Positions 1-45,568 of a stretch of 45,568 nucleotides of DNA are shown piece after piece. The position numbers were made by a program, and so were the translations under genes. The notes under the pieces were generated by a model. It was not told the origin of the DNA, made no database searches, and saw only the letters and a program-made list of their open reading frames with translations. How positions within the stretch are numbered: the stretch's first letter is position 1; every line of letters starts with the position of its first letter. The DNA is from a virus. The stretch lies in IMG/VR virus record IMGVR_UViG_3300032307_000462, positions 1-45,568 of that record, one strand, 5' to 3'.

Positions 1-1071
1 CTCCTAACCCGTCTGCCTTCCCGACCAAGCTCGATAGCACCCTCCCGTTCGGCCGCCTTACCGGCGAGCAGATGGCTCAATTCGGCCTGTCCGACGCCAT
101 GCTCGATCAGTTCGTCGAACACTCCACGATCGGCCACGTCATGTCCGGCGTCGAGTTCGTCAAGAGCGCCGACGACGCAGCCCACGTCGTGGCCGGTATG
201 CGTAAGCGAACCCAGGAACAGATCATCCTCCTTATCACCGACAAGAACGGTCGCCCGATCCAGATCGCCGGCCACCAGATCGGCGGGCCTACCTCGACCG
301 GCTTCAACCCTGGTATTCTGATCGGCACCGCGGCCAGCACTCCTGGCGCAGCTAAGGTCTGGTTCATCCATAACCACCCGTCCGGCAAGTCCAGCTTGTC
401 GCCGGCTGACATTAGCTCTGGTGGAAACATCGAGCGACTGCTCAAGGCTGCCAACCTGGACTACATGGGAACCATGGCTGTCGCCGGCACCCGGTATGCG
501 CAGATGACCCCCAGCGGCAGGATCGAGAGCAACATGGCGATCAAAGCTGCCCCCCGTAAGTTCAAGGTCCCGGTCACGGAGCGCATGTTCTCGTTCCGCG
601 TCAGCCATGACAAGGTATCCCATGGCGATCCGTCGATCGCCATGACCGAAGCCGAACGTATCTTTGGCAAGGATCAGCCTGGCCTCATCCTCCTGGACAA
701 TAGCAACCGCATGGTTGCCACGATCCCCCTGGCTGCCGACGTGCTCCAGGCCATGAAGGCTAAGATCCCCGGAACAGATCAGACCGGCTTCAACCGTTTC
801 GTGTCCGGCATCGACCGGTCTAACCCCGTCAACCTCATGATCTACACGGCTAGCCTGGACCAGGACGTCGCCCGTAAGGTCATTCAGAACATGAGTGGCG
901 TCGCCCAGGCCACCAAGCTCAACGTCCTGGACGCGTTCGGCGCCGGCAGCGTGAGCCGTCAGTCTGACATTCGCCCCTACGGCTCCGACTTCAATGAGTC
1001 TGGATCTGAATACACCCCGGACGGCGGCCAGGCCAGCGAGCCTCAGACCCTCCGCGACGTCGTAGACCAAG
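1..1071 (+). repeat. Terminal homologous copy A of the JAB-repeat segment
   Basis: Bases 1-1071 align in frame with 44495-45568, with one codon of length difference and scattered substitutions, many of them synonymous. The first 52 bases match 44495-44546 exactly and the last 27 match the window's right end exactly. The window therefore starts and ends in the same gene segment. The copies are either two population variants of one locus placed at the two contig ends, or a real tandem duplication. Confidence 0.9.
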
Positions 1072-4000
1072 CGGCTAAAAAAAAAAATGAATTAGAGGTC
1101 GGTGAGGGCGAGCCGGACGCGGATAGCATGGCTGAAGCCATCAAGGCTGAGCCTATCCCGTCGGCTGCCGACATGGCCAAGCTCACCGGCAGACTAGTCC
1201 CGAACCACGACGACGGGCTCCTGGCCTCACAGGGCTTTATCACCAAGCGCGCCAGCCAGGACATGGCCAGGATCATGGAGCGCATCAACAGGCGCTTCCC
1301 GGACGGCTACCCGATCAATGGCTGGGATGATAATGGCAACTATAACCGGGATAAGAAGAAGATCGCCAACCTCCGGCTGCGCTACGAGAGCGACGCGGAC
1401 CCGATCGGGAATTACGAGGCCCAGGACTATGTCTTTATCGACGCCGTTTTTGAGGACGGAACGACGCACATGATCGCCAGCCTGGATCTGATGCGCGGTT
1501 ACGCCGGCACCCCGGAGGTTACCAAGGTCGGCATGAGCCACGTTAACACGGATCTGCAAAAGCTTGGCCTGGGCAGCATCCTGTATGTCGAAGGCGGCGA
1601 GCGCTTGCGACGCATGGGGCAGCGCTATATCACCGGATCAGTCATTAACCCGGCTGCGGTAGCTACGCGCGTCAAAGCCTTCCCGGCCGGCAGCACCGAG
1701 CTCCTGGCTGTCCCCGGATCGTCCAGCATGAGCCAGAAAGAAATGGCCGACGCTGCGCTAAAGGTCATCAAGGGCGGCCAGGCTGCCTACACCCAGACCA
1801 CCCTGGACCCGGACGTCGCCCTGGAGCCCAGCCAGCCATACAACCAGGCCGGTAGCTATGACATTGTTTTCTATGACGCAGCCATCAAGGGGTTTAACTC
1901 CGAGCGAAACGGCAACCCGGACAAGGACCGGTCCGGGCGAGCCATCGTCGGCAAGGATGGCGTAACCTTCACCGGATATAAGCACCTTAAGGACGCAAGC
2001 CTCACCCTGGATGAATGGAACGATCTCATGGACGAGCTCAAGTCCGACGGCGAAGCTCGCATCAGCATGCCGGACGGGGACATTGTGATCACATCCGTAA
2101 GCAAGCGATCGGACCGCGTCCGGGAAGATGGCGCCGAAGCCGACCAGGACGACCAGCTCACCGAGCCGGCCATGCCTTACGACGACGGCGAGAACACCCG
2201 CATCCCTGGTAGCGAGCGCGACGAGCGCCTCAAGAGACTTGAGGAAAAGGCCCGCGAGGTTGAGCAGCGCGGTTACATGCACGTCGGCCACGGCTGGTAT
2301 TCCGGATCTAAGGACGAGAAGCCGGCAGCCTGGAAGAAGAAGGCCAAGCTGTGGACCCTGTCGAGCGACGGCCGGATCGTTTTCAGCAAGACCGTAGACA
2401 AGCTTGAGGTAGCTTACATTAACAGCAAAAAGCGCGAGCTTGCTGATGTTGAGTCCAAGGCGCGAGCCGCGGAACCGAGCCCCGAACGCAACAACTACGA
2501 ACGCCGGGCGTATCAGCTTACTAAGAAGATAGACGAGCTTGAGGGTGAGATGAAAAGCAACAGCTCCCCCATTACGCACATGAGGCAGACGTCCGGTTTT
2601 TCCGAAACCGAGTATCCCGGCAGAAACCCGCAAGGCCGCGTCGAGATCACCGACGACGGCGTCCTGGTCAGCATCATCAGTTTCCGTGGCAAGATGGAGT
2701 CCGTGGCCGATGAACGGATGGTCATGCAGGATCTGCGCGAGGCGGTCGCGAAGGATCTTGGCGTATCGCCGGACAAGGTCCGTGTCATTGACATGGACGG
2801 CGGCACGGTCGAGACGGACACCCCGGAGGACGGCAGCGCCAGGGAGCCGGCAGCCGCGTATGACGACGGCGAGAACCAGGCTATTCCTGGCGGTGGCCGC
2901 CAGGCCTGGCTGAAGAAACAGGCTGAGCTGCGCTCCAAGAACGAGCTGCCCGGCGCTAAGCGGATCCAATGGTGGACCGACGTCGGCCATAAGCACGGCA
3001 AGAAGAACCGCGAGAAGGTCTGGCTCTGGGCTTACGATAAGCAGGGCAAGCTCCAGGTGATCAACGCCGAGGAGCTTAGGTCCAAGCTGCAGGATGAGTA
3101 TGACATGATCGGCGCCAATGTTACTCACCTTGATTGGGAGGAGTCTTTCGCCCCAGGCCTCCTGGCCGGCGCCGCGCATGGCCGGATCGACGCGACCGAA
3201 GATGTGGTTCGCGTCTCCCTGGCCGGCCGGATCAACGACCCGACGTTCCGGGAACAGGTCAAGCAGGAGCTGGCCGAATACATCGGCGTCGAGGTCGATC
3301 GCGTCAAGGGCTACGACTTTACCGGCGACGGCATGCCGGAGCTGTTCAACCGAACCCAAGCCGGTAGCGACACGGAGATCAAGCAGCTAGCCCAGGATCT
3401 TAAGGGCATGGACGTCGAACAAGCCAAGGCCTACTTCAAGAAAAACCCGGATAAGGTGATACTCTTGTCGCAGCCCGGTCTGCCTCCCCACCTGGAGAAG
3501 ATCATCAAGGCCATGCGCGAGATCGGCTATAACGACGCCAAGGCATACCTGGAAGCTCACCCGCTTGGCAAGCTACTGCTCGCTAACGGTCGCATTGTGT
3601 TAGTCCGCGACGCGTCCGAGATCCCCGGTCTAAGCCCGCTTGAGGCTGCCGCTGGAGGGTTCAATGGCTTGGTGTTTCCAACTAATCGCGAAGCCACCTA
3701 TTTCGTCGGCGACGGGATCTCCCAGGCTGAGCTCGACGCGCTTATCAAGCATGAGGTCGGCGTCCACATGGGCATCGGCAAGGACACCGACCTGGTTAAT
3801 GACCTGTATGCTGAGCTTTACAGGCTGATCGAAAACGGTGCCAGCGACGACATAGACCGGATGATGGCCGGAGATGCCGTGATGGATGCGTTCAGCGTAG
3901 TGGCCGGGCAATACGGACGCGGGATCTTAAAGAAGATAAATGAAGGGGGTCTATCCCCCAAGGAGCGCTACACCGATGCCCGCATAACGAGCATACTTAA

Positions 4001-7000
4001 GGAGAAAGGCTTACCCCAGGATGAGATCGATAACTTCCTGCGCATGTTCCACGAGGAAACCCTTGGCTATCTGATGAACGTCATGGCCAGAAGGGACGCC
4101 GCAGCTAACGCCCCAAAGGAGGGCTTGTTTGCGATCATCATCCGGTGGATCAAGGCCACGATCATTCGCATGGCCTACGCCGGCAGCGAAGGCGGGGAGC
4201 GCGCCCGCGCCGGGAAGGCTATGCGTGGCATCGGCTACGCCAGCTTGATGGCCGACAGCCTGGGAATGAAGAAACTGTCCCAGCTCCTGGAGATCCGGCC
4301 GGGCGACGTCCGGGCGATCGCCCAGGGCTATGTCCGGGCATACGCTTCCGGCAAGGAGGTCGGCATGCCGGATACCAGGAAGGATACGGTTGAGGGTGAC
4401 ACCCAGGAGGCAGCCAAGGACGCCCAAGAAGCGCGCGTCCAGGGTCGCGCCAGCGATCCGGTTACCGACGCTGCCACGTTTAGTAACACCCTGCTGTTCT
4501 CCTGGCGCAAGCCAGGTCAGCCAGCGCCTACCAACGATAAGCTGTCCGGAACCAAGGAGGCTGCTGCCAGGTTTGAGGATGCGCCCAAGGGCCCCGTCGC
4601 CGGCGCCAATGAAAAAGAAGAAAACCTAAGCTACCCGCCGTCGTCTGCCCAGGAGGAGGTTGGTCATGCCAAGTGGGTAGAGCGCAAGCATCCGGAACAA
4701 AGCGAGTTTTCTGTCATTACCCACAAGAGTGGAGTTATCTCGCTTAGCCAGGCGCTTAATCCTACCGGCCCTACTAGAGACTCATCTCTGCTGGTTGCCG
4801 ATGAAAACGGAAACCCGATCGAGTTTCCGCGCGTGTCGTCTATCGCTGCGATCAGCGGCCAGCTGGGAGATCTAGCTGCTCAGCTCGACATCCCGGTGCA
4901 CATCCCGCAAGGCCGACAGGGGACCGGCAAGGATGGTAAGTTTAATGAGATCAAGGGTAAGGATGAGGACGTTACGGACGACGGCCAGATGCTGTCTGGC
5001 TTTGGTCTTGAACACGCGTCCTGGAAGCATGGATGGGAAATGGATGCTCTCGCTGGTAAGGGTGGCTGGGAGGTCGGTAAGCATGTTGAGGCTATTCAGA
5101 AAATAATGGAAGATGCTAGCGACATTGGCGTCATGTATAACGCAGACGGGTCCGTAGGTAAGGTCATGGTTTTCTCACAAAAAACCCAGATGCGCGTAGT
5201 CTTGCAGCGCGTAGGCGGTGACAGCCCGTTCTTCTATGTGGTGACGGCCATGAAGCTTGGTAACGCCGTCAGAAAAGGTAAGCCTGTAAACGCTGAAAAA
5301 CTTAACGTCCCGATCGACAGAGAGACGTTCATGAGAGGCTTGGTTAGCTTCAGCCCGGAGGGAGCTCCGGCTCCGCGAGCGTTTTACTCTGAAGCTAAAA
5401 ACGAAAACCAGACTAACAGCGAAAACCAGGCTAACGAACCTGGCGCCGACTACGGCCAGACCGAGCAGACCGGCGAGCAGCAAGCTGCTGCTGAAGCCGA
5501 GACGCTGGAGAAGCTGCGCGAGGTCCAAGGCAACGGACCCGCTGGCCCCAAGCTGTTCAACGCGATCCCGCCCACCCCGCCGCCTCCTGCGCCGACCACG
5601 CCCACCAGCCCGGCGCCGGCTCCGCTTAACCCGCCGGCGACGAACGACGACATGGCGCGCCGGGTAGGCGACGTCCTGCGCGGCCGATACTTTGACGGCA
5701 TCAGCACCAAGGCGCACCAGAACGCTGAGCGCACCGGCAGCGCAGCTGTCCGGGCTATTGCCGACATTATCCACACCCGTCCTGGGACGGAGAGCCCGTC
5801 CTCTGAGCGCGATCTGCCCAAGGCGATCATGAGCGCGCGCATCAAGTATCAGAACAAGTTTAACCAGATCATGCGCCCGCTGCGCGATCAGCTCAGTCGC
5901 ATGACCAGCGAGCAGCGCGAGCAGTTCTACCGCGAGCTCGTCGATCAGATCACCGGCCGGACCAACATCCAGCCTGGCGTCGCCGGCCACGCGGCAACGC
6001 AGCTGATCGATCTGCTCAAGGAGTTGCACGACTACCGGACCGCAGCCGGCGAGAACCTGGGCCAGGTCCAGCAATACTTCCCGGCGGTCTACAACTCCGA
6101 GCTGATCACGGCCAACCGGACCGCCTTCATCGCGGACGCGACCAGGGCCTACGAGATCGAGCTGTCCCAGGACCCGACCCTTACCCCCCAGGAGATCCAG
6201 GCCAAGGCCGCCGCAGCCGCGGCTGCCCTGTATCGGACCCATACCAGGGGCATGGGCGACGCCGAATGGGCGAGCATCTTCACCAGCGGCCGGGATAACG
6301 CCACGGAGAACAGCTCCAAGGAGCGCGTGTTCGGCCGCCAGGCGCAGGGCATCATGGCCAAGTGGCAGACGCCGGACCCGTTCTATGTGATCAGCCGTTA
6401 CATCGGCAGCTCCGTCAAGCGAGCTGAGCTCGTCCGGCGCTTCGGCCCGGAGGGTGAGAAGTGGGAAGCCATGGCCAACGCCATGGAAACCGACGGCGTC
6501 CCGATCGAGACGATCAACGAGATGGGGCAGCTGGTGAAGCTGGCCGCCGGCCTGGGCGTCACGCCCCTGGATAACTCCGAGCGCATGTTCATGGATACGG
6601 TCAACCTATACACCGCCGCCGCGGCCATGGGTAAGAGCGCCATGAACAACCTGTTTGAGCCTTCGGCCATGGGCATCCGCGGATCTACCGTCGGCAACCC
6701 GTTCCGGACGGTCAGCGCCTACGCCGAAACCTGGGCGCGGTTCGTCCGTAACCTGGTGCAGATGCTGCCGGTCCTGGGCGAGCACGTCGGCCCGACGTTC
6801 TGGCAGGAATACGGCGAGCACATCGGATCTATCCATAACTCCCTGGACGACGCCTGGATGAGCATGCACGCCATGGAGCACGGCATGGAGGAGTCCAACC
6901 CGGCCATGCGCTGGATCACGAACCGGGTCTACCAGGCCAACCTCATGGAGTCTACGGAGAACGCCAAGCTCCAGGCCTCCCATGCCCTGGGTCACGCCTA

Positions 7001-7949
7001 CATCCTGGACCACGCCAGCATGCTGGACGGCAGCCACTACATCTCGCGGCTGCTTAAGTTCGACACGCGCAGCACGGCCGAGGAAGCGCTGCTTGAGCTT
7101 GGCATCCCCAAGTCCAAGCAAGACGCCTTCGCAGCCTGGTGCGCCACGCTTAAGCAGACCAAGGACCGGGGCGCTCGCATGGCCATGCTTACGGACGGAT
7201 CTGAAATGGCCCGCCTATACGAGGAAGCCCAGATCCGGTTCAGCCATCAGTCAGCTGTCCGTGCTAACCGGGCTCACAAGCCGGTGTTCCAGGATGCTGT
7301 CCTGGGTCGCCTGGCCTTGCAGCTCATGAGCTTCAGCTACTCCTACTTCTCCGAGGTAACCGATCGCATGTATCGCATGGCAAGGCGCGCGATCACGACG
7401 AACAACATGCCGGCGATCCAGCGCATCAACATGATGCTCCCCCTCATGCTGTCTCCTCTGACCGTCGTGGCCATGGGCGCCTTGTTTGAAAGCAAGGACT
7501 ACCTGTTCCCGACGGAGTCGTCCGAGAAGCGCAAGAAAGACCATTGGATCTACAAGCTGTTCAACGCCTCCTCGTTCGCCGGCATGTTCGGGCCCAAGCT
7601 CGAAATGGCTACCAAGTATATCGCGCGCGATCAGCCGCCTGGCGGCATCGCCGGTCAGACCGCGGTCGGCGTCGGCCGTGTTGGCAAGAAGGCTATCGAG
7701 CTCGCCATGGACGATACCAAGACGCCGGCCCAGAAGGAGGCTGCCTTGAAACAGGCTGCCGCCAGGGCTGCCGTCGCTCCGATCAAGGGCGCTGCCGTGA
7801 TCGCAGGATCCGCGCTGCACCCGGCCGCCGGCGCCCTGGCTGTTGCAGCCACTAACGATACCGGCTGGTCTAATGCGCTGCAGGACGTCGAAACCCCCAA
7901 AAAGGGGACGGATCCCAAGCCGGAAGGATTGCCAAAATACAGGAGGTAA
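3..7949 (+). CDS. Giant polyvalent virion protein, 3' part (RadC/JAB, GNAT-like, zincin-like, helical C-terminus)
   Basis: This frame is open from the left edge, with no stop before the first ATG at 72, so the gene continues upstream. Its 5' part is at 41560-45568. Domains in order, by position: a RadC/JAB-like domain with HNHPSG at 369-386 followed by SxxD; its partner segment (610-960); an 11-A run (1077-1087); a GNAT-like segment whose QKLGLGSILY (1557-1586) resembles an acetyl-CoA loop; two copies of an unknown module beginning EPAxxYDDGEN (2163 and 2847); a zincin-like HEVGVH at 3750-3767; a segment starting FGLEHASWKHG at 5001 that recalls phage BECR-type nucleases; a Pro-rich linker (5560-5640); and a long helical region to 7500 with a hydrophobic stretch near 7430-7495. 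This architecture fits the large polyvalent proteins that phages eject with their DNA, which is family knowledge. Ejection and protection of incoming DNA are inferred from the internal virion protein genes just upstream. JAB is the surest domain; GNAT, zincin and BECR are motif-level calls. Confidence 0.85.
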   Translation, partial: PNPSAFPTKLDSTLPFGRLTGEQMAQFGLSDAMLDQFVEHSTIGHVMSGVEFVKSADDAAHVVAGMRKRTQEQIILLITDKNGRPIQIAGHQIGGPTSTGFNPGILIGTAASTPGAAKVWFIHNHPSGKSSLSPADISSGGNIERLLKAANLDYMGTMAVAGTRYAQMTPSGRIESNMAIKAAPRKFKVPVTERMFSFRVSHDKVSHGDPSIAMTEAERIFGKDQPGLILLDNSNRMVATIPLAADVLQAMKAKIPGTDQTGFNRFVSGIDRSNPVNLMIYTASLDQDVARKVIQNMSGVAQATKLNVLDAFGAGSVSRQSDIRPYGSDFNESGSEYTPDGGQASEPQTLRDVVDQAAKKKNELEVGEGEPDADSMAEAIKAEPIPSAADMAKLTGRLVPNHDDGLLASQGFITKRASQDMARIMERINRRFPDGYPINGWDDNGNYNRDKKKIANLRLRYESDADPIGNYEAQDYVFIDAVFEDGTTHMIASLDLMRGYAGTPEVTKVGMSHVNTDLQKLGLGSILYVEGGERLRRMGQRYITGSVINPAAVATRVKAFPAGSTELLAVPGSSSMSQKEMADAALKVIKGGQAAYTQTTLDPDVALEPSQPYNQAGSYDIVFYDAAIKGFNSERNGNPDKDRSGRAIVGKDGVTFTGYKHLKDASLTLDEWNDLMDELKSDGEARISMPDGDIVITSVSKRSDRVREDGAEADQDDQLTEPAMPYDDGENTRIPGSERDERLKRLEEKAREVEQRGYMHVGHGWYSGSKDEKPAAWKKKAKLWTLSSDGRIVFSKTVDKLEVAYINSKKRELADVESKARAAEPSPERNNYERRAYQLTKKIDELEGEMKSNSSPITHMRQTSGFSETEYPGRNPQGRVEITDDGVLVSIISFRGKMESVADERMVMQDLREAVAKDLGVSPDKVRVIDMDGGTVETDTPEDGSAREPAAAYDDGENQAIPGGGRQAWLKKQAELRSKNELPGAKRIQWWTDVGHKHGKKNREKVWLWAYDKQGKLQVINAEELRSKLQDEYDMIGANVTHLDWEESFAPGLLAGAAHGRIDATEDVVRVSLAGRINDPTFREQVKQELAEYIGVEVDRVKGYDFTGDGMPELFNRTQAGSDTEIKQLAQDLKGMDVEQAKAYFKKNPDKVILLSQPGLPPHLEKIIKAMREIGYNDAKAYLEAHPLGKLLLANGRIVLVRDASEIPGLSPLEAAAGGFNGLVFPTNREATYFVGDGISQAELDALIKHEVGVHMGIGKDTDLVNDLYAELYRLIENGASDDIDRMMAGDAVMDAFSVVAGQYGRGILKKINEGGLSPKERYTDARITSILKEKGLPQDEIDNFLRMFHEETLGYLMNVMARRDAAANAPKEGLFAIIIRWIKATIIRMAYAGSEGGERARAGKAMRGIGYASLMADSLGMKKLSQLLEIRPGDVRAIAQGYVRAYASGKEVGMPDTRKDTVEGDTQEAAKDAQEARVQGRASDPVTDAATFSNTLLFSWRKPGQPAPTNDKLSGTKEAAARFEDAPKGPVAGANEKEENLSYPPSSAQEEVGHAKWVERKHPEQSEFSVITHKSGVISLSQALNPTGPTRDSSLLVADENGNPIEFPRVSSIAAISGQLGDLAAQLDIPVHIPQGRQGTGKDGKFNEIKGKDEDVTDDGQMLSGFGLEHASWKHGWEMDALAGKGGWEVGKHVEAIQKIMEDASDIGVMYNADGSVGKVMVFSQKTQMRVVLQRVGGDSPFFYVVTAMKLGNAVRKGKPVNAEKLNVPIDRETFMRGLVSFSPEGAPAPRAFYSEAKNENQTNSENQANEPGADYGQTEQTGEQQAAAEAETLEKLREVQGNGPAGPKLFNAIPPTPPPPAPTTPTSPAPAPLNPPATNDDMARRVGDVLRGRYFDGISTKAHQNAERTGSAAVRAIADIIHTRPGTESPSSERDLPKAIMSARIKYQNKFNQIMRPLRDQLSRMTSEQREQFYRELVDQITGRTNIQPGVAGHAATQLIDLLKELHDYRTAAGENLGQVQQYFPAVYNSELITANRTAFIADATRAYEIELSQDPTLTPQEIQAKAAAAAAALYRTHTRGMGDAEWASIFTSGRDNATENSSKERVFGRQAQGIMAKWQTPDPFYVISRYIGSSVKRAELVRRFGPEGEKWEAMANAMETDGVPIETINEMGQLVKLAAGLGVTPLDNSERMFMDTVNLYTAAAAMGKSAMNNLFEPSAMGIRGSTVGNPFRTVSAYAETWARFVRNLVQMLPVLGEHVGPTFWQEYGEHIGSIHNSLDDAWMSMHAMEHGMEESNPAMRWITNRVYQANLMESTENAKLQASHALGHAYILDHASMLDGSHYISRLLKFDTRSTAEEALLELGIPKSKQDAFAAWCATLKQTKDRGARMAMLTDGSEMARLYEEAQIRFSHQSAVRANRAHKPVFQDAVLGRLALQLMSFSYSYFSEVTDRMYRMARRAITTNNMPAIQRINMMLPLMLSPLTVVAMGALFESKDYLFPTESSEKRKKDHWIYKLFNASSFAGMFGPKLEMATKYIARDQPPGGIAGQTAVGVGRVGKKAIELAMDDTKTPAQKEAALKQAAARAAVAPIKGAAVIAGSALHPAAGALAVAATNDTGWSNALQDVETPKKGTDPKPEGLPKYRR
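1077..1087 (+). other. A11 homopolymer in the giant gene, possible slippage site
   Basis: A run of 11 A residues in a GC-rich coding region encodes Lys-Lys-Lys-Asn just after the RDVVDQ end of the JAB repeat. One extra A gives an immediate TGA; one missing A gives ATG AAT TAG. Polymerase slippage is known on A runs of this length, and either slip would end the protein right after the JAB repeats. Whether slippage happens here is inference. Confidence 0.5.
2163..3350 (+). repeat. Diverged tandem duplication inside the giant gene
   Basis: Two consecutive modules start with EPAMPYDDGEN (2163) and EPAAAYDDGEN (2847), both followed by an IPG and a basic helix. Both end in a similar segment, GRVEITDDGVLVSI in the first and GRIDATEDVVRVSL in the second, then a helix and a VDxVKG/VDRVKV-type strand. 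The similarity is clear in protein and weak in DNA, so the duplication is old. I do not recognise the module. Confidence 0.6.
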
Positions 7950-7962
7950 TAAGATCTAAACC

Positions 7963-8103
7963 ATGATCTCCTATCTCATCACGTTCACCCTGGGTCTGGC
8001 TGCCGGTTTCGTCGGTGGGTTGTTGGTGTTCCGGAAGCACCGGGCTACCATCGACCAGGCTGAGGCCAAGGCTAAGTCCATCGCAGACGAGTTCAAAAAT
8101 TGA
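7963..8103 (+). CDS. Small single-TM membrane protein (46 aa)
   Basis: The protein has an N-terminal membrane segment (residues 3-22, LITFTLGLAAGFVGGLLVF) followed by a short charged helix, so it is probably inserted N-out with a cytoplasmic tail or the reverse. It begins 13 bases after the stop of the giant gene. An AGGAGG lies in the end of that gene (7941-7946), but 16 bases from the ATG, so it is a poor Shine-Dalgarno match. Its TGA overlaps the TTG start of the next gene, suggesting coupled translation. Context suggests a lysis-cluster component such as a small spanin-like or accessory membrane protein, but the sequence does not prove this. Confidence 0.6.
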   Translation: MISYLITFTLGLAAGFVGGLLVFRKHRATIDQAEAKAKSIADEFKN

Positions 8104-8801
8104 GATCAGCCCTTGTCATATGCTTAGCCCTCGCAGGGTGCAGCTCGCAGCCGGCCCCGGTCATAGAACCGTCAACGCCGGCCGCGCAGCTTGGAACCCT
8201 GGAAGCCAAGCAGGACAAGATCGACGGCCGCGTAGCCGGTGCCCTGGTGGCGATCGAGACAAACGCCGACAAGCCTCCGGTCGTAAGGGCTGAGGCCAGG
8301 CTAGCTCAATCATACTTACCGCCGGCGAGCGAGGGCGACAAGGCCTTCGCGCTGGCCAGGGCTGCAGCTCAAGACGAGAAGGCATACCGCGACCAGACGG
8401 AGTTCGCGCGCAAGTTCCTGGATCAACTAAACAAGGATTGGAAGAAGGCCGACGACATGGCCAAGACCAATGCCGTCGAGATCAAGCGCCTGGCTGACGA
8501 GAACAAGCAGCTGCGCGCCGACCTGGTGCGCGTCGAGAAGGAGGGCGATCACCGGATCTGGACCCTCACCGGCGCTGCGCTGGTGGTCCTGGGCGGCGTC
8601 GCCATGGCCTTCGCCGGCATCAAGAAGGGCGCGCCCCTGCTAGTGGCCGGGCTGTTCGCGGGCAGCGTCCCTTACATAACCGAGAGCGAATGGTTCACCT
8701 GGATCGCTGCGTCTACCGGCCTGGTCATGGCCGGGCTGCTGATCTGGGTGGCCTACGACAAGGCACGAGACACCGTCAATGAGCCCAATCCCCCCGCCTA
8801 G
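8100..8801 (+). CDS. Lipoprotein with coiled coil and C-terminal membrane segments (233 aa)
   Basis: The start is a TTG overlapping the upstream TGA; no ATG fits. Residues 1-14 form a short signal peptide ending in a lipobox LAGC, with Cys14 the predicted lipidated residue. Residues 85-145 are charged and helical, probably a coiled coil (LADENKQLRADLVRVEKEG). Three hydrophobic stretches follow, near residues 152-173, 177-193 and 199-220. A lipid-anchored N-terminus combined with several C-terminal membrane segments is unusual. It sits between two small membrane-protein genes and overlaps the next gene by 23 bases, so an envelope or lysis function (spanin-like or holin-associated) is plausible. 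I do not recognise the family. Confidence 0.75.
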   Translation: MRSALVICLALAGCSSQPAPVIEPSTPAAQLGTLEAKQDKIDGRVAGALVAIETNADKPPVVRAEARLAQSYLPPASEGDKAFALARAAAQDEKAYRDQTEFARKFLDQLNKDWKKADDMAKTNAVEIKRLADENKQLRADLVRVEKEGDHRIWTLTGAALVVLGGVAMAFAGIKKGAPLLVAGLFAGSVPYITESEWFTWIAASTGLVMAGLLIWVAYDKARDTVNEPNPPA

Positions 8802-9114
8802 TCCAGAGGATGTGAACCAGGTCCTGGCTGACGGCGCCAAGGCGTCGGCCCTGGGCGCCGGCGCTATGACAGCCAGGCTTTTGCTCAGCACGGAGAAGCA
8901 GAGCCTGGGCTACGTTGCGCGCCGGATCATGGTCGCTTGCATCGTCGGGTTCTTCGCGTCGATGGTAGTCCGCGAATACATACACAGCATCTCTCTGCAG
9001 TTCGCAGCCGTGGGCGCGCTCTCTTACGCAGCGCCGGAGGTCTGTGACTACGTTCTCCAATATATCCGTGCCAAAGGCCAAGCCCAAGTCAGCTCCGCAA
9101 GGCGCAAGCGTTGA
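8779..9114 (+). CDS. Putative holin-like membrane protein (111 aa)
   Basis: Two hydrophobic segments are visible, roughly residues 46-66 (RRIMVACIVGFFASMVV) and 72-95, between a polar N-terminus and a short basic C-terminus ending ARRKR. Size, two membrane passes and a basic tail match class II holins, and the gene sits in a run of four membrane-protein genes right after the virion genes. The start ATG lies inside the end of the preceding gene. The matching cell-wall enzyme is not adjacent but on the minus strand at 23057-23494. Holin function is inferred from topology and context only. Confidence 0.6.
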   Translation: MSPIPPPSPEDVNQVLADGAKASALGAGAMTARLLLSTEKQSLGYVARRIMVACIVGFFASMVVREYIHSISLQFAAVGALSYAAPEVCDYVLQYIRAKGQAQVSSARRKR

Positions 9115-9409
9115 GGACAATCTGCTGATCGCGATCGGCGTGACGTCGATCGTGTCGATCCTTTGCGCCGCGGCTACCGCCTATCTGATCCAGGCTACGC
9201 TCGACGCGTTCTCGTCGAGCACGGCGATGGTCGGTCTGATCACGGACTCCGGCCTGGTGTTTGACGACAAGAACACGGAGCGCCAGCTGAGCAGCGCGAC
9301 CCTGGCGCTTAAGACAACCAGAGACATAGCCCTGGCTATGGCCGTCGGCTCGTCGTTCGTCGCGATCGGGCTGCTGCTCCGGGCTGCGAAAGCAAACAGT
9401 AAGCTGTAA
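9044..9409 (+). CDS. Membrane protein with two TM segments (121 aa)
   Basis: The proposed start is GTG at 9044, preceded by GGAGG three bases upstream, one of the few Shine-Dalgarno-like sites in the window. It overlaps the holin-like gene by 71 bases in another frame. The product has a 25-residue soluble head, a membrane segment at about residues 27-50 (LLIAIGVTSIVSILCAAATAYLI), a polar loop of about 40 residues and a second membrane segment at about 92-113. A second holin-like or antiholin role is possible from position; the family is not recognised. Confidence 0.6.
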   Translation: MTTFSNISVPKAKPKSAPQGASVEDNLLIAIGVTSIVSILCAAATAYLIQATLDAFSSSTAMVGLITDSGLVFDDKNTERQLSSATLALKTTRDIALAMAVGSSFVAIGLLLRAAKANSKL

Positions 9410-9471
9410 CAGACTCCTACGAATTGGGGTTGCGGGAGCCAGGGCGCCGGGCACGGTGTCCCTACCAACCA

Positions 9472-9717
9472 ATGTATCAGCTAGACGTTAAAGCCGTTAT
9501 TCGCCGCTTCGGTGGACGAATGGAGCTTTGGCGCCGGCTCACCGCCATGAACCACAGCATATCAGTTAAGACGATCGAGAAGTGGACCGAGCGCAGCTCG
9601 ATCCCGTCGTCCCAGCTCCTGGTGCTGATGGCGCTAGCCAAGAAAGAGGGCAAGCCCCTGGTCATAGCTGACTACGTCATTTCCCCCCAAACCGACAATG
9701 AACACCGACCCTCGTAA
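9472..9717 (+). CDS. Small Cro/YdaS-like helix-turn-helix protein (81 aa)
   Basis: I chose ATG 9472 because it follows CCCTACCAACCA, the AC-rich leader seen before many genes here; a longer frame from 9424 adds only 16 Arg/Pro-rich residues. The pattern FGGRMELWRRL followed by ISVKTIEKWTERSSIP and a hydrophobic helix is that of small phage Cro/YdaS-type DNA-binding proteins, in which the ISxKTIxKWxxRxSIP part is the recognition helix and turn. It is the first gene of the early rightward block and overlaps the next gene by 20 bases. It is a likely transcriptional switch for the early genes; the operator is unknown. Confidence 0.7.
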   Translation: MYQLDVKAVIRRFGGRMELWRRLTAMNHSISVKTIEKWTERSSIPSSQLLVLMALAKKEGKPLVIADYVISPQTDNEHRPS

Positions 9718-10117
9718 GAGAACGACGGCTGAGCTGAAGCTCACCTTCGACAACATGCTGCAGACGCTGGACTCCCTCAAGGAGAACATCGCGCTGCACG
9801 AACAGATCCTGGCTGAGCGCTACGCAGCCGACATGGCCATGTCCCTGGCCAACTCCGGCAAGACGTCCGGCGAGCTGACCCAGGAGATCGACGGCGTGAA
9901 GCTGACGTTCACCCTCAAGCCCAAGGTCAAGTGGGACAACCTCAAGCTGCGCGACGTCGCCGGCAGCATGGACCCCGACATGGTCTACCAGATCTTTAAG
10001 ATCGAGTTCTCCGTCCCGGAGCGAACCTTCAAGGCGCTCACGGACAAGAAGCTGATCGAGCAGCTGACCGAGGCCCGGACGGTTACCTACCCGGAACCCA
10101 AGGTCACCTTCGCTTAA
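9698..10117 (+). CDS. Phage protein of unknown function upstream of Sak4 (139 aa)
   Basis: An N-terminal helical half (residues 9-50, probably coiled coil) is followed by a charged globular half with IDGVKLTFTLKPKVKWDNLKLRDVA. Leader CCCCCCAAACCGACA precedes the ATG, typical of this genome. It lies directly before the Sak4-like ATPase gene, with 24 bases between them, in the same direction, so it probably belongs to the same transcript and may support the recombinase. There is no recognised catalytic motif. Confidence 0.65.
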   Translation: MNTDPRKRTTAELKLTFDNMLQTLDSLKENIALHEQILAERYAADMAMSLANSGKTSGELTQEIDGVKLTFTLKPKVKWDNLKLRDVAGSMDPDMVYQIFKIEFSVPERTFKALTDKKLIEQLTEARTVTYPEPKVTFA

Positions 10118-10141
10118 TTCTCCCCCAAACCAAACCGACAT

Positions 10142-11002
10142 ATGATCCGCATTATCAAAGCGGACGACCGACTGAAGGCCGTCCCCAAGATCAACATCGC
10201 CCTGTTCGGCCCGTCCGGCGCCGGCAAGACCACCCAGGCTCGCACCTTGGATCCCAAGACCACGCTGTTCGTGGACCTGGAGGCCGGCACCCTGGCCATC
10301 CAAGATTGGGCCGGCGACGTCCTCGACGTCCGGGCTACCGCCCAGGCCCTGGGCGCCCACCCCTGGGAGATCGCCCGCGCGCTCGCCCTCTACATTGGCG
10401 GCCACGATCCGTCCGATCGCGACGGCGCCTACAGCAAGGCAGCCTATGACCAGGTCCACGCCCTGTTCAGCCCGCACATCAACCTGTCCAAGTATCAGAC
10501 CATCTTCGTGGACTCCATCACCGTGGCCTCCCGCGAGTGCTTCAAGTGGGCCCAGGTGCAGCCGGAAGCCCTGTCCGAAAAGACCGGCAAGCCGGACACC
10601 CGCGGCGCCTACGGCCTTCTTGGCCGGGAGATGATCCGCTGGCTGACCCATCTGCAGCATGCCCCCATGTCCATCATCGTGGTCGGCATCCTCGACCAGG
10701 AGAAGGACGATCTCAACCGCATCACCTGGAGCCCGCAGATCGAGGGCAGCAAGACCGGCCGTGAGCTGCCGGGCATCTTCGACCAGGTGCTCACGATCCA
10801 GAACATGAAGGCCGACGACGGCACCATGTATCGCGCGTTCGTCTGCCAGCAGCAGAACCCCTGGGGTTACCCGGCCAAGGATCGTTCCGGCCGCCTGGAG
10901 ATCCTTGAGGCCCCGGACCTGGGCGCCCTCATCAAGAAGATCCGCGAGGGCAAGCGCCTCGACGTGACCATCACCACCACTCTGCCCACTAAGCAGTCCT
11001 AA
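10142..11002 (+). CDS. Sak4-like RecA-fold ATPase, single-strand annealing recombinase (286 aa)
   Basis: Walker A GPSGAGKTT places the catalytic lysine at residue 29. LFVDLEAGT (residues 42-50) follows it at the spacing typical of the AAA_24/Sak4 group, and TIFVDSITV is the probable Walker B strand. The length of 286 aa fits Sak4 proteins, shortened RecA-core recombinases that promote annealing or strand exchange with a phage SSB. The next gene is a DUF669-like SSB, the usual partner, which supports the call. The leader is AAACCAAACCGACAT with no Shine-Dalgarno. The family is well supported; recombinase activity is inferred. Confidence 0.85.
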   Translation: MIRIIKADDRLKAVPKINIALFGPSGAGKTTQARTLDPKTTLFVDLEAGTLAIQDWAGDVLDVRATAQALGAHPWEIARALALYIGGHDPSDRDGAYSKAAYDQVHALFSPHINLSKYQTIFVDSITVASRECFKWAQVQPEALSEKTGKPDTRGAYGLLGREMIRWLTHLQHAPMSIIVVGILDQEKDDLNRITWSPQIEGSKTGRELPGIFDQVLTIQNMKADDGTMYRAFVCQQQNPWGYPAKDRSGRLEILEAPDLGALIKKIREGKRLDVTITTTLPTKQS

Positions 11003-11022
11003 AAACCAAACCAAAAAACAAC

Positions 11023-11682
11023 ATGTTCGACCAAACCTCCGGAGCCTCCGGCTCCTCCAACCAGAACCAGCTCATCCCTCACGGGACGCTCGCCTTCGCC
11101 GTGATCAAGGTGACCGGCGTCAAGAAGTCCAAGCGCACGGGCGGCGAATACGCCAACCTGGAGCTCACGATCACCGAGGGTGAATACCAGCGCCGCAAGG
11201 TCTGGACCGTGATCATGAACCCCCAGGACCCGGCCAACGTGGACGACGTCAAGCGCGCCGAGGGCAAGCCCGACGGCGCCAAGATGGGCCTCGTCGCGCT
11301 GACCCGGATCTTCGAGGCCGCCGGCGTCTTTACCAACGACCCGCGCAGCTACCAGAAGTTCAACGGCGCCACGTTCGTCGAGATCCTCCAGCACATCGAG
11401 GGCCTCACCGCCGGCATCAAGGTCAAGGTCGCCAAGGGTGGCGACGGCTACGACGACAAGAACGAGGTCGCTGAGTTCCTGTCCCCGGCGCCGGCCTCCG
11501 GCTCCACCGTGAATTGGAACAAGCTCGTCGGCGGCGCGCCCGTCCAGGAGGTCCGCAAGACCGCCTTCACCGCGCCGGCTGCGCAGCCTCCGGTCCAGCA
11601 GCCCACGGCTAAGCCGGCCTCCGGCGCGACGCCGCCCTGGCTGAAGAAGAACAACGAGGGCAGCACCAACAACCCGTTCTGA
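11023..11682 (+). CDS. DUF669-like single-stranded DNA-binding protein (219 aa)
   Basis: Residues 15-150 look like an OB-type fold of the phage DUF669 kind: an ATIKV-like strand AFAVIKVTGVKKSKRTGGEY, then LELTITEGEYQRRKVWTVI, then a helix with GLVALTRIFEAAGV and a final ITAGIKVKVAK strand. The C-terminus is a low-complexity Pro/Ala/Gln tail ending in a short polar tip, as in many SSBs although less acidic. It follows the Sak4 gene by 20 bases. The leader AACCAAACCAAAAAACAAC is purine/C-rich without Shine-Dalgarno. Its likely role is to coat single-stranded DNA and load the recombinase. Confidence 0.75.
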   Translation: MFDQTSGASGSSNQNQLIPHGTLAFAVIKVTGVKKSKRTGGEYANLELTITEGEYQRRKVWTVIMNPQDPANVDDVKRAEGKPDGAKMGLVALTRIFEAAGVFTNDPRSYQKFNGATFVEILQHIEGLTAGIKVKVAKGGDGYDDKNEVAEFLSPAPASGSTVNWNKLVGGAPVQEVRKTAFTAPAAQPPVQQPTAKPASGATPPWLKKNNEGSTNNPF

Positions 11683-11690
11683 TCCCAAGG

Positions 11691-11743
11691 CCGGCCGGCG
11701 ATCTTGACTGACTCCGAAAGAGGGTCAAAGCTTCGCCGGTCGG
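11691..11743 (+). terminator. Long stacked hairpin after the SSB gene (terminator or attenuator)
   Basis: Bases 11691-11701 pair with 11733-11743 over 11 bp including one G-U. Inside are TTGAC/GTCAA (11704-11708 with 11724-11728) and CTC/GAG around a CGAAA loop. A short T-rich stretch (TTCGATCTTT) follows. It could partially terminate transcription between the SSB and the helicase. Confidence 0.5.
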
Positions 11744-11758
11744 TTCGATCTTTGAGAA

Positions 11759-11859
11759 GGGGCGAGAGGATAGCTGCTTAACGTGGCGTCGGTTCCATTC
11801 CGGCAGTAACCTCGTAGCGGTGATGTATCCTTGGTTGGCATACCTCTCACCGCCGCCCC
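11759..11859 (+). ncRNA. Possible structured 5' leader of the helicase gene
   Basis: GGGGCGAGAGG (11759-11769) can pair with CCTCT (11843-11847) and CGCCCC (11854-11859), leaving a 6-base bulge and closing a region of about 75 bases that contains no open frame. The region ends next to the AC-rich start leader of the helicase. No riboswitch or tRNA motif is recognised. It may only be a long untranslated leader. Confidence 0.3.
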
Positions 11860-11874
11860 CCACCTCCAACCGAC

Positions 11875-13536
11875 ATGCAACTCAGACCCCGCCAGCGCGA
11901 CTTCGTTAAGCGCTGCATCGACGCCCTGGACAAGGACGGCAACACGCTAGGCGTGGCGCCGACCGGGGCCGGCAAGACCGTCATGCTCAGCGCCGTAGCG
12001 CGCGAGGTCGGCGGCCGAACCCTTGTGCTCCAGCATCGCGACGAGCTGGTCGCCCAGAACAGGGCTACGTTCAAGGCCGTCGCGCCTGGGATCTCGACGG
12101 ATCTATACACCGCGGACCGCAAGCGCTGGTCCGACGGCGTCACCTTCGGCATGGTCCAGACCCTTAGCCGGCCGGACAACCTGGCTTCCGTCCCTCACCT
12201 GGATCTCCTGGTCATAGACGAGGCCCACCATGTGGCAGCCAACAGCTACAAGTCCGTGATCCAGGCTGCCCGGAACATCAACCCGGCGCTCAAGGTGTTC
12301 GGCGTCACGGCCACCCCGCAGCGCGGCGACAAGCGCGGCCTGTCCGAGACGTTCAGCAACGTCGCCGACATAATCTCCCTGTCCGAGCTGATCAGTTCCG
12401 GCTTCCTGGTGAAGCCCCGGTTCTTCGTGATCGACTGCAACATCCGCGAGGACCTGGCCAAGGTCAAGGTGACCACCAATGACTTCGACATGAACGAGGT
12501 CGCGGAGATCATGGACAAACAGGTCGTCACCGATCGCGTCCTGGAGGAGTGGAGGACCCGCGCCGGCGACCGCAAGACCGTCATGTTCTGCTCCACCGTG
12601 GCCCACGCCGGCCACGTCTCCGAATACTTCAAGCTCGCCGGCTTCAAGGCCGACATGATCCACGGCGACATGCCGGACGGCGAACGGCGCCGGGTGCTGC
12701 GCGCCTTCGACAAGGGCGAGCTCCAGGTCCTGGTCAACGTCGCCGTGCTGACCGAGGGCTGGGATTGCCAGGACGTCAGCTGCGTCGTCCTGCTCCGGCC
12801 GTGCAGCTACAAGAGCACGATGATCCAGATGATCGGCCGAGGGCTGCGCAAGGTGGACCCGGACCGTTACCCTGGCGTGATCAAGAGCGACTGCATCGTC
12901 CTGGACTTCGGCTATTCCATCCTGGCGCACGGCTCGATCGACACGGACGTCTGCCTTAGGCCGGAGCCCGGCCACAAGAAATGCCCGGAGTGTAAGACCA
13001 AGCTGCCGGCCGGCGCCCTGGAGTGTCCGGTCTGCGGATACGAATACCCCCTAGCCGGCGACCCGGACGAGGATGAGGACGAACCGGACGTCGAGGTGGA
13101 CAAGGCCAGCCGCGCGCCTCTGTCCAGCTTCGTCATGACCGAGGTCCACCTCATGGACATGTCCCCCTACCGGTGGCAGGATCTGTTCGACGGCGTCGTC
13201 GTCATGGCCAACGGGCTCACCGCCTGGGCATGCCTGGTCAACATGAACGACAAGTGGTTCGTCGTCGGCCGGGCCGACGGCTCCAACGCCAAGCTGATCT
13301 ACGCGACCGACGACAAGGTCACCGCCCTGGCTTCCGCGGACGACTTCCTGCGCCAGGCCGGCGACAAGGACGCGTCCCGCAAGACCAAGCGCTGGCTGTC
13401 CGAGCCGGCGACCGACAAGCAGCTGCAGCTCCTGGATCTGACCGGCATGCAATTCGGCATGACCAAGTATCTGGCCTCATGCCTCATCACCTGGAAATTT
13501 AACGAGCGCGACATAAAGCGCATCCTTCTCCGCTAA
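11875..13536 (+). CDS. RadD-like SF2 DNA helicase with C4 zinc motif (553 aa)
   Basis: Superfamily 2 motifs are present: PTGAGKT with Lys34, DEAH at 115-118, TATP, and QMIGRGLRK as motif VI. After the helicase core comes a four-cysteine zinc motif, Cys370-x2-Cys373-x10-Cys384-x2-Cys387, then an acidic linker and a C-terminal domain of about 130 residues. This order, including the zinc motif, is that of RadD (YejH), which acts on branched recombination intermediates. It stands between the SSB and a Cas4-like nuclease, so it probably processes recombination or replication forks. The ATG at 11875 follows CACCTCCAACCGAC. ATPase function is strongly supported; the exact substrate is inferred. Confidence 0.88.
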   Translation: MQLRPRQRDFVKRCIDALDKDGNTLGVAPTGAGKTVMLSAVAREVGGRTLVLQHRDELVAQNRATFKAVAPGISTDLYTADRKRWSDGVTFGMVQTLSRPDNLASVPHLDLLVIDEAHHVAANSYKSVIQAARNINPALKVFGVTATPQRGDKRGLSETFSNVADIISLSELISSGFLVKPRFFVIDCNIREDLAKVKVTTNDFDMNEVAEIMDKQVVTDRVLEEWRTRAGDRKTVMFCSTVAHAGHVSEYFKLAGFKADMIHGDMPDGERRRVLRAFDKGELQVLVNVAVLTEGWDCQDVSCVVLLRPCSYKSTMIQMIGRGLRKVDPDRYPGVIKSDCIVLDFGYSILAHGSIDTDVCLRPEPGHKKCPECKTKLPAGALECPVCGYEYPLAGDPDEDEDEPDVEVDKASRAPLSSFVMTEVHLMDMSPYRWQDLFDGVVVMANGLTAWACLVNMNDKWFVVGRADGSNAKLIYATDDKVTALASADDFLRQAGDKDASRKTKRWLSEPATDKQLQLLDLTGMQFGMTKYLASCLITWKFNERDIKRILLR

Positions 13537-13537
13537 C

Positions 13538-14323
13538 ATGTTCAACGACCAACCACCCGACCCGGCAGCTCTTGCCGTCATGGCAGCCCTGGACCAGGCC
13601 ATGCTAACCAAACGATCCCAGCAGACCAGGCGTCCCTACCTGGGCGCCTCCATGTGGGGCGATCCCTGCGAGCGCAAGCTGGGCTACATCTTCCACAATA
13701 CCGCGATCGACGAGGGCCGCGGCTTCAAGCCGGAGGTCCTGCGGATCTTCGACATGGGCCACGACGGCGAGGACCGGACCGCGGAATACCTACGCCTGGC
13801 CGGCTTCGATCTGATCACCCACAAGGAGGACGGCAGCCAATTCGGTTTCAGCGCAGCTGAGGGCAAGCTCAAGGGCCACATCGACGGCGTGATCGTGGGC
13901 GGCCCGGAGATCCCTGGCCTGGTCTACCCGGTGCTCTGGGAGAACAAGGAGCTTAACGATAAGAGCTGGACGGACACCGCGCGCAACGGCGTCAAGAAAT
14001 CCAAGCCGGTCTACTTCGCCCAGACCCAGACCTACATGGCCTACATGGAGCTGCCTAACGGCACCCTGTTCACGACCAAGAACCGTAACACCGGCGCCGT
14101 CTACGCGGAGATCCTGCCGTTCGACCCCCTGGTCGCGCAGCAGCTAAGCGACAAGGCCGTCCGGATCGTGCAGACCCAGGCGCCGGACGAGCTAGCCAGG
14201 TGCACCAGCGACCCGGCCGACTTCCGCTGCAAGTTCTGCGACTACCAGAAAACCTGCTGGGCTACCCCGGCCACCCCTTCCCCAACCACCAACCCGATAC
14301 CATCATGGCTAAGAAAAAAGTAA
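13538..14323 (+). CDS. Cas4/AddB-like PD-(D/E)XK exonuclease with four cysteines (261 aa)
   Basis: The PD-(D/E)XK site is visible as GHIDGVI (Asp116) and WENKE (Glu135, Lys137), with a following Gln-containing helix FAQTQTYMAYM, which is the RecB-type motif. Cys44 near the N-terminus and Cys231, Cys234 and Cys240 at the C-terminus have the arrangement that binds a [4Fe-4S] cluster in Cas4 and AddB. It starts one base after the helicase stop, so the two are co-expressed. The likely role is resection of DNA ends to single strands for the Sak4/SSB pair. The cluster is predicted from the cysteines only. Confidence 0.82.
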   Translation: MFNDQPPDPAALAVMAALDQAMLTKRSQQTRRPYLGASMWGDPCERKLGYIFHNTAIDEGRGFKPEVLRIFDMGHDGEDRTAEYLRLAGFDLITHKEDGSQFGFSAAEGKLKGHIDGVIVGGPEIPGLVYPVLWENKELNDKSWTDTARNGVKKSKPVYFAQTQTYMAYMELPNGTLFTTKNRNTGAVYAEILPFDPLVAQQLSDKAVRIVQTQAPDELARCTSDPADFRCKFCDYQKTCWATPATPSPTTNPIPSWLRKK

Positions 14324-14607
14324 AACCCGTCGATCCGGACGTCGCGCATGGCAAAGCTATGCGCCTCCTGGTCGATGACTTCGCGGACAACCTGGGCGAC
14401 GGCGAGATGCTCGTCGCCGACGGCTTCGACGCCGCGATCCTGGGCATCACCGAGGCTTGCGAGCCGGTCGTCGTCTACGATTGGGACAAGTGCGTCGAGA
14501 TCCTGCGTAAGGACATGTCCGAGGAGGACGCGATCGAGCACATGTCCTTCAACGTTACCGGCGCCTACGTCGGCCCGCGCACCCCGCTGTTCATCCGGCT
14601 GCTATAA
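14305..14607 (+). CDS. Conserved small phage protein, unknown function (100 aa)
   Basis: The true start is ATG 14305, inside the end of the nuclease gene, preceded by CCAACCACCAACCCGATACC. The pattern DGFDAAILGITEACEPVVVYDWDKCVEIL followed by MSEEDAIEHMSFNVTGAYVGPRTPLFI is one I recognise as common in phage early regions and always of unknown function. It is acidic overall with a basic N-terminal tail (KKKVK). It may be a DNA mimic or regulator, but nothing seen decides this. Confidence 0.7.
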   Translation: MAKKKVKPVDPDVAHGKAMRLLVDDFADNLGDGEMLVADGFDAAILGITEACEPVVVYDWDKCVEILRKDMSEEDAIEHMSFNVTGAYVGPRTPLFIRLL

Positions 14608-15020
14608 TGGACGCTGATTATACCAACCCTAATCCCGGTCGTAACGAGCGCGACCGGGCCTGGATCCGGGAGCTGATCGACAAGCTTGTGGATCTTGAAG
14701 CCGACAACCGGGCCAACGCGGCCAGGATCAAAACCCTGTCGGCCGAGAATACGCAGCTGCGTAACAACGTCCTGGACGATCCTAATCTGCGCAAGGCCTT
14801 CCTGGAGGCAGCGCACAAGGATCACCAGGACCTGGTCGATCGACATGCCAGGTCCGTCGAGCAATACAACAGCATCATCGACCAGCACCTTGCCATAAAC
14901 GGCGATCTCAAGGCCGAGGTCGAGAGGCTGACCAAAAAGCTGGCGATCGCCGACGCCGAGGTGTTCATCCTTAGGTCTGATCTCAAATCCAAGGGAGCTC
15001 AAGGGAGTCCACAGGAATGA
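14607..15020 (+). CDS. Coiled-coil protein, unknown function (137 aa)
   Basis: The ATG overlaps the previous TAA (TAATG), indicating translational coupling. Almost the whole protein is predicted helical: RELIDKLVDLEADNRANAARIKTLSAENTQLRN and a second heptad-like stretch DLKAEVERLTKKLAIADAEVFIL. It probably forms a dimeric or oligomeric coiled coil. There is no catalytic or DNA-binding motif. Its place between early genes suggests a role in DNA metabolism or host takeover. Confidence 0.6.
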   Translation: MDADYTNPNPGRNERDRAWIRELIDKLVDLEADNRANAARIKTLSAENTQLRNNVLDDPNLRKAFLEAAHKDHQDLVDRHARSVEQYNSIIDQHLAINGDLKAEVERLTKKLAIADAEVFILRSDLKSKGAQGSPQE

Positions 15021-15391
15021 AGATCAAGTTCAAGGGAGTCCATATGGCATACTACCGGATGGAGCGCCTCAAGATCATGCGCCCTCTGATCCACCGGGCA
15101 AACGACGGGAAGCGCACGATCCCCCAGGCAGCTAAGTGGCTGGGCTGGTCCACCTCGTGCCTCCGGAATTGGATCAAGATCCTGGGCGTCGGCTGGAAGG
15201 CCAGGTATAAGCGCAACGGCTACGCGCTGGACAAGAGCCGGTGGCTTGAGCACATCAAGAAGGCTCAAGCGGCCGGCAAGAGCCAGAGCCAGATGGCAGC
15301 CGAGCTCAACGTCGGCGTCTGGAACATCTCCAGGTTCATCAAAGACAACGAGCTCCGGATCCCCAGCCGCAGAAACAAACTGATCCCATGA
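15017..15391 (+). CDS. Protein with two helix-turn-helix segments (124 aa)
   Basis: Two HTH-like stretches are visible, IPQAAKWLGWSTSCLRNWIKILG (about residues 37-59) and KSQSQMAAELNVGVWNISRFIKD (about 89-112), in a strongly basic protein. It probably binds DNA, as a regulator or origin-binding protein next to the primase-helicase. ATG 15017 overlaps the previous stop. A second ATG at 15044 (MAYYRMERLK) has GGGAG five bases upstream, and both starts lie among three copies of CAAGGGAG (14990, 15000, 15031), so the shorter 115-residue form is a real alternative. Confidence 0.7.
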   Translation: MKIKFKGVHMAYYRMERLKIMRPLIHRANDGKRTIPQAAKWLGWSTSCLRNWIKILGVGWKARYKRNGYALDKSRWLEHIKKAQAAGKSQSQMAAELNVGVWNISRFIKDNELRIPSRRNKLIP

Positions 15392-17670
15392 TCCCCCAGG
15401 CCAACCAAACCGACATTACCAATCACCTCTACGTCATGTTCGGGCTCATCCCGAACGATGGCTGGGTCAACCTCCGTGGCATCGGAGAGAAGGGGACCGA
15501 CAAGGAGGGCGTGTTCCGCGAGGACAAGTTCATCGACCTGTCCATGGGGCAGCAGCCCCAGGCTCTGATCGACGAGGTCACGCGCAACGTCGAGCGCTGG
15601 TCTAGCAACGGCATCGGCTGCTTCATCGTGCCGGCTATCCTGTCCGATCCTAAGGGCACGTCCAAGAACGTGCGCAGCTTCCGGTCCGTCGTCGTAGACC
15701 TGGACTCCGGTGAGATCGACAAGAAGGTCGAATACCTGTGGCATGCGATCGGCGAGCCCACCGCCGTCGTCCACTCCGGCGGCGAGATCGACGGCCAGCT
15801 CAAGCGCCACCTCTGGTGGACCCTGGCTGAGCCCACGGAGGACGTGGGCGAGGTCGTCAAGCTGCGCCATGAGCTCGCGCTCAAGGCCGGCGGGGATCTT
15901 CAGTTCGGCCTGGGCGTTGACTCCAACCCCTTCGGCCGGGCTCACCAGCCGGTGCGCATCGCCGGCTCCATCCATAACAAGAACGGCAAGCCCAAGCCGG
16001 TCACCCTCAGCTTGACCGAGACTATCCATGACCTGGGCACCCTCAAGGCAGCCGTCCTGCGGGCGCCCTACGCCTTCGGCGCAGCGCCGGCAGCCCTGGA
16101 GCTACCCGCCCAGGCAAAGGCGCCCAGGGAGCCGATCGTGTTCACGGAACAGGTGTTTGAGGGAGGCACGGATAAGAACCGGTGGGGTCAGTTCAACCGG
16201 GTAGCCGGCCATTACATCAGATGCGCCAGGCGCGGAGAGATCACGATCGAGAAAGCCCTGGAGCTTACCGAGGGCTGGGTCCTTACCCAGATGCTACCGG
16301 CCTGGCCGGCCGAGAAGATCCGCGCGGAGTTCACCGGGCTGCTCAACAAGGACACCGCGACCAACGGGCCCATGCTGCCGGCCAAGGAGGTCAAGCCGAC
16401 CACCCTGGTCCTGGCCGATTGGGAGGTCAACAAGTGGGCGCCCTTCGGATCCACCGGCACCCGTGAGTTCCTGGTGGACAAGCTGATCTTCAATTCCCTG
16501 CTGCAGATGCTCGTCGCCGAGGGCGGCGCCGGCAAGAGCTACCTCCTCCTGGACCTGGCGCTTAAGGTGTCAGCCTGGACGCCAGGCTCCGGGCTCACCT
16601 GGCTTGGCCACGAGATCAAGGACGGTGGAACCGTCGTCTACTTCACGACCGAGGACGACGTGAACGAGCTGAAGATCCGGTTCGGCGAGATCGACCCGGA
16701 CAACCTACGCGCGGTCGCCGGCAAGAAGCTGATCGTGGTCCCGCTATCCCAGGCCGGCGGCGCCTTCCCCTTGGTCGAATATGATCCCCACACCAGGGAG
16801 CCCAGGGCGTCCCGGCGCTGGAAGGAGACGCGCGACGCGCTCATGGCCATACCGGACCTACGTCTCTTTATCGTCGATACCCTTAACTCAGTCATGCACG
16901 GCGACGAGAACGCTGCCGTCATAGCTAACGAATTCATCCGGGAAGTTAATGCGCTCGCCCATCCCATGAGCATACCGGTCGTCGCGTCGCATCACGTCCG
17001 CAAGGCCGGCGACGAACCTATCCGGAACACCGACGACATGAAGGAAGCTATCCGCGGCAGCTCAGCTCTGATCTCCGGCTTCCGCGCCGGCATCGGCATC
17101 TGGGCATGCCCGGACCAGGACCGCCGTCTGATCGCGATGGATCTTCCCATCAAGAAGAAGGCCCTCTGGAAGGCCGGCATCATCAAGCAGAACAACCCGG
17201 AATACCTGGAGGGAGAGCTCACGCTATACCGGACGCCATGTGGCCTCCTGGAGAACGTCACCGCGCTGGATCCTTACGCGTCCGGCAATATGAACGAGCA
17301 CAAGGCCTGGCTGCTGCTCGCGATCCAGGAGGCCGCGAGCGCCGGCCATCCGTTCAGCAACGCGACCAAGAACGCCGGCTCCGGGCTATACAAGCGCCGG
17401 CATGAGCTCCCGCCGATCTTCTCCAGGACCGGACCTAACGAGCTCGCGCGCATCGTCGAGGAGCTGCTGCTCTCGAAACAGATCACGAGCTGCGCGGCGC
17501 GCGGATCTAAGGAGAAGAAGTGGCTCGATCTTCCCACCGGTCAGTTCGCCCGCGACGAGGCCGGCGCCGAGCTTGAGTCCGGCGCCTTCACGCCTCCTAA
17601 TTGGAACCTCTGGCGCTTCGACGAGGAGCTTACTATTTGCACCACCAAACCCAAACACACCCATGAATGA
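15388..17670 (+). CDS. Primase-helicase: RepB-like primase domain plus RecA-like AAA_25 ATPase (760 aa)
   Basis: The N-terminal third has VVVDLDSG (Asp104, Asp106) and VVHSGGE followed by HLWWTL, the layout of RepB-type or archaeo-eukaryotic-like phage and plasmid primases. The middle part is a RepA/AAA_25 hexameric ATPase: Walker A EGGAGKSYLL with Lys383, TTEDD, and Walker B LFIVDTLNSV with Asp497, then VASHHVRK. A winged-helix-like C-terminus follows. It should synthesise primers and unwind DNA for a host polymerase, since no phage polymerase gene is seen. ATG 15388 is assigned, but an in-frame ATT at 15415 is preceded by CCAACCAAACCGAC, the strongest leader motif nearby. Confidence 0.85.
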   Translation: MIPQANQTDITNHLYVMFGLIPNDGWVNLRGIGEKGTDKEGVFREDKFIDLSMGQQPQALIDEVTRNVERWSSNGIGCFIVPAILSDPKGTSKNVRSFRSVVVDLDSGEIDKKVEYLWHAIGEPTAVVHSGGEIDGQLKRHLWWTLAEPTEDVGEVVKLRHELALKAGGDLQFGLGVDSNPFGRAHQPVRIAGSIHNKNGKPKPVTLSLTETIHDLGTLKAAVLRAPYAFGAAPAALELPAQAKAPREPIVFTEQVFEGGTDKNRWGQFNRVAGHYIRCARRGEITIEKALELTEGWVLTQMLPAWPAEKIRAEFTGLLNKDTATNGPMLPAKEVKPTTLVLADWEVNKWAPFGSTGTREFLVDKLIFNSLLQMLVAEGGAGKSYLLLDLALKVSAWTPGSGLTWLGHEIKDGGTVVYFTTEDDVNELKIRFGEIDPDNLRAVAGKKLIVVPLSQAGGAFPLVEYDPHTREPRASRRWKETRDALMAIPDLRLFIVDTLNSVMHGDENAAVIANEFIREVNALAHPMSIPVVASHHVRKAGDEPIRNTDDMKEAIRGSSALISGFRAGIGIWACPDQDRRLIAMDLPIKKKALWKAGIIKQNNPEYLEGELTLYRTPCGLLENVTALDPYASGNMNEHKAWLLLAIQEAASAGHPFSNATKNAGSGLYKRRHELPPIFSRTGPNELARIVEELLLSKQITSCAARGSKEKKWLDLPTGQFARDEAGAELESGAFTPPNWNLWRFDEELTICTTKPKHTHE

Positions 17671-17914
17671 CGAAATCCAGAACCTCCACGATCATATGGT
17701 CCACGCCCTGGGCCGGATCAATCACCTGGAGCTCCAGGTCAAAGCCCTGGCTGCTGCCGTAGCCAAGCTCCAGGCCCAGGTCGCCCAGGCGCAGCAGCGC
17801 TCGCAGCGCTTCGCGGACGGTTCCCAGCTGATCGAAACGCCCCAGGGCTTCACGATCATCGACGAGCCGGCCCCGTATAACAGCGAAAACAAAGGGGATT
17901 TGGGCCAAAAGTAA
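17663..17914 (+). CDS. Small coiled-coil protein (83 aa)
   Basis: ATG 17663 follows CCACCAAACCCAAACACACCC and overlaps the end of the primase-helicase gene by eight bases. Residues 6-52 are a heptad-like helix (LELQVKALAAAVAKLQAQVAQAQQ), followed by a short polar tail. It is the last gene of the replication transcript; a terminator hairpin overlaps its stop codon. Function unknown. Confidence 0.65.
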   Translation: MNDEIQNLHDHMVHALGRINHLELQVKALAAAVAKLQAQVAQAQQRSQRFADGSQLIETPQGFTIIDEPAPYNSENKGDLGQK

Positions 17915-17930
17915 GGCCCAAAACTTTTTT
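17899..17930 (+). terminator. Rho-independent terminator of the replication operon
   Basis: TTTGGGCC (17899-17906) pairs with GGCCCAAA (17915-17922) around an 8-base loop that contains the TAA of the upstream gene. Six T residues follow at 17925-17930. Stem and T tract are as expected for a rho-independent terminator. Confidence 0.85.
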
Positions 17931-17955
17931 GATCTTTCTGCGGTTTTGCGCTTGC

Positions 17956-17984
17956 ACAAGTAACACCAGGTTAGCATAACTTGT
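17956..17984 (+). promoter_or_regulatory. Inverted repeat and possible promoter after the replication operon
   Basis: ACAAGT (17956-17961) and ACTTGT (17979-17984) form a perfect inverted repeat with a 17-base spacer. TTGCAC at 17952 and CATAAC at 17975 are 17 bases apart, a weak -35/-10 pair over the same site. Position just after a terminator supports a promoter with an overlapping operator, but the match to consensus is modest. Confidence 0.35.
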
Positions 17985-18080
17985 CCTGTCAGTAGTAGAT
18001 GCACGGCACCGGCCCCACAAGCGGGCAGCTCGCACGGCATCGAACGCGACCCGTTTTTTGAAAGTCCAACCATACCGAAC

Positions 18081-18100
18081 GCCGGGCAGAAATGCCCGGC
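18081..18100. other. Perfect GC-rich hairpin with GAAA loop
   Basis: GCCGGGCA-GAAA-TGCCCGGC is a perfect 8-bp stem closed by a GAAA tetraloop. There is no T tract, so it is not a standard terminator. It lies in the 425-base stretch 17915-18339 that has no confident gene; besides this hairpin, that stretch holds the inverted repeat at 17956-17984, a possible tiny ORF at 18111-18248, and AATGAC/GTCATT at 18171-18188. Confidence 0.6.
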
Positions 18101-18110
18101 CACTTTGGAG

Positions 18111-18248
18111 ATGGATCTTGTAGGCATCGGCTTAATCTTAGTCCTGGGAGTGATCCTGGGCGCCGACGCTAATGACGCTTATGTCATTCCTCTTGGTCCG
18201 TCTCCTCCCCTTTTTGGCCCGCAAGGGCCCGCATCGAAACAGGTATGA
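18111..18248 (+). CDS. Possible tiny membrane protein (45 aa)
   Basis: ATG 18111 opens a 45-codon frame whose first 20 residues are strongly hydrophobic (MDLVGIGLILVLGVILGADA), then a Pro/Gly-rich tail. GGAG touches the ATG, and the usual AC-rich leader is absent. The hydrophobic start could be a signal or membrane helix. The frame is short and may be chance; coding is not proven. Confidence 0.25.
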   Translation: MDLVGIGLILVLGVILGADANDAYVIPLGPSPPLFGPQGPASKQV

Positions 18249-18339
18249 CGCCTATCTTGGCGAGCCCCGGCTTCGGCCTAGGGGGTCCTGTTTTTGGTGC
18301 GTCACTTTCCAGGACCAACCACCTGGGATCATAACCGAC

Positions 18340-18588
18340 ATGGAAACATTAGTCTCCCCGGCTGCCGTCAACCTGGACTCCAGGATCTGTAGCCGGGGAC
18401 CAATGTCGGCTCACTTTCGTCGGCGCATATGCAAACGGCCGGGCTTACAGGGTATCAACCCGCTACTAAAGCCTGGCCACCTCTGTGCGCCGGTCCGGCT
18501 AACCAATGACAGCCGGTGCTTAGATAGGCTAGGACCTATCTTCTGGCAGAGCAAATCACGCGCGCTCAAAAGGCGCCGTGGCGTCTGA
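18340..18588 (+). CDS. Possible small basic cysteine-containing protein (82 aa)
   Basis: ATG 18340 is preceded by GGATCATAACCGAC, ending in the same ACCGAC-ATG used by confident genes at 11875 and 18684, which is the main reason to list it. The product is rich in Arg and contains five cysteines, some in SRCL- and RICK-type contexts, with no recognisable domain. A longer frame from 18172 adds 56 residues without better evidence. Codon use looks less biased than in neighbouring genes, so it could be a non-coding region with a chance frame. Confidence 0.35.
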   Translation: METLVSPAAVNLDSRICSRGPMSAHFRRRICKRPGLQGINPLLKPGHLCAPVRLTNDSRCLDRLGPIFWQSKSRALKRRRGV

Positions 18589-18683
18589 GTCATAACCAGC
18601 GATAGGCTCGAACTATTATAAGCCAGCGCGCAGCCGCGGTCCGCAAGACTGAGCTGCGCGTGTCGCCTTTCCCCGAAACCGAC

Positions 18684-19043
18684 ATGGATAACCAGAACCC
18701 GGTAGACTCCGGCAATCAGTCTGCGCAGTCCCACCGCGCTAAGCGTGGGTATAAGAAGCTCAACCTCAAGGTGGCCAACCACCTGGTGGGTGATCTCATC
18801 AAGGCCGGCGTCCTCGCGGTGAAGTATGCGGAAACGCATAACACCTCGACGGGCTTCGGCAAGGCCGTCGCTAAGGATCTGCGCTCTGCGCTGCTCCGGC
18901 TGCTCGACGTCCGCGCGGAACACACGTCCAAAGGCCTGGAGGCTCGCAAGATCCTTGGCGCCGATGATCGTGCCGGGCTGAAGAAGAAGAAGCTGCAGGC
19001 CAGGATCGCCAAGCTCCAGGCGCAGCTGAGCAAGATCAAGTAA
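18684..19043 (+). CDS. Small basic helical protein, unknown function (119 aa)
   Basis: ATG 18684 follows CCCCGAAACCGAC. The product is Lys/Arg-rich with a globular middle (LNLKVANHLVGDLIKAGVLAVKYAETHNTSTGFGKAVAKDLRSALLRLLDV) and a basic C-terminal coiled coil (KKKKLQARIAKLQAQLSKIK). It has no recognised domain; a nucleic-acid or chromatin-binding role is suggested by charge only. It is single-gene: TATTAT around 18611 could be a -10 element upstream, and a strong terminator follows immediately. Confidence 0.6.
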   Translation: MDNQNPVDSGNQSAQSHRAKRGYKKLNLKVANHLVGDLIKAGVLAVKYAETHNTSTGFGKAVAKDLRSALLRLLDVRAEHTSKGLEARKILGADDRAGLKKKKLQARIAKLQAQLSKIK

Positions 19044-19047
19044 ACCC

Positions 19048-19085
19048 AAGGCCGGCCAGGCTCATAACCTGGTCGGCCTTTTTTG
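19048..19085 (+). terminator. Strong rho-independent terminator
   Basis: Bases 19048-19060 pair with 19068-19080 as a 13-bp stem with one G-U, around a 7-base loop. Six T residues follow from 19079. It ends the single-gene unit at 18684-19043. Confidence 0.9.
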
Positions 19086-19128
19086 CTTTAGGTATAGGGC
19101 AATCACGCCCTTCCAACCAACCAACCAC

Positions 19129-19737
19129 ATGACTGATAAAAACAACCTCTCCGGATGGAGCGTTGACCGCGTTAAGGTCAATAAGTCGTTCTCAGAAGAA
19201 ACCCTGTGCTTCCGCGCAGAGGTCCACCTGGACGGCAAGCACGTCGGCTTCGCCTTCAACGACGGGCACGGCGGTTCGACCGGGCTGAGCCACAAGGCCG
19301 GCCATGAGTCCGTCGCCTTCCCGGCCGGGCTCAGCGATCACATCGACCTGTTGGTCGAGGACGCCCAGCAGAAGCAGGAGATCCTGCGCGTCTACAAGCG
19401 CTGGGTTAAGGAGATCATGACCAAGGGACGCGTGTTCGTCCTGCGCGCCGACGAGGCTGAGGCCTGGGAGTCCGGTGAAGGCCACCAGGAGTCCATGCTG
19501 CCTCCCTTCCGGGTCTACAGCAGCGCACACCAGGCGCGCACGTTGCACGACCATGTCCTCTACGACGAGCGTAACCTCAACGCGCTCTACCAGCGCATGA
19601 TCGACTCCCACGCCGTCTGGAAGAAGAACGAGGCCAAGCGCTGGGCTGATTGGGAAGCCAAGGAACAAGCCAAGCTCGACGCCAAGCGCGTCTACAACGA
19701 ACCGCCGGCGTCCCCGCAGATGCCGGACGGCTACTGA
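19129..19737 (+). CDS. Phage protein of unknown function (202 aa)
   Basis: ATG 19129 follows TTCCAACCAACCAACCAC, the clearest example of the AC-rich leader in the window. The N-terminal part is a probable beta-rich domain (CFRAEVHLDGKHVGFAFNDGHGGSTGL), followed by a helix with an EDAQQKQEILRVYKRW pattern and a charged helical C-terminus (WKKNEAKRWADWEAKEQAK). No family recognised. It stands alone between two terminators, so it is separately regulated, as expected for an early host-directed or regulatory protein. Confidence 0.65.
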   Translation: MTDKNNLSGWSVDRVKVNKSFSEETLCFRAEVHLDGKHVGFAFNDGHGGSTGLSHKAGHESVAFPAGLSDHIDLLVEDAQQKQEILRVYKRWVKEIMTKGRVFVLRADEAEAWESGEGHQESMLPPFRVYSSAHQARTLHDHVLYDERNLNALYQRMIDSHAVWKKNEAKRWADWEAKEQAKLDAKRVYNEPPASPQMPDGY

Positions 19738-19744
19738 TCATAAC

Positions 19745-19776
19745 AGGCCGGACTCTACCCAGGGTCCGGCCTTTCT
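19745..19776 (+). terminator. Rho-independent terminator
   Basis: AGGCCGGAC (19745-19753) pairs with GTCCGGCCT (19764-19772) over 9 bp, with a further T-G pair inside, followed by TTTCT. It ends the unit at 19129-19737. Confidence 0.8.
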
Positions 19777-19787
19777 GGTGCCCACCT

Positions 19788-20159
19788 ATGAGTAACATCG
19801 AACCCGGCTGGACCGCGAGCGAGCTCGCTGATCTGGTCAACAAACAGACGCACGGCTGTATCCGTGCAAGCGAACGGCTGGTTCGCTTCTATACCAGCCA
19901 ACGCCTCCTGGACCGTCCGGCGCGCACCGATAAGGACGGTCGCCGCGCGATCTACCGGGAGCGCCAGCTTGCGCAGCTGAAGCTTGCCATGGCCCTAAGC
20001 CATCGCGGCATCGGCCTGGACAAGATCCGCGCGATCGCCGGCAACGGCTTCGCGGCCACGTCGGCGCTCAATCACATCCACTCTATGATCGTCGGCCAGG
20101 ACAAGCAGCTCGCCGAGCTCTGCCTGGACGCGATCAAGAAAACCCAAACCAAAAAATAA
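19788..20159 (+). CDS. MerR-like DNA-binding regulator (123 aa)
   Basis: The N-terminal winged-helix pattern WTASELADLVN...IRASERLVRFYTSQRLLDRPARTDKDGRRAIYRERQLAQLKLAMALSHRGIGLDKIRAI matches MerR-family regulators, including the RFYTSQxLL turn and the Y-RERQ-L helix. A short C-terminal helix may dimerise. There are no effector-binding cysteines or domain, so it is probably a simple phage regulator. ATG 19788 follows GGTGCCCACCT, immediately after a terminator, so the gene heads a new transcript with the two genes after it. Confidence 0.75.
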   Translation: MSNIEPGWTASELADLVNKQTHGCIRASERLVRFYTSQRLLDRPARTDKDGRRAIYRERQLAQLKLAMALSHRGIGLDKIRAIAGNGFAATSALNHIHSMIVGQDKQLAELCLDAIKKTQTKK

Positions 20160-20160
20160 C

Positions 20161-20637
20161 ATGTCAGAGATCGACGACGGGGATCTGGCCCCGGAATACC
20201 ACCAGAACAAGAAGAAGATCCCGGCCAAGGTGTTCACCGGCCTGTCCTATGTGATCGTCACGGCGGTCGAGGGCGGCCACTACACCCGCGACGACTACCG
20301 GGAGTGGAAGGAATACGCGCATGCCGACCAGGCTGACGGATCCTTCCGCGCCGGCGTCACCGTGATCCCGAACCGCGACGGGCCCTACCAAGGCCTGGAC
20401 AAGGTCCCGGAGATCCGGGTCACCCCGGAGTGGTTCCACGCGCAGCTCACCAAGCTCGTGACCAAGTCCATGGATCTGCTCGACGACGACGGCAAGTCGG
20501 CGCCTCTGCGCGGCCGGCTGCTCAAGAACGCCGTGCTGCTGCTCATGGGCGACGACGAGGTCGCCGGCGATTGCGACGTGATCGACTCCGGCGCGCTGCT
20601 CCAGGCTGCCGTCTACGGGGAGGTGATCTATGGCTAA
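20161..20637 (+). CDS. Phage protein of unknown function (158 aa)
   Basis: The product is acidic, with VFTGLSYVIVTAVEGGHYTRDDYREWKEY and a middle with VPEIRVTPEWFHAQLTKLVTKSMDLL; mixed alpha/beta by eye. ATG 20161 follows CCCAAACCAAAAAATAAC one base after the MerR-like gene stop, so they are co-transcribed. The last eight bases overlap the next gene. No domain recognised. Confidence 0.6.
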   Translation: MSEIDDGDLAPEYHQNKKKIPAKVFTGLSYVIVTAVEGGHYTRDDYREWKEYAHADQADGSFRAGVTVIPNRDGPYQGLDKVPEIRVTPEWFHAQLTKLVTKSMDLLDDDGKSAPLRGRLLKNAVLLLMGDDEVAGDCDVIDSGALLQAAVYGEVIYG

Positions 20638-20917
20638 GCCTAAGATCACCCTCGCCGCCCGGATCCTGCTCCTAAAGGAGCACCTGGAATACCTCCGGAA
20701 CGATCTGCGCGACGCCCAGATCGAGTCGCTCCATGCGTTCGACGAGCTCCGGGCCCACCTGGAGTTCCAGGTGTCCGGCGCCGGCGCGCTGCCCACGGCT
20801 GAAAAGCCGGATTGGGATCGGCTCCGGTCCCGCGTCTGGCGCTCCCACGCGGTCGAGGCCTACATCAAGGGCCAGATCCAGAAGCTGCGCGATCAGATCA
20901 AGCTCCTGGAGAGCTAA
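20630..20917 (+). CDS. Small helical protein (95 aa)
   Basis: ATG 20630 lies inside the end of the upstream gene, so translation is probably coupled. The protein is two long helices (LLLKEHLEYLRNDLRDAQIESLHAFDELRAHLEF and EAYIKGQIQKLRDQIKLLE) joined by a short linker, consistent with a helical hairpin or dimer. Last gene of the rightward early block; terminator just downstream. Function unknown. Confidence 0.6.
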   Translation: MAKPKITLAARILLLKEHLEYLRNDLRDAQIESLHAFDELRAHLEFQVSGAGALPTAEKPDWDRLRSRVWRSHAVEAYIKGQIQKLRDQIKLLES

Positions 20918-20934
20918 GGCATGGTTGAGACTAC

Positions 20935-20964
20935 AGGCTCCGGCTAACCGCCGGGGCCTTTTTT
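20935..20964 (+). terminator. Rho-independent terminator of the early rightward block
   Basis: Bases 20935-20944 pair with 20950-20959 over 10 bp with one G-U around TAACC, followed by six T residues (20959-20964). Confidence 0.85.
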
Positions 20965-20989
20965 GTGCCCGCAAGCCCGGACACTTGGA

Positions 20990-21200
20990 ACAGTTACCGG
21001 GGCAATTAATTACAACCAGATCCGGTTAACAGATTGATCCGGATCTTTCCGTTAACCAAACCCTGGCGGTTTAATTAACGCCAAACCCGTTTCGCTTTAA
21101 TAAGCCCAGGCGCTATTAACGCGCAGCCGGCTGTAAGCATATGATCACGAGATCGGCCATATTATCTCGTTCGGATAACCCCAGGACCGGTTATCCGAAA
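20990..21200. promoter_or_regulatory. AT-rich inverted-repeat region, candidate origin or operator
   Basis: This non-coding stretch is clearly richer in A+T than the rest. It holds three perfect inverted repeats: AGATCCGG/CCGGATCT (21018-21025, 21039-21046), ACGAGAT/ATCTCGT (21147-21153, 21164-21170) and TTCGGATAACC/GGTTATCCGAA (21170-21180, 21189-21199). Six TTAA-containing elements lie between about 21004 and 21118, including GTTAAC twice and TTAATTAA. The region lies between converging transcripts, where a replication origin or protein-binding region is plausible. No gene is seen from 20918 to 21301. Confidence 0.5.
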
Positions 21201-21267
21201 TAATAGGTCCATTTATCGGATCATCTTGCCTGGACGCCCGGCGCCGGCACGATCCGGCCCACAAAGG

Positions 21268-21297
21268 CCCTCCCCTCTACCGCAAGGCACGGGAGGG
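21268..21297 (-). terminator. Probable terminator for the minus-strand gene at 21302
   Basis: CCCTCCC (21268-21274) pairs with GGGAGGG (21291-21297) around a 16-base loop, just past the stop of the leftward gene. Only three T residues follow on the minus strand, so termination may be partial. Confidence 0.5.
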
Positions 21298-21301
21298 TCG
21301 T

Positions 21302-21652
21302 CTATTTCCGCAGCTTGGCCCGGTAGCGCTTCATGGCCTCAGCCTTAGCTGCGCGCCGGTCCCGCTTCGACGCCTTGATCCGCGTCCGGTGATGCTTGCT
21401 GTCCTGCCTCCAGGCCCTGGCTGCGCGCAGCTGCCCGGCCACGGCGCCATGGAACCACGCGATCAGCGCAGCCAGGCTCGCCGTCACCGGCATGCGCCGC
21501 CGGCACACCTGGAAGGGCACCGCGTGACCAGGCTCCGGGTCCCGATCGGCGCGCGCAGCGCTCTCAGCTGCAGCGAGCTTGGCAGCGAACCCGGTAGATC
21601 CGGATTGCGAGAGACGGTAGACGAGAGACGGGTCTGGATCCTGGTGGGTCAT
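21302..21652 (-). CDS. Small basic protein, unknown function (116 aa)
   Basis: The frame is open further to 21748, but the ATG at 21652 is preceded on its strand by GAAAACACCCCAAA, the AC-rich leader of this genome, and avoids translating the repeat cluster. The N-terminal half is polar, the middle has a hydrophobic stretch (ASLAALIAWFHGAVAG), and the C-terminus is very basic (KRDRRAAKAEAMKRYRAKLRK), suggesting nucleic-acid binding. It is transcribed leftward from the repeat-rich control region and could be its regulator. No family recognised. Confidence 0.5.
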   Translation of the reverse strand: MTHQDPDPSLVYRLSQSGSTGFAAKLAAAESAARADRDPEPGHAVPFQVCRRRMPVTASLAALIAWFHGAVAGQLRAARAWRQDSKHHRTRIKASKRDRRAAKAEAMKRYRAKLRK

Positions 21653-21800
21653 TTTGGGGTGTTTTCTGGTGTTTAGCGAGAGACGGTAGATCACGTCTCT
21701 CGCGTCTCTCGCATGTAGTCTCTCGCGTCCCGGCGCGTCAAAGCCCATCTAAAACAACATGTTACAGCGCGCTGTAGATAGGGCTGTAGATGCGAGAGAC
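21607..21800. repeat. Cluster of a 9-bp repeat GCGAGAGAC / GTCTCTCGC (iteron- or operator-like)
   Basis: GCGAGAGAC occurs at 21607, 21676 and 21792; a one-base variant ACGAGAGAC at 21621; its complement GTCTCTCGC at 21695, 21704 and 21718. The copies at 21676 and 21695 form a perfect inverted repeat with a 10-base spacer. The longer GCGAGAGACGGTAGA occurs twice (21607, 21676), and GCTGTAGAT twice (21771, 21783). The cluster lies around the start of the leftward gene and upstream of the RusA gene, the usual place for operators or origin iterons. The interval 21653-21963 holds no gene. Confidence 0.7.
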
Positions 21801-21963
21801 TGACCACGGGATACTTTACCTATCCCATCTACGCAGCAAACCCCTGTATTTATTGGGCTAACCAGAGGATCCCTACGGGAAGGATACGCTATGCCCATAC
21901 ATGGGCCACGCTTATCCCTGGACTCCCGGCTCACGCCGTCCAGGTGCTTCTATCCTTCTTGCC

Positions 21964-22437
21964 ATGCCGGCGCAGCGCAGCACGTTCCAGGCCGTGAAGA
22001 TCATCATGATCACCCAGGGTCACCCCAGGCCCCAGCCCAGGCCCCGCGTGATCAGAGGCCGCGCGATCTCGACATTAGATCCCCTGGCCAGCTCCTGGAA
22101 GGCCAGGATCCGCGCGTCGAGCTCAGCTATCCCCAGGGAGCTGGGCAGCCTGGCGCCGGGACCCCTCAGCTGCTCCATGGCATTTCTCATGCCGACCAAG
22201 GACGCAGCCAGGTTCGGGAAGCCACATACCCAGGTGCCGGACCTGGACAACCTGGCCAAGCTCGTGCTCGACGCCATCCAGGACACCGGGCTGATCGCGA
22301 ATGACTCCCACGTCGCGCTGCTGAGCGTATCCAAGTCCTGGGCGCCAGCTGACAAGGCCGGCGTGATCGTCGAGCTGGAGAACCTGGAAGCGCAGCCAGG
22401 ACCCCCAGGAACAGCCAGGCCGGATTGGCTGAAATAG
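21964..22437 (+). CDS. RusA-like Holliday junction resolvase (157 aa)
   Basis: The C-terminal part has the RusA signature: PDLDNLAKLVLDAIQDTGLIANDSHV, in which the Asp residues bind metal, followed by a short conserved strand. The N-terminal QGHPRPQPRPR fits the usual start of the fold. The resolvase cuts four-way junctions made by the Sak4/RadD system. The start is uncertain: the frame is open to 21901, and GTG 21994 or ATG 22006 would give lengths closer to RusA relatives. It faces the minus-strand terminase gene, with 56 bases between the two stops. Confidence 0.8.
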   Translation: MPAQRSTFQAVKIIMITQGHPRPQPRPRVIRGRAISTLDPLASSWKARIRASSSAIPRELGSLAPGPLSCSMAFLMPTKDAARFGKPHTQVPDLDNLAKLVLDAIQDTGLIANDSHVALLSVSKSWAPADKAGVIVELENLEAQPGPPGTARPDWLK

Positions 22438-22493
22438 GTCCATACCAGGCATAGGCCGGCCTGGTCAAAGCGCCTCCAGGGCGATCCTAGGCC

Positions 22494-23060
22494 CTACTTT
22501 TTTGGCTCATCCAGGTCCAAAACGTCCTTTTGGGCCGAAACGACCGCTTTTACCGTAGATCTCATATTGTCGAACGTCTGCCGGCCCCGGTTGATGAATT
22601 CCTCCAGCTCGCTCACGCTCATCTCGCTCAGCTGCTTACCGGATCGCTTCAGCCCCAGCTGCAAGCTCGCAGCTACGGCGCTCAGCCCGTGCCCGGACGC
22701 CTCCAGGGTCCACTTGGCAGCCTGGAACCGGACCTGGGCCGGCGACGCCGGATCCGTCATGAGCTCCTGGATCACGTTCCAGGCGCGGCTAGCTCCGGCC
22801 GTCTTGATTTCGACGTCGCGCTTGAGCTCGATCGTCTCCCGGATCCGCGGATTGGCCAGCAGCTCCTTGGCTGCGCCCGGATCCGCGTAGCCGGCAGCCT
22901 TAGCTGCAGCCTTAGCGTCGCCGCCGTTGCCGACGTAGGCTTCGACGTAGCTGAGCTCCTGGTCGGTCAGCTGCGCAGCCTGGCTGCCGGCCTGGACCTG
23001 GAGCTGGCCTTTCCAGGCGTCCTTAGCCTGGTTGAGATTGGTAGGGGTCTTAGGTGTCAT
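22494..23060 (-). CDS. terS: Terminase small subunit (188 aa)
   Basis: LTDQELSYVEAYVGNGGDAKAAAKAAGYADPGAAKELLANPRIRETI (about residues 31-77) is the classic helix-turn-helix and repeat-like start of the Terminase_2 small subunits, which recognise the packaging site. A helical oligomerisation region and an acidic tail follow. It is on the minus strand, while the large subunit is on the plus strand at 26191, about 3 kb away across a divergent promoter region. Its ATG overlaps the TGA of the lysozyme-like gene (ATGA), so the two are co-translated. Family assignment is firm; the unusual arrangement is directly visible. Confidence 0.85.
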   Translation of the reverse strand: MTPKTPTNLNQAKDAWKGQLQVQAGSQAAQLTDQELSYVEAYVGNGGDAKAAAKAAGYADPGAAKELLANPRIRETIELKRDVEIKTAGASRAWNVIQELMTDPASPAQVRFQAAKWTLEASGHGLSAVAASLQLGLKRSGKQLSEMSVSELEEFINRGRQTFDNMRSTVKAVVSAQKDVLDLDEPKK

Positions 23061-23494
23061 TTGGTAAGCTGGTAGATCTTCATGGCAGCCTGGTAGCGCT
23101 TCGCCGGCACCAGGGCAGCCTGGTAGCTGTATGCCTGGAAGCCGGTCAGCCCCAGGTTGAACGCCAGCCAGGTTTCATGCGCGAACGCCGGCCGGCCGAT
23201 CCTGGCGCTCAGCTGATCGCGTAGGTAGGTCAGCCAGGTCCTGGCATACTCCCTGGCCTTAGCCTGGTTGGTAGCCTGGCTATACGGGTAGATCGGCAGC
23301 CCGGCAGCCTTACGCAGCCGGCTACAGTCAGACCAGGCTGCGCGGTGGAATTGCCAGGCGCCCTTGGCCTTGCCGCCGTCACCTACCGCGCTAGATCGGC
23401 CAGCGCTCTCGACCTGGGCCACGGCGTCGATCCACCGGTCCGGCACCGGATCGGCAGCCAGGTTGGCAGCCAGGGCGAGCGCCAGGGTGATCAT
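23057..23494 (-). CDS. Lysozyme/transglycosylase-like protein with signal-like N-terminus (145 aa)
   Basis: I place the start at ATG 23494 (MITLALALAANL) rather than the TTG at 23536, because it gives a normal signal or membrane-anchor sequence. AVAQVESAGRSSAVGD with candidate catalytic Glu29, then KGAWQFHRAAW, is the pattern of SLT/goose-type lysozyme folds. A role in host lysis or in wall penetration is likely; the signal-like start suggests export. It is the first gene of the leftward unit with the terminase small subunit, and apart from the holin-like genes at 7963-9409. Confidence 0.75.
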   Translation of the reverse strand: MITLALALAANLAADPVPDRWIDAVAQVESAGRSSAVGDGGKAKGAWQFHRAAWSDCSRLRKAAGLPIYPYSQATNQAKAREYARTWLTYLRDQLSARIGRPAFAHETWLAFNLGLTGFQAYSYQAALVPAKRYQAAMKIYQLTK

Positions 23495-23815
23495 GGTCGG
23501 CAGCGTGACGCTGCGCCGATCGACGTGCAAGGACAAAGCCGGATCGGCATACCCCCCTCCTGCCGGTGCGCTCGCTCTATAGGCCTCCCGCGCGCGCGTC
23601 TATAGGTGCACCCACCTACCCCTCCTCCCTGCCTATGGCTCACCCTCCCTCCTCCCCTCACCCATGCCTCCTCCCTCCCCGATCCCCGGCCTACGCCTCC
23701 GCTTTTCTACTCAAAATTCCATCTCCCCCCGCGCGGAAAAATTTGCGGATCGCAGAAAGATGGTCCTACAAAGTGTTCCCTTGCCGGAGTTTATGCGCGC
23801 GCACAAGATCCGCGC
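23495..23815. promoter_or_regulatory. Divergent promoter region with TCTATAGG repeats and C-rich tract
   Basis: This 321-base region lies between divergent genes (lysozyme-like leftward, tail fibre rightward) and holds no confident gene. TCTATAGG occurs at 23576 and 23599, 23 bases apart, about two helical turns, with a CG-rich spacer. From about 23609 to 23695 the plus strand is an almost pure C/T tract with several CCC/CTCC runs, so the minus strand is G-rich and could form quadruplex-like structure. A less GC-rich stretch from about 23700 to 23760 may hold the fibre promoter, but no clear -35/-10 pair is visible. Confidence 0.45.
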
Positions 23816-25963
23816 ATGTCCCAGCCGCCCGATCCCTATCAGCGCCAATACAATTTTACGGATCACTCTATCCAGCTGCCGAACGCGCCGCAGCCGGGCA
23901 ACAAGCTCGACCTTGAGCTCAACGAAGTCCGCGAGAGCTTGAACCATACGATCTCGCGCCTCAACGAGATCCAGCGCGACGACGGAAAGCTGCGCGACTC
24001 TGCTGTTCCGGACGATCATCTGATCCCCGGTCCGGTCGGGCCAATGGGCCCCCAGGGGATCCAAGGAATTCAAGGCGTGCCTGGCGTGCCGGGCATTAAC
24101 GGAATTGACGGCCAGCAGGGCATCCAAGGGATCCAAGGGATCCAAGGCCCCGTCGGCCCCCAAGGCCCCCAAGGCGATAAATACGCATGCACGTCAACGA
24201 CCAGCCTAGCGCTGTCGAACGGCACCAAGACATTCACGACGCAGACCGGCCTGGCGTGGACGAGCCAGCAGGATGTGACGATCGTCTACGACGCTGCGCA
24301 TCACATGCACGGAACGGTGACCACTTACGACGCGCAGACCGGCGCGATGGTCGTCGATGTTTCGCAGCACACCGGCAACGGTGGCCCTTACAGCACCTGG
24401 ACGATCAACATCGAAGGCGCGATCGGCGCGCAAGGACCCGTCGGGCCAGCCGGCCAGCAAGGCGAGCCGGGGATCCAGGGCCCCCAGGGTATCCAAGGCC
24501 CGGCAGGACCTGGTTTGGTTGACGGACTCACGATCTCAGAAGCTGCTGCGACGTATAAAACGATCGCTTCAGCTGACGCTGCGCTCGCCGGCAAGGCTGC
24601 GCTCGCGCACACGCACCAGATCGCTGACGTTTCCGGCCTGGCGAGCTCGCTTTCCGGTAAAGCCAGCAGCGTTCACTCCCATGCGATGGCCGATGTGTCC
24701 GGTTTGACCGGAACGATCAGCAGCATGTCGTCAGACATTAACACCAGGCTCAAGAAAGTGACCGATGCGTCGTTCTCGATGCTCTACAACGCCGGTTATC
24801 TGTCGATCCCGGCCGGTTCTGATCTGTTCGGGCAGCGAGCTCAATACACGGTTCCGCTGCAAGCGCTAGGAACGCGCTCCTGGATGGTCCAGCGCCCGGA
24901 GTTCCTGGGCAAATGGATCTTCAAGAACGTGATGAACGCGGAAAACAAGCGCCAGACCAAGGGCCCGCGCTCGTTCATCGAGTTCACGCACACCGATTTC
25001 GGCATTATCGCGCACGGCGATCTGGAATACGAGGACGCCGGCATCGTTATCGACAGCCAATGCGATTGGATCGAGCTTACGGACGCAGCCGGGACGCCCT
25101 GGTCCGGTTATTACAGCCCCAGGCAGACGGTTGCGGACGGATCTGGTGGATACAGCACGTTGACCGGATCTCCTGGTGGCGGCACCTGTTGGCTTCCTAA
25201 CGGATACGTCCTTTCCATGGGCGAGACTGTTCCTCTTAGCTTTGAATGGAACGACACCGAAGGCCACACCGGCAATTTCCAATACGGTTACACGGAAATC
25301 GGCATGGTCGTCGCGAATGGCCAGGGCGGCACCATTACTTACAGCCAGAACACGGTTATCACGGCGACTGCCGGCCAGGTGTTCCACTCTGATCCTGGTC
25401 AATGCTCCGGTTCGCTGGATCTCGCGTTCGACGGCGTCAGCTACTACACGACCAGCGACACGCGCCAGAGCGCGCCGCCGGCAGATCAGTATATCCGCAG
25501 CGACTCCGGTATTCTGGAAGTCTACCTCTGCGGATCTAACTACCAGGTCGGCAGCTGGTCCGGTGATTTCTACACCGACGGCACATGCACCGGCGAGTCG
25601 TTCTCCGGAACGACCGAATACGTCCCTTACGGCACCTATCTGACGAATTGCGACGGATACAACCACTACTCCAACGGCTCCGGCGGCTACTATTCCGAGA
25701 GCGACGGCAGCGGCGGCGGCGGTTGCAGCGGCGACACCGGCAACACGTCGTCCGGCGATCTCTACGTCTACATCAGCGAGATCGACCAGAGCGTGATCGG
25801 CGGCAGCTACTACGCGACAGAATACTACAACTACGACTGCACAACCTCCTGGTCCTCGTCTGACAGCTGGTATTCCTACGGAACCGAGCTGTATAACGAC
25901 GGCACGGGCAACTATTATTACGCCGACGGTTCCGGCGGCTATTACTACCAATACAACTACTGA
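23816..25963 (+). CDS. Tail fibre with collagen-like repeats and Tyr/Gly-rich C-terminus (715 aa)
   Basis: ATG 23816 starts the protein; the frame extends to 23606 but that part is Pro-rich noise from the C/T tract. The N-terminus ([19 protein letters not shown] followed by [27 protein letters not shown]) is the common podovirus fibre attachment head that docks to the tail. Gly-X-Y collagen-like segments follow at residues 72-122 and about 204-234, which should form triple helices. The C-terminal 170 residues are rich in Tyr, Gly, Ser and Asp with repeated DGSGGYY-type turns and several Cys; this is the likely receptor-binding tip. Trimer formation and receptor binding are inferred. Confidence 0.85.
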
Positions 25964-25969
25964 TCTTCC

Positions 25970-26191
25970 ATGAGCGAACACATCCGCACCCCCAACCCTC
26001 CCCTGGTCAAGCGCTCGATCCCTACCGGGTTCGCCGCGTTCCTTGATCTCGCCGGCAAGAAATGCCTTGGCATCAAGGAATTCACCAAGCCCGGCGTTTC
26101 CCAATCCGCGGCTCCGGTGATCGTTAAGCCGACGCGCGCGGAGATCGACGCCGAGCTCGCAGCTCGCGGCATCGCGCAGCCGGCGGCTTGA
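25970..26191 (+). CDS. Small protein between fibre and large terminase (73 aa)
   Basis: The N-terminus is basic and Pro-rich (RTPNPPLVKRSIPTGFAAFLDLAG), the C-terminus helical (RAEIDAELAARGIAQPAA). It begins six bases after the fibre stop and its TGA overlaps the terminase ATG, so it belongs to the late operon. It could be a fibre chaperone or head assembly factor by position; no family is recognised. Confidence 0.55.
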   Translation: MSEHIRTPNPPLVKRSIPTGFAAFLDLAGKKCLGIKEFTKPGVSQSAAPVIVKPTRAEIDAELAARGIAQPAA

Positions 26192-27762
26192 TGAGCGACC
26201 AGGACCAGGACGACATTCAGCGCCAGATCAAGGCAGCTGAGCGTCTGCTGCGCCTCAAGAAGGCCAGGTCCGGTCTGATCGAGTTCACCAAGTTTACGCT
26301 GCCGGATCCGGAGGCGCCGGAGGATCACACCCAATCGCGCTACCAGGACGCGCTGCATCACCGGGTGATCGCGGCCGCCCTGGAGGAGAGCGAAGCCGGG
26401 CGCATGCCCAGGCTGATCATCACGATGCCTCCGCGCCACGGTAAGTCAGAGCTCGCGTCCAGGCGCTTCCCGGCCTGGTTCCTGGGCAAGGACCCCTACC
26501 GGCAGCTCATCTTTGCCACCTATAACGACGACTTTGCCCAGGACTTTGGACGGTCTGTGCGCGAAACCATGGGCTCAGCTGTGTTCCAACAGGTGTTCCC
26601 TGGCTGCAAACTGCGCACCGGCAGCAAGGCATCGGACAAGTTCCAGACGGACGAGGGCGGCCTGGCGGTCTTTGTCGGCCGTGGCGGGGGCCTTACCGGC
26701 CGCGGCGCCGATCTGCTGATCATCGACGACCCGATCAAGGACCGCGAGGAGGCCAACTCCAAGAACCTCCGGGATAAGCTCTGGTCCTGGTTCACGGAAG
26801 TGGCCATGACCCGTCTTATGCCGGCCGGCCGGGTGGTCATTATCATGACGCGCTGGCATGAGGACGATCTGATCGGCCGGCTGACCGATCCGTCCAACCC
26901 CTGCTACAACGCCGAAGAAGCCAAGAATTGGAAGATCCTGGCGCTGCCGGCCATCGCCGGCGAGGACGACCCCATGAAGCGCAAGCCTGGCGAGGCCCTA
27001 TGGCCGGAGCGCTTCCCGATCCCGGCCCTGGAGCAGATCAAGCGCCTTAACCCCACCGGCTTCTCAGCTCTATACCAGGGAGCTCCGACGCCGGAGGACG
27101 GCGACTACTTTAAGCGCGATTGGCTGCAGACCTACGACTCTCCTAGCGCGATCCCGGCGAACCTCCGGAAGTATGGCGCGTCCGACCACGCCGTCTCGAT
27201 CGCCCAGGACGCGGACAAGACGTGCATGGGCTGCGTCGGCATCGACGAGGACGACAACATCTGGGTCCTGCCGGATCTATTCTGGCGCCGGGCGCAGACC
27301 GACGTCGTCTGTGACGGCATGCTAGATCAGTTCCGGCGCAACGCCCCGCTGCTCTGGTGGGCTGAGAAGGGCCACATCTCCAAGGCGATCGGCCCGTTCC
27401 TGCGCAAGCGCATGCAAGAGGAACGGATCTATTGCGCGATCGACGAGGTGACGCCGTCCAAGGACAAGCAGACGCGCGCCCAGGCGATCCGCGGCCGTAT
27501 GGCCATGGGCAAGGTGTTCTTCCCCAAGTTCGCGAGCTGGTGGCCGGACGCGCAGCTGGAGCTGCTGAAGTTCCCGGCTGCACGGCACGACGACTTTGTC
27601 GATTGGCTTGCGCACATCGGCATGGGCTTGAACCTCCAGGTCGGCGCGAGCTCGCCGTCCAAGGCAGACAAGGGACCGGCAACCGGCACCCTGGCCTGGG
27701 TCAAGCACTCCTCCAAGATGAGGGAGTATGCCGAAAACAGGTTGCGCAATTTCTGGTCATAA
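26191..27762 (+). CDS. terL: Terminase large subunit (523 aa)
   Basis: ATPase motor: MPPRHGKSE with Lys85 (Walker A) and LLIIDDP with Asp179-Asp180 (Walker B), followed by a coupling motif IIMTRWHEDDL. Nuclease part: the acidic strand around MGCVGIDEDDNIWVL and a final Asp in DFVDWLAHI give the RNase H-like site of the Terminase_6C type. It cuts concatemeric DNA and drives it into the prohead through the portal. I use ATG 26191; a TTG three bases earlier is in frame. The portal gene follows 13 bases later, the usual order. Confidence 0.95.
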   Translation: MSDQDQDDIQRQIKAAERLLRLKKARSGLIEFTKFTLPDPEAPEDHTQSRYQDALHHRVIAAALEESEAGRMPRLIITMPPRHGKSELASRRFPAWFLGKDPYRQLIFATYNDDFAQDFGRSVRETMGSAVFQQVFPGCKLRTGSKASDKFQTDEGGLAVFVGRGGGLTGRGADLLIIDDPIKDREEANSKNLRDKLWSWFTEVAMTRLMPAGRVVIIMTRWHEDDLIGRLTDPSNPCYNAEEAKNWKILALPAIAGEDDPMKRKPGEALWPERFPIPALEQIKRLNPTGFSALYQGAPTPEDGDYFKRDWLQTYDSPSAIPANLRKYGASDHAVSIAQDADKTCMGCVGIDEDDNIWVLPDLFWRRAQTDVVCDGMLDQFRRNAPLLWWAEKGHISKAIGPFLRKRMQEERIYCAIDEVTPSKDKQTRAQAIRGRMAMGKVFFPKFASWWPDAQLELLKFPAARHDDFVDWLAHIGMGLNLQVGASSPSKADKGPATGTLAWVKHSSKMREYAENRLRNFWS

Positions 27763-27775
27763 CGACGATTTTTTT

Positions 27776-29896
27776 ATGGAAGCCAACGAACCTCAAGAAA
27801 ACTACGACGTGGACTCCGGCGTCGAAGGCGAACAGATGCCGAAGGGCATCAAGCGCGATCCGGATCCTAACGCCAAGGACTCCACCAAGGCCCTGGTCAA
27901 AGAGTGGCAGGGCAAGATCATGCGCGCCAAGAAGCATTGGGAGCGCCCCCTCCAGGCCATGAAGGAGGACATGGACTTCTACATGGGCAAACAATGGCCC
28001 GGTCACCGCGGTCCCAACGACGACCGGTATGTCGCCAACCTGGTGCAGCGCCACGTCCAGACGCGCGTCGCCGCGCTCTACGCGAAGAACCCGAAGGCCG
28101 TAGCCAAGCGCCGCAGCACCCTGGACTTCACGATCTGGGAGGGCGACGCCAGCCAACTTGAGTCAGCCAATACGGCCAACCAGCAGTCGTTCATGGCGAC
28201 CGGCATGCCGGATCCTCACGCGATGGCGCTCATGGCCGACGTCGAACAAGGTTTCGAGAAGCGCCGGCAGCTCGACAAGATCGGCAAGACGATGGAGATC
28301 ATCTTCCATCACATCATCGAGACTCAGAACATCAAGGGGCAGATGAAGCAGCTCGTCCGGCGCACATGCGTGACCGGCGTCGGTTTCGTCAAGATCGGCT
28401 ACCAGCGCGTCATGTCCATGCGCCCGGAGGACGTCGAGAAGCTCACGGACATTACCGAGCAGATCAAGACCCTGGACCGCCTGGAGCAGGATCTCAAGGA
28501 TCAGAAGTTCGACGAGAACAGCGCCAAGCGCGCGCAGCTTGAGCTGCTGAAGAAGGAGCTCATGGAAAAAGAGGACATGATCATCGACGAGGGCATCGTC
28601 TTTGATTTCCCTCAGTCCCAGACGATCATCGTCGATACGCGCTGCCGGCAGCTCAAGGGCTTCATCGGCGCCGAGTGGGTCGCCCAGGAGTTCATCCTTA
28701 CCTCTGACGAGGTTAAGGAGATCTACGGCGTAGACCTGGGCACGTCGTTCACGCGCCAGGAGAACAAATACGTCAACTCAGACGACAAGAGCGAGTGTGA
28801 CGTCGCCCGGATCTGGGAGATCTACAGCAAGCGCGACGGACTCAAATATGTCATCGCCGACGGCTACCCGGACTTCCTGGTCGAACCTGGCTGCCCGGAG
28901 ATCAAGCTCAAGCGCTTCTGGCCGTTCTTCCTCCTGTCCTTTAACGAGGTCGAGTCCGACCGGGACATTTACCCGCCGTCCGACGTCCGGCTCATGAAGC
29001 CGATCCAGCTGGAATACAACCTGGCGCGCCAGCGTCTGCGCGAGCACCGGAACGCCAACCGGCCGCTATACGTCACGCCGGTCGGCATGCTTTCCGAGGG
29101 CGACGTCAAGAAGCTCATGGATCGCCAGCCTAACGAGGTGATCCAGCTCATGTCCCTGCAGCCCGGCCAGGCGGTCAACCAGCTCCTGCAGCCGGTCCAG
29201 CCGATCCCGGTGGATCCGTCCTTGTATGACACCTCCATGTTCATGGAGGATCTGTTCCGCGTCGTCGGCAGCCAGGAGGCCAACCTGGGCGGCGGCACCG
29301 GCAACACGGCGACCGAGGTTTCCGTAGCTGAGTCCAGCCGCATGAGCTCCATGGGCTCGCATGTGGATGACCTGGATGAGTTCCTAACCGAGCTAGCCCG
29401 CGCGGCCGGCGCCGTAATGCTCAAGCTCATGGACCCCTCGTCGGCCATGAAGATCGCCGGCCCTGGCGCCGCCTGGCCCACCCTTTCGTCCCAGGAGATC
29501 GCGGATGAGCTCCTCCTGGAGATCGAAGCCGGCAGCTCCGGTCGCCCGAACAAGGCTGCCGACATAGCTGCGTTTGAACGCCTGGCTCCGCTGCTGATCC
29601 AGATCCCTGGCATCGATCCGACCTGGCTGGCTAAGGAGGCCATCAAGCGCATGGACGACGGCCTGGACATGTCTGAAGCCGTCCGGGCTGCGCTGCCGTC
29701 CATCGTCCAGATGAACGCCCAGAAGCAGATGGCTGAGGTCGAAGCTTCCCAGGATCCGAACATGCAGGGCGCGGCCGGTGGCCAGCCGGCAGCTCCGGCC
29801 CTGGCGCCTGGCGCCCCTGGCGGCGGTAATGCCAACGCCCAGGTGCCGAACATCCCGCAGCCCAAGATGTATGGGATCCCCCAAAATGGGGTCTAA
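27776..29896 (+). CDS. Portal protein (706 aa)
   Basis: The N-terminal region (KHWERPLQAMKEDMDFYMGKQWPGHRGPNDDRYVANLVQRHVQTRVAALYAKNP) matches portal proteins of podoviruses. A coiled-coil region near residues 240-275 (LEQDLKDQKFDENSAKRAQLELLKKELMEKEDM) and a stem-crown-like C-terminus follow, ending in a Pro/Gly/Ala-rich tail. It forms the dodecameric ring for DNA entry. The ATG at 27776 follows a run of seven T residues; a longer frame to 27728 is just overlap with the terminase end. Confidence 0.9.
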   Translation: MEANEPQENYDVDSGVEGEQMPKGIKRDPDPNAKDSTKALVKEWQGKIMRAKKHWERPLQAMKEDMDFYMGKQWPGHRGPNDDRYVANLVQRHVQTRVAALYAKNPKAVAKRRSTLDFTIWEGDASQLESANTANQQSFMATGMPDPHAMALMADVEQGFEKRRQLDKIGKTMEIIFHHIIETQNIKGQMKQLVRRTCVTGVGFVKIGYQRVMSMRPEDVEKLTDITEQIKTLDRLEQDLKDQKFDENSAKRAQLELLKKELMEKEDMIIDEGIVFDFPQSQTIIVDTRCRQLKGFIGAEWVAQEFILTSDEVKEIYGVDLGTSFTRQENKYVNSDDKSECDVARIWEIYSKRDGLKYVIADGYPDFLVEPGCPEIKLKRFWPFFLLSFNEVESDRDIYPPSDVRLMKPIQLEYNLARQRLREHRNANRPLYVTPVGMLSEGDVKKLMDRQPNEVIQLMSLQPGQAVNQLLQPVQPIPVDPSLYDTSMFMEDLFRVVGSQEANLGGGTGNTATEVSVAESSRMSSMGSHVDDLDEFLTELARAAGAVMLKLMDPSSAMKIAGPGAAWPTLSSQEIADELLLEIEAGSSGRPNKAADIAAFERLAPLLIQIPGIDPTWLAKEAIKRMDDGLDMSEAVRAALPSIVQMNAQKQMAEVEASQDPNMQGAAGGQPAAPALAPGAPGGGNANAQVPNIPQPKMYGIPQNGV

Positions 29897-29937
29897 GCTC
29901 TTGTTGCCAGGAGAAAAAGAGCTGAAAGACTGAATTT

Positions 29938-30999
29938 GTGAGCGAGACGCTAAATAGCACCGGGTCGGAACCGTCGATCGACCCCACATCCACAACCCAG
30001 GCGCCCATCCAGGCGCCTGTTGAGCAGACCGCAGCACCCCAGGTAAGCGCTGCGCCGGAAGCTCAGACGCTAAACGAAGGCACCGCTGGTTCGTCACCGG
30101 CGGGCGACACGGACGCTAACAAGAAGATCAGCCTCTTAGACGTGATTAAGACCGCGTCTGAAGGTAAATCTGACACGGCATCGTCCACCGTGGGGGATCA
30201 GAAGGTATCCGCGCAGGGAACAGCAGCCGATGGCCAGGGCCTGGACAGCTCCGGTCAGAAGAAAGCCCCCGATGCGCAGGAGCTACCGTTCCACAAGCAC
30301 CCGCGCTGGCAGGAGATGGTCGCCGAACGTGAAACCTTGAAACCCAAGGCCGAGCAGTTCGAGAAGATCAACACCTTCATGCACAGCAACGGCCTCACGC
30401 CGCAGGAAATGGCTGAAGGCATGTATGTCATGGCGCTCATGAAGAACAGCCCCGCTGAAGCGTATCAACGCCTCAACGGTTATGTTCAAAGCCTGGCTCG
30501 CTTCACGGGGGATGTTCTCCCGCCGGAGCTTCAGAGCAAGGTTGATGAGGCGCTGATCGACAAAGAGTCCGCGAGGGAGCTCGCCCGGCTGCAAGCCGAG
30601 CGCGACTTCATCATGGCTCGACAGGCCCAGCAGTATCAGCGATCCCAACAGGAGAGCGAATACATCCAGCAGCAGCAAGCCGTAGCTCAGTCACAGGCCA
30701 TGGTCAACGCGGTCAGCCAATGGGAACAGGTAGAACGATCCAGGGATCCGGAATGGTCCGCGAAATACGAGATGGTCCAGGACCGGGTGAAGGCCCTCCT
30801 GGCAGAACGGCCGGCTAGCAATCCGTCGGAAGCTATTGAGATCGCACGTCGCGCTCTCTCCGATGTGAACGCTCGCCTTAGGCCTCTTGCCGGAAGAAAT
30901 ACGCCGCTTAGGACTCCAACCAGCTCAATGTCGTCCGTCAGTTCCTCACCCGCGCCGCGCAGCCTAGCTGACGTGATCCGGATGGGGCTTCAAACCTAA
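29938..30999 (+). CDS. Scaffolding protein (353 aa)
   Basis: Position between portal and capsid genes, a polar Ser/Thr/Pro-rich N-terminal third, and a Gln/Glu-rich coiled coil from about residue 180 (ARLQAERDFIMARQAQQYQRSQQESEYIQQQQA) fit scaffold proteins that template the prohead and then leave. It starts with GTG 29938. A 6-bp hairpin, GCTCTT/AAGAGC, lies at about 29897-29922 just upstream. Codon use looks slightly less GC-biased than in neighbours, suggesting a different history. Confidence 0.75.
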   Translation: MSETLNSTGSEPSIDPTSTTQAPIQAPVEQTAAPQVSAAPEAQTLNEGTAGSSPAGDTDANKKISLLDVIKTASEGKSDTASSTVGDQKVSAQGTAADGQGLDSSGQKKAPDAQELPFHKHPRWQEMVAERETLKPKAEQFEKINTFMHSNGLTPQEMAEGMYVMALMKNSPAEAYQRLNGYVQSLARFTGDVLPPELQSKVDEALIDKESARELARLQAERDFIMARQAQQYQRSQQESEYIQQQQAVAQSQAMVNAVSQWEQVERSRDPEWSAKYEMVQDRVKALLAERPASNPSEAIEIARRALSDVNARLRPLAGRNTPLRTPTSSMSSVSSSPAPRSLADVIRMGLQT

Positions 31000-31019
31000 C
31001 CCACGAACCAGATACTACC

Positions 31020-32102
31020 ATGCCCTCCACGTTCTCCTCCCTCGACCACATCGTCGCGTCGGCCCTCGACTTCCACGTCAAGAGCGACGCGTTCGCCCAG
31101 ACCATCCAGGAAAAGCCCCTGCTCGCGTTCATGAACAAGCGCAAGCAGACCTTCCCCGGCGGTAAGGGTGACATTACCATCCCGATCACCTTCCACGACA
31201 CCCTCCCTGGCATCCACGGCTACGAGGGCGACGAACAGGTGTCCTACGACAACCCCGGCAACACGAAGCGCGCGTCCTTCCCCTGGAAGGAAATCCACGC
31301 TGGCATCAAGGTCACGCTGACCGAGCTCAAGATCGACGGTATCTCCGTCTCTGACAGCACGACCGGCGAAAGCACCTCCAAGCACAGCAACCGCGACGTG
31401 ACCGTCCTCACCAACATCCTCAAGGCCAAGCTCGACGACATGTCCGAAGGCTGGGCCCGCGGTATGAACCAGATGTTCTGGAAGGACGGCTCCCAGGACG
31501 CCAAGGTCGTCGCCGGCTTGATGAATTTCCTCAAGCCCGGCCTCGCCATCACCGGCGGCGCCACGGATCTGAACGCCACCGGCACCACCGGCGGTATCTC
31601 CCGTGCGACCAACGCCCTCTGGCGCAACCGTTCGGACAAGTTCACCTACGAAATCGGCAAGACGAACATCATCGACGCCCTCCGCAAGGAAGTGCGCCAG
31701 CTGAAGCGCTACGGCGGCAAGCCGAACGCGATCTTCTGCGGTTCCGGCGCCCTGGAGAAGCTTGAGAAGGAGATCCACTCCAAGGGTCTTTACACTCAGA
31801 CCGGCTTCACCGGCTCCAACACCGTCGGCATGGGCACCACCAGCCTCCTGGGCATCGGTGAGTTCATCTACGACCCGACCCTGGACGACCTCCCCCAGGC
31901 TGACGGCACCGGCAACCAGACGGACTACTGCTACATCATCGACTCCGATGCCCTGCAGCTCTACGTCATGGACGGCGAAGAAAACAAGACCCACAACCCG
32001 GCTCGCCCCGAAGATAAGTATGTTATCTACAAGGCCATGACCTGGACCGGTGGTCTTGTGACCAAGAAGCTCAACAGCTCCGGCGTCTACAAGTTCGCCT
32101 AA
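31020..32102 (+). CDS. Major capsid protein (360 aa)
   Basis: Length, position after the scaffold and the strongly biased C-ending codons of a highly expressed gene all support the major capsid protein. FPGGKGDITIPITFHDT, the GYEGDEQVSYDN strand and the C-terminal YVIYKAMTWTGGLVTKKL resemble HK97-fold capsid proteins of podoviruses. It assembles the icosahedral shell around the scaffold. The ATG follows TAACCCACGAACCAGATACTACC, AC-rich with no Shine-Dalgarno, so even the most expressed gene uses this leader. A strong terminator follows. Confidence 0.85.
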   Translation: MPSTFSSLDHIVASALDFHVKSDAFAQTIQEKPLLAFMNKRKQTFPGGKGDITIPITFHDTLPGIHGYEGDEQVSYDNPGNTKRASFPWKEIHAGIKVTLTELKIDGISVSDSTTGESTSKHSNRDVTVLTNILKAKLDDMSEGWARGMNQMFWKDGSQDAKVVAGLMNFLKPGLAITGGATDLNATGTTGGISRATNALWRNRSDKFTYEIGKTNIIDALRKEVRQLKRYGGKPNAIFCGSGALEKLEKEIHSKGLYTQTGFTGSNTVGMGTTSLLGIGEFIYDPTLDDLPQADGTGNQTDYCYIIDSDALQLYVMDGEENKTHNPARPEDKYVIYKAMTWTGGLVTKKLNSSGVYKFA

Positions 32103-32125
32103 GCGGACTTAGATCCTACAAACAG

Positions 32126-32153
32126 GGGCCCTGGTTAACTCCAGGGCCCTTTT
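32126..32153 (+). terminator. Strong terminator after the capsid gene
   Basis: GGGCCCTGG (32126-32134) pairs with CCAGGGCCC (32141-32149) as a perfect 9-bp stem around TTAACT, followed by four T residues. It probably sets higher expression of the capsid gene than of the downstream tail genes. Confidence 0.85.
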
Positions 32154-32195
32154 CTTTGTTGCGCGTCCAGGCGCCCTGGACAGATTACCAGGCCT

Positions 32196-32498
32196 ATGCA
32201 GACCGCTATCGTAGAGATCCTCCTCAACGGCAACATCCAGCATACGACCACGCGCCGCGTGACACCGGCCGAGATCGTCATGCTCCGGCACATCCACGGC
32301 AGCGACTCCGTCGTCGCCCCGGTTGACGTCGAGTCCATCAAGCGCAGCAACGCCGACGAGGTTAGCCGTCTCAAGTCCGTCTACGGCGACGACGTTTTCA
32401 AACAGGTTTTCCCCGGCGCCATGCCCAAGGTTCCGTCTGATCTCTCCGAGGTCAACGTCGAGATCGAGGCCAAGGCCAAAGACGAGCCCAAGGCCTAA
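32196..32498 (+). CDS. Small virion-region protein (100 aa)
   Basis: An N-terminal beta-strand pair (AIVEILLNGNIQHTTTRRVTPAEIVMLRHIHG) is followed by a helix and an acidic Lys/Glu-rich tail (VEIEAKAKDEPKA). The position between capsid and adaptor genes suggests a head decoration or head-tail accessory protein. There is no firm family match. Confidence 0.6.
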   Translation: MQTAIVEILLNGNIQHTTTRRVTPAEIVMLRHIHGSDSVVAPVDVESIKRSNADEVSRLKSVYGDDVFKQVFPGAMPKVPSDLSEVNVEIEAKAKDEPKA

Positions 32499-32504
32499 CC
32501 GGAC

Positions 32505-33206
32505 ATGGCCAGGAACACTAGTCTCCTTAGTCTGCGCGACCAGCTCAGAGCCGAGATTGGTGCGTCGCCCAACGTGGCCATGGGGGTCAACACCGTCGAA
32601 CAGTTCGATCAGCTGCTGCGCCGGACCCAGGAACGCTTATGGCATGACTTTGATTGGTCCTTTGGCGTGATCGACCGGGACGAGCCTCTCCTCGCCGGCC
32701 AGCGCTATTACGCTTTTGACCAGGACATTGATTTCGACCGGATCTGCTGCGCCCAGGTCAAGTATAGCGAGCTCTGGCACCCGATCAGCTATGGCATCGG
32801 GACGGACGAGATGAACAACTATGACTCCGACACCGGAGAAGCTAGCGAACCGGCGCTGCGCTGGCGCCATTACGAGGGCAATCAGTTTGAAGTCTGGCCG
32901 ATCCCGACGACGAACAACCAGACGCTGCGCTTCCGGGCTGTCCGCAAGCTGCCTCCTCTGATCGCGACTACGGACACCGCGCTCCTGGACGACACTCTGA
33001 TCGTCCTGTTCGCCGCTGCAGAGCACCTGGCCAGGACCAAGGCCCAGGACGCGTCGGCCAAGCTCAGCCAGGCGCAATCCCATTTCAATCGTCTTAAGGG
33101 CATGGGCCTCAAGACAGACCGGTTCGTTTATGGCGGCGGCCTGGATGAAGGCCGGCGCATCCGGTATGTCGGTGGCCGTTCTGTCTGGGACGATCGACCC
33201 TCCTAA
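32505..33206 (+). CDS. Head-to-tail adaptor protein (233 aa)
   Basis: LRAEIGASPNVAMGVNTVEQFDQLLRRTQERLWHDFDW is the helical start typical of podoviral adaptors (T7 gp11-like, tail tubular A-like), which extend the portal ring and seat the nozzle. A central beta-region with YYAFDQDIDFDRI and a C-terminal helical part follow. It lies directly before the nozzle gene as in related phages. It starts six bases after the previous stop. Confidence 0.75.
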   Translation: MARNTSLLSLRDQLRAEIGASPNVAMGVNTVEQFDQLLRRTQERLWHDFDWSFGVIDRDEPLLAGQRYYAFDQDIDFDRICCAQVKYSELWHPISYGIGTDEMNNYDSDTGEASEPALRWRHYEGNQFEVWPIPTTNNQTLRFRAVRKLPPLIATTDTALLDDTLIVLFAAAEHLARTKAQDASAKLSQAQSHFNRLKGMGLKTDRFVYGGGLDEGRRIRYVGGRSVWDDRPS

Positions 33207-33209
33207 GCC

Positions 33210-36095
33210 ATGCCTTACATCGTCGTTGAAAACTTCAAGGGAGGCCTTGATACGCGACGGCATAAGCTGTCCTCAGCTCCCGGAACGCTCACCAGCCTGG
33301 TCAACGCGCACGTTACGCGCGGGGGCGAGATCGAGAAGCGCAAGGCCTTTCATCTGGCCTACACGCTGCCGGCCGGGACATTCGGCCTGGAGACAGGATC
33401 CGGCCAGGTCTACGTCTTTGGATCTGCTGACCTGGCTGCGCAGATGCCGGCCGGCGTGACCTACCAGCGCCTGGTGTCGCCGGATGGCGCCGCCAACAGC
33501 ATGACCAAGGCTATCTACTCTACGGTCTACGGCGGTAAGCCGTTCGTCATAGCTCAGTTTTCCAACGGCCAGAAATACCCGTTCTGGGACGGCGCCTTCA
33601 TCAAGGACTTCAGCTCTGGCATCGTCACGGCAGCCATGATGAACAACGCCGGCATCGCGGCGCACCTGGCTTCCGTGTTCTCCTACACTAACGACGAGAA
33701 CCAGCCCTATTCGATCCAGGTGATCAATGGGAATAAGCTGCGAATAATCGGCCCTCCTGGTGTCGCGTTTGAGGGCAGCATGATCAAGAATTCAAACCCG
33801 GCCGTCGATGGGATCGTGGTTCAGAACAAGACAGATCCGACCCCGGATAAGCCCGCAAAGGGATCGTTCGTCGTCTTGAACGGATCGGCGTCCAATCGCG
33901 CGACAATGAGCTATGCGCTGCGCCAGCATAACTACCCTGGGTTGCCTAACGCCATCGGCGTATGGGTGTCTTACCCCGATGGATCTGCCAAGGAGCTGCT
34001 TGGCTTCCCGGCGCCGCTACCGCCTCCCGTAATCCTCACATGCTCGACGGTTGACGGCAGCCTTACCGTGACGACGGCCGACACGACCGGCATCACGGTC
34101 GGAATGACCGTGACCGGTAACGGCATACCAGATCTCGCCAAGGTGGCTGCGCTCTGGGACGATGGAACCAACAAGGGCTTCACCCTTACGGCTGGGCATG
34201 AGGCTACCGAGGATCAGACGGACGTTCCCCTAACCCTGCGACAGCCCGTGATCGCCACGATCCAGGGGTTCGGCGCCTGGAGCATGGCCGGTGGAATTGG
34301 CGGCGACCCAGGGCAGCGCTACGCGGCTGCCTTCTCGACCTACGTCAACGCAAACACGGCGAACACCGGATACTCTGCCAGCTATTGGCATGGCGGTGGC
34401 GGCTGGAACAAGTGGGATCCAGGTTCTTGGACGTTATACGCCCCGCAAGAGGACTACGAAAACGCCAACGGCAGATCTGTCTGGATTGAGTTTGCAGCTC
34501 AGCCTGGCTACCCAGGGTCAACCGGCGGCAACCCTGGTGACAATTTCTTCAGCTACGCTGCCGACACGATCATGCCGAGCCCTTACTACAGAGAGGGTGA
34601 GGATAAATCCCTTCCCACCGGAAGGTGGATCATGAGAACGCTTGGATATACTAATGGCGTCCTGGCCGGTGGTTCGTTCAACGGCATCAGCAGCGTCACA
34701 GTTGACGGTGTGGAGGTCCTGGGAGCTCGCGTTCCTTGGGCAACCTCAAACAGCTCCCTGGCCCTTAACACGGTTAACCAGATCAACACATACCTATCGA
34801 CCACGGAATACACGGCTTCCGTGTCGAGCAACACGACGGTTACCATCGCGGCGATGCAAGGGACGGGATCTTCCGGTAATGGCCGGAGCATCTCAGCTAC
34901 GCCGGTCGGATCCGTCACTTTGTCCGCGTTCTCGATGTTTGGCGGCGGGACTGACCTAATCCAGGCCGCGCCGCAGATCATGGAGTTTGAGATCAATGAC
35001 CCCTTCACGGTAGGCGACAAGTATTCCATCATCATCGTAGACCCGGCTTCCCCCAACCAGCCGTATCAGTTCGGGTTCAACCGCGTCGGCGGCGTCCAGC
35101 CGTTGTTCTCTGCCACATACAAGGGCAAGGAATACCTGGCGTCCGGATCTACCCTGTATTTCTCTAAGCTCAACGACGCGACCAAGTGGGGCGTCTACGA
35201 GCTGGGATCCGGCTTCATCGACATGTCTAATAACTTCGGCGGCCGTGAGGATCTCACCGGCTTCGGAGCCTACCAGGGACAGGTCGCGGTGTTCACCCGG
35301 CGTAATTGCCAGCTCTGGTTCTTTGATCCTAACCCGGCGCAGAACGCGCAGCGCCAGATCCTGGACAACACCGGCTGCATCGCGCCTGGGTCTGTCGTAT
35401 CCGTCGGCGCCATAGATCTGTTCTACCTGGCCGACAACGGCATCCGGTCGCTGCGCGCGCGTGAGAACACGGACGCAGCCTACGCCAATGACATTGGATC
35501 GCCGGTAGATCAGCTGGTGATCGAGCACATGCGGACCATGACCGAGTCTGACAAGTATGACGCCAAGGCCGTGATCGAGCCGGAGGACGGCCGGTATTGG
35601 CTGGCCCTGGGCTCCAGGCTGTTCGTCCTGTCCAGCTTTGCCGGCTCCGGGATCAATGCCTGGTCCGAATACGAGCCTGGCTTTACGGTCGAGGAGTTCG
35701 CGTCGATGGAGAATAAGGTCTACGCGCGCAGCCACGACGACAAGATCTACATCTACGGCGGTCACGACGGCACCCTTTACGACGCATCGCCGGTATCCGT
35801 CGAGATCCCCTACCTGGACGCAAACAAGCCGGCCACGTTTAAGTCGGTCAACGGCCTGGACGTCACCTGTGAGGGCGGCTGGAAGTTCTTTATCGGCTTC
35901 GACTACACCAACCCCACGGCTAAGGACGAGATCGCCTCCATGGATCAGCCTAGCTTCGCCCTGGGCCGTATCCCGGTCGCCGGCTACGGGACCCACGTCG
36001 GCGTCAAGGCTGTCACGACGGGCTCCGGCTACGCCAAGCTTGCCAACGCGATCGTCCATTACGACGACCAGCACTCCAAGCATGAAGCTGGTTAA
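33210..36095 (+). CDS. Tail nozzle protein, tail tubular protein B-like (961 aa)
   Basis: The N-terminus, VENFKGGLDTRRHKLSSAPGTLTSLVNAHVTRGGEIEKRKAF, is typical of the podoviral tail nozzle/tubular B family. The rest is beta-rich with a long insertion of Gly/Asn/Ser-rich loops and a C-terminal propeller-like region containing YLASGSTLYFSKLNDATKWG and CQLWFFDPNP. Hexamers form the tail tube end through which DNA exits and fibres attach. The gene starts three bases after the adaptor stop and overlaps the next gene by 14 bases. Confidence 0.82.
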   Translation: MPYIVVENFKGGLDTRRHKLSSAPGTLTSLVNAHVTRGGEIEKRKAFHLAYTLPAGTFGLETGSGQVYVFGSADLAAQMPAGVTYQRLVSPDGAANSMTKAIYSTVYGGKPFVIAQFSNGQKYPFWDGAFIKDFSSGIVTAAMMNNAGIAAHLASVFSYTNDENQPYSIQVINGNKLRIIGPPGVAFEGSMIKNSNPAVDGIVVQNKTDPTPDKPAKGSFVVLNGSASNRATMSYALRQHNYPGLPNAIGVWVSYPDGSAKELLGFPAPLPPPVILTCSTVDGSLTVTTADTTGITVGMTVTGNGIPDLAKVAALWDDGTNKGFTLTAGHEATEDQTDVPLTLRQPVIATIQGFGAWSMAGGIGGDPGQRYAAAFSTYVNANTANTGYSASYWHGGGGWNKWDPGSWTLYAPQEDYENANGRSVWIEFAAQPGYPGSTGGNPGDNFFSYAADTIMPSPYYREGEDKSLPTGRWIMRTLGYTNGVLAGGSFNGISSVTVDGVEVLGARVPWATSNSSLALNTVNQINTYLSTTEYTASVSSNTTVTIAAMQGTGSSGNGRSISATPVGSVTLSAFSMFGGGTDLIQAAPQIMEFEINDPFTVGDKYSIIIVDPASPNQPYQFGFNRVGGVQPLFSATYKGKEYLASGSTLYFSKLNDATKWGVYELGSGFIDMSNNFGGREDLTGFGAYQGQVAVFTRRNCQLWFFDPNPAQNAQRQILDNTGCIAPGSVVSVGAIDLFYLADNGIRSLRARENTDAAYANDIGSPVDQLVIEHMRTMTESDKYDAKAVIEPEDGRYWLALGSRLFVLSSFAGSGINAWSEYEPGFTVEEFASMENKVYARSHDDKIYIYGGHDGTLYDASPVSVEIPYLDANKPATFKSVNGLDVTCEGGWKFFIGFDYTNPTAKDEIASMDQPSFALGRIPVAGYGTHVGVKAVTTGSGYAKLANAIVHYDDQHSKHEAG

Positions 36096-36564
36096 CCTTA
36101 ACGAGCCGGATCTGCTCTACGTCTGCGACAACATGCGCGACATGGATCGTCGCGAGATCTACGCGACCAGGTGGACGGAGAACCCGGCGCACTTGGTTGA
36201 CTCCATCATGATCGTCCCGGAGCTTGGATGGGTTGCCAAGACAGACGACGACGTCCCGGTCGCAGCGATCGGCGTCGTCCCGATGTGGGACGGCGTTTGG
36301 TCGGTCTGGATGTTTGCTACCGACAAATGGCCGGATGTTTCGTTGTCCGTTACCAAGTTTATCAAGCGCGCGCTGCCACAAGCCATGAGCGACGCCGGCA
36401 TACATCGCGCTCAATGTTACTCCTCAGCTGAGCATAGCGTAGCTCACGCCTGGCTGCGCATGCTTGGCGCCGACAAAGAGTCGGAGATCAAGGCGTATGG
36501 AAAAAACGGAGAGGACTTCGTTCTTTTCAGCTGGATAAAACAACCCTCTAAAACACACTCCTAA
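36082..36564 (+). CDS. GNAT-like internal virion protein, DUF2833-like (160 aa)
   Basis: The true start is ATG 36082 inside the nozzle end; longer frames are overlap only. The order of strands and helices (IYATRWTEN, WVAKTDDDVPVAAIGVVP, VWMFATDKW, SVTKFIKRALPQAM, HRAQCYSSAEHSVAHAWLRMLGA, YGKNGEDFVLFSW) is a GNAT acetyltransferase fold of the kind found in T7 gp13-like phage proteins (DUF2833). It leads the internal virion protein block. Whether it has acetyltransferase activity or is purely structural is unknown. Confidence 0.75.
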   Translation: MKLVNLNEPDLLYVCDNMRDMDRREIYATRWTENPAHLVDSIMIVPELGWVAKTDDDVPVAAIGVVPMWDGVWSVWMFATDKWPDVSLSVTKFIKRALPQAMSDAGIHRAQCYSSAEHSVAHAWLRMLGADKESEIKAYGKNGEDFVLFSWIKQPSKTHS

Positions 36565-36566
36565 TC

Positions 36567-37190
36567 ATGTGCGGATCATCTGGACCAGACTACGGCGCCA
36601 TGGCGCGCGCCGATGAGCAAGCTCGCCAGGCTCGCATCAAGGAGGGCATGGGCTCGATCGACTCCACGTTCAAGCAGTTTGACGATAGTTATTTCAAGAA
36701 GCGCGAGGATGCCTACATGGCCGACGCTAAGCCTAAGATCGCGGATCAGCGCAACCAGGTAGAGAGCAACCTGGCATACAACCTGGCGCGAACCGGCCTT
36801 ACGGACTCCAGCGAAAAGACCAAGAACGTAGCCGAGATCGACCGGCAGACCGGTGCAGCCCGTATTGAAGCTCGCAACAAGGCGCTTGAAGCTTCCCAGC
36901 TCGCGCGCAACCAGATCGAAAGCGAGCGAGCTGATCTAGTCGGTCAGCTCAACATGACCGGCGACGCCCAGACCGCAGCCCAGGGCGCTTTGTCCAGGGC
37001 CGCGATCCAGGCAAACCAGCCGACAACGTCGGCGCTGGGACAGCTATTCGCTAACACGACCGGACTCCTGGGAGCAGCCAACCAGGCCGGCATGAATGAT
37101 CCTAACGCCATGGGGCTGCGCTCCCTGGGCTTTAAAAACTCTACGTTTGGAGGCAGCAGCTCTGGCAAGGAGCGCACCGTTAGCACCTAA
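36567..37190 (+). CDS. Helical internal virion protein (207 aa)
   Basis: Two to three long helices rich in Ala, Arg, Glu and Gln (QARQARIKEGMGSIDSTFKQFDDSYFKKRED, then a region ending ESERADLVGQL) and a Gly/Ser-rich end. The N-terminal MCGSSGPDY is unusual. The leader AAAACACACTCCTAATC is AC-rich. The genes on both sides are typical of podoviral internal proteins ejected with the DNA, so a role as an inner core protein is inferred. Confidence 0.65.
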   Translation: MCGSSGPDYGAMARADEQARQARIKEGMGSIDSTFKQFDDSYFKKREDAYMADAKPKIADQRNQVESNLAYNLARTGLTDSSEKTKNVAEIDRQTGAARIEARNKALEASQLARNQIESERADLVGQLNMTGDAQTAAQGALSRAAIQANQPTTSALGQLFANTTGLLGAANQAGMNDPNAMGLRSLGFKNSTFGGSSSGKERTVST

Positions 37191-37924
37191 TGTGTGAACC
37201 AACCACCATCGCGATCGCAGCTACGGCAGCCGGCACAGCTGCCTCTATCGCCGGCCAGAAGAAGGCTATGCGCGCCATGGGCAGCGCACAGGCTGCCGAG
37301 AACATTCGACAGTCTAAGCTGCGCGATGAGGCAAACGCCTTGTTCTCCCAATCTCTCAGCGCAAACACGGCAAAAAGCCGATCTGAAGCTGAGGCTGCGG
37401 CTACGACCAAGCGAACCGATGCCTACAAGGGCGACCTGGCTACCGTAAAAAGGGCCGAGGTCGGATCTGCTTACGGCTCGCAGACGCCGAACGTTGTAGC
37501 TGATGAGTCAGCTGCGCGCGGCAAGGCCGGCCAGATGAGCTCCGTGATCGACTCCAGGAACAAGGCTGCCCTGGCTAGCTTTGGTGACGTCACCCAGGCT
37601 ACCGCGGTCAAGAACGCGCGCGCCCGGTCCGAGATCGGAACCACGGCTGACTTCATGCGCGGATCTGCCAGCGCCCTGGGCGCCGAGATGGACTACGCCA
37701 GCCACGCCGGCGACAAGCTCAAGACTGTAGGGGACATTCTCCAGAAGATCGGCATGGTTGCCGGCGGCTACGCTGCCGCTTCTAGCGCCGGAGCCGGGCT
37801 AGGTGAGTTTGCCAAGCTTGGCAGCGAAGGCGTGACCAAGGCCGGCGCCATGGAAGCTGCCACGTCTGGAGGATGGATGGTTCCGAGCAACACACCTGGA
37901 GGCTGGTTTGTCCCCGTAGCTTAA
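37190..37924 (+). CDS. T7 gp14-like internal virion protein (244 aa)
   Basis: MCEPTTIAIAATAAGTAASIAGQKKAMRAMGSAQ is the characteristic start of gp14-like internal proteins: Met-Cys-(D/E)-Pro-Thr followed by a hydrophobic Ala-rich helix. In T7 this protein forms part of the channel through the outer membrane. A helical middle and a Gly-rich C-terminus (GGYAAASSAGAGLGEF) follow. Its ATG overlaps the previous stop codon (TAATG), so they are co-translated. Confidence 0.75.
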   Translation: MCEPTTIAIAATAAGTAASIAGQKKAMRAMGSAQAAENIRQSKLRDEANALFSQSLSANTAKSRSEAEAAATTKRTDAYKGDLATVKRAEVGSAYGSQTPNVVADESAARGKAGQMSSVIDSRNKAALASFGDVTQATAVKNARARSEIGTTADFMRGSASALGAEMDYASHAGDKLKTVGDILQKIGMVAGGYAAASSAGAGLGEFAKLGSEGVTKAGAMEAATSGGWMVPSNTPGGWFVPVA

Positions 37925-37928
37925 CTTT

Positions 37929-39149
37929 ATGGCAGACTATTCCGGATATACCCCCCAGCGGCAGCAGCAGCGCCAGGATCCCTGGGCCGACGCTGCTACA
38001 GGCATCGCCAAGATGTTCATGCCGGACCAGGAGACGCAGTTAAGGATGGGTCAGCTGCGTCAGCAGAACGAGCTTGGCGAGCTTAGGCTCAAGAACGCCG
38101 ATGCAGACAGTAAGGCTGCTGACGCGCGCGCCATCTACGACGCCGATCGCATCTCTGAAGCTAACGCGCAACGCGGTTTCAACGCAGAGAGAGCCAAGAT
38201 CATGGCTGAGGCTGCAGCCAAGGGTGCGCTTACGGCAGAACAGGCAAGACGCCTGGCTGAGCTCAACGCGCGCACCGGCAACGCCGGCTCTATCGCGGAC
38301 ATTTATAAGCTCACGCCGGAGGGCAAGGCCGCGGCTGAGGCTCAAGCTGCTGCCAAGGCGGCTGCGCTTGCGGAAAAAGAGAGGAAGAAGCTGGAAGCTG
38401 AAGCCCTTAAGAAGAAGGGCGAAGAAGAAGCTGCAGCCAAGGCCGCCAGGGACAAGGCCGACAACGAATACTTTGCCGGCGAAGCGAAAAAAGTTAAGGA
38501 GTATCAACCTCCTAACGACACGGATCTGCGCAGCGCAGTTGTTGCCCAGGTTTATGAGCTTACGCAGGGAAAGACGCTGACCGAAGATGACTTAAACCTT
38601 ATCATGAGGGCAGCAAGGCGAGCAAAGCTGCGCGGATCTGCCGAGGAGATCGCTCAAGCCGCCGTAACAAAGGTTCTTGGTAGCGATGCAGCAACCGCTG
38701 CAAGGAACACCGATGCTATGACTCCTGCTGAGGAGATCGAAAACTTGAGAAAAACTGATCCTGTAAAAGCCAGGGAAGCTGAGAGGGTTCGCAAGTTTAA
38801 GAAAGAAGCGTTTGAAGCCGTCAAGGGGTTGAAGGCTGGCGACGCTGAAGCTATCGTGGTCGAAGGAACGCCGGAGGAGATCAAGGCCCAGGTCGCCGAT
38901 AAGCCTCCAGGAACGAGGGTTATCTGGCGCAACACGCTGACCGGACAGTATGGCGGCGGCATGGTCCCTCCTTCAAATTGGTCCTACCCAGGTCAGCTTC
39001 CTCCCTCAATTACAGGCTCCACCTTGCCGCCCGGAACCGGTGTCCCAACCGCGTCCCTGGCCCCCGGAGGGTTTTACGCTGCTCCGCAGATTGTTCCTGC
39101 TGACGATCCGCGCAGAACCCTTGGATACTTTGCCGCCTGGCAGCGCTAA
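37929..39149 (+). CDS. Coiled-coil internal virion protein (406 aa)
   Basis: An N-terminal Gln-rich region (QRQQQRQDPWADAATGIAKMF) is followed by a very long charged coiled coil with Ala/Lys/Glu repeats (EAQAAAKAAALAEKERKKLEAEALKKKGEEEAAAKAARDKA), then an alpha/beta region and a Pro/Gly-rich C-terminus. Such proteins line the inner core or extend the ejection tube. No catalytic motif is seen. It lies five bases after the gp14-like gene. Confidence 0.6.
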   Translation: MADYSGYTPQRQQQRQDPWADAATGIAKMFMPDQETQLRMGQLRQQNELGELRLKNADADSKAADARAIYDADRISEANAQRGFNAERAKIMAEAAAKGALTAEQARRLAELNARTGNAGSIADIYKLTPEGKAAAEAQAAAKAAALAEKERKKLEAEALKKKGEEEAAAKAARDKADNEYFAGEAKKVKEYQPPNDTDLRSAVVAQVYELTQGKTLTEDDLNLIMRAARRAKLRGSAEEIAQAAVTKVLGSDAATAARNTDAMTPAEEIENLRKTDPVKAREAERVRKFKKEAFEAVKGLKAGDAEAIVVEGTPEEIKAQVADKPPGTRVIWRNTLTGQYGGGMVPPSNWSYPGQLPPSITGSTLPPGTGVPTASLAPGGFYAAPQIVPADDPRRTLGYFAAWQR

Positions 39150-39152
39150 GCC

Positions 39153-41492
39153 ATGGCCTCCGGATACACCGACGATAAGGGCAAGCTAAACCCCCTGCTC
39201 CAGCTTGGTGATAAAAACTACCAAGCCTGGACGGTCGGATCTGCTGATCCTGGAGGTCCTCCGGAGGTGGTTTGGGTTGAGCCGGCAGAGATCGTTGAAG
39301 TGTCAAACGAGCTGGCCAGGGATAACCTACCGGTCAGCGCCGGCAACGTCCGGGCTGCTCTTGCGCGTAGGCGAACCTCATACCCGGCCGTCAAGGATGG
39401 GGCGTTCCTTAGAAATGGCCGGCTTGAGTTTGGGGCCGAAAAGCCAGAGCCGCCAAAGGCCAGCGTCGGAGGTTGGGGGTGGCTTGGTTACGCCGATCCC
39501 GTCTTTGCCGGCGTCGGTAACGCCGGTATGCGCGGTTGGAATTCGGTAGCCGGAGCTGCCGAGGGCTGGACTATGCAGCGCGCCATGCGCGAAAAGCTGG
39601 CCCTGGCTGCCGCGATGCAGGGTAAGGCACCCGCGCCGGAGCCGACTGACCCCGTGCACGAGGCAGCAAAGGCCGGCATGACGCTCCCCACCGAAGATCC
39701 GGCTGCGGTCCTGGCAGATCTCGTCAGCCAGGGCATGCGCTCAGACAGCATGCCTACCGGCATGGGCAGTAGTTTTGGGTTCTATAACCCCAACTACGCT
39801 AGCTACACCCAGAACACTCAGAACGCCAGAAACGACCCGCGTTACCTGGCTGCCGTCAAGGCCAAGGAGGAGGCAGATGCCATAATTGAAGCCAAGGCTA
39901 ATTTCGAGCGCGACACCAAGTCTCAGCAAGCTCGACGCCAGATGGGTTTAGAGATCTTCAAAGACAGAGAGAAGCTATCCAGATACGCATACGACCCGGT
40001 CAATATGATCGGCGGCAGCTCAGTTAACTTTAACGACAGCGGATTGGCTAATGTAGCCAACTACGTCCTCACCCTAACGCCGGATCAGCTAGCATCTATG
40101 AATGACCAGCAGATCCAGGCAAAGGTGGACGAGATCCTGTCCGGTGAAGCTAATAACAATTTTAAGAAAGGAGCTCGCGCCGTCGGTCAGCGCGAGGTCA
40201 GCACACGCTATTGGTCGCCCACGTCGGACGCCATGAAGCTGTATAACAAGGAGGGCATGGGATACGGCGACGTCGTAGATGAATACGGAAACACCGGCGC
40301 GTTAAACGTCATGATGCAGCAGCTTGCTGAGTCTGCACCTAACACCGGCGCCACCATGCTAGCAACTACCCTGGCTGGCCTTATGTCCGGCCCTGCTGCG
40401 CCGGTTGTAGGTCCTGCAGCTATGGGCATGTCTACGGCCTTCCTTAGCGCTGGGTCCGGGTTTAACCAGGCGTTCGGCAAGTGGCTTGGAGAACAAGGAA
40501 TAGATGTGTCTCAGCTCTCAGATCCGGACAGTCCGGAGTTTGCTGCAGCCCAGGCTAATCTAGACGCGATAGCTCAACAAAACCCGGCCGGCTTCATGGG
40601 GCAGATCGACGCCATGATCAAGGAGAGCGCGCAGCGCGGCCTGGCAGAGGGAGCTACGGCCGTCGTCCTAAACAAGGCCGGCGATGCGCTTACCGGCAAG
40701 ATCAAGGACGCGCTGCCGAAGTCCATGCGCGCGCCTAGGACCTCCGGCTCCCTTCTACGCCCGGTGCCGGCCATTATCGCCCGTCCGGTTGAGACGTTCC
40801 GGGGAGGTATTTACAAAAAGATCCTGCTACCAAGGGCTGTTAACGGATCCATCGACACCTGGTGGGAGGCTACGGAAGAAGGGCTTACGGACATTATCAC
40901 AAACACGGTCATGGGAGACGACATTGACCTAAAGACGGCGCTGTCGTCGTTCATGGTTGGTGGCCTTATGGGCGGCGCTTCCTCGTTTGGCGCCGGCAAG
41001 TCCAACATCGATAACCCGCTTCAGATCATCCAGGAAAAGGCTGCCGAAGGAGAGCCTGGCCTGGACCAGGTTGCAGCTGAGATTGAGAAGAACACCGGCA
41101 TGCCGGCAGCCAGGGCCAAGGCAGCCATCCAGAAGGCCGGCGAGATCCTGCAACAGTTTGAGACGTTCGCTAAGCGATACCCTCCGAGCATGCGCGGCTA
41201 CGCCTGGACTTACTTCATCAAGGGATACAAGGGAAGTAAGCCCGACCTGTTCTCCTATGAGCAAGACACGCGCCGGGCTACCATCAAGGATAAGCAGAGC
41301 GCCCTGGCTGCGCTCCAGGAGGCGCTTGACCAAGAGAGACTCATGGCCGTCCGTCCGGCCAACGTCCCGGTCAGTCCCCTTATCCCGTCACTCCAGGGAG
41401 ACTTAGACCGACTACGCCAGGGCTTTGACTACACCAAGGGCGAAGGACGCTATTACCATCCGTTGGATCGAACCTACGGAGGGGATAAGTGA
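39153..41492 (+). CDS. Large internal virion protein with hydrophobic core segments (779 aa)
   Basis: Residues about 390-445 contain a long Gly/Ala/Met-rich hydrophobic stretch (ATMLATTLAGLMSGPAAPVVGPAAMGMSTAFLSAGSGF), and a second near 610-640 (GGLMGGASSFGAG), as seen in phage ejection proteins that pass through the envelope. The N-terminal 150 residues form a separate soluble part. Two helical segments at 250-360 flank the hydrophobic core. It starts four bases after the previous stop and leads to the giant polyvalent gene, so the two probably act in the same ejected complex. Confidence 0.65.
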   Translation: MASGYTDDKGKLNPLLQLGDKNYQAWTVGSADPGGPPEVVWVEPAEIVEVSNELARDNLPVSAGNVRAALARRRTSYPAVKDGAFLRNGRLEFGAEKPEPPKASVGGWGWLGYADPVFAGVGNAGMRGWNSVAGAAEGWTMQRAMREKLALAAAMQGKAPAPEPTDPVHEAAKAGMTLPTEDPAAVLADLVSQGMRSDSMPTGMGSSFGFYNPNYASYTQNTQNARNDPRYLAAVKAKEEADAIIEAKANFERDTKSQQARRQMGLEIFKDREKLSRYAYDPVNMIGGSSVNFNDSGLANVANYVLTLTPDQLASMNDQQIQAKVDEILSGEANNNFKKGARAVGQREVSTRYWSPTSDAMKLYNKEGMGYGDVVDEYGNTGALNVMMQQLAESAPNTGATMLATTLAGLMSGPAAPVVGPAAMGMSTAFLSAGSGFNQAFGKWLGEQGIDVSQLSDPDSPEFAAAQANLDAIAQQNPAGFMGQIDAMIKESAQRGLAEGATAVVLNKAGDALTGKIKDALPKSMRAPRTSGSLLRPVPAIIARPVETFRGGIYKKILLPRAVNGSIDTWWEATEEGLTDIITNTVMGDDIDLKTALSSFMVGGLMGGASSFGAGKSNIDNPLQIIQEKAAEGEPGLDQVAAEIEKNTGMPAARAKAAIQKAGEILQQFETFAKRYPPSMRGYAWTYFIKGYKGSKPDLFSYEQDTRRATIKDKQSALAALQEALDQERLMAVRPANVPVSPLIPSLQGDLDRLRQGFDYTKGEGRYYHPLDRTYGGDK

Positions 41493-41559
41493 CCCCCAAA
41501 AAGTAGACCTAAATCCGATTGCGAAGATCGGTCTTACGCCAGATTTTTAAGACACCAAC

Positions 41560-44500
41560 ATGGCTCTAAACATCAATCCGAATTCGGGAAAAGGATCGAC
41601 GAACCAGCGCGCTCTGCCTCCTGTTCCTCCCGTAGCGCCGACTCCGGAGTTATCTACTCCAGGTGGCGAGCCTGTTGCCGGCCAGATCGGAGCTCTCGCG
41701 CAGATCGTTGCTGCAGCGCAGCGAGGCACAGCAGCCTCTAATCAATTCGCGATCCCCACGTTTGGTTCGCCTGGTGTTTCTCAAGCTGCGCTGCCGAGCC
41801 CGATCGCGCCGCAGCAGCCTGGCATCCCTGCCGGTGTTCCTTCTTCTCTCGCCGGACTGTTCGGCGACGCCGGCGCTCAAGCTGCGCAGCCAACCGGTGG
41901 TCTTTCCGATTACGGACTTGCACCGGCTCCGGAGCTCCAGGGCGCCATGGGGCCTGGAGCTGAAACCGGTGCTATGGCCATGGAGCCCGAAGCTCCTATG
42001 CCCGGCATGCCTGTCCAGCCGGCTGGCCAGCAGGGCTCTGCTCCGATCACCGGAGCCACTACCATTTTCGATCTCGTCTCCCGCGGTCTTGGCGTAAACC
42101 AGGCGCCCCAGGCGCCCCAGGCGCCCCAGGCTCCGGCCATGGCTCAGCCTGGCATGCCGGCGCCGCGCGTCCCGCAGCTGCCGCCGATGCCTCAGCTGCC
42201 GACGCCCACCGGTCCGCAGATCTTGCCTCAGTATGCCGGCGCCGACTCTCGCGCTAACTTTGCACCTGGCGGCACCCCTCAGCTCATGCCGGAGGCCCAG
42301 GCCCGCGTTGACCTGGCCAATGCCCCTACGTTTGACTCCTGGGCAAACCAGCTCCAGCAGATGGGGATCGCCAGCAACCCGGCTGCCGGCACCTTTGGCA
42401 CCGGCGCTCGCCAGCCCCAGCTGCCGCCCATGCCCCAGCTCCCGACCCCGTCGGGTATCCCTTCCGGTCTTGCAGCACCCCAGGCGGCGCCCCAGGCTTC
42501 CCCTTATGTCAACCCGCAAGCCCCCCAGGGTGCTGTTCAAGCACCCGCCGGACCTCAAGCTCCGCGCGGCGGTCAAGGCGCAGCAGCTCCGGCTCAGCAA
42601 GTCCAAGCCCAAGCCCAGCCTTCTGTCGCTCCTGCGCCCGCTGCTGGACCGGCTCCTGCGCCGGCGGTAGACCCCGTCGTCGCCGATCTGCAGCGCCAGA
42701 TCGCAGAGCTGCGCGCGCGTATCCCGGCCGCCCCGGCCCCGGCCGCCCCCGCGCCTCAGCAGCCCCCGGCAGCCCAGGCTGATCCCGGCCGCCCGTATGA
42801 TCCGTCTCGCGTCGAACCCCAGGAGGTTCCGGAGTCGGCCCCCGTCGAGCAGCCCCAGGAGGTTCCCGAAGAAGCCCCGGAGCTTGAGCCCGCGTTCACC
42901 GGCTCTCCTCTTACGGAAGCCAAGCCGGCCGATCCGATCGTCTCTAACGGTGGTATTTCCATCGGCGGCAAGAGCTTTAAGAACGCCAAGGCGATCCCGG
43001 CCAGCATGCTGCAGAAGATCGGCGTCAGCCAGGCCATCCTTTCTCAGTTCGTCGAACACGCCCAGGTCGGCGTCCTTAAGTGGTTCAAGCCGACGATCGA
43101 CAACGAAGCCGACGCGGCTGCGCTGTCCTATGAGTTCCTGCGTAACCAGGCACAGGAGAGCATGCTGGTCATTCTTGCCGACAAGAACGGCAAGCCAATC
43201 AGCGTCCTGCGGCACACCCTAGGAGGCATGGGTCAAACCTCATTCCACGCCAACATCATGGCTGGAGTGGCCGCCGGAACCCCTGGCTGCCGTAAGGTAT
43301 ATGTCGTCCATAACCACCCGTCCGGGACCATGAAGTTTTCGGAGGCCGATATGCTGGCTGCGGTCAACATCCAGAAGCTACTTGAAGGAGTCGGCGTCGA
43401 GTTTTCCGGCAGCCTTGTCGTTGGCGACGCCCAGAACGATCCTGGCACTCGCGGCGAAGGCGCTTACGGTCCTCGTTATATCTTCCACCCTGGCAATAAG
43501 GATACCGTAAAATTCCTCGAAACCTACGCCAAGGACGAGGCATTGTCTAAGCCGATCACCATGGCCGAGGACACCCCTGGCGGCGATCTGACCGCCGGCT
43601 ACCCGGTCGCGCTCACCGAACGCGTGTTTAAGATCCGCGGTAACGCCCTGGCGCCCGCTATTGCCAACGGGACTGATGCGGTCCGTTCTATTGTTCCGCT
43701 TCTGGCCCGTAAGCCTGGCATCGCTTTCCTTGATAAGGGAAACCGGGTTATGGCCGTTCTTCCGCTTAGCCTTCAAGAGATGGCCGCACTTGCTACGGTT
43801 ACCAACAAGCGCGGAACCATGGGCATCGCTCAGAGCAACACGCAGCGACTTCCGAGGACCACGAGCTCGACGATCGACGTCGAGTCCACCGCCCAGGACA
43901 ACCCTCCTCTTGCCAGGATCCTAACCGTCCTGGAACGTGCTAATGCTGACGGTATCATTATCAGCGTAGGCGATGCCAGCAACGACAGCCAGGAAGCAGT
44001 CAATGCGGTGATCAACGTCAAGACGATGGCTGGAAGATCTAAGATCGGCGTCTTGGACACGATTAATAATGAGCGCAACTTTGGTCCTTATTTCGGTCCC
44101 AAAGCTGACACGCTTGGCGGCACCAACGCTACTCCTAAGCTTCCGACCGGTGAGCGCCTGGGCTTCCGCGAGGGCGACGAGGAGTATGATCCGGCCCCGA
44201 TCGAGAACGAAGATCTGGCCCAGGACTACCCGGAAGTCATGGCTAACCGCAAGGCGACGCAGCGCGCCGACGGCGGCCAGGATGGCGGCGCCGGCATCGA
44301 AGGCATCGTCCGCAACGGCCTGGAAGAAGGTAACGTCAGCGAGACTAACCCGGAAGATCCGAACGCCGGCGCAGAGTTCGCCCGCCAGGAACGCGAAGCT
44401 GGCGCCAGGGTCAACCAGGACAGCGGCCTGGAGAACGCCACGCCGGCCGAGCCTATCATTAAGAAAACCCGCAAGCCTCGCGCTAAGCCGGCTGCTCCTA

Positions 44501-45568
44501 ACCCGTCTGCCTTCCCGACCAAGCTCGATAGCACCCTCCCGTTCGGTCGCCTTACCGGTGATCAGATGGCTCAGTTCGGTCTGTCCGACGCCATGCTCGA
44601 TCAGTTCGTCGAGCACTCCACGACCGGCCACGTCATGTCCGGCGTCGAGTTCGTCAAGAGCGCCGAGGACGCAGCCCACGTCGTGGCTGGTCTGCGCAAG
44701 CGCCCCCAGGAACAGGTGATCCTGCTGATCACGGACAAGAACGGCCGTCCAATCCAGATCGCCGAGCACATGCTCTCCCAGCCAGCGTCTTGCGGCTTCA
44801 ACCCTGGTATCCTTATCGGCACCGCGGCCAGCACCCCTGGCGCAGCCAAGATCTGGTTCATCCATAACCACCCGTCCGGTAAGCCTACCCTGTCGCCGGC
44901 TGACATTAGCGCCGGGGGCAACATCCAGAGGCTGACCGAAGCTGCCAACCTTAAGTATGAAGGGACGATGGCTATCGCCGGAACCCGGTTCGCCCAGATG
45001 ACCCCGTCCGGACGGATCGAAGGCAACATGGCGATCAAGGCTGCGCCCCGTAAGTTCAAGGTTCCGATCACCGAACGCATGTTTGCGTTCCGCGTCAGCC
45101 AGGACGCCAAGCAGATCAGCGACCCGGCCATCGCCATGGCCGAAGCCGAGCGTATCTTTGGCCAAACTCAGCCTGGCCTTATGCTCCTGGATAACAGCAA
45201 CCGCCTGGTTGCCACAATCCCCCTGGCTGCCGACGTGCTCCAGGCCATGAAGGCCAAGATCCCAGGCACGGACCAGACCGGCTTCAACCGGTATGTGGCC
45301 GGCATCGACCGATCTAACCCGGTCAACGCCATGATCTATACGGCCGACGTAGATGCGGGCGTTGCCCGCAAGATCATCCAGAACATCAGCGGTATGGCTG
45401 GTGCCACCAAGATCAACGTCCTGGACGCGTTCGGCGTCGGCGGTATCAGCCGTCAATCCGACATTCGCACCTACGGCGCCGACTTCAATGAGTCGGCTGC
45501 CGAATACGATCCGGAAGGCGGCCAGCCCCAGGGCGAACCCAAGACCCTCCGCGACGTCGTAGACCAAG
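41560..45568 (+). CDS. Giant polyvalent virion protein, 5' part (two RadC/JAB-like repeats)
   Basis: ATG 41560 follows TAAGACACCAAC and opens a frame that runs to the window edge without a stop. Residues 1-460 are a Pro/Ala/Gln-rich low-complexity arm. Then come two RadC/JAB-like repeats: HNHPSG with first His at residue 584 and SEAD after it, and HNHPSG at residue 1102 with SPAD. The His-x-His and Ser-x-x-Asp pattern is that of JAMM/RadC folds. Each JAB unit is preceded by a GLSDAMLDQFVEH-like helix and followed by a partner segment, so the repeat unit is about 340 residues. The gene continues at window positions 1-7949. The protein is probably carried in the virion; JAB activity, if any, would be a zinc-dependent hydrolase of unknown substrate. 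Confidence 0.88.
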   Translation, partial: MALNINPNSGKGSTNQRALPPVPPVAPTPELSTPGGEPVAGQIGALAQIVAAAQRGTAASNQFAIPTFGSPGVSQAALPSPIAPQQPGIPAGVPSSLAGLFGDAGAQAAQPTGGLSDYGLAPAPELQGAMGPGAETGAMAMEPEAPMPGMPVQPAGQQGSAPITGATTIFDLVSRGLGVNQAPQAPQAPQAPAMAQPGMPAPRVPQLPPMPQLPTPTGPQILPQYAGADSRANFAPGGTPQLMPEAQARVDLANAPTFDSWANQLQQMGIASNPAAGTFGTGARQPQLPPMPQLPTPSGIPSGLAAPQAAPQASPYVNPQAPQGAVQAPAGPQAPRGGQGAAAPAQQVQAQAQPSVAPAPAAGPAPAPAVDPVVADLQRQIAELRARIPAAPAPAAPAPQQPPAAQADPGRPYDPSRVEPQEVPESAPVEQPQEVPEEAPELEPAFTGSPLTEAKPADPIVSNGGISIGGKSFKNAKAIPASMLQKIGVSQAILSQFVEHAQVGVLKWFKPTIDNEADAAALSYEFLRNQAQESMLVILADKNGKPISVLRHTLGGMGQTSFHANIMAGVAAGTPGCRKVYVVHNHPSGTMKFSEADMLAAVNIQKLLEGVGVEFSGSLVVGDAQNDPGTRGEGAYGPRYIFHPGNKDTVKFLETYAKDEALSKPITMAEDTPGGDLTAGYPVALTERVFKIRGNALAPAIANGTDAVRSIVPLLARKPGIAFLDKGNRVMAVLPLSLQEMAALATVTNKRGTMGIAQSNTQRLPRTTSSTIDVESTAQDNPPLARILTVLERANADGIIISVGDASNDSQEAVNAVINVKTMAGRSKIGVLDTINNERNFGPYFGPKADTLGGTNATPKLPTGERLGFREGDEEYDPAPIENEDLAQDYPEVMANRKATQRADGGQDGGAGIEGIVRNGLEEGNVSETNPEDPNAGAEFARQEREAGARVNQDSGLENATPAEPIIKKTRKPRAKPAAPNPSAFPTKLDSTLPFGRLTGDQMAQFGLSDAMLDQFVEHSTTGHVMSGVEFVKSAEDAAHVVAGLRKRPQEQVILLITDKNGRPIQIAEHMLSQPASCGFNPGILIGTAASTPGAAKIWFIHNHPSGKPTLSPADISAGGNIQRLTEAANLKYEGTMAIAGTRFAQMTPSGRIEGNMAIKAAPRKFKVPITERMFAFRVSQDAKQISDPAIAMAEAERIFGQTQPGLMLLDNSNRLVATIPLAADVLQAMKAKIPGTDQTGFNRYVAGIDRSNPVNAMIYTADVDAGVARKIIQNISGMAGATKINVLDAFGVGGISRQSDIRTYGADFNESAAEYDPEGGQPQGEPKTLRDVVDQ
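42100..42132 (+). repeat. Short tandem repeat coding for Gln-Ala-Pro
   Basis: The 9-base unit CAGGCGCCC is repeated three times from 42100 and followed by a diverged fourth copy, encoding NQAPQAPQAPQAPQAP in the low-complexity arm of the giant protein. Such repeats change length easily by slippage. Confidence 0.8.
44495..45568 (+). repeat. Terminal homologous copy B of the JAB-repeat segment
   Basis: This segment is the partner of copy A at 1-1071. It contains the second JAB repeat of the 5' part and ends exactly at the sequence that precedes the A11 run in copy A. Joining 45568 to 1072 keeps the reading frame, and so does joining 45568 to 1. Confidence 0.9.

Follow-up and report, generated by a model that had tools for sequence, protein, structure and literature searches.

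Polyvalent proteins of phages and conjugative elements were described in 2017 (J Bacteriol 2017;199:e00245-17, PMC5512222). For their RadC domains an action on nucleic acids or nucleotides was proposed, and in the authors' view the groove for a ubiquitin tail is probably absent from RadC-type JAB domains (PMC5512222). In metagenome assembly, strain variation breaks or mis-closes circular viral contigs, and a contig is taken as circular when its ends are identical or nearly so (Microbiome 2024;12:187, PMC11443906). Here we describe a viral contig of 45,568 nucleotides (IMG/VR record IMGVR_UViG_3300032307_000462, positions 1 to 45,568; the whole stretch is called the window) that is cut inside a very long gene with RadC-type JAB domains and carries imperfect copies of one segment at its two ends. 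We conclude with high confidence that the window contains two alleles of a single-copy JAB segment, JAB2, on a near-complete circular map of ~44.5 kb; they probably come from one phage population and were probably made different by recombination.

The giant gene and the copies at the contig ends

The window encodes the head and packaging proteins listed below and, as a tailed-phage genome, also a helicase and a Sak4-like protein. The best identities of the terminase large subunit (TerL) are 52% to Microcystis phage Mae-Yong1326-1 and 51% to Rhizobium phage RHph_N65. Two relatives recur in the text, G002 (IMG/VR 3300005758_000229, 45,103 bases), which contains the locus L005, and G008, which contains the locus L011.

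1..1071, + strand: copy B, JAB2 segment, putative allele at the contig start; residues 1-356 of frame 3-7949; HNHPSG catalytic-type motif at 369-386; PF04002
1..52, + strand: left edge, identical to 44495-44546; five bases private to copies A and B among near relatives
1045..1071, + strand: right edge, identical to 45542-45568; L005 has the same bases
1072..7949, + strand: giant gene, downstream part to the stop; HEVGVH at 3750-3767; weak C-terminal resemblance to virion structural proteins of Pseudomonas phage KPP25
26188-27762: terminase large subunit (TerL)
27728-29896: portal protein
31020-32102: major head protein
41560..44494, + strand: giant gene, upstream part from the ATG; low-complexity Pro/Ala/Gln-rich N-terminus, then JAB1 (HNHPSG at 43309)
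44495..45568, + strand: copy A, JAB2 segment, putative allele at the contig end; HNHPSG at 44863; PF04002; grouped with G002/L005 in the tree

A reading made from the sequence alone had placed both contig ends inside one giant gene, and the open frames agree with it: 3-7949 is free of stops and 41560-45567 continues off the contig end. It had also taken the two ends for diverged copies of the same segment, which the alignment bears out. Positions 1-1071 (copy B) and 44495-45568 (copy A, 1,074 bases) form a single alignment in direct orientation that extends to both contig ends, with 901 of 1076 aligned positions identical (84% at the DNA level) and 82% protein identity over 356-357 residues (E = 0). 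The flanks outside the copies have no meaningful similarity, neither 44294-44494 compared with 45368-45568 nor 1072-1271 compared with 1-200, and a search of the whole record, which consists of the window as its one contig, found no copy beyond A and B. The many silent changes reported earlier are reflected in a dS of 0.47 against a dN of 0.12 between A and B (dN/dS 0.25); for A and L005, dN/dS is 0.20. These two comparisons give no sign of positive selection on JAB2 as a whole, and by their substitution pattern both JAB2 alleles look like working, constrained domains.

At their outer edges the copies share exact runs of 52 bases on the left and 27 on the right, as had been noted, and no exact match between A and B is longer than 52 bases. 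Given 84% identity, the chance of such runs at these named places is ~1e-4 and 9e-3, respectively. The accompanying proposal, that exact edges are expected where an assembly graph branches and rejoins, is only partly good, since the two lengths are unequal and off the usual k-mer sizes. To our knowledge neither 52 nor 27 is a common assembler k-mer size; we therefore rejected both as k-mer sizes, and the two runs are not a graph signature by themselves.

Copies A and B and the upstream JAB1 all match the RadC-like JAB family PF04002; in the giant gene product PF04002 scores above its cut-off, and phrog_10276 matches its RadC-type JAB domain. JAB1 is a divergent, older JAB with 25% identity to the end copies, so that “three JAB repeats” would amount to one old and two close copies. 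Besides JAB, no Pfam domain scored above its cut-off in the product, and other domains were not identified with Pfam or PHROGs. The zincin-like metallopeptidase motif HEVGVH was seen by eye, and no Pfam domain was called there. The resemblance of the C-terminal part to KPP25-type virion structural proteins is weak (21–22%). In a further relative, L006 (3300047276_000490), the stretch that follows JAB2 in the window (~1848-2140) is found at 1679-1972 between JAB1 and JAB2; judging by this arrangement, domains have changed places within the giant gene.

The joins 45568->1072, 45568->1 and 44494->1 are all open and give products of 3,628, 3,985 and 3,627 residues, respectively. The earlier statement that both possible circular joins stay in frame is thus correct, but frame conservation across 45568->1 is no independent evidence, because the unit has 1,074 bases and any multiple of three stays in frame. 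Since aligned coding alleles and a tandem of 1,074-base units are both in frame by arithmetic, open joins cannot choose between the readings. The giant gene of G002 encodes 3,690 residues, compared with 3,628 in the window with one copy or 3,985 with both.

Relatives, the circular map and the ancestry of the copies

Viral contigs scanned with copy B yielded ten loci, nine of which are JAB2 itself; in the remaining one, L013, the JAB is only remotely related (26%). In whole-record searches all nine relatives had one JAB2 beside one divergent JAB1, and two JAB2 segments in one record were found in none of the nine. No JAB2 relative was detected in the bacterial genomes or the named phages searched, and the solved structures searched gave no match. 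The DNA alignment of L005 in G002 runs along window positions 39126-45568, through JAB2 and on to 1-1828, with the single copy at 8001-9072. G002 therefore passes the point where the window ends (flank to 44494, JAB2, 1072 onward) with one copy.

The contig ends of G002 map to window positions 25609 and 25612, which are adjacent to each other and ~20 kb from the window's own ends, and across the G002 join the protein of a fibre-like gene continues in frame, as it does in the window. Thus, the window and G002 represent one map, circularly permuted, and they are collinear over the whole length without a step in gene order. G002 and the window have in common the gene order, the circular map, 91% DNA identity in the core and a JAB2 that in G002 is closest to copy A; they differ in that G002 has one JAB2 only and that its contig is cut in the fibre-like gene. 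The gene concerned is tail-fibre-like, carries collagen repeats and lies at 23606-25963. The last 330 bases of G002 (L034:10712-11038) represent a C-terminal repeat of this gene, of which G002 has one copy more than the window (near 25612-25945). Among more distant relatives, exact end overlaps were found in G012 (123 bases), G013 (123 bases) and G018 (127 bases), and G016 has an end overlap of 125 bases with one mismatch, from which it follows that the wider group maps as circles. Several contig ends lie close to JAB2, with G008 ending within the segment, G006 and G001 ending 27 and 961 bases past it, respectively, and G020 slightly upstream; we do not claim a clustering of ends at JAB2, because among ~40 ends in all this is near chance by a rough count.

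A second imperfect end overlap was found in G015 (IMG/VR 3300044641_002729, 49,750 bases). Positions 1-984 and 48767-49750 overlap over 984 bases with 97.5% identity and 25 differences, again to both contig ends; the protein identity in the matched frame is 99.7%, and the first 127 and last 110 bases are exact. The value of 127 corresponds to what we take to be a k-mer size used by SPAdes. G015 thus resembles the window in an imperfect overlap reaching both contig ends, whereas its overlap lies in a primase-like gene and is diverged by only 2.5%, and the phage has no JAB2 match. Its form is as expected if an assembler rounds a circle and re-enters the start on the path of another strain. We regard G015, too, as a circular phage map whose classification as linear is due to ends from different strains.

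Phylogenetically, copy A forms a clade with L005 (support 100/100 in the DNA tree and 100/98 in the protein tree), and a clade of A and B is rejected with p-AU values of 3.4e-14 (DNA) and 0.004 (protein), which rules out a plain recent tandem duplication. The position of B relative to L004 is not settled by the trees. Copy A shares 89% identity with L005 and 82% with B; the closest relative of copy B is L011, with 96% identity over the 133 residues present in that contig. Along the segment, A at 44595-44794 is 96–99% identical to L005 with 66–89% in the flank directly upstream, and B at 201-403 is 96–98% identical to L011 with 82% between 39126-44897 and L011. Such high-identity patches fit recent exchange with other lineages. 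At five positions within 1-52, A and B agree and L005, L004 and L011 all differ, which indicates the same backbone at the left edge. The right 27 bases are uninformative on ancestry and on a shared backbone since L005 has the same bases.

Readings of the end overlap

Two readings had been offered from the sequence alone. The first, alleles of one locus on a genome of about 44.5 kb, is supported by the single copy in nine of nine relatives, by the permuted contig of G002, by the placement of A and B on different branches, by the private bases at the left edge and by G015. We propose that the window follows the circular map of a ~44.5-kb tailed phage for one full turn and a further ~1.07 kb. The contig would start in one JAB2 allele, round the circle, re-enter the locus and end in the allele of another strain. 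In the real genomes the joins would be 44494->1 with the B allele and 45568->1072 with the A allele, and 45568->1 would occur in none; among viral contigs, near records excluded, there was no other contig of this very strain, and a second record with 44494->1 or 45568->1072 was not found. In at least one strain, the interior of the segment would have been replaced through homologous recombination between related phages, with the left flank unchanged. We infer that both alleles come from the population of one sample and that recombination moved the JAB2 alleles. One population seems to carry two JAB2 versions that are as unlike as those of separate phage species. On this reading the overlap mainly reflects how a mixed phage population was assembled, and it is not a third domain copy.

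A divergence between A and B (84% identity) as large as that between named relatives, together with a core common to many relatives at 85–93%, could also arise if the window were a chimera of two co-occurring related species, with a right arm carrying A and a left arm carrying B and what follows it that stem from different phages and were joined somewhere in the conserved core; both arms would then not occur together in any genome. We consider this improbable, because A and B have the five private bases at the left edge in common and because the collinearity with G002 runs through the full length with no step in gene order.

The second reading, a real tandem in which A precedes B and a single gene encodes 3,985 residues and three JAB domains, found no support beyond the open frame across 45568->1, which the unit length explains. 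It would require that the contig was cut exactly between the copies, and a random cut on a 45.6-kb circle would hit the copy boundary to the base about once in thousands. Both copies are intact with a dN/dS of 0.25, L006 demonstrates domain shuffling in the giant gene, and a tandem that joined alleles of two lineages would likewise yield non-sister copies; on the other hand, none of the nine relatives has such an arrangement, and the longest A/B match of 52 bases is too short to stop an assembler with a last k above 52. Exact-pattern scans of viral contigs, near records excluded, gave no match to the A/B junction string, the private left edge or a B-specific string, which is weak evidence. Altogether, a real tandem appears very unlikely, and two alleles of one locus are much better supported. 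A linear genome with diverged direct terminal repeats, to which the position of the repeats at both contig ends would correspond, is a negligible prospect, since a single open gene spans both ends, relatives continue straight through and G002 ends 20 kb away inside another gene, which together rule it out unless G002 was wrongly joined.

For the record itself, two alleles of one locus imply a correction: it is classed as linear and very probably represents a complete circular map of ~44.5 kb on which JAB2 occurs once, rather than one whose giant gene has three JAB domains. Beyond this case, complete phage genomes that escape end-repeat checks can in practice be recognised by ends overlapping at 80–98% identity, with G015 as a second example.

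Comparison with known systems

As in the described assembly cases of strain variation (PMC11443906), diverse strains would here have branched the assembly graph, and circular maps are known by identical or near-identical ends. In contrast to those cases, the end copies of the window differ by 16%, far beyond usual end-repeat checks; this difference exceeds what such checks accept and explains why the record was classed as linear.

The giant gene product has features that fit the polyvalent proteins. Following the literature on this family, the product is predicted to be virion-borne and injected, and its RadC-type JAB domains would act on host nucleic acids or proteins early in infection. More tentatively, and rather doubtfully at present, JAB2 might be an exchange cassette of the injected polyvalent protein, with old allele groups (A with G002; B with G008) kept in the same populations and swapped by recombination. 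Such swapping is what one would expect of a domain confronted with host targets or defences that vary. The giant gene product has in common with the described polyvalent proteins (PMC5512222) its very great length, a RadC-type JAB domain, a zincin-like motif of the HExxH type and a C-terminus that weakly resembles virion structural proteins; it differs from them in combining two RadC domains, JAB1 and JAB2, in one protein.

Follow-up and report, generated by a model that had tools for sequence, protein, structure and literature searches.

A conserved poly-A run in a giant phage gene is a probable slippage site for the production of two proteins

Results

A conserved A-run separates two potential products of one gene

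The giant phage gene analyzed here most likely makes two proteins on purpose, because a run of 10 or 11 A residues is kept in all nine contigs that reach the relevant joint and because a slip on this run switches between a short and a full-length product. We put the probability at roughly two in three that the run is a selected recoding site, with programmed transcriptional slippage as the most likely mechanism and with a JAB-only and a full-length protein as the predicted products. From sequence comparisons we infer that slippage occurs and does so mainly at transcription, that both proteins are functional, and that they are carried in or incorporated into the virion. The initial annotation had proposed that slippage at the run gives two virion proteins from one gene, and our comparisons lend this proposal partial support.

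The window, by which we mean the whole stretch of DNA analyzed, is a virus contig of 45,568 nt and 61.5% G+C with genes for terminase, portal, major capsid, and internal virion proteins. The giant ORF runs off the right end of the window and resumes at its left end (Table 1). When the ends are joined it covers approximately 12 kb and encodes 3,985 amino acids with no internal stop. The Pfam RadC-like JAB family (PF04002) was matched by two stretches of the 5' part (6e-24) and by one stretch of the 3' part (9.2e-11), giving the giant protein a multidomain architecture of the polyvalent type. The JAB-only product would carry the low-complexity N-terminus together with the RadC-like JAB domains and their conserved HNHPS...S..D residues; the full-length product would add the C-terminal part.

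Table 1. Positions of the giant gene and of the features at its A-run in the window.
Feature	Position	Strand	Remarks
Giant gene, 5' part	41560..45568	+	ATG start; proline/alanine/glutamine-rich N-terminus; JAB copies 1 and 2
JAB copy 2	44495..45568	+	84% identical to positions 1-1071 of the window, with the same border sequences
Giant gene, 3' part	1..7949	+	JAB copy 3, A-run, C-terminal part; stop at 7947-7949
Last RadC-like JAB domain 5' of the A-run	165..497	+	JAMM-type residues HNHPS...S..D conserved among relatives
A11 slippery run, codons AAA AAA AAA AA(T)	1077..1087	+	In frame; A10 or A11 in nine of nine contigs reaching the joint
TGA stop	1088..1090	+	Read at run lengths of 9 or 12 or upon a -1 ribosomal shift
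Rare Leu codon TTA supplying the off-frame TAG	1092..1094	+	CTA in L001, L002, and L026
TAG stop	1093..1095	+	Read at run lengths of 10 or 13 or upon a +1 shift
Conserved C-terminal region	5655..7946	+	In the long product only; weakly similar to KPP25/phiR18 structural proteins

The presence of JAB copies 2 and 3 at the two ends of the window affects the calculated size of the JAB-only product. JAB occurs just once in this slot in every relative that covers it, which makes the seeming third copy a probable assembly bubble; the likeliest explanation is that the two copies are alleles of one slot from two strains, placed at the contig ends, and not an additional tandem domain. If the ends of the window are joined as a circle, the JAB-only protein has 1,699 amino acids, with the run at codons 1696-1699. 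If the head and tail copies are alternatives for one slot, it has approximately 1,341 (979 + 358 + 4 residues), and this smaller size looks likelier. The previous estimate of about 1,345 residues consequently stands if the third copy is an assembly artefact and fails if the ends are truly contiguous. The ambiguity in JAB copy number is without effect on the A-run itself. Contig breaks were also observed at or near the JAB slot or the A-run in L004 (position 12630) and at the ends of L005 and L045, which suggests local strain variation or assembly trouble. Elsewhere in the window, an ORF at 35575-36564 overlaps the end of the gene at 33210-36095 and was considered as a second frameshift; this was rejected in favor of an ordinary small gene because its C-terminal part matches PHROG 308 (internal virion protein).

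The A11 run is in frame, bounded by off-frame stops, and far beyond chance

The run is located directly 3' of the last RadC-like JAB segment, as the initial annotation had placed it, and the frame across it reads AAA AAA AAA AAT GAA TTA GAG. Writing out the alternative run lengths confirmed the claim that a slip in either direction leads to an immediate stop: 12 A's give AAKKKK followed by TGA, and 10 A's give AAKKKMN (ATG AAT) followed by TAG. Lengths of 9 and 13 A's also stop, with 8, 11, and 14 A's remaining open. The TGA and TAG occupy the same places in L001, L002, and L026. Such an arrangement, in which both off-frames stop within three codons, is found at just 0.3% of the codon positions of the giant gene.

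An A11 run is far beyond chance in this DNA. It is the sole homopolymer of at least 8 nt in the window, the runner-up being a T7, and only about 0.003 such runs are expected from the dinucleotide content, in keeping with the earlier remark that the run is striking for this G+C content. Of the Lys codons, AAA accounts for 26 of 202 (13%) in the giant gene and, across a set of other ORFs, for 56 of 481. The remaining two KKK tripeptides of the window's giant gene are AAGAAGAAG, and the same holds for other KKK tripeptides in the giant genes. An A11 run was reached in 4 of 2,000 synonymous shuffles of the gene.

The off-frame stops make use of rare codons, in counts that are not independent since the sequences are related. 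In all four sequences of the window's type (the window, L001, L002, and L026), the off-frame TAG is formed by a TTA or CTA Leu codon and the following G; these two codons make up 7-13% of Leu codons in these genes, including 19 of 265 in the giant gene of the window. In L003, L010, and L011, the off-frame TAG is formed by the Val codon GTA and the following G, with GTA representing 4-12% of Val codons.

The run is retained across divergent relatives

IMG/VR contigs were the sole source of relatives of the joint between the JAB array and the C-terminal part. With the window counted, nine contigs extend to this joint, and the eight relatives come from eight different metagenomes. The number of independent lineages is small: eight of the nine are distinct, L011 and L012 being near-copies of each other, and L004 ends 1 nt past its run. 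The JAB domain adjoining the run shows about 45-80% protein identity among the contigs, and values as low as 44-49% for L026 against the rest. Compared across these related phages, the slippage site proposed by the initial annotation was not lost; the run was kept with its off-frame stops in nine of nine contigs, and it is the longest homopolymer in each of the nine loci. Its length is A11 in the window, L001, L002, L010, and L026, and A10 in L003, L004, L011, and L012, the latter from four different metagenomes.

These data bear on whether the run could be a neutral A-tract without function, in which case the full-length protein would be the sole real product and the A10 lengths would be sequencing or assembly errors. 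Lysine-rich linkers are common, homopolymers are error-prone, and five contigs have an A11 run that leaves the gene open. The conservation of the run across strong divergence is nevertheless difficult to reconcile with the low use of AAA and the outcome of the synonymous shuffles, and the off-frame stops are conserved through rare codons. A shared assembly error is conceivable in principle for the A10 contigs, but this length was found in four separate metagenomes, never in the other five contigs, and in a single clade that also gained a hairpin (see below). A neutral run is already disfavored by these observations, and we consider it highly improbable.

No run was found in L022, which contains the C-terminal part and no JAB array. 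No cultured relative with the JAB joint was present in the phage collection; the capsid protein is common to the window, Microcystis phage Mae-Yong1326-1, and Rhizobium phage RHph_N65, and of the two phages only Mae-Yong1326-1 also matches the C-terminal part. In bacterial genomes the C-terminal part was not found and the JAB matches were distant, with no run of at least 8 nt at a comparable joint in the two bacterial loci inspected (L047 and L057). Pattern scans for further joints yielded no new contigs. A7 runs approximately 7 kb upstream in L001, L002, L004, and L005 were rejected as a second conserved slippery site, being at differing places in unrelated contexts.

Other long A-runs were observed in more distant phage contigs. 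Three RadC-bearing contigs of 42-46% G+C contain an A10 run (L116 at 3154, L125 at 4714, and L130 at 3559) in frame, 40-75 codons into ORFs of 2,255-2,751 amino acids and retained despite differing flanking residues (LKKKGGGQ versus SKKKVSTD); it is possible that these constitute a second slippery or phase-variable site in polyvalent genes. A9 runs lie within ORFs of 3,089-4,293 amino acids in other distant contigs from the JAB search (L085 at 13639, L089 at 5328, and L115 at 7084).

Two run lengths encode opposite products

There are two frame ARRANGEMENTS among the joints, with the A11 group encoding the full-length protein and the A10 clade encoding the JAB protein. In the A11 group, a slip in either direction meets a stop a few codons on. 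For L003 and L011, it is the JAB ORF that is encoded, and it ends a few codons past the run (QKKKTRR-stop and QKKKTKR-stop, respectively). A downstream ORF of 1,733 or 1,927 amino acids, homologous to the C-terminal part of the window's protein, occupies a different frame and is open across the run. The two ORFs would be fused by the addition of one A, which gives A11, or by a -1 shift on A AAA AAG. We wrote out run lengths of 8 to 14 for the eight loci with downstream sequence, and at all of them only lengths of 2 modulo 3 read through, the remaining lengths stopping within 1-9 codons. Because the same lengths give the long form at every locus, the feature that is conserved is the possibility of two products and not a lysine linker or a single frame.

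In a tree of the JAB domain, the A10 state forms one clade (99/98) nested beside L010, its A11 sister. This position suggests that A11, with the long form encoded, is probably the ancestral state.

A hairpin abuts the run in the A10 clade

Members of the A10 clade have a perfect stem immediately 5' of the run, with a spacer of 0 nt. The hairpin is GGGGCTC-TCT-GAGCCCC in L003 (z -2.2 versus shuffles), GGGGCTC-TCC-GAGCCCC in L004 (z -3.3), and GGTCTC-TCCG-GAGACC in L011 and L012 (z -3.0). The 20-nt segment with the hairpin ranks within the best 0.2% of the gene in L003 and the best 3.7% in L011. The L011 stem is maintained by a one-base register shift and not by simple compensatory pairs, so that classical covariation was rejected for this hairpin. 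L010 has a weak stem only, and no significant or notable hairpin was found at the run in the window, L001, L002, or L026. A conserved 5' hairpin in the A11 group was likewise rejected: a -7.8 kcal stem in the window and L001 is no better than shuffles, and it is absent from L002 and L026.

The existence of two genomic run lengths raises the question of phase variation, in which the length of the tract would change at DNA replication, leaving some individual genomes with the short form encoded and others with the long form. A coding homopolymer of 10-11 nt with off-frame stops is the usual form of such contingency switches, and some contigs (L004, L017, and the window) break in or near the region. 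The run length, however, tracks phylogeny, with A10 confined to one supported clade of clearly diverged members, and the near-copies L011 and L012 have the same length although they come from different metagenomes. Nor does a phase switch predict a hairpin restricted to the A10 clade. Phase variation is therefore an improbable explanation for the run.

Features of the run point to the RNA polymerase

The same two products could be made from a uniform mRNA if ribosomes underwent programmed -1 frameshifting, on A AAA AAG in the A10 clade or on A AAA AAA in the A11 group. E. coli dnaX and IS elements employ -1 ribosomal frameshifting on A AAA AAG. The A10 clade resembles them in having this canonical bacterial heptamer in the ORF-fusing phase (in L003, L011, and L012, cAA AAA AAA AAg, with a -1 shift into gac gag gcg). 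In the A11 group, a -1 shift on A AAA AAA gives AAA TGA, and tandem AAA codons are slippery. Unlike E. coli dnaX and the IS elements, the phage joints revealed no conserved Shine-Dalgarno-like element in the 40 nt upstream of the run (AGGGG in L003 and L004 and AAGGG in L010 only) and no downstream stem-loop stimulator, the fold of the 70 nt downstream of the run being no better than shuffles at seven loci (z -1.06 to +1.33). The A11 genomes lack the G needed for the efficient AAG heptamer, and the run is kept at 10-11 nt although 7 nt suffice for ribosomal frameshifting. The hairpin of the A10 clade lies upstream and abuts the run, a position for which attenuation of -1 shifting has been reported (PMC6321510). 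On this evidence we regard ribosomal frameshifting as unlikely, while ranking it above phase variation and a neutral run.

The length of the run, the position of the hairpin, and the lack of ribosomal stimulators lead us to infer that the polymerase is favored over the ribosome. Productive slippage by bacterial RNA polymerase occurs on runs of 9 A or T, and the RNA:DNA hybrid is 9-10 bp (PMC5009743), a length that the 10-11 nt of the phage runs match. On A7 to A11, insertions are at least twice as frequent as deletions (PMC6260861), and insertion is the direction of slip needed by the A10 clade. E. coli RNA polymerase slips less on A than on T runs, which counts against slippage here. No phage RNA polymerase was found among the PHROG and Pfam matches of the ORFs tested.

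Under the mechanism we propose, RNA polymerase would add or drop A residues on the 10-11 nt tract to yield a mixed mRNA population. Messages with A8, A11, or A14 would be translated into the full-length giant protein with JAB array and C-terminal part, and messages of all other lengths would meet a stop at once and give the JAB-only protein. In the window and its four A11 relatives, the genome encodes the long form and slippage would supply the short one. In the A10 clade, the genome encodes the short form and slippage, possibly aided by the abutting RNA hairpin, would supply the long one. In a simple illustrative model, the long product predominates for A11 and the short one for A10; since the ratio is reversed in the model, we speculate that a hairpin that raises slippage would partly restore the product ratio in the A10 clade.

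The C-terminal part points to a possible virion location

The C-terminal part shows 21% similarity to structural proteins of KPP25 and phiR18 and a weak match to a giant protein of the Microcystis phage, and its end is conserved in about ten contigs. The giant gene lies 3' of the structural module, as it does in the Microcystis phage. Because of this gene position and the weak similarity to structural proteins, a virion or injected location of the products is plausible. An AlphaFold model of the C-terminal part was all-helical with a mean pLDDT of 53, too poor for a fold search. A role in processing nucleic acids or nucleotides has been proposed for the RadC domains of polyvalent proteins (PMC5512222).

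Discussion

Recoding of structural genes in dsDNA phages is known mainly as ribosomal frameshifting, as in lambda G/GT and the tail-assembly chaperones. In the literature searched, RNA polymerase slippage in phages was just passingly suggested (for Campylobacter phage CPt10 and N4-like Vibrio phages), and no conserved case in a virion gene was found. The giant protein resembles the polyvalent proteins with RadC domains described by Iyer et al. (2017), being multidomain and containing RadC-like JAB domains (PMC5512222); the words 'frameshift' and 'slippage' are absent from the main text of that paper.

The window has a close counterpart in Thermus thermophilus dnaX, where transcriptional slippage on a 9-nt A/T run results in tau and gamma at about 1:1 (PMC5009743). 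Both have the long product in a single ORF, a homopolymer, and nearby stops in both other frames, such that slipped mRNAs give, or in the phage would give, the short form. They differ in that dnaX encodes a cellular DNA polymerase subunit for which slippage on 9 nt has been demonstrated, whereas the phage run lies in a giant protein gene, is 10-11 nt long, and has slippage as a prediction. Both polarities of slippage are represented in a homologous pair of type VI secretion genes. Slippage on the A11 run of Citrobacter rodentium tssM1 produces the long form at 20-25%, both forms being needed, and slippage on the poly-A run of Yersinia pseudotuberculosis tssM3 produces the short form, with frequencies of 15-25% for the pair (PMC4256274). 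The same two polarities are found within this phage family. The tssM genes encode a membrane protein and are two isolated cases, whereas the phages have a lineage-wide tract with one clade-wide inversion.

A precedent for the hairpin is provided by an IS630-type element of Roseiflexus, in which a stem-loop directly 5' of the tract (GCGGGCgcaaGCCCGC) stimulates RNA polymerase slippage (PMC5009743). The A10 clade likewise has a perfect inverted repeat directly 5' of its slippery tract; the Roseiflexus element slips on T5C5 by deletion, whereas the A10 clade would do so by insertion, and the window is without such a hairpin. The joint of the window thus matches dnaX and tssM3, and that of the A10 clade matches tssM1 combined with a Roseiflexus-type hairpin. 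Slippage at these joints is probably an established mechanism placed in a setting new to it, and one clade adds an inversion and a hairpin of its own.

Taking the observations together, it is about an even proposition that this dsDNA phage lineage sets the ratio of a JAB-only to a full-length giant virion or injected protein by programmed RNA polymerase slippage, aided by the hairpin in the A10 clade. In that clade the polarity would have flipped, from slippage giving the short form to slippage giving the long form, with the two-product outcome kept and the hairpin gained.

Tract, phase, and stops are all retained throughout the lineage. If the proposed slippage is real, gene callers that show L003 and L011 as two genes and the window as one are both half right, and the true unit would be two nested proteins in a set ratio. 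The A11 joints without a hairpin and the A10 joints with one would then offer a natural comparison for how a stem-loop tunes slippage.

Follow-up and report, generated by a model that had tools for sequence, protein, structure and literature searches.

Does an AT-rich island marked by inverted repeats represent the replication origin of a phage genome, or does it have another function? The question was raised by what we call the window, the whole stretch of DNA that was analyzed (45,568 nt), which is the whole of IMG/VR virus record IMGVR_UViG_3300032307_000462 and is classed as linear. With a gene set that includes a terminase large subunit (TerL), a portal, a major head protein, and an internal virion protein, along with a helicase, a Cas4-type exonuclease, and a primase/polymerase in its left part, the phage is lytic-looking and podovirus-like. 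Among named phages, its TerL is closest to those of Microcystis phage Mae-Yong1326-1 (51.8%) and Rhizobium phage RHph_N65 (50.7%). A megablast search of positions 10000-34000 against named phages gave no match, a blastn search with positions 20600-22600 produced just short, weak matches in nine records, and no named phage had a match to the holin-like protein of the window. Scans of the window yielded no Rfam family over the gathering score and no tRNA.

The island consists of two larger modules, A and B, in the non-coding spacer between an operon on the + strand and gene X, which converges on it from the minus strand (Table 1). Genes for a RusA-type resolvase and the terminase small subunit (TerS) adjoin the gene X side. 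Homologues of gene X were found in contigs L084 to L089, L009, L109 to L111, L123, and L135. The protein matched no Pfam family over the cut-off, and its AlphaFold model is helical with a pLDDT of 67.6, too uncertain for a fold search. T1, the terminator of the + operon, is retained in L085, L086, and L087.

Table 1. Positions of the island's features and of neighboring genes in the window
Feature	Position	Strand	Remarks
MerR-like wHTH protein	19788..20159	+	PF13411 over cut-off; start codon placed by eye
+ operon	ends 20917	+	closed by T1
T1, intrinsic terminator of + operon	20935..20965	+	10-pair stem then TTTTTGTGCC
Module A, TTAA-box array	about 21004..21122		TTAA at 21006, 21026, 21052, 21071, 21075, 21097, 21116
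8-bp inverted repeat AGATCCGG/CCGGATCT	21018-21025/21039-21046		spacer 13
7-bp inverted repeat GGTTAAC/GTTAACC	21024-21030/21051-21057		spacer 20; interleaved with 8-bp repeat
Module A core palindrome TTAATA-N11-TATTAA	21097..21119		syntenic in L084, L085, L089, L090, L020
Module B, imperfect palindrome of ~105-110 nt	about 21126..21242		profile match 21131-21229
Additional 7-bp inverted repeat	21147-21153/21164-21170		from the same island scan
11-bp inverted repeat, inner half-sites TTCGGATAACC / GGTTATCCGAA	21170-21180/21189-21199		spacer 8
T2, second stem-loop CCCTCCCC...GGGAGGG	21267..21299		read by eye
Gene X, 116 aa, basic, no assigned function	21302..21652	-	convergent with + operon
9-bp repeat cluster GCGAGAGAC	21607..21800	both orientations	six exact copies and one near copy
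RusA-type Holliday junction resolvase	21994..22437	+	PF05866, E 9.5e-12
Terminase small subunit (TerS)	22494..23060	-	phrog_51; PF03592 over cut-off

The initial annotation described an AT-rich island with three perfect inverted repeats (arms of 8, 7, and 11 bp) and several TTAA elements, and this description holds. All three repeats were recovered by our scan for perfect inverted repeats with arms of at least 7 bp and spacers of up to 25 nt. The island contains the lowest-GC 211-nt stretch of the record (GC 0.455, at 21004), and TTAA occurs seven times in positions 20966-21235 versus 1.46 times per kb elsewhere. The 11-bp pair is the sole perfect repeat of at least 11 bp in the record. When the whole record was shuffled with dinucleotides preserved, 39 of 100 shuffles had at least one such repeat, so that finding one in 45 kb is unsurprising, and a shuffled record could contain a 211-nt stretch that beats the island in summed arm length (up to 44 vs 33). 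When the 211-nt island itself was shuffled 1000 times, none of the shuffles reached its summed arm length or its 11-bp arm. In addition, the fold of positions 20970-21310 was more stable than that of 100/100 shuffles (z of -4.05 as DNA and -4.81 as RNA). On their own, the shuffle statistics are modest, whereas conservation in relatives is strong evidence for the island. Compared in 50-nt steps, the window and L085 share 84-98% identity across the spacer (20950-21199), which is similar in this respect to the surrounding genes and better kept than the gene just upstream of the island (20700-20899; 50-74%).

The 11-bp repeat is the tip of the much longer palindrome of module B. Its DNA fold has a z of -3.45, with 0/200 shuffles as stable. 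It is also the best-scoring imperfect palindrome of the record with a score of 30, but five shuffles scored 24, 28, 24, 26, and 29, and so the score alone proves little. The initial annotation had proposed a search for the repeat in related genomes, which located the long repeat in ten contigs (the window, L084, L085, L088, L009, L013, L109, L110, L111, and L123), in each case in the interval that separates T1 from the end of gene X. When nine of the ten palindromes were combined into a profile, it matched one place per contig, with no second copy above chance in the searched loci, the complete L085 contig among them. A 20-base outer-arm pattern, run against viral_contigs and genome_contigs, returned kin plus three coding stretches without a palindrome. 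The pattern CGGATAACC-N8-GGTTATCCG was found in three stretches, in L083 and L084, which are kin, and in L082, which has a weak match to the profile (9.9 bits).

What is conserved in module B is a half-site, TTCGG-NN-AAC, in which TTCGG and AAC are constant in 20/20 arms of the ten contigs. The middle two positions vary and are equal between arms in 3/10 contigs, and the loop is 6, 8, or 9 nt long. The two arms of one palindrome pair about as well when arms are exchanged between contigs (own vs swapped, -24.8 vs -23.0 kcal/mol as DNA; arm-swap permutations as RNA gave p of 0.14 and 0.05 on the + strand and 0.35 and 0.13 on the minus strand), so that no clear coevolution is seen and the case for an RNA helix is weak. 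With its fixed TTCGG and AAC, its swappable arms, and its free loop, we call module B a sequence-constrained hairpin. In seven of nine measured contigs, the palindrome overlaps the stop of gene X or begins within ~13 nt of it, while the distance in the window and L084 is about 60-72 nt. Minus-strand RNA folds more stably in 7/9 sequences; in L088 and L111, the + strand gives the better fold. Only in L084 is the fold weakened, with 15/200 shuffles as stable.

Module B resembles intrinsic or bidirectional terminators between convergent genes in its position and its strong stem-loop. It differs from them in its conserved half-site sequence, and T1 already ends the + operon. We rejected an intrinsic terminator for module B, as the hairpin is followed by no U-run and a scan of 20600-22100 found T1 only. 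With 11-bp inverted arms around an 8-bp spacer, the window's repeat also resembles loxP- or dif-like core sites. Readings as a dif-, loxP-, or protelomerase-like site were dropped, however, since the spacer and the center vary in homologues and no recombinase gene was found.

The claim that the island is the best candidate for the replication origin was not supported. Like iteron or inverted-repeat phage origins, the island is AT-rich and carries repeats and palindromes, its GC content is the lowest of the record, and a repeat cluster lies 400-600 bp away. Yet the island is dispensable in two near relatives, L086 and L087, whose incomplete contigs keep the repeat cluster without it, and module B is also missing in L020, L026, L028, L040, L089, and L090. 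The third-codon-position GC skew of + strand genes is near-equal on both sides (-0.18 to the left and -0.157 to the right), which indicates no switch at the island, although unidirectional replication would show none. The record's single match to a DnaA box (TTWTNCACA) lies at 5767, 15 kb away from the island. We therefore consider it very unlikely that the island, together with the 9-bp repeats, is the origin or a part of it.

The 9-bp cluster is a separate feature outside the island, and exact copies of GCGAGAGAC occur nowhere else in the record. Because it stays in L086 and L087, it is a better origin or operator candidate than the island. By eye, the region upstream of RusA carries lineage-specific repeats in each relative looked at, namely, GCGAGAGAC in the window and in L086/L087 and GAGGAA/TTCCTC, GAGGACG, or TGTGTGGA elsewhere; at the cluster's position, the repeats of relatives overlap in part with the 5' end of gene X. 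This whole region is a better candidate for an origin or an operator than the island.

Module A has a regular geometry. Its TTAA boxes are spaced by 20, 26, 19, 4, 22, and 19, identically in L084 and nearly so in L085, which can be written as an array of 19-(4)-22-19 plus two further boxes on the left. The core, TTAATA-N11-TATTAA, was found in the window, L084, L085, L020, L089, and L090, where the gap is always 11 and the site always syntenic. In 85 GC-rich loci (1,016,360 bases), these six contigs are the sole matches with at most one mismatch. With two mismatches allowed, the core was absent from L009, L088, L109, L110, L111, L123, L013, L026, L028, L040, and others. A broader scan of viral_contigs with a 26-base pattern returned 22 stretches, three in kin, 11 in AT-rich contigs, and eight in GC-rich contigs. 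The matches in AT-rich contigs (GC of at most 0.46; most lie within long open frames) look like chance, and the one in L139, which by eye lies within a predicted signal-peptide coding stretch, may be chance as well. Since L129, L140, and L147 form a group of relatives and L131 and L146 nearly duplicate each other, the eight extra GC-rich contigs amount to fewer lineages. In 8/13 inspected contigs, the pair is accompanied by another TTAA at a distance of exactly 22 bp, and the arrays of L140 and L147 read 19-22-19. By our own grouping, the eight contigs with the 22-bp box make up about four lineages: the window clade, L089, L135, and L129/L140/L147. In L135, TerS and gene X again flank module A, and RusA lies beyond.

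This geometry suits a dimeric or tetrameric protein with inverted half-sites. The half-sites, about GCKTTAATA, would lie 19 bp apart within a pair and 22 bp between pairs, and module A may be an operator or a looping array for such a DNA-binding protein from the phage or its host. A broader version of this idea, which we regard as possible but doubtful, is that module A is an undescribed phage operator with a rigid 19-22-19 bp layout of GCKTTAATA half-sites, present once per genome in several GC-rich environmental phage groups with differing gene neighborhoods and putatively protein-bound, and that module B is its lineage-specific, flexible-loop hairpin partner. Literature searches found neither module described, which is not proof of absence, and a 58-nt query of the array had no match among named phages and plasmids.

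Several candidate identities for the array were tried and rejected. The MerR-like protein (19788..20159), a candidate binder of module A, is not co-distributed with the array: MerR_1 scored over the cut-off in 5/21 records, with the array in G000 and G002 and without it in G003, G004, and G034, and the array occurs without a MerR over the cut-off in G008, G012, G021, G023, and G025-G028. CtrA boxes (TTAA-N7-TTAA) do not occur in the window. In the phylum of the Acetobacter genome G036, the strict pattern GCGTTAATA-N11-TATTAACGC was found in 0/398 genomes, a count that says little because this form also misses the window's own site. The Cox box of phage P2 is TTAAAGNCA, and some boxes of module A read TTAAAGCCA, which we take to fit it. 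In P2-like phages, operators of recombination directionality factors (RDFs) or Cox-Apl proteins repeat in direct orientation at intervals of about one helix turn (PMC7498355). Module A is like these operators in having multiple AT-rich boxes, arranged in phase, close to control regions of the phage, but its boxes form inverted pairs, 19 bp within and 22 bp between, and direct one-turn repeats of the RDF/Cox type were not found. The setting differs too, as the window has no tyrosine integrase match.

We tentatively favor, as the most probable reading, a composite control element that is non-coding and lies where the 3' ends of two convergent transcription units meet. A palindrome kept at one site in ten contigs, a module A pair unique to its site, and the conservation of the spacer argue for it. 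Module B would most likely work as the 3' stem-loop of the minus-strand transcript of gene X, a single-copy hairpin directly behind the gene that may bound and protect the transcript and insulate the two operons, while a specific protein may recognize its half-sites. In favor of action as RNA are the closeness of the palindrome to the gene X stop, the more stable minus-strand RNA in most sequences, and the free loop length; the lack of clear coevolution between the arms and the better + strand folds of L088 and L111 speak against an RNA hairpin.

Alternatively, module B could act purely as DNA, with nested inverted half-sites bound by a protein of the phage or its host (an operator, silencer, centromere-like site, or cruciform site) and no role in RNA. 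The initial annotation had likewise named a dimeric protein or a cruciform for the 11-bp repeat, which is possible. Consistent with action as DNA, the half-site sequence is conserved without covariation, each copy scores against the profile on both strands, and the adjoining module A has operator-like geometry. However, loops of 6, 8, or 9 nt shift the helical phase between half-sites and fit a rigid DNA dimer poorly, there is no notable promoter to regulate (one weak match vs 0.6 expected by chance), and the binding protein is only putative. Both readings stand, with action purely as DNA a possibility that we rate below the control element.

The modules have been lost in one lineage. L086 and L087 are close relatives of the window (TerS 95% and 94% identical), and neither module had a match in the whole of these contigs (32.6 kb and 18.4 kb; incomplete genomes). 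The entire spacer is missing, and gene X abuts the T1 stem-loop, which could replace the lost hairpin at the end of gene X. On a RusA tree with moderate support inside the group, the palindrome label needs two changes, which a single gain plus a loss in L086/L087 could account for.

Such presence and absence between near relatives might also be expected of a mobile or relic element, such as a MITE-like palindrome or a relic attP. Furthermore, T2 (CCCTCCC/GGGAGGG) lies to the right of the palindrome in the window and L084, to the left in L110 and L111, and is absent in L085, and in the L142 contig, module A is near an integrase gene and a tRNA-end-like sequence, in which ARAGORN called no tRNA. 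Nevertheless, the palindrome occupies one place per contig, pattern searches found no dispersed copies, and the scans of both contig sets gave the same site plus the three coding matches, attributable to chance. Tyrosine integrase (PF00589) was not found in G000, G002, G003, or G004, while the control was positive in 14/14 genomes. On balance, a mobile or relic origin is unlikely. As a separate observation, positions 5570-5900 of L148 (the contig of L142) are attP-like, with TTGCGGACTT repeats on both sides and a tRNA-end-like sequence, both read by eye; the integrase gene adjoins this region, and the module A palindrome lies just outside it.

The proximity of RusA and TerS, both within 2 kb, raises the further idea of a pac-like packaging site, at which RusA would cut a cruciform and the small terminase subunit would make use of it. 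Module A lies just behind TerS in L089 and L135, and three short contigs, L013 (at 1), L084 (6981), and L113 (3435), end within ~150 bp of the island or T1. These ends may be assembly breaks or physical ends, and contig breaks at palindromes are a common assembly effect. The site is absent in the L086 and L087 contigs, and the contigs of the window and L085 run through it. L085 (45,103 b) is near-equal in size to the window and spans the window's two ends, opening elsewhere, and the window in turn spans the ends of L085; the map is thus circular or permuted. Of all the readings, packaging appears to us the least probable.

Our analysis of the island corrects the assignment of an origin on the basis of repeats only. 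Should the array prove to be a genuine operator common to several uncultured phage groups, it would point to a shared regulator or host factor and would provide a handle for finding that regulator and, through it, the host. Likewise, a hairpin with fixed half-sites, a free loop, and one clean natural deletion offers a ready comparison for separating action as DNA from action as RNA.

Two further observations concern the record and its more distant relatives. The two ends of the window (positions 1-1071 and 44495-45568) each carry a 1.07-kb stretch, 83.7% identical between them, that is single copy in L085, and the record is cut within a giant + strand reading frame that continues across the end-to-end junction. 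Other long imperfect palindromes occur in more distant relatives, at 550-653 of L028, 1017-1110 of L044, and 12551-12710 of L054.

Follow-up and report, generated by a model that had tools for sequence, protein, structure and literature searches.

Gene layout and genomic context

The window is the whole viral record of 45,568 nt (IMGVR_UViG_3300032307_000462). An open reading frame starting at an ATG at position 41560 on the + strand runs off the end of the window at 45567 after 1,336 codons; on the same strand, positions 3–7949 hold 2,648 codons of a frame that is open at its 5' side and has its stop at 7949. The two frames are in phase once the record ends are joined, giving a joined frame of ~3,985 codons, and related record L005 carries the same gene uninterrupted (L005:7049–18127; 3,693 codons), from which we conclude that the giant frame is genuine and that the record divides it between its two termini (41560–45568, continuing in phase at base 1, and 1–7949). 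The initial annotation had described a single frame of more than 3,600 codons at 41560–45568; such a frame does exist, although this interval holds only its N-terminal third, the rest lying at 1–7949. With a single copy of the second JAB module (JAB2, see below), as in the uninterrupted L005 gene, the window protein would be ~3,627 amino acids long and its gene would take up about one quarter of a ~44.5 kb genome, in keeping with the share of almost a quarter first proposed.

Upstream on the same strand are matches to terminase, portal, capsid, adaptor and internal virion proteins; the giant gene closes the head/tail block and comes after the genes for internal virion proteins, as had been annotated. 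A tail-fibre-like gene with collagen and phage-tail repeats (23606–25960) lies ahead of the terminase gene. The portal protein (27728–29893) is 42% identical to that of Microcystis phage Mae-Yong1326-1 and 37% to that of Rhizobium phage RHph_N65; no other isolated relative was found for this protein. No relative was found in GTDB genome contigs and consequently no host could be assigned.

RadC-type JAB domains

The protein begins with the low-complexity arm of the initial annotation, which is Pro/Ala-rich in translation (41560–42924). This is followed by the JAB1 module (42925–43959; RadC core 43099–43431; HNHPSGTMKFSEAD), which matches PF04002 with 51.7 bits against a cut-off of 22.1, and by the JAB2 module (44494–45568; RadC core 44656–44955; HNHPSGKPTLSPAD; 42 bits), which is cut by the record end. 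A second copy of the JAB2 module, here JAB3, occupies positions 1–1071 (RadC core 165–500). The RadC-like JAB domains of the window pass the Pfam cut-off, each with an intact JAMM motif (HxHx7SxxD).

Whether the protein has two or three JAB repeats had been left open. The two extremities of the record, 1–1071 (1,071 bases) and 44495–45568 (1,074 bases), are homologous throughout; the alignment takes in both the first and the last base of the record and is bordered by stretches of 52 and 28 identical bases. Exactly two PF04002 matches were present in all nine close relatives and one in each of two more distant relatives; three were found in the window only. Further, JAB2 is 89.2% identical to L005 and JAB3 is 94.5% identical to L010 over 401 bases, by comparison with 85.4% between JAB2 and JAB3 themselves, so that either copy resembles a single-copy relative more than it does its counterpart in the window. 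Three repeats were rejected on these three grounds: the record-end alignment, the two-JAB relatives and the differing nearest relatives of the copies. The third RadC domain probably arose in assembly and is best accounted for if the contig ends carry one module in the alleles of two strains: where a circular genome exists in two strain versions of the JAB2 stretch, an assembly that begins in one version and closes in the other would have the observed layout. A phage that really carries three JAB modules, with JAB2 and JAB3 in tandem, would be compatible with the frame remaining open across the joined ends; given that both ends are cut at exactly the repeat boundaries, that no relative has three JAB domains and that the nearest relative differs between copies, we consider this highly improbable. 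Strain alleles at contig ends can be mistaken for domain repeats.

Domains of the remaining protein

The segment at 1140–1922 has no Pfam match of its own in the window; it aligns with a segment of L007 which, as a slice, scores 23.4 bits for GNAT against a Pfam cut-off of 20.7, so that the GNAT-like assignment in the initial annotation has Pfam support through this relative only. The duplicated modules noted at the outset were also found: a module opened by YDDGEN..IPG occurs twice at 2145–3392 (boxes at ~2178 and ~2859), with 1–4 copies in five relatives and none found in L030. Next is a peptidase-like segment (3390–4442) with HEVGVH at 3750–3767; the motif HE[ILV]G[VQ]H is kept in eight sequences, the window and seven relatives. 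The motif annotated as zincin-like is thus present and conserved, although it has the form HEXXXH, not the usual zincin HEXXH, and no confident fold or profile match to a zincin was obtained for the segment. HEXXXH has been described as a polyvalent-protein variant by Iyer et al. (2017; PMC5512222).

The segment at 4443–5582 differs strongly between close relatives; it and its counterparts in L005, L007, L008, L011 and L014 are largely replaced among otherwise close relatives, in the manner of a swapped effector cassette. A possible BECR nuclease segment had been proposed; the candidate stretch lies around 5007–5255, and we regard the assignment as weak: no PBECR profile scored over cut-off, and the sole match, below threshold, was that of PBECR1 to the L014 counterpart (E 0.0098). 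The C-terminal part (5583–7949, including the stop) is predicted to be helical, in line with the long helical C-terminus first described, and is 93–96% identical in L005 and L014 and about 50% in L007 and L008. It has seven remote matches among isolated phages, including Pseudomonas phage virion structural proteins and a giant Microcystis phage protein, from which it is suggested that the C-terminus may hold the giant in the virion; for the N-terminal part no match to isolated phages was found.

AlphaFold models, one of the checks proposed with the initial annotation, were of low confidence (mean pLDDT 53 and 39 with 9 and 11 sequences respectively) and support no fold alone. Foldseek of the models against PDB returned nothing at E 0.001, and solved-structure searches with JAB2 and C-terminal profiles gave nothing useful. 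BFVD gave two strong matches, to RadC-like and large-polyvalent proteins of uncultured phages; as their TM-scores were very low these are taken as a lead in sequence, not in fold. Fold assignments beyond JAB are hence based on motifs and on one relative. A second proposed check, against polyvalent-domain profiles, failed to find any LPD domain by curated profile in the window or in L005, L007, L008, L009, L011 and L014, LPD1 being found in the Microcystis phage protein only.

Nevertheless, several unlike domains lie in one chain (two RadC domains over cut-off, GNAT over cut-off in L007 and the conserved HEXXXH) and the gene stands beside late virion genes, which supports membership of the known class of phage polyvalent proteins. 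The class proposed in the initial annotation is retained, with the JAB count reduced from three to two; delivery together with the genome and a function in anti-defence or DNA protection, as first suggested, stay putative.

A conserved A-run between JAB2 and the GNAT-like segment

A feature absent from the initial annotation, and one that probably splits the product into two, is a run of 11 A's at 1077–1087, exactly between JAB2 and the GNAT-like segment, where the gene reads GCT AAA AAA AAA AAT GAA TTA GAG. It is the longest homopolymer in this 61.5% GC genome; about 0.003 runs of 11 A's are expected in the window, no other A-run is longer than 6, and 464 of the 529 lysine codons are AAG. The run is followed by TGAATTAG (1088–1095), with stops in both other frames (TGA at 1088–1090 and TAG at 1093–1095).

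A run of 9 or more A's is present at the same boundary in all nine records that reach the site: A11 in the window, L005, L006, L007 and L011 (5/9), and A10 in L008, L009, L028 and L030 (4/9). No A9 or A12 member was seen among the nine, and no further runs of 9 or more A's occur elsewhere in them, nor any in the L010 record (which ends inside JAB2), the two distant relatives or two isolated phages. The nine members are related and this conservation does not represent nine independent events. The site was not singled out by a codon-conservation scan; pattern scans for further members returned known records only, and a JAB1 profile search added L045, which ends before the site. One uncultured phage (L035:3447–16073) has a frame of 4,209 codons with one RadC domain and both HEXXXH and HEXXH motifs, without an A-run.

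Across members the run sits in three codon phases, indicating that nucleotides rather than amino acids are conserved, and both other frames stop within 15 codons after it. In the eight members tested, A8 and A11 leave the frame open, while A9, A10, A12 and A13 lead to a stop within 15 codons. Conservation of the run in place, together with stops in the other frames, is the pattern sought in sequence for a programmed slippage site. In the A10 members L008, L009 and L030 what is left of the protein is encoded in the -1 frame, so that a long product would need a frame shift; the L028 record ends one base past its run. The downstream part compared between L008 and L030 has a dN of 0.32 and a dS of 0.83, showing purifying selection on this frame in the A10 members.

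Could the run simply be a neutral lysine-rich linker of an ordinary polyvalent protein, with the A10 members having two genes with separate starts? K-K-K is read at the run in all members, and in L008 and L030 an in-frame ATG is found some 80 bases 3' of it, preceded at a distance of about 14 bases by AAGGAGG or AAAGAGG, which makes a separate start conceivable. However, the run stays while flanking residues differ and its codon phase shifts, and AAA is rare in the window; we give this explanation little credence. A phase-variable contingency tract, in which DNA length differs between phages and toggles the long form, would fit the presence of both A10 and A11 and the known role of poly-A tracts in phase variation in bacteria (PMC3711429). 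Against this, the A10 members have a hairpin in common and a downstream frame under selection, and neither A9 nor A12 was seen in any member; such a tract is very unlikely.

Structure beside the run

The hairpin of the A10 members is strong and lies directly 5' of the run (z -2.5 in L008, -4.2 in L028 and -3.9 in L030; L009 is identical to L008 in this region). No such hairpin was present at the run in A11 members (z -1.6 to +0.7). Perfect GC-rich hairpins abut the A10 run at L008:11060–11075, L028:9086–9102 and L030:9122–9138, and their stems are rebuilt in shifted register between lineages. As the pairing registers of L008 and L030 are one base apart, these hairpins were not counted as covariation. 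Slippage is known to be stimulated by a stem-loop in the nascent RNA 5' of the site (PMC5009743).

This bears on whether ribosomal -1 frameshifting, and not polymerase slippage, may yield both products. A-rich heptamers are classic sites of -1 frameshifting (PMC3711429), and such a shift would produce the short form where the run is A11 and the long form where it is A10; on the other hand, ribosomal sites do not require runs as long as 10–11 A's, a hairpin located immediately 5' of the run accords with polymerase slippage (PMC5009743) and no conserved 3' structure was seen. On balance ribosomal frameshifting, which would lead to the same products, is unlikely.

Proposed expression of the giant gene

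We favour the reading, with a probability of roughly 0.7, that the giant gene encodes a phage polyvalent protein of ~3,627 amino acids and carries a programmed A10/A11 slippage site right after JAB2. The predicted order is a flexible arm, two RadC-type JAB metalloenzyme domains, a GNAT-like segment, the repeated module, the HEXXXH peptidase, the fast-changing segment and the helical C-terminus. RNA polymerase (less likely the ribosome) would slip on the A10/A11 run and change the frame so that, depending on the member, translation would either stop within a few codons or enter the long frame; one gene would then yield a JAB-JAB protein of ~1,340 amino acids and the full-length giant. What the sequences show is the run with its place and conservation, the stops in the other frames and the hairpins of the A10 members; slippage, the two proteins and their ratio, location in the virion, injection and any effect of the JAB domains on nucleic acids are inferred.

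The current view is that polyvalent proteins are processed into functional units by a peptidase of their own. A slippage site, if true, would offer another means of separating the domains, one with a controlled ratio. If the C-terminus holds the giant in the virion, as its remote structural-protein matches suggest, the short form would consist of the JAB pair without anchor or peptidase. We see about even odds that in this environmental phage group polymerase slippage, boosted by the hairpin in the A10 lineage, sets the ratio of JAB-JAB to giant virion-linked protein as an alternative to self-peptidase cleavage. The A10 members also show how gene callers may split such a gene in two.

Comparison with known systems

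Phage polyvalent proteins as surveyed by Iyer et al. (2017; PMC5512222) are alike in having many unlike domains per chain, a place beside late virion genes and an HEXXXH-variant metallopeptidase. There, the RadC-type JAB domains of polyvalent proteins are believed to act on nucleic acids or nucleotides. The same survey lists RadC in conjugative-element polyvalent proteins only, in contrast to the two RadC domains of the phage-type protein here, although another passage mentions prophages for RadC; nor do the passages drawn on here describe a slippage site such as the one predicted. Among isolated phages, ORF 38 of Microcystis phage Mae-Yong1326-1 (2,441 amino acids) is likewise a giant protein encoded last in a morphogenesis block and, with the KPP25/R18 virion structural protein, is remotely like the C-terminal part of the window protein (21–28% identity). 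It differs in having LPD1 and HEXXH motifs, and neither a RadC match nor an A-run of 9 or more.

A narrow search of the open-access literature found no conserved slippage site in a phage virion or polyvalent gene. With an A11 cassette, a frameshifting level of 63% has been measured (PMC3711429). In Citrobacter rodentium tssM1, slippage on an A11 run has been shown by experiment to produce two forms of TssM1 (PMC4256274); the run length and the short and long products of one gene are as proposed here, although tssM1 encodes an unrelated bacterial secretion protein and its slippage is experimental where ours is predicted. The experimentally proven site of Thermus thermophilus dnaX, an A9 run in a bacterial DNA polymerase gene, differs in these respects; it resembles the A11 members in that the long form is in the encoded frame and both other frames stop just after the A-run (PMC5009743).
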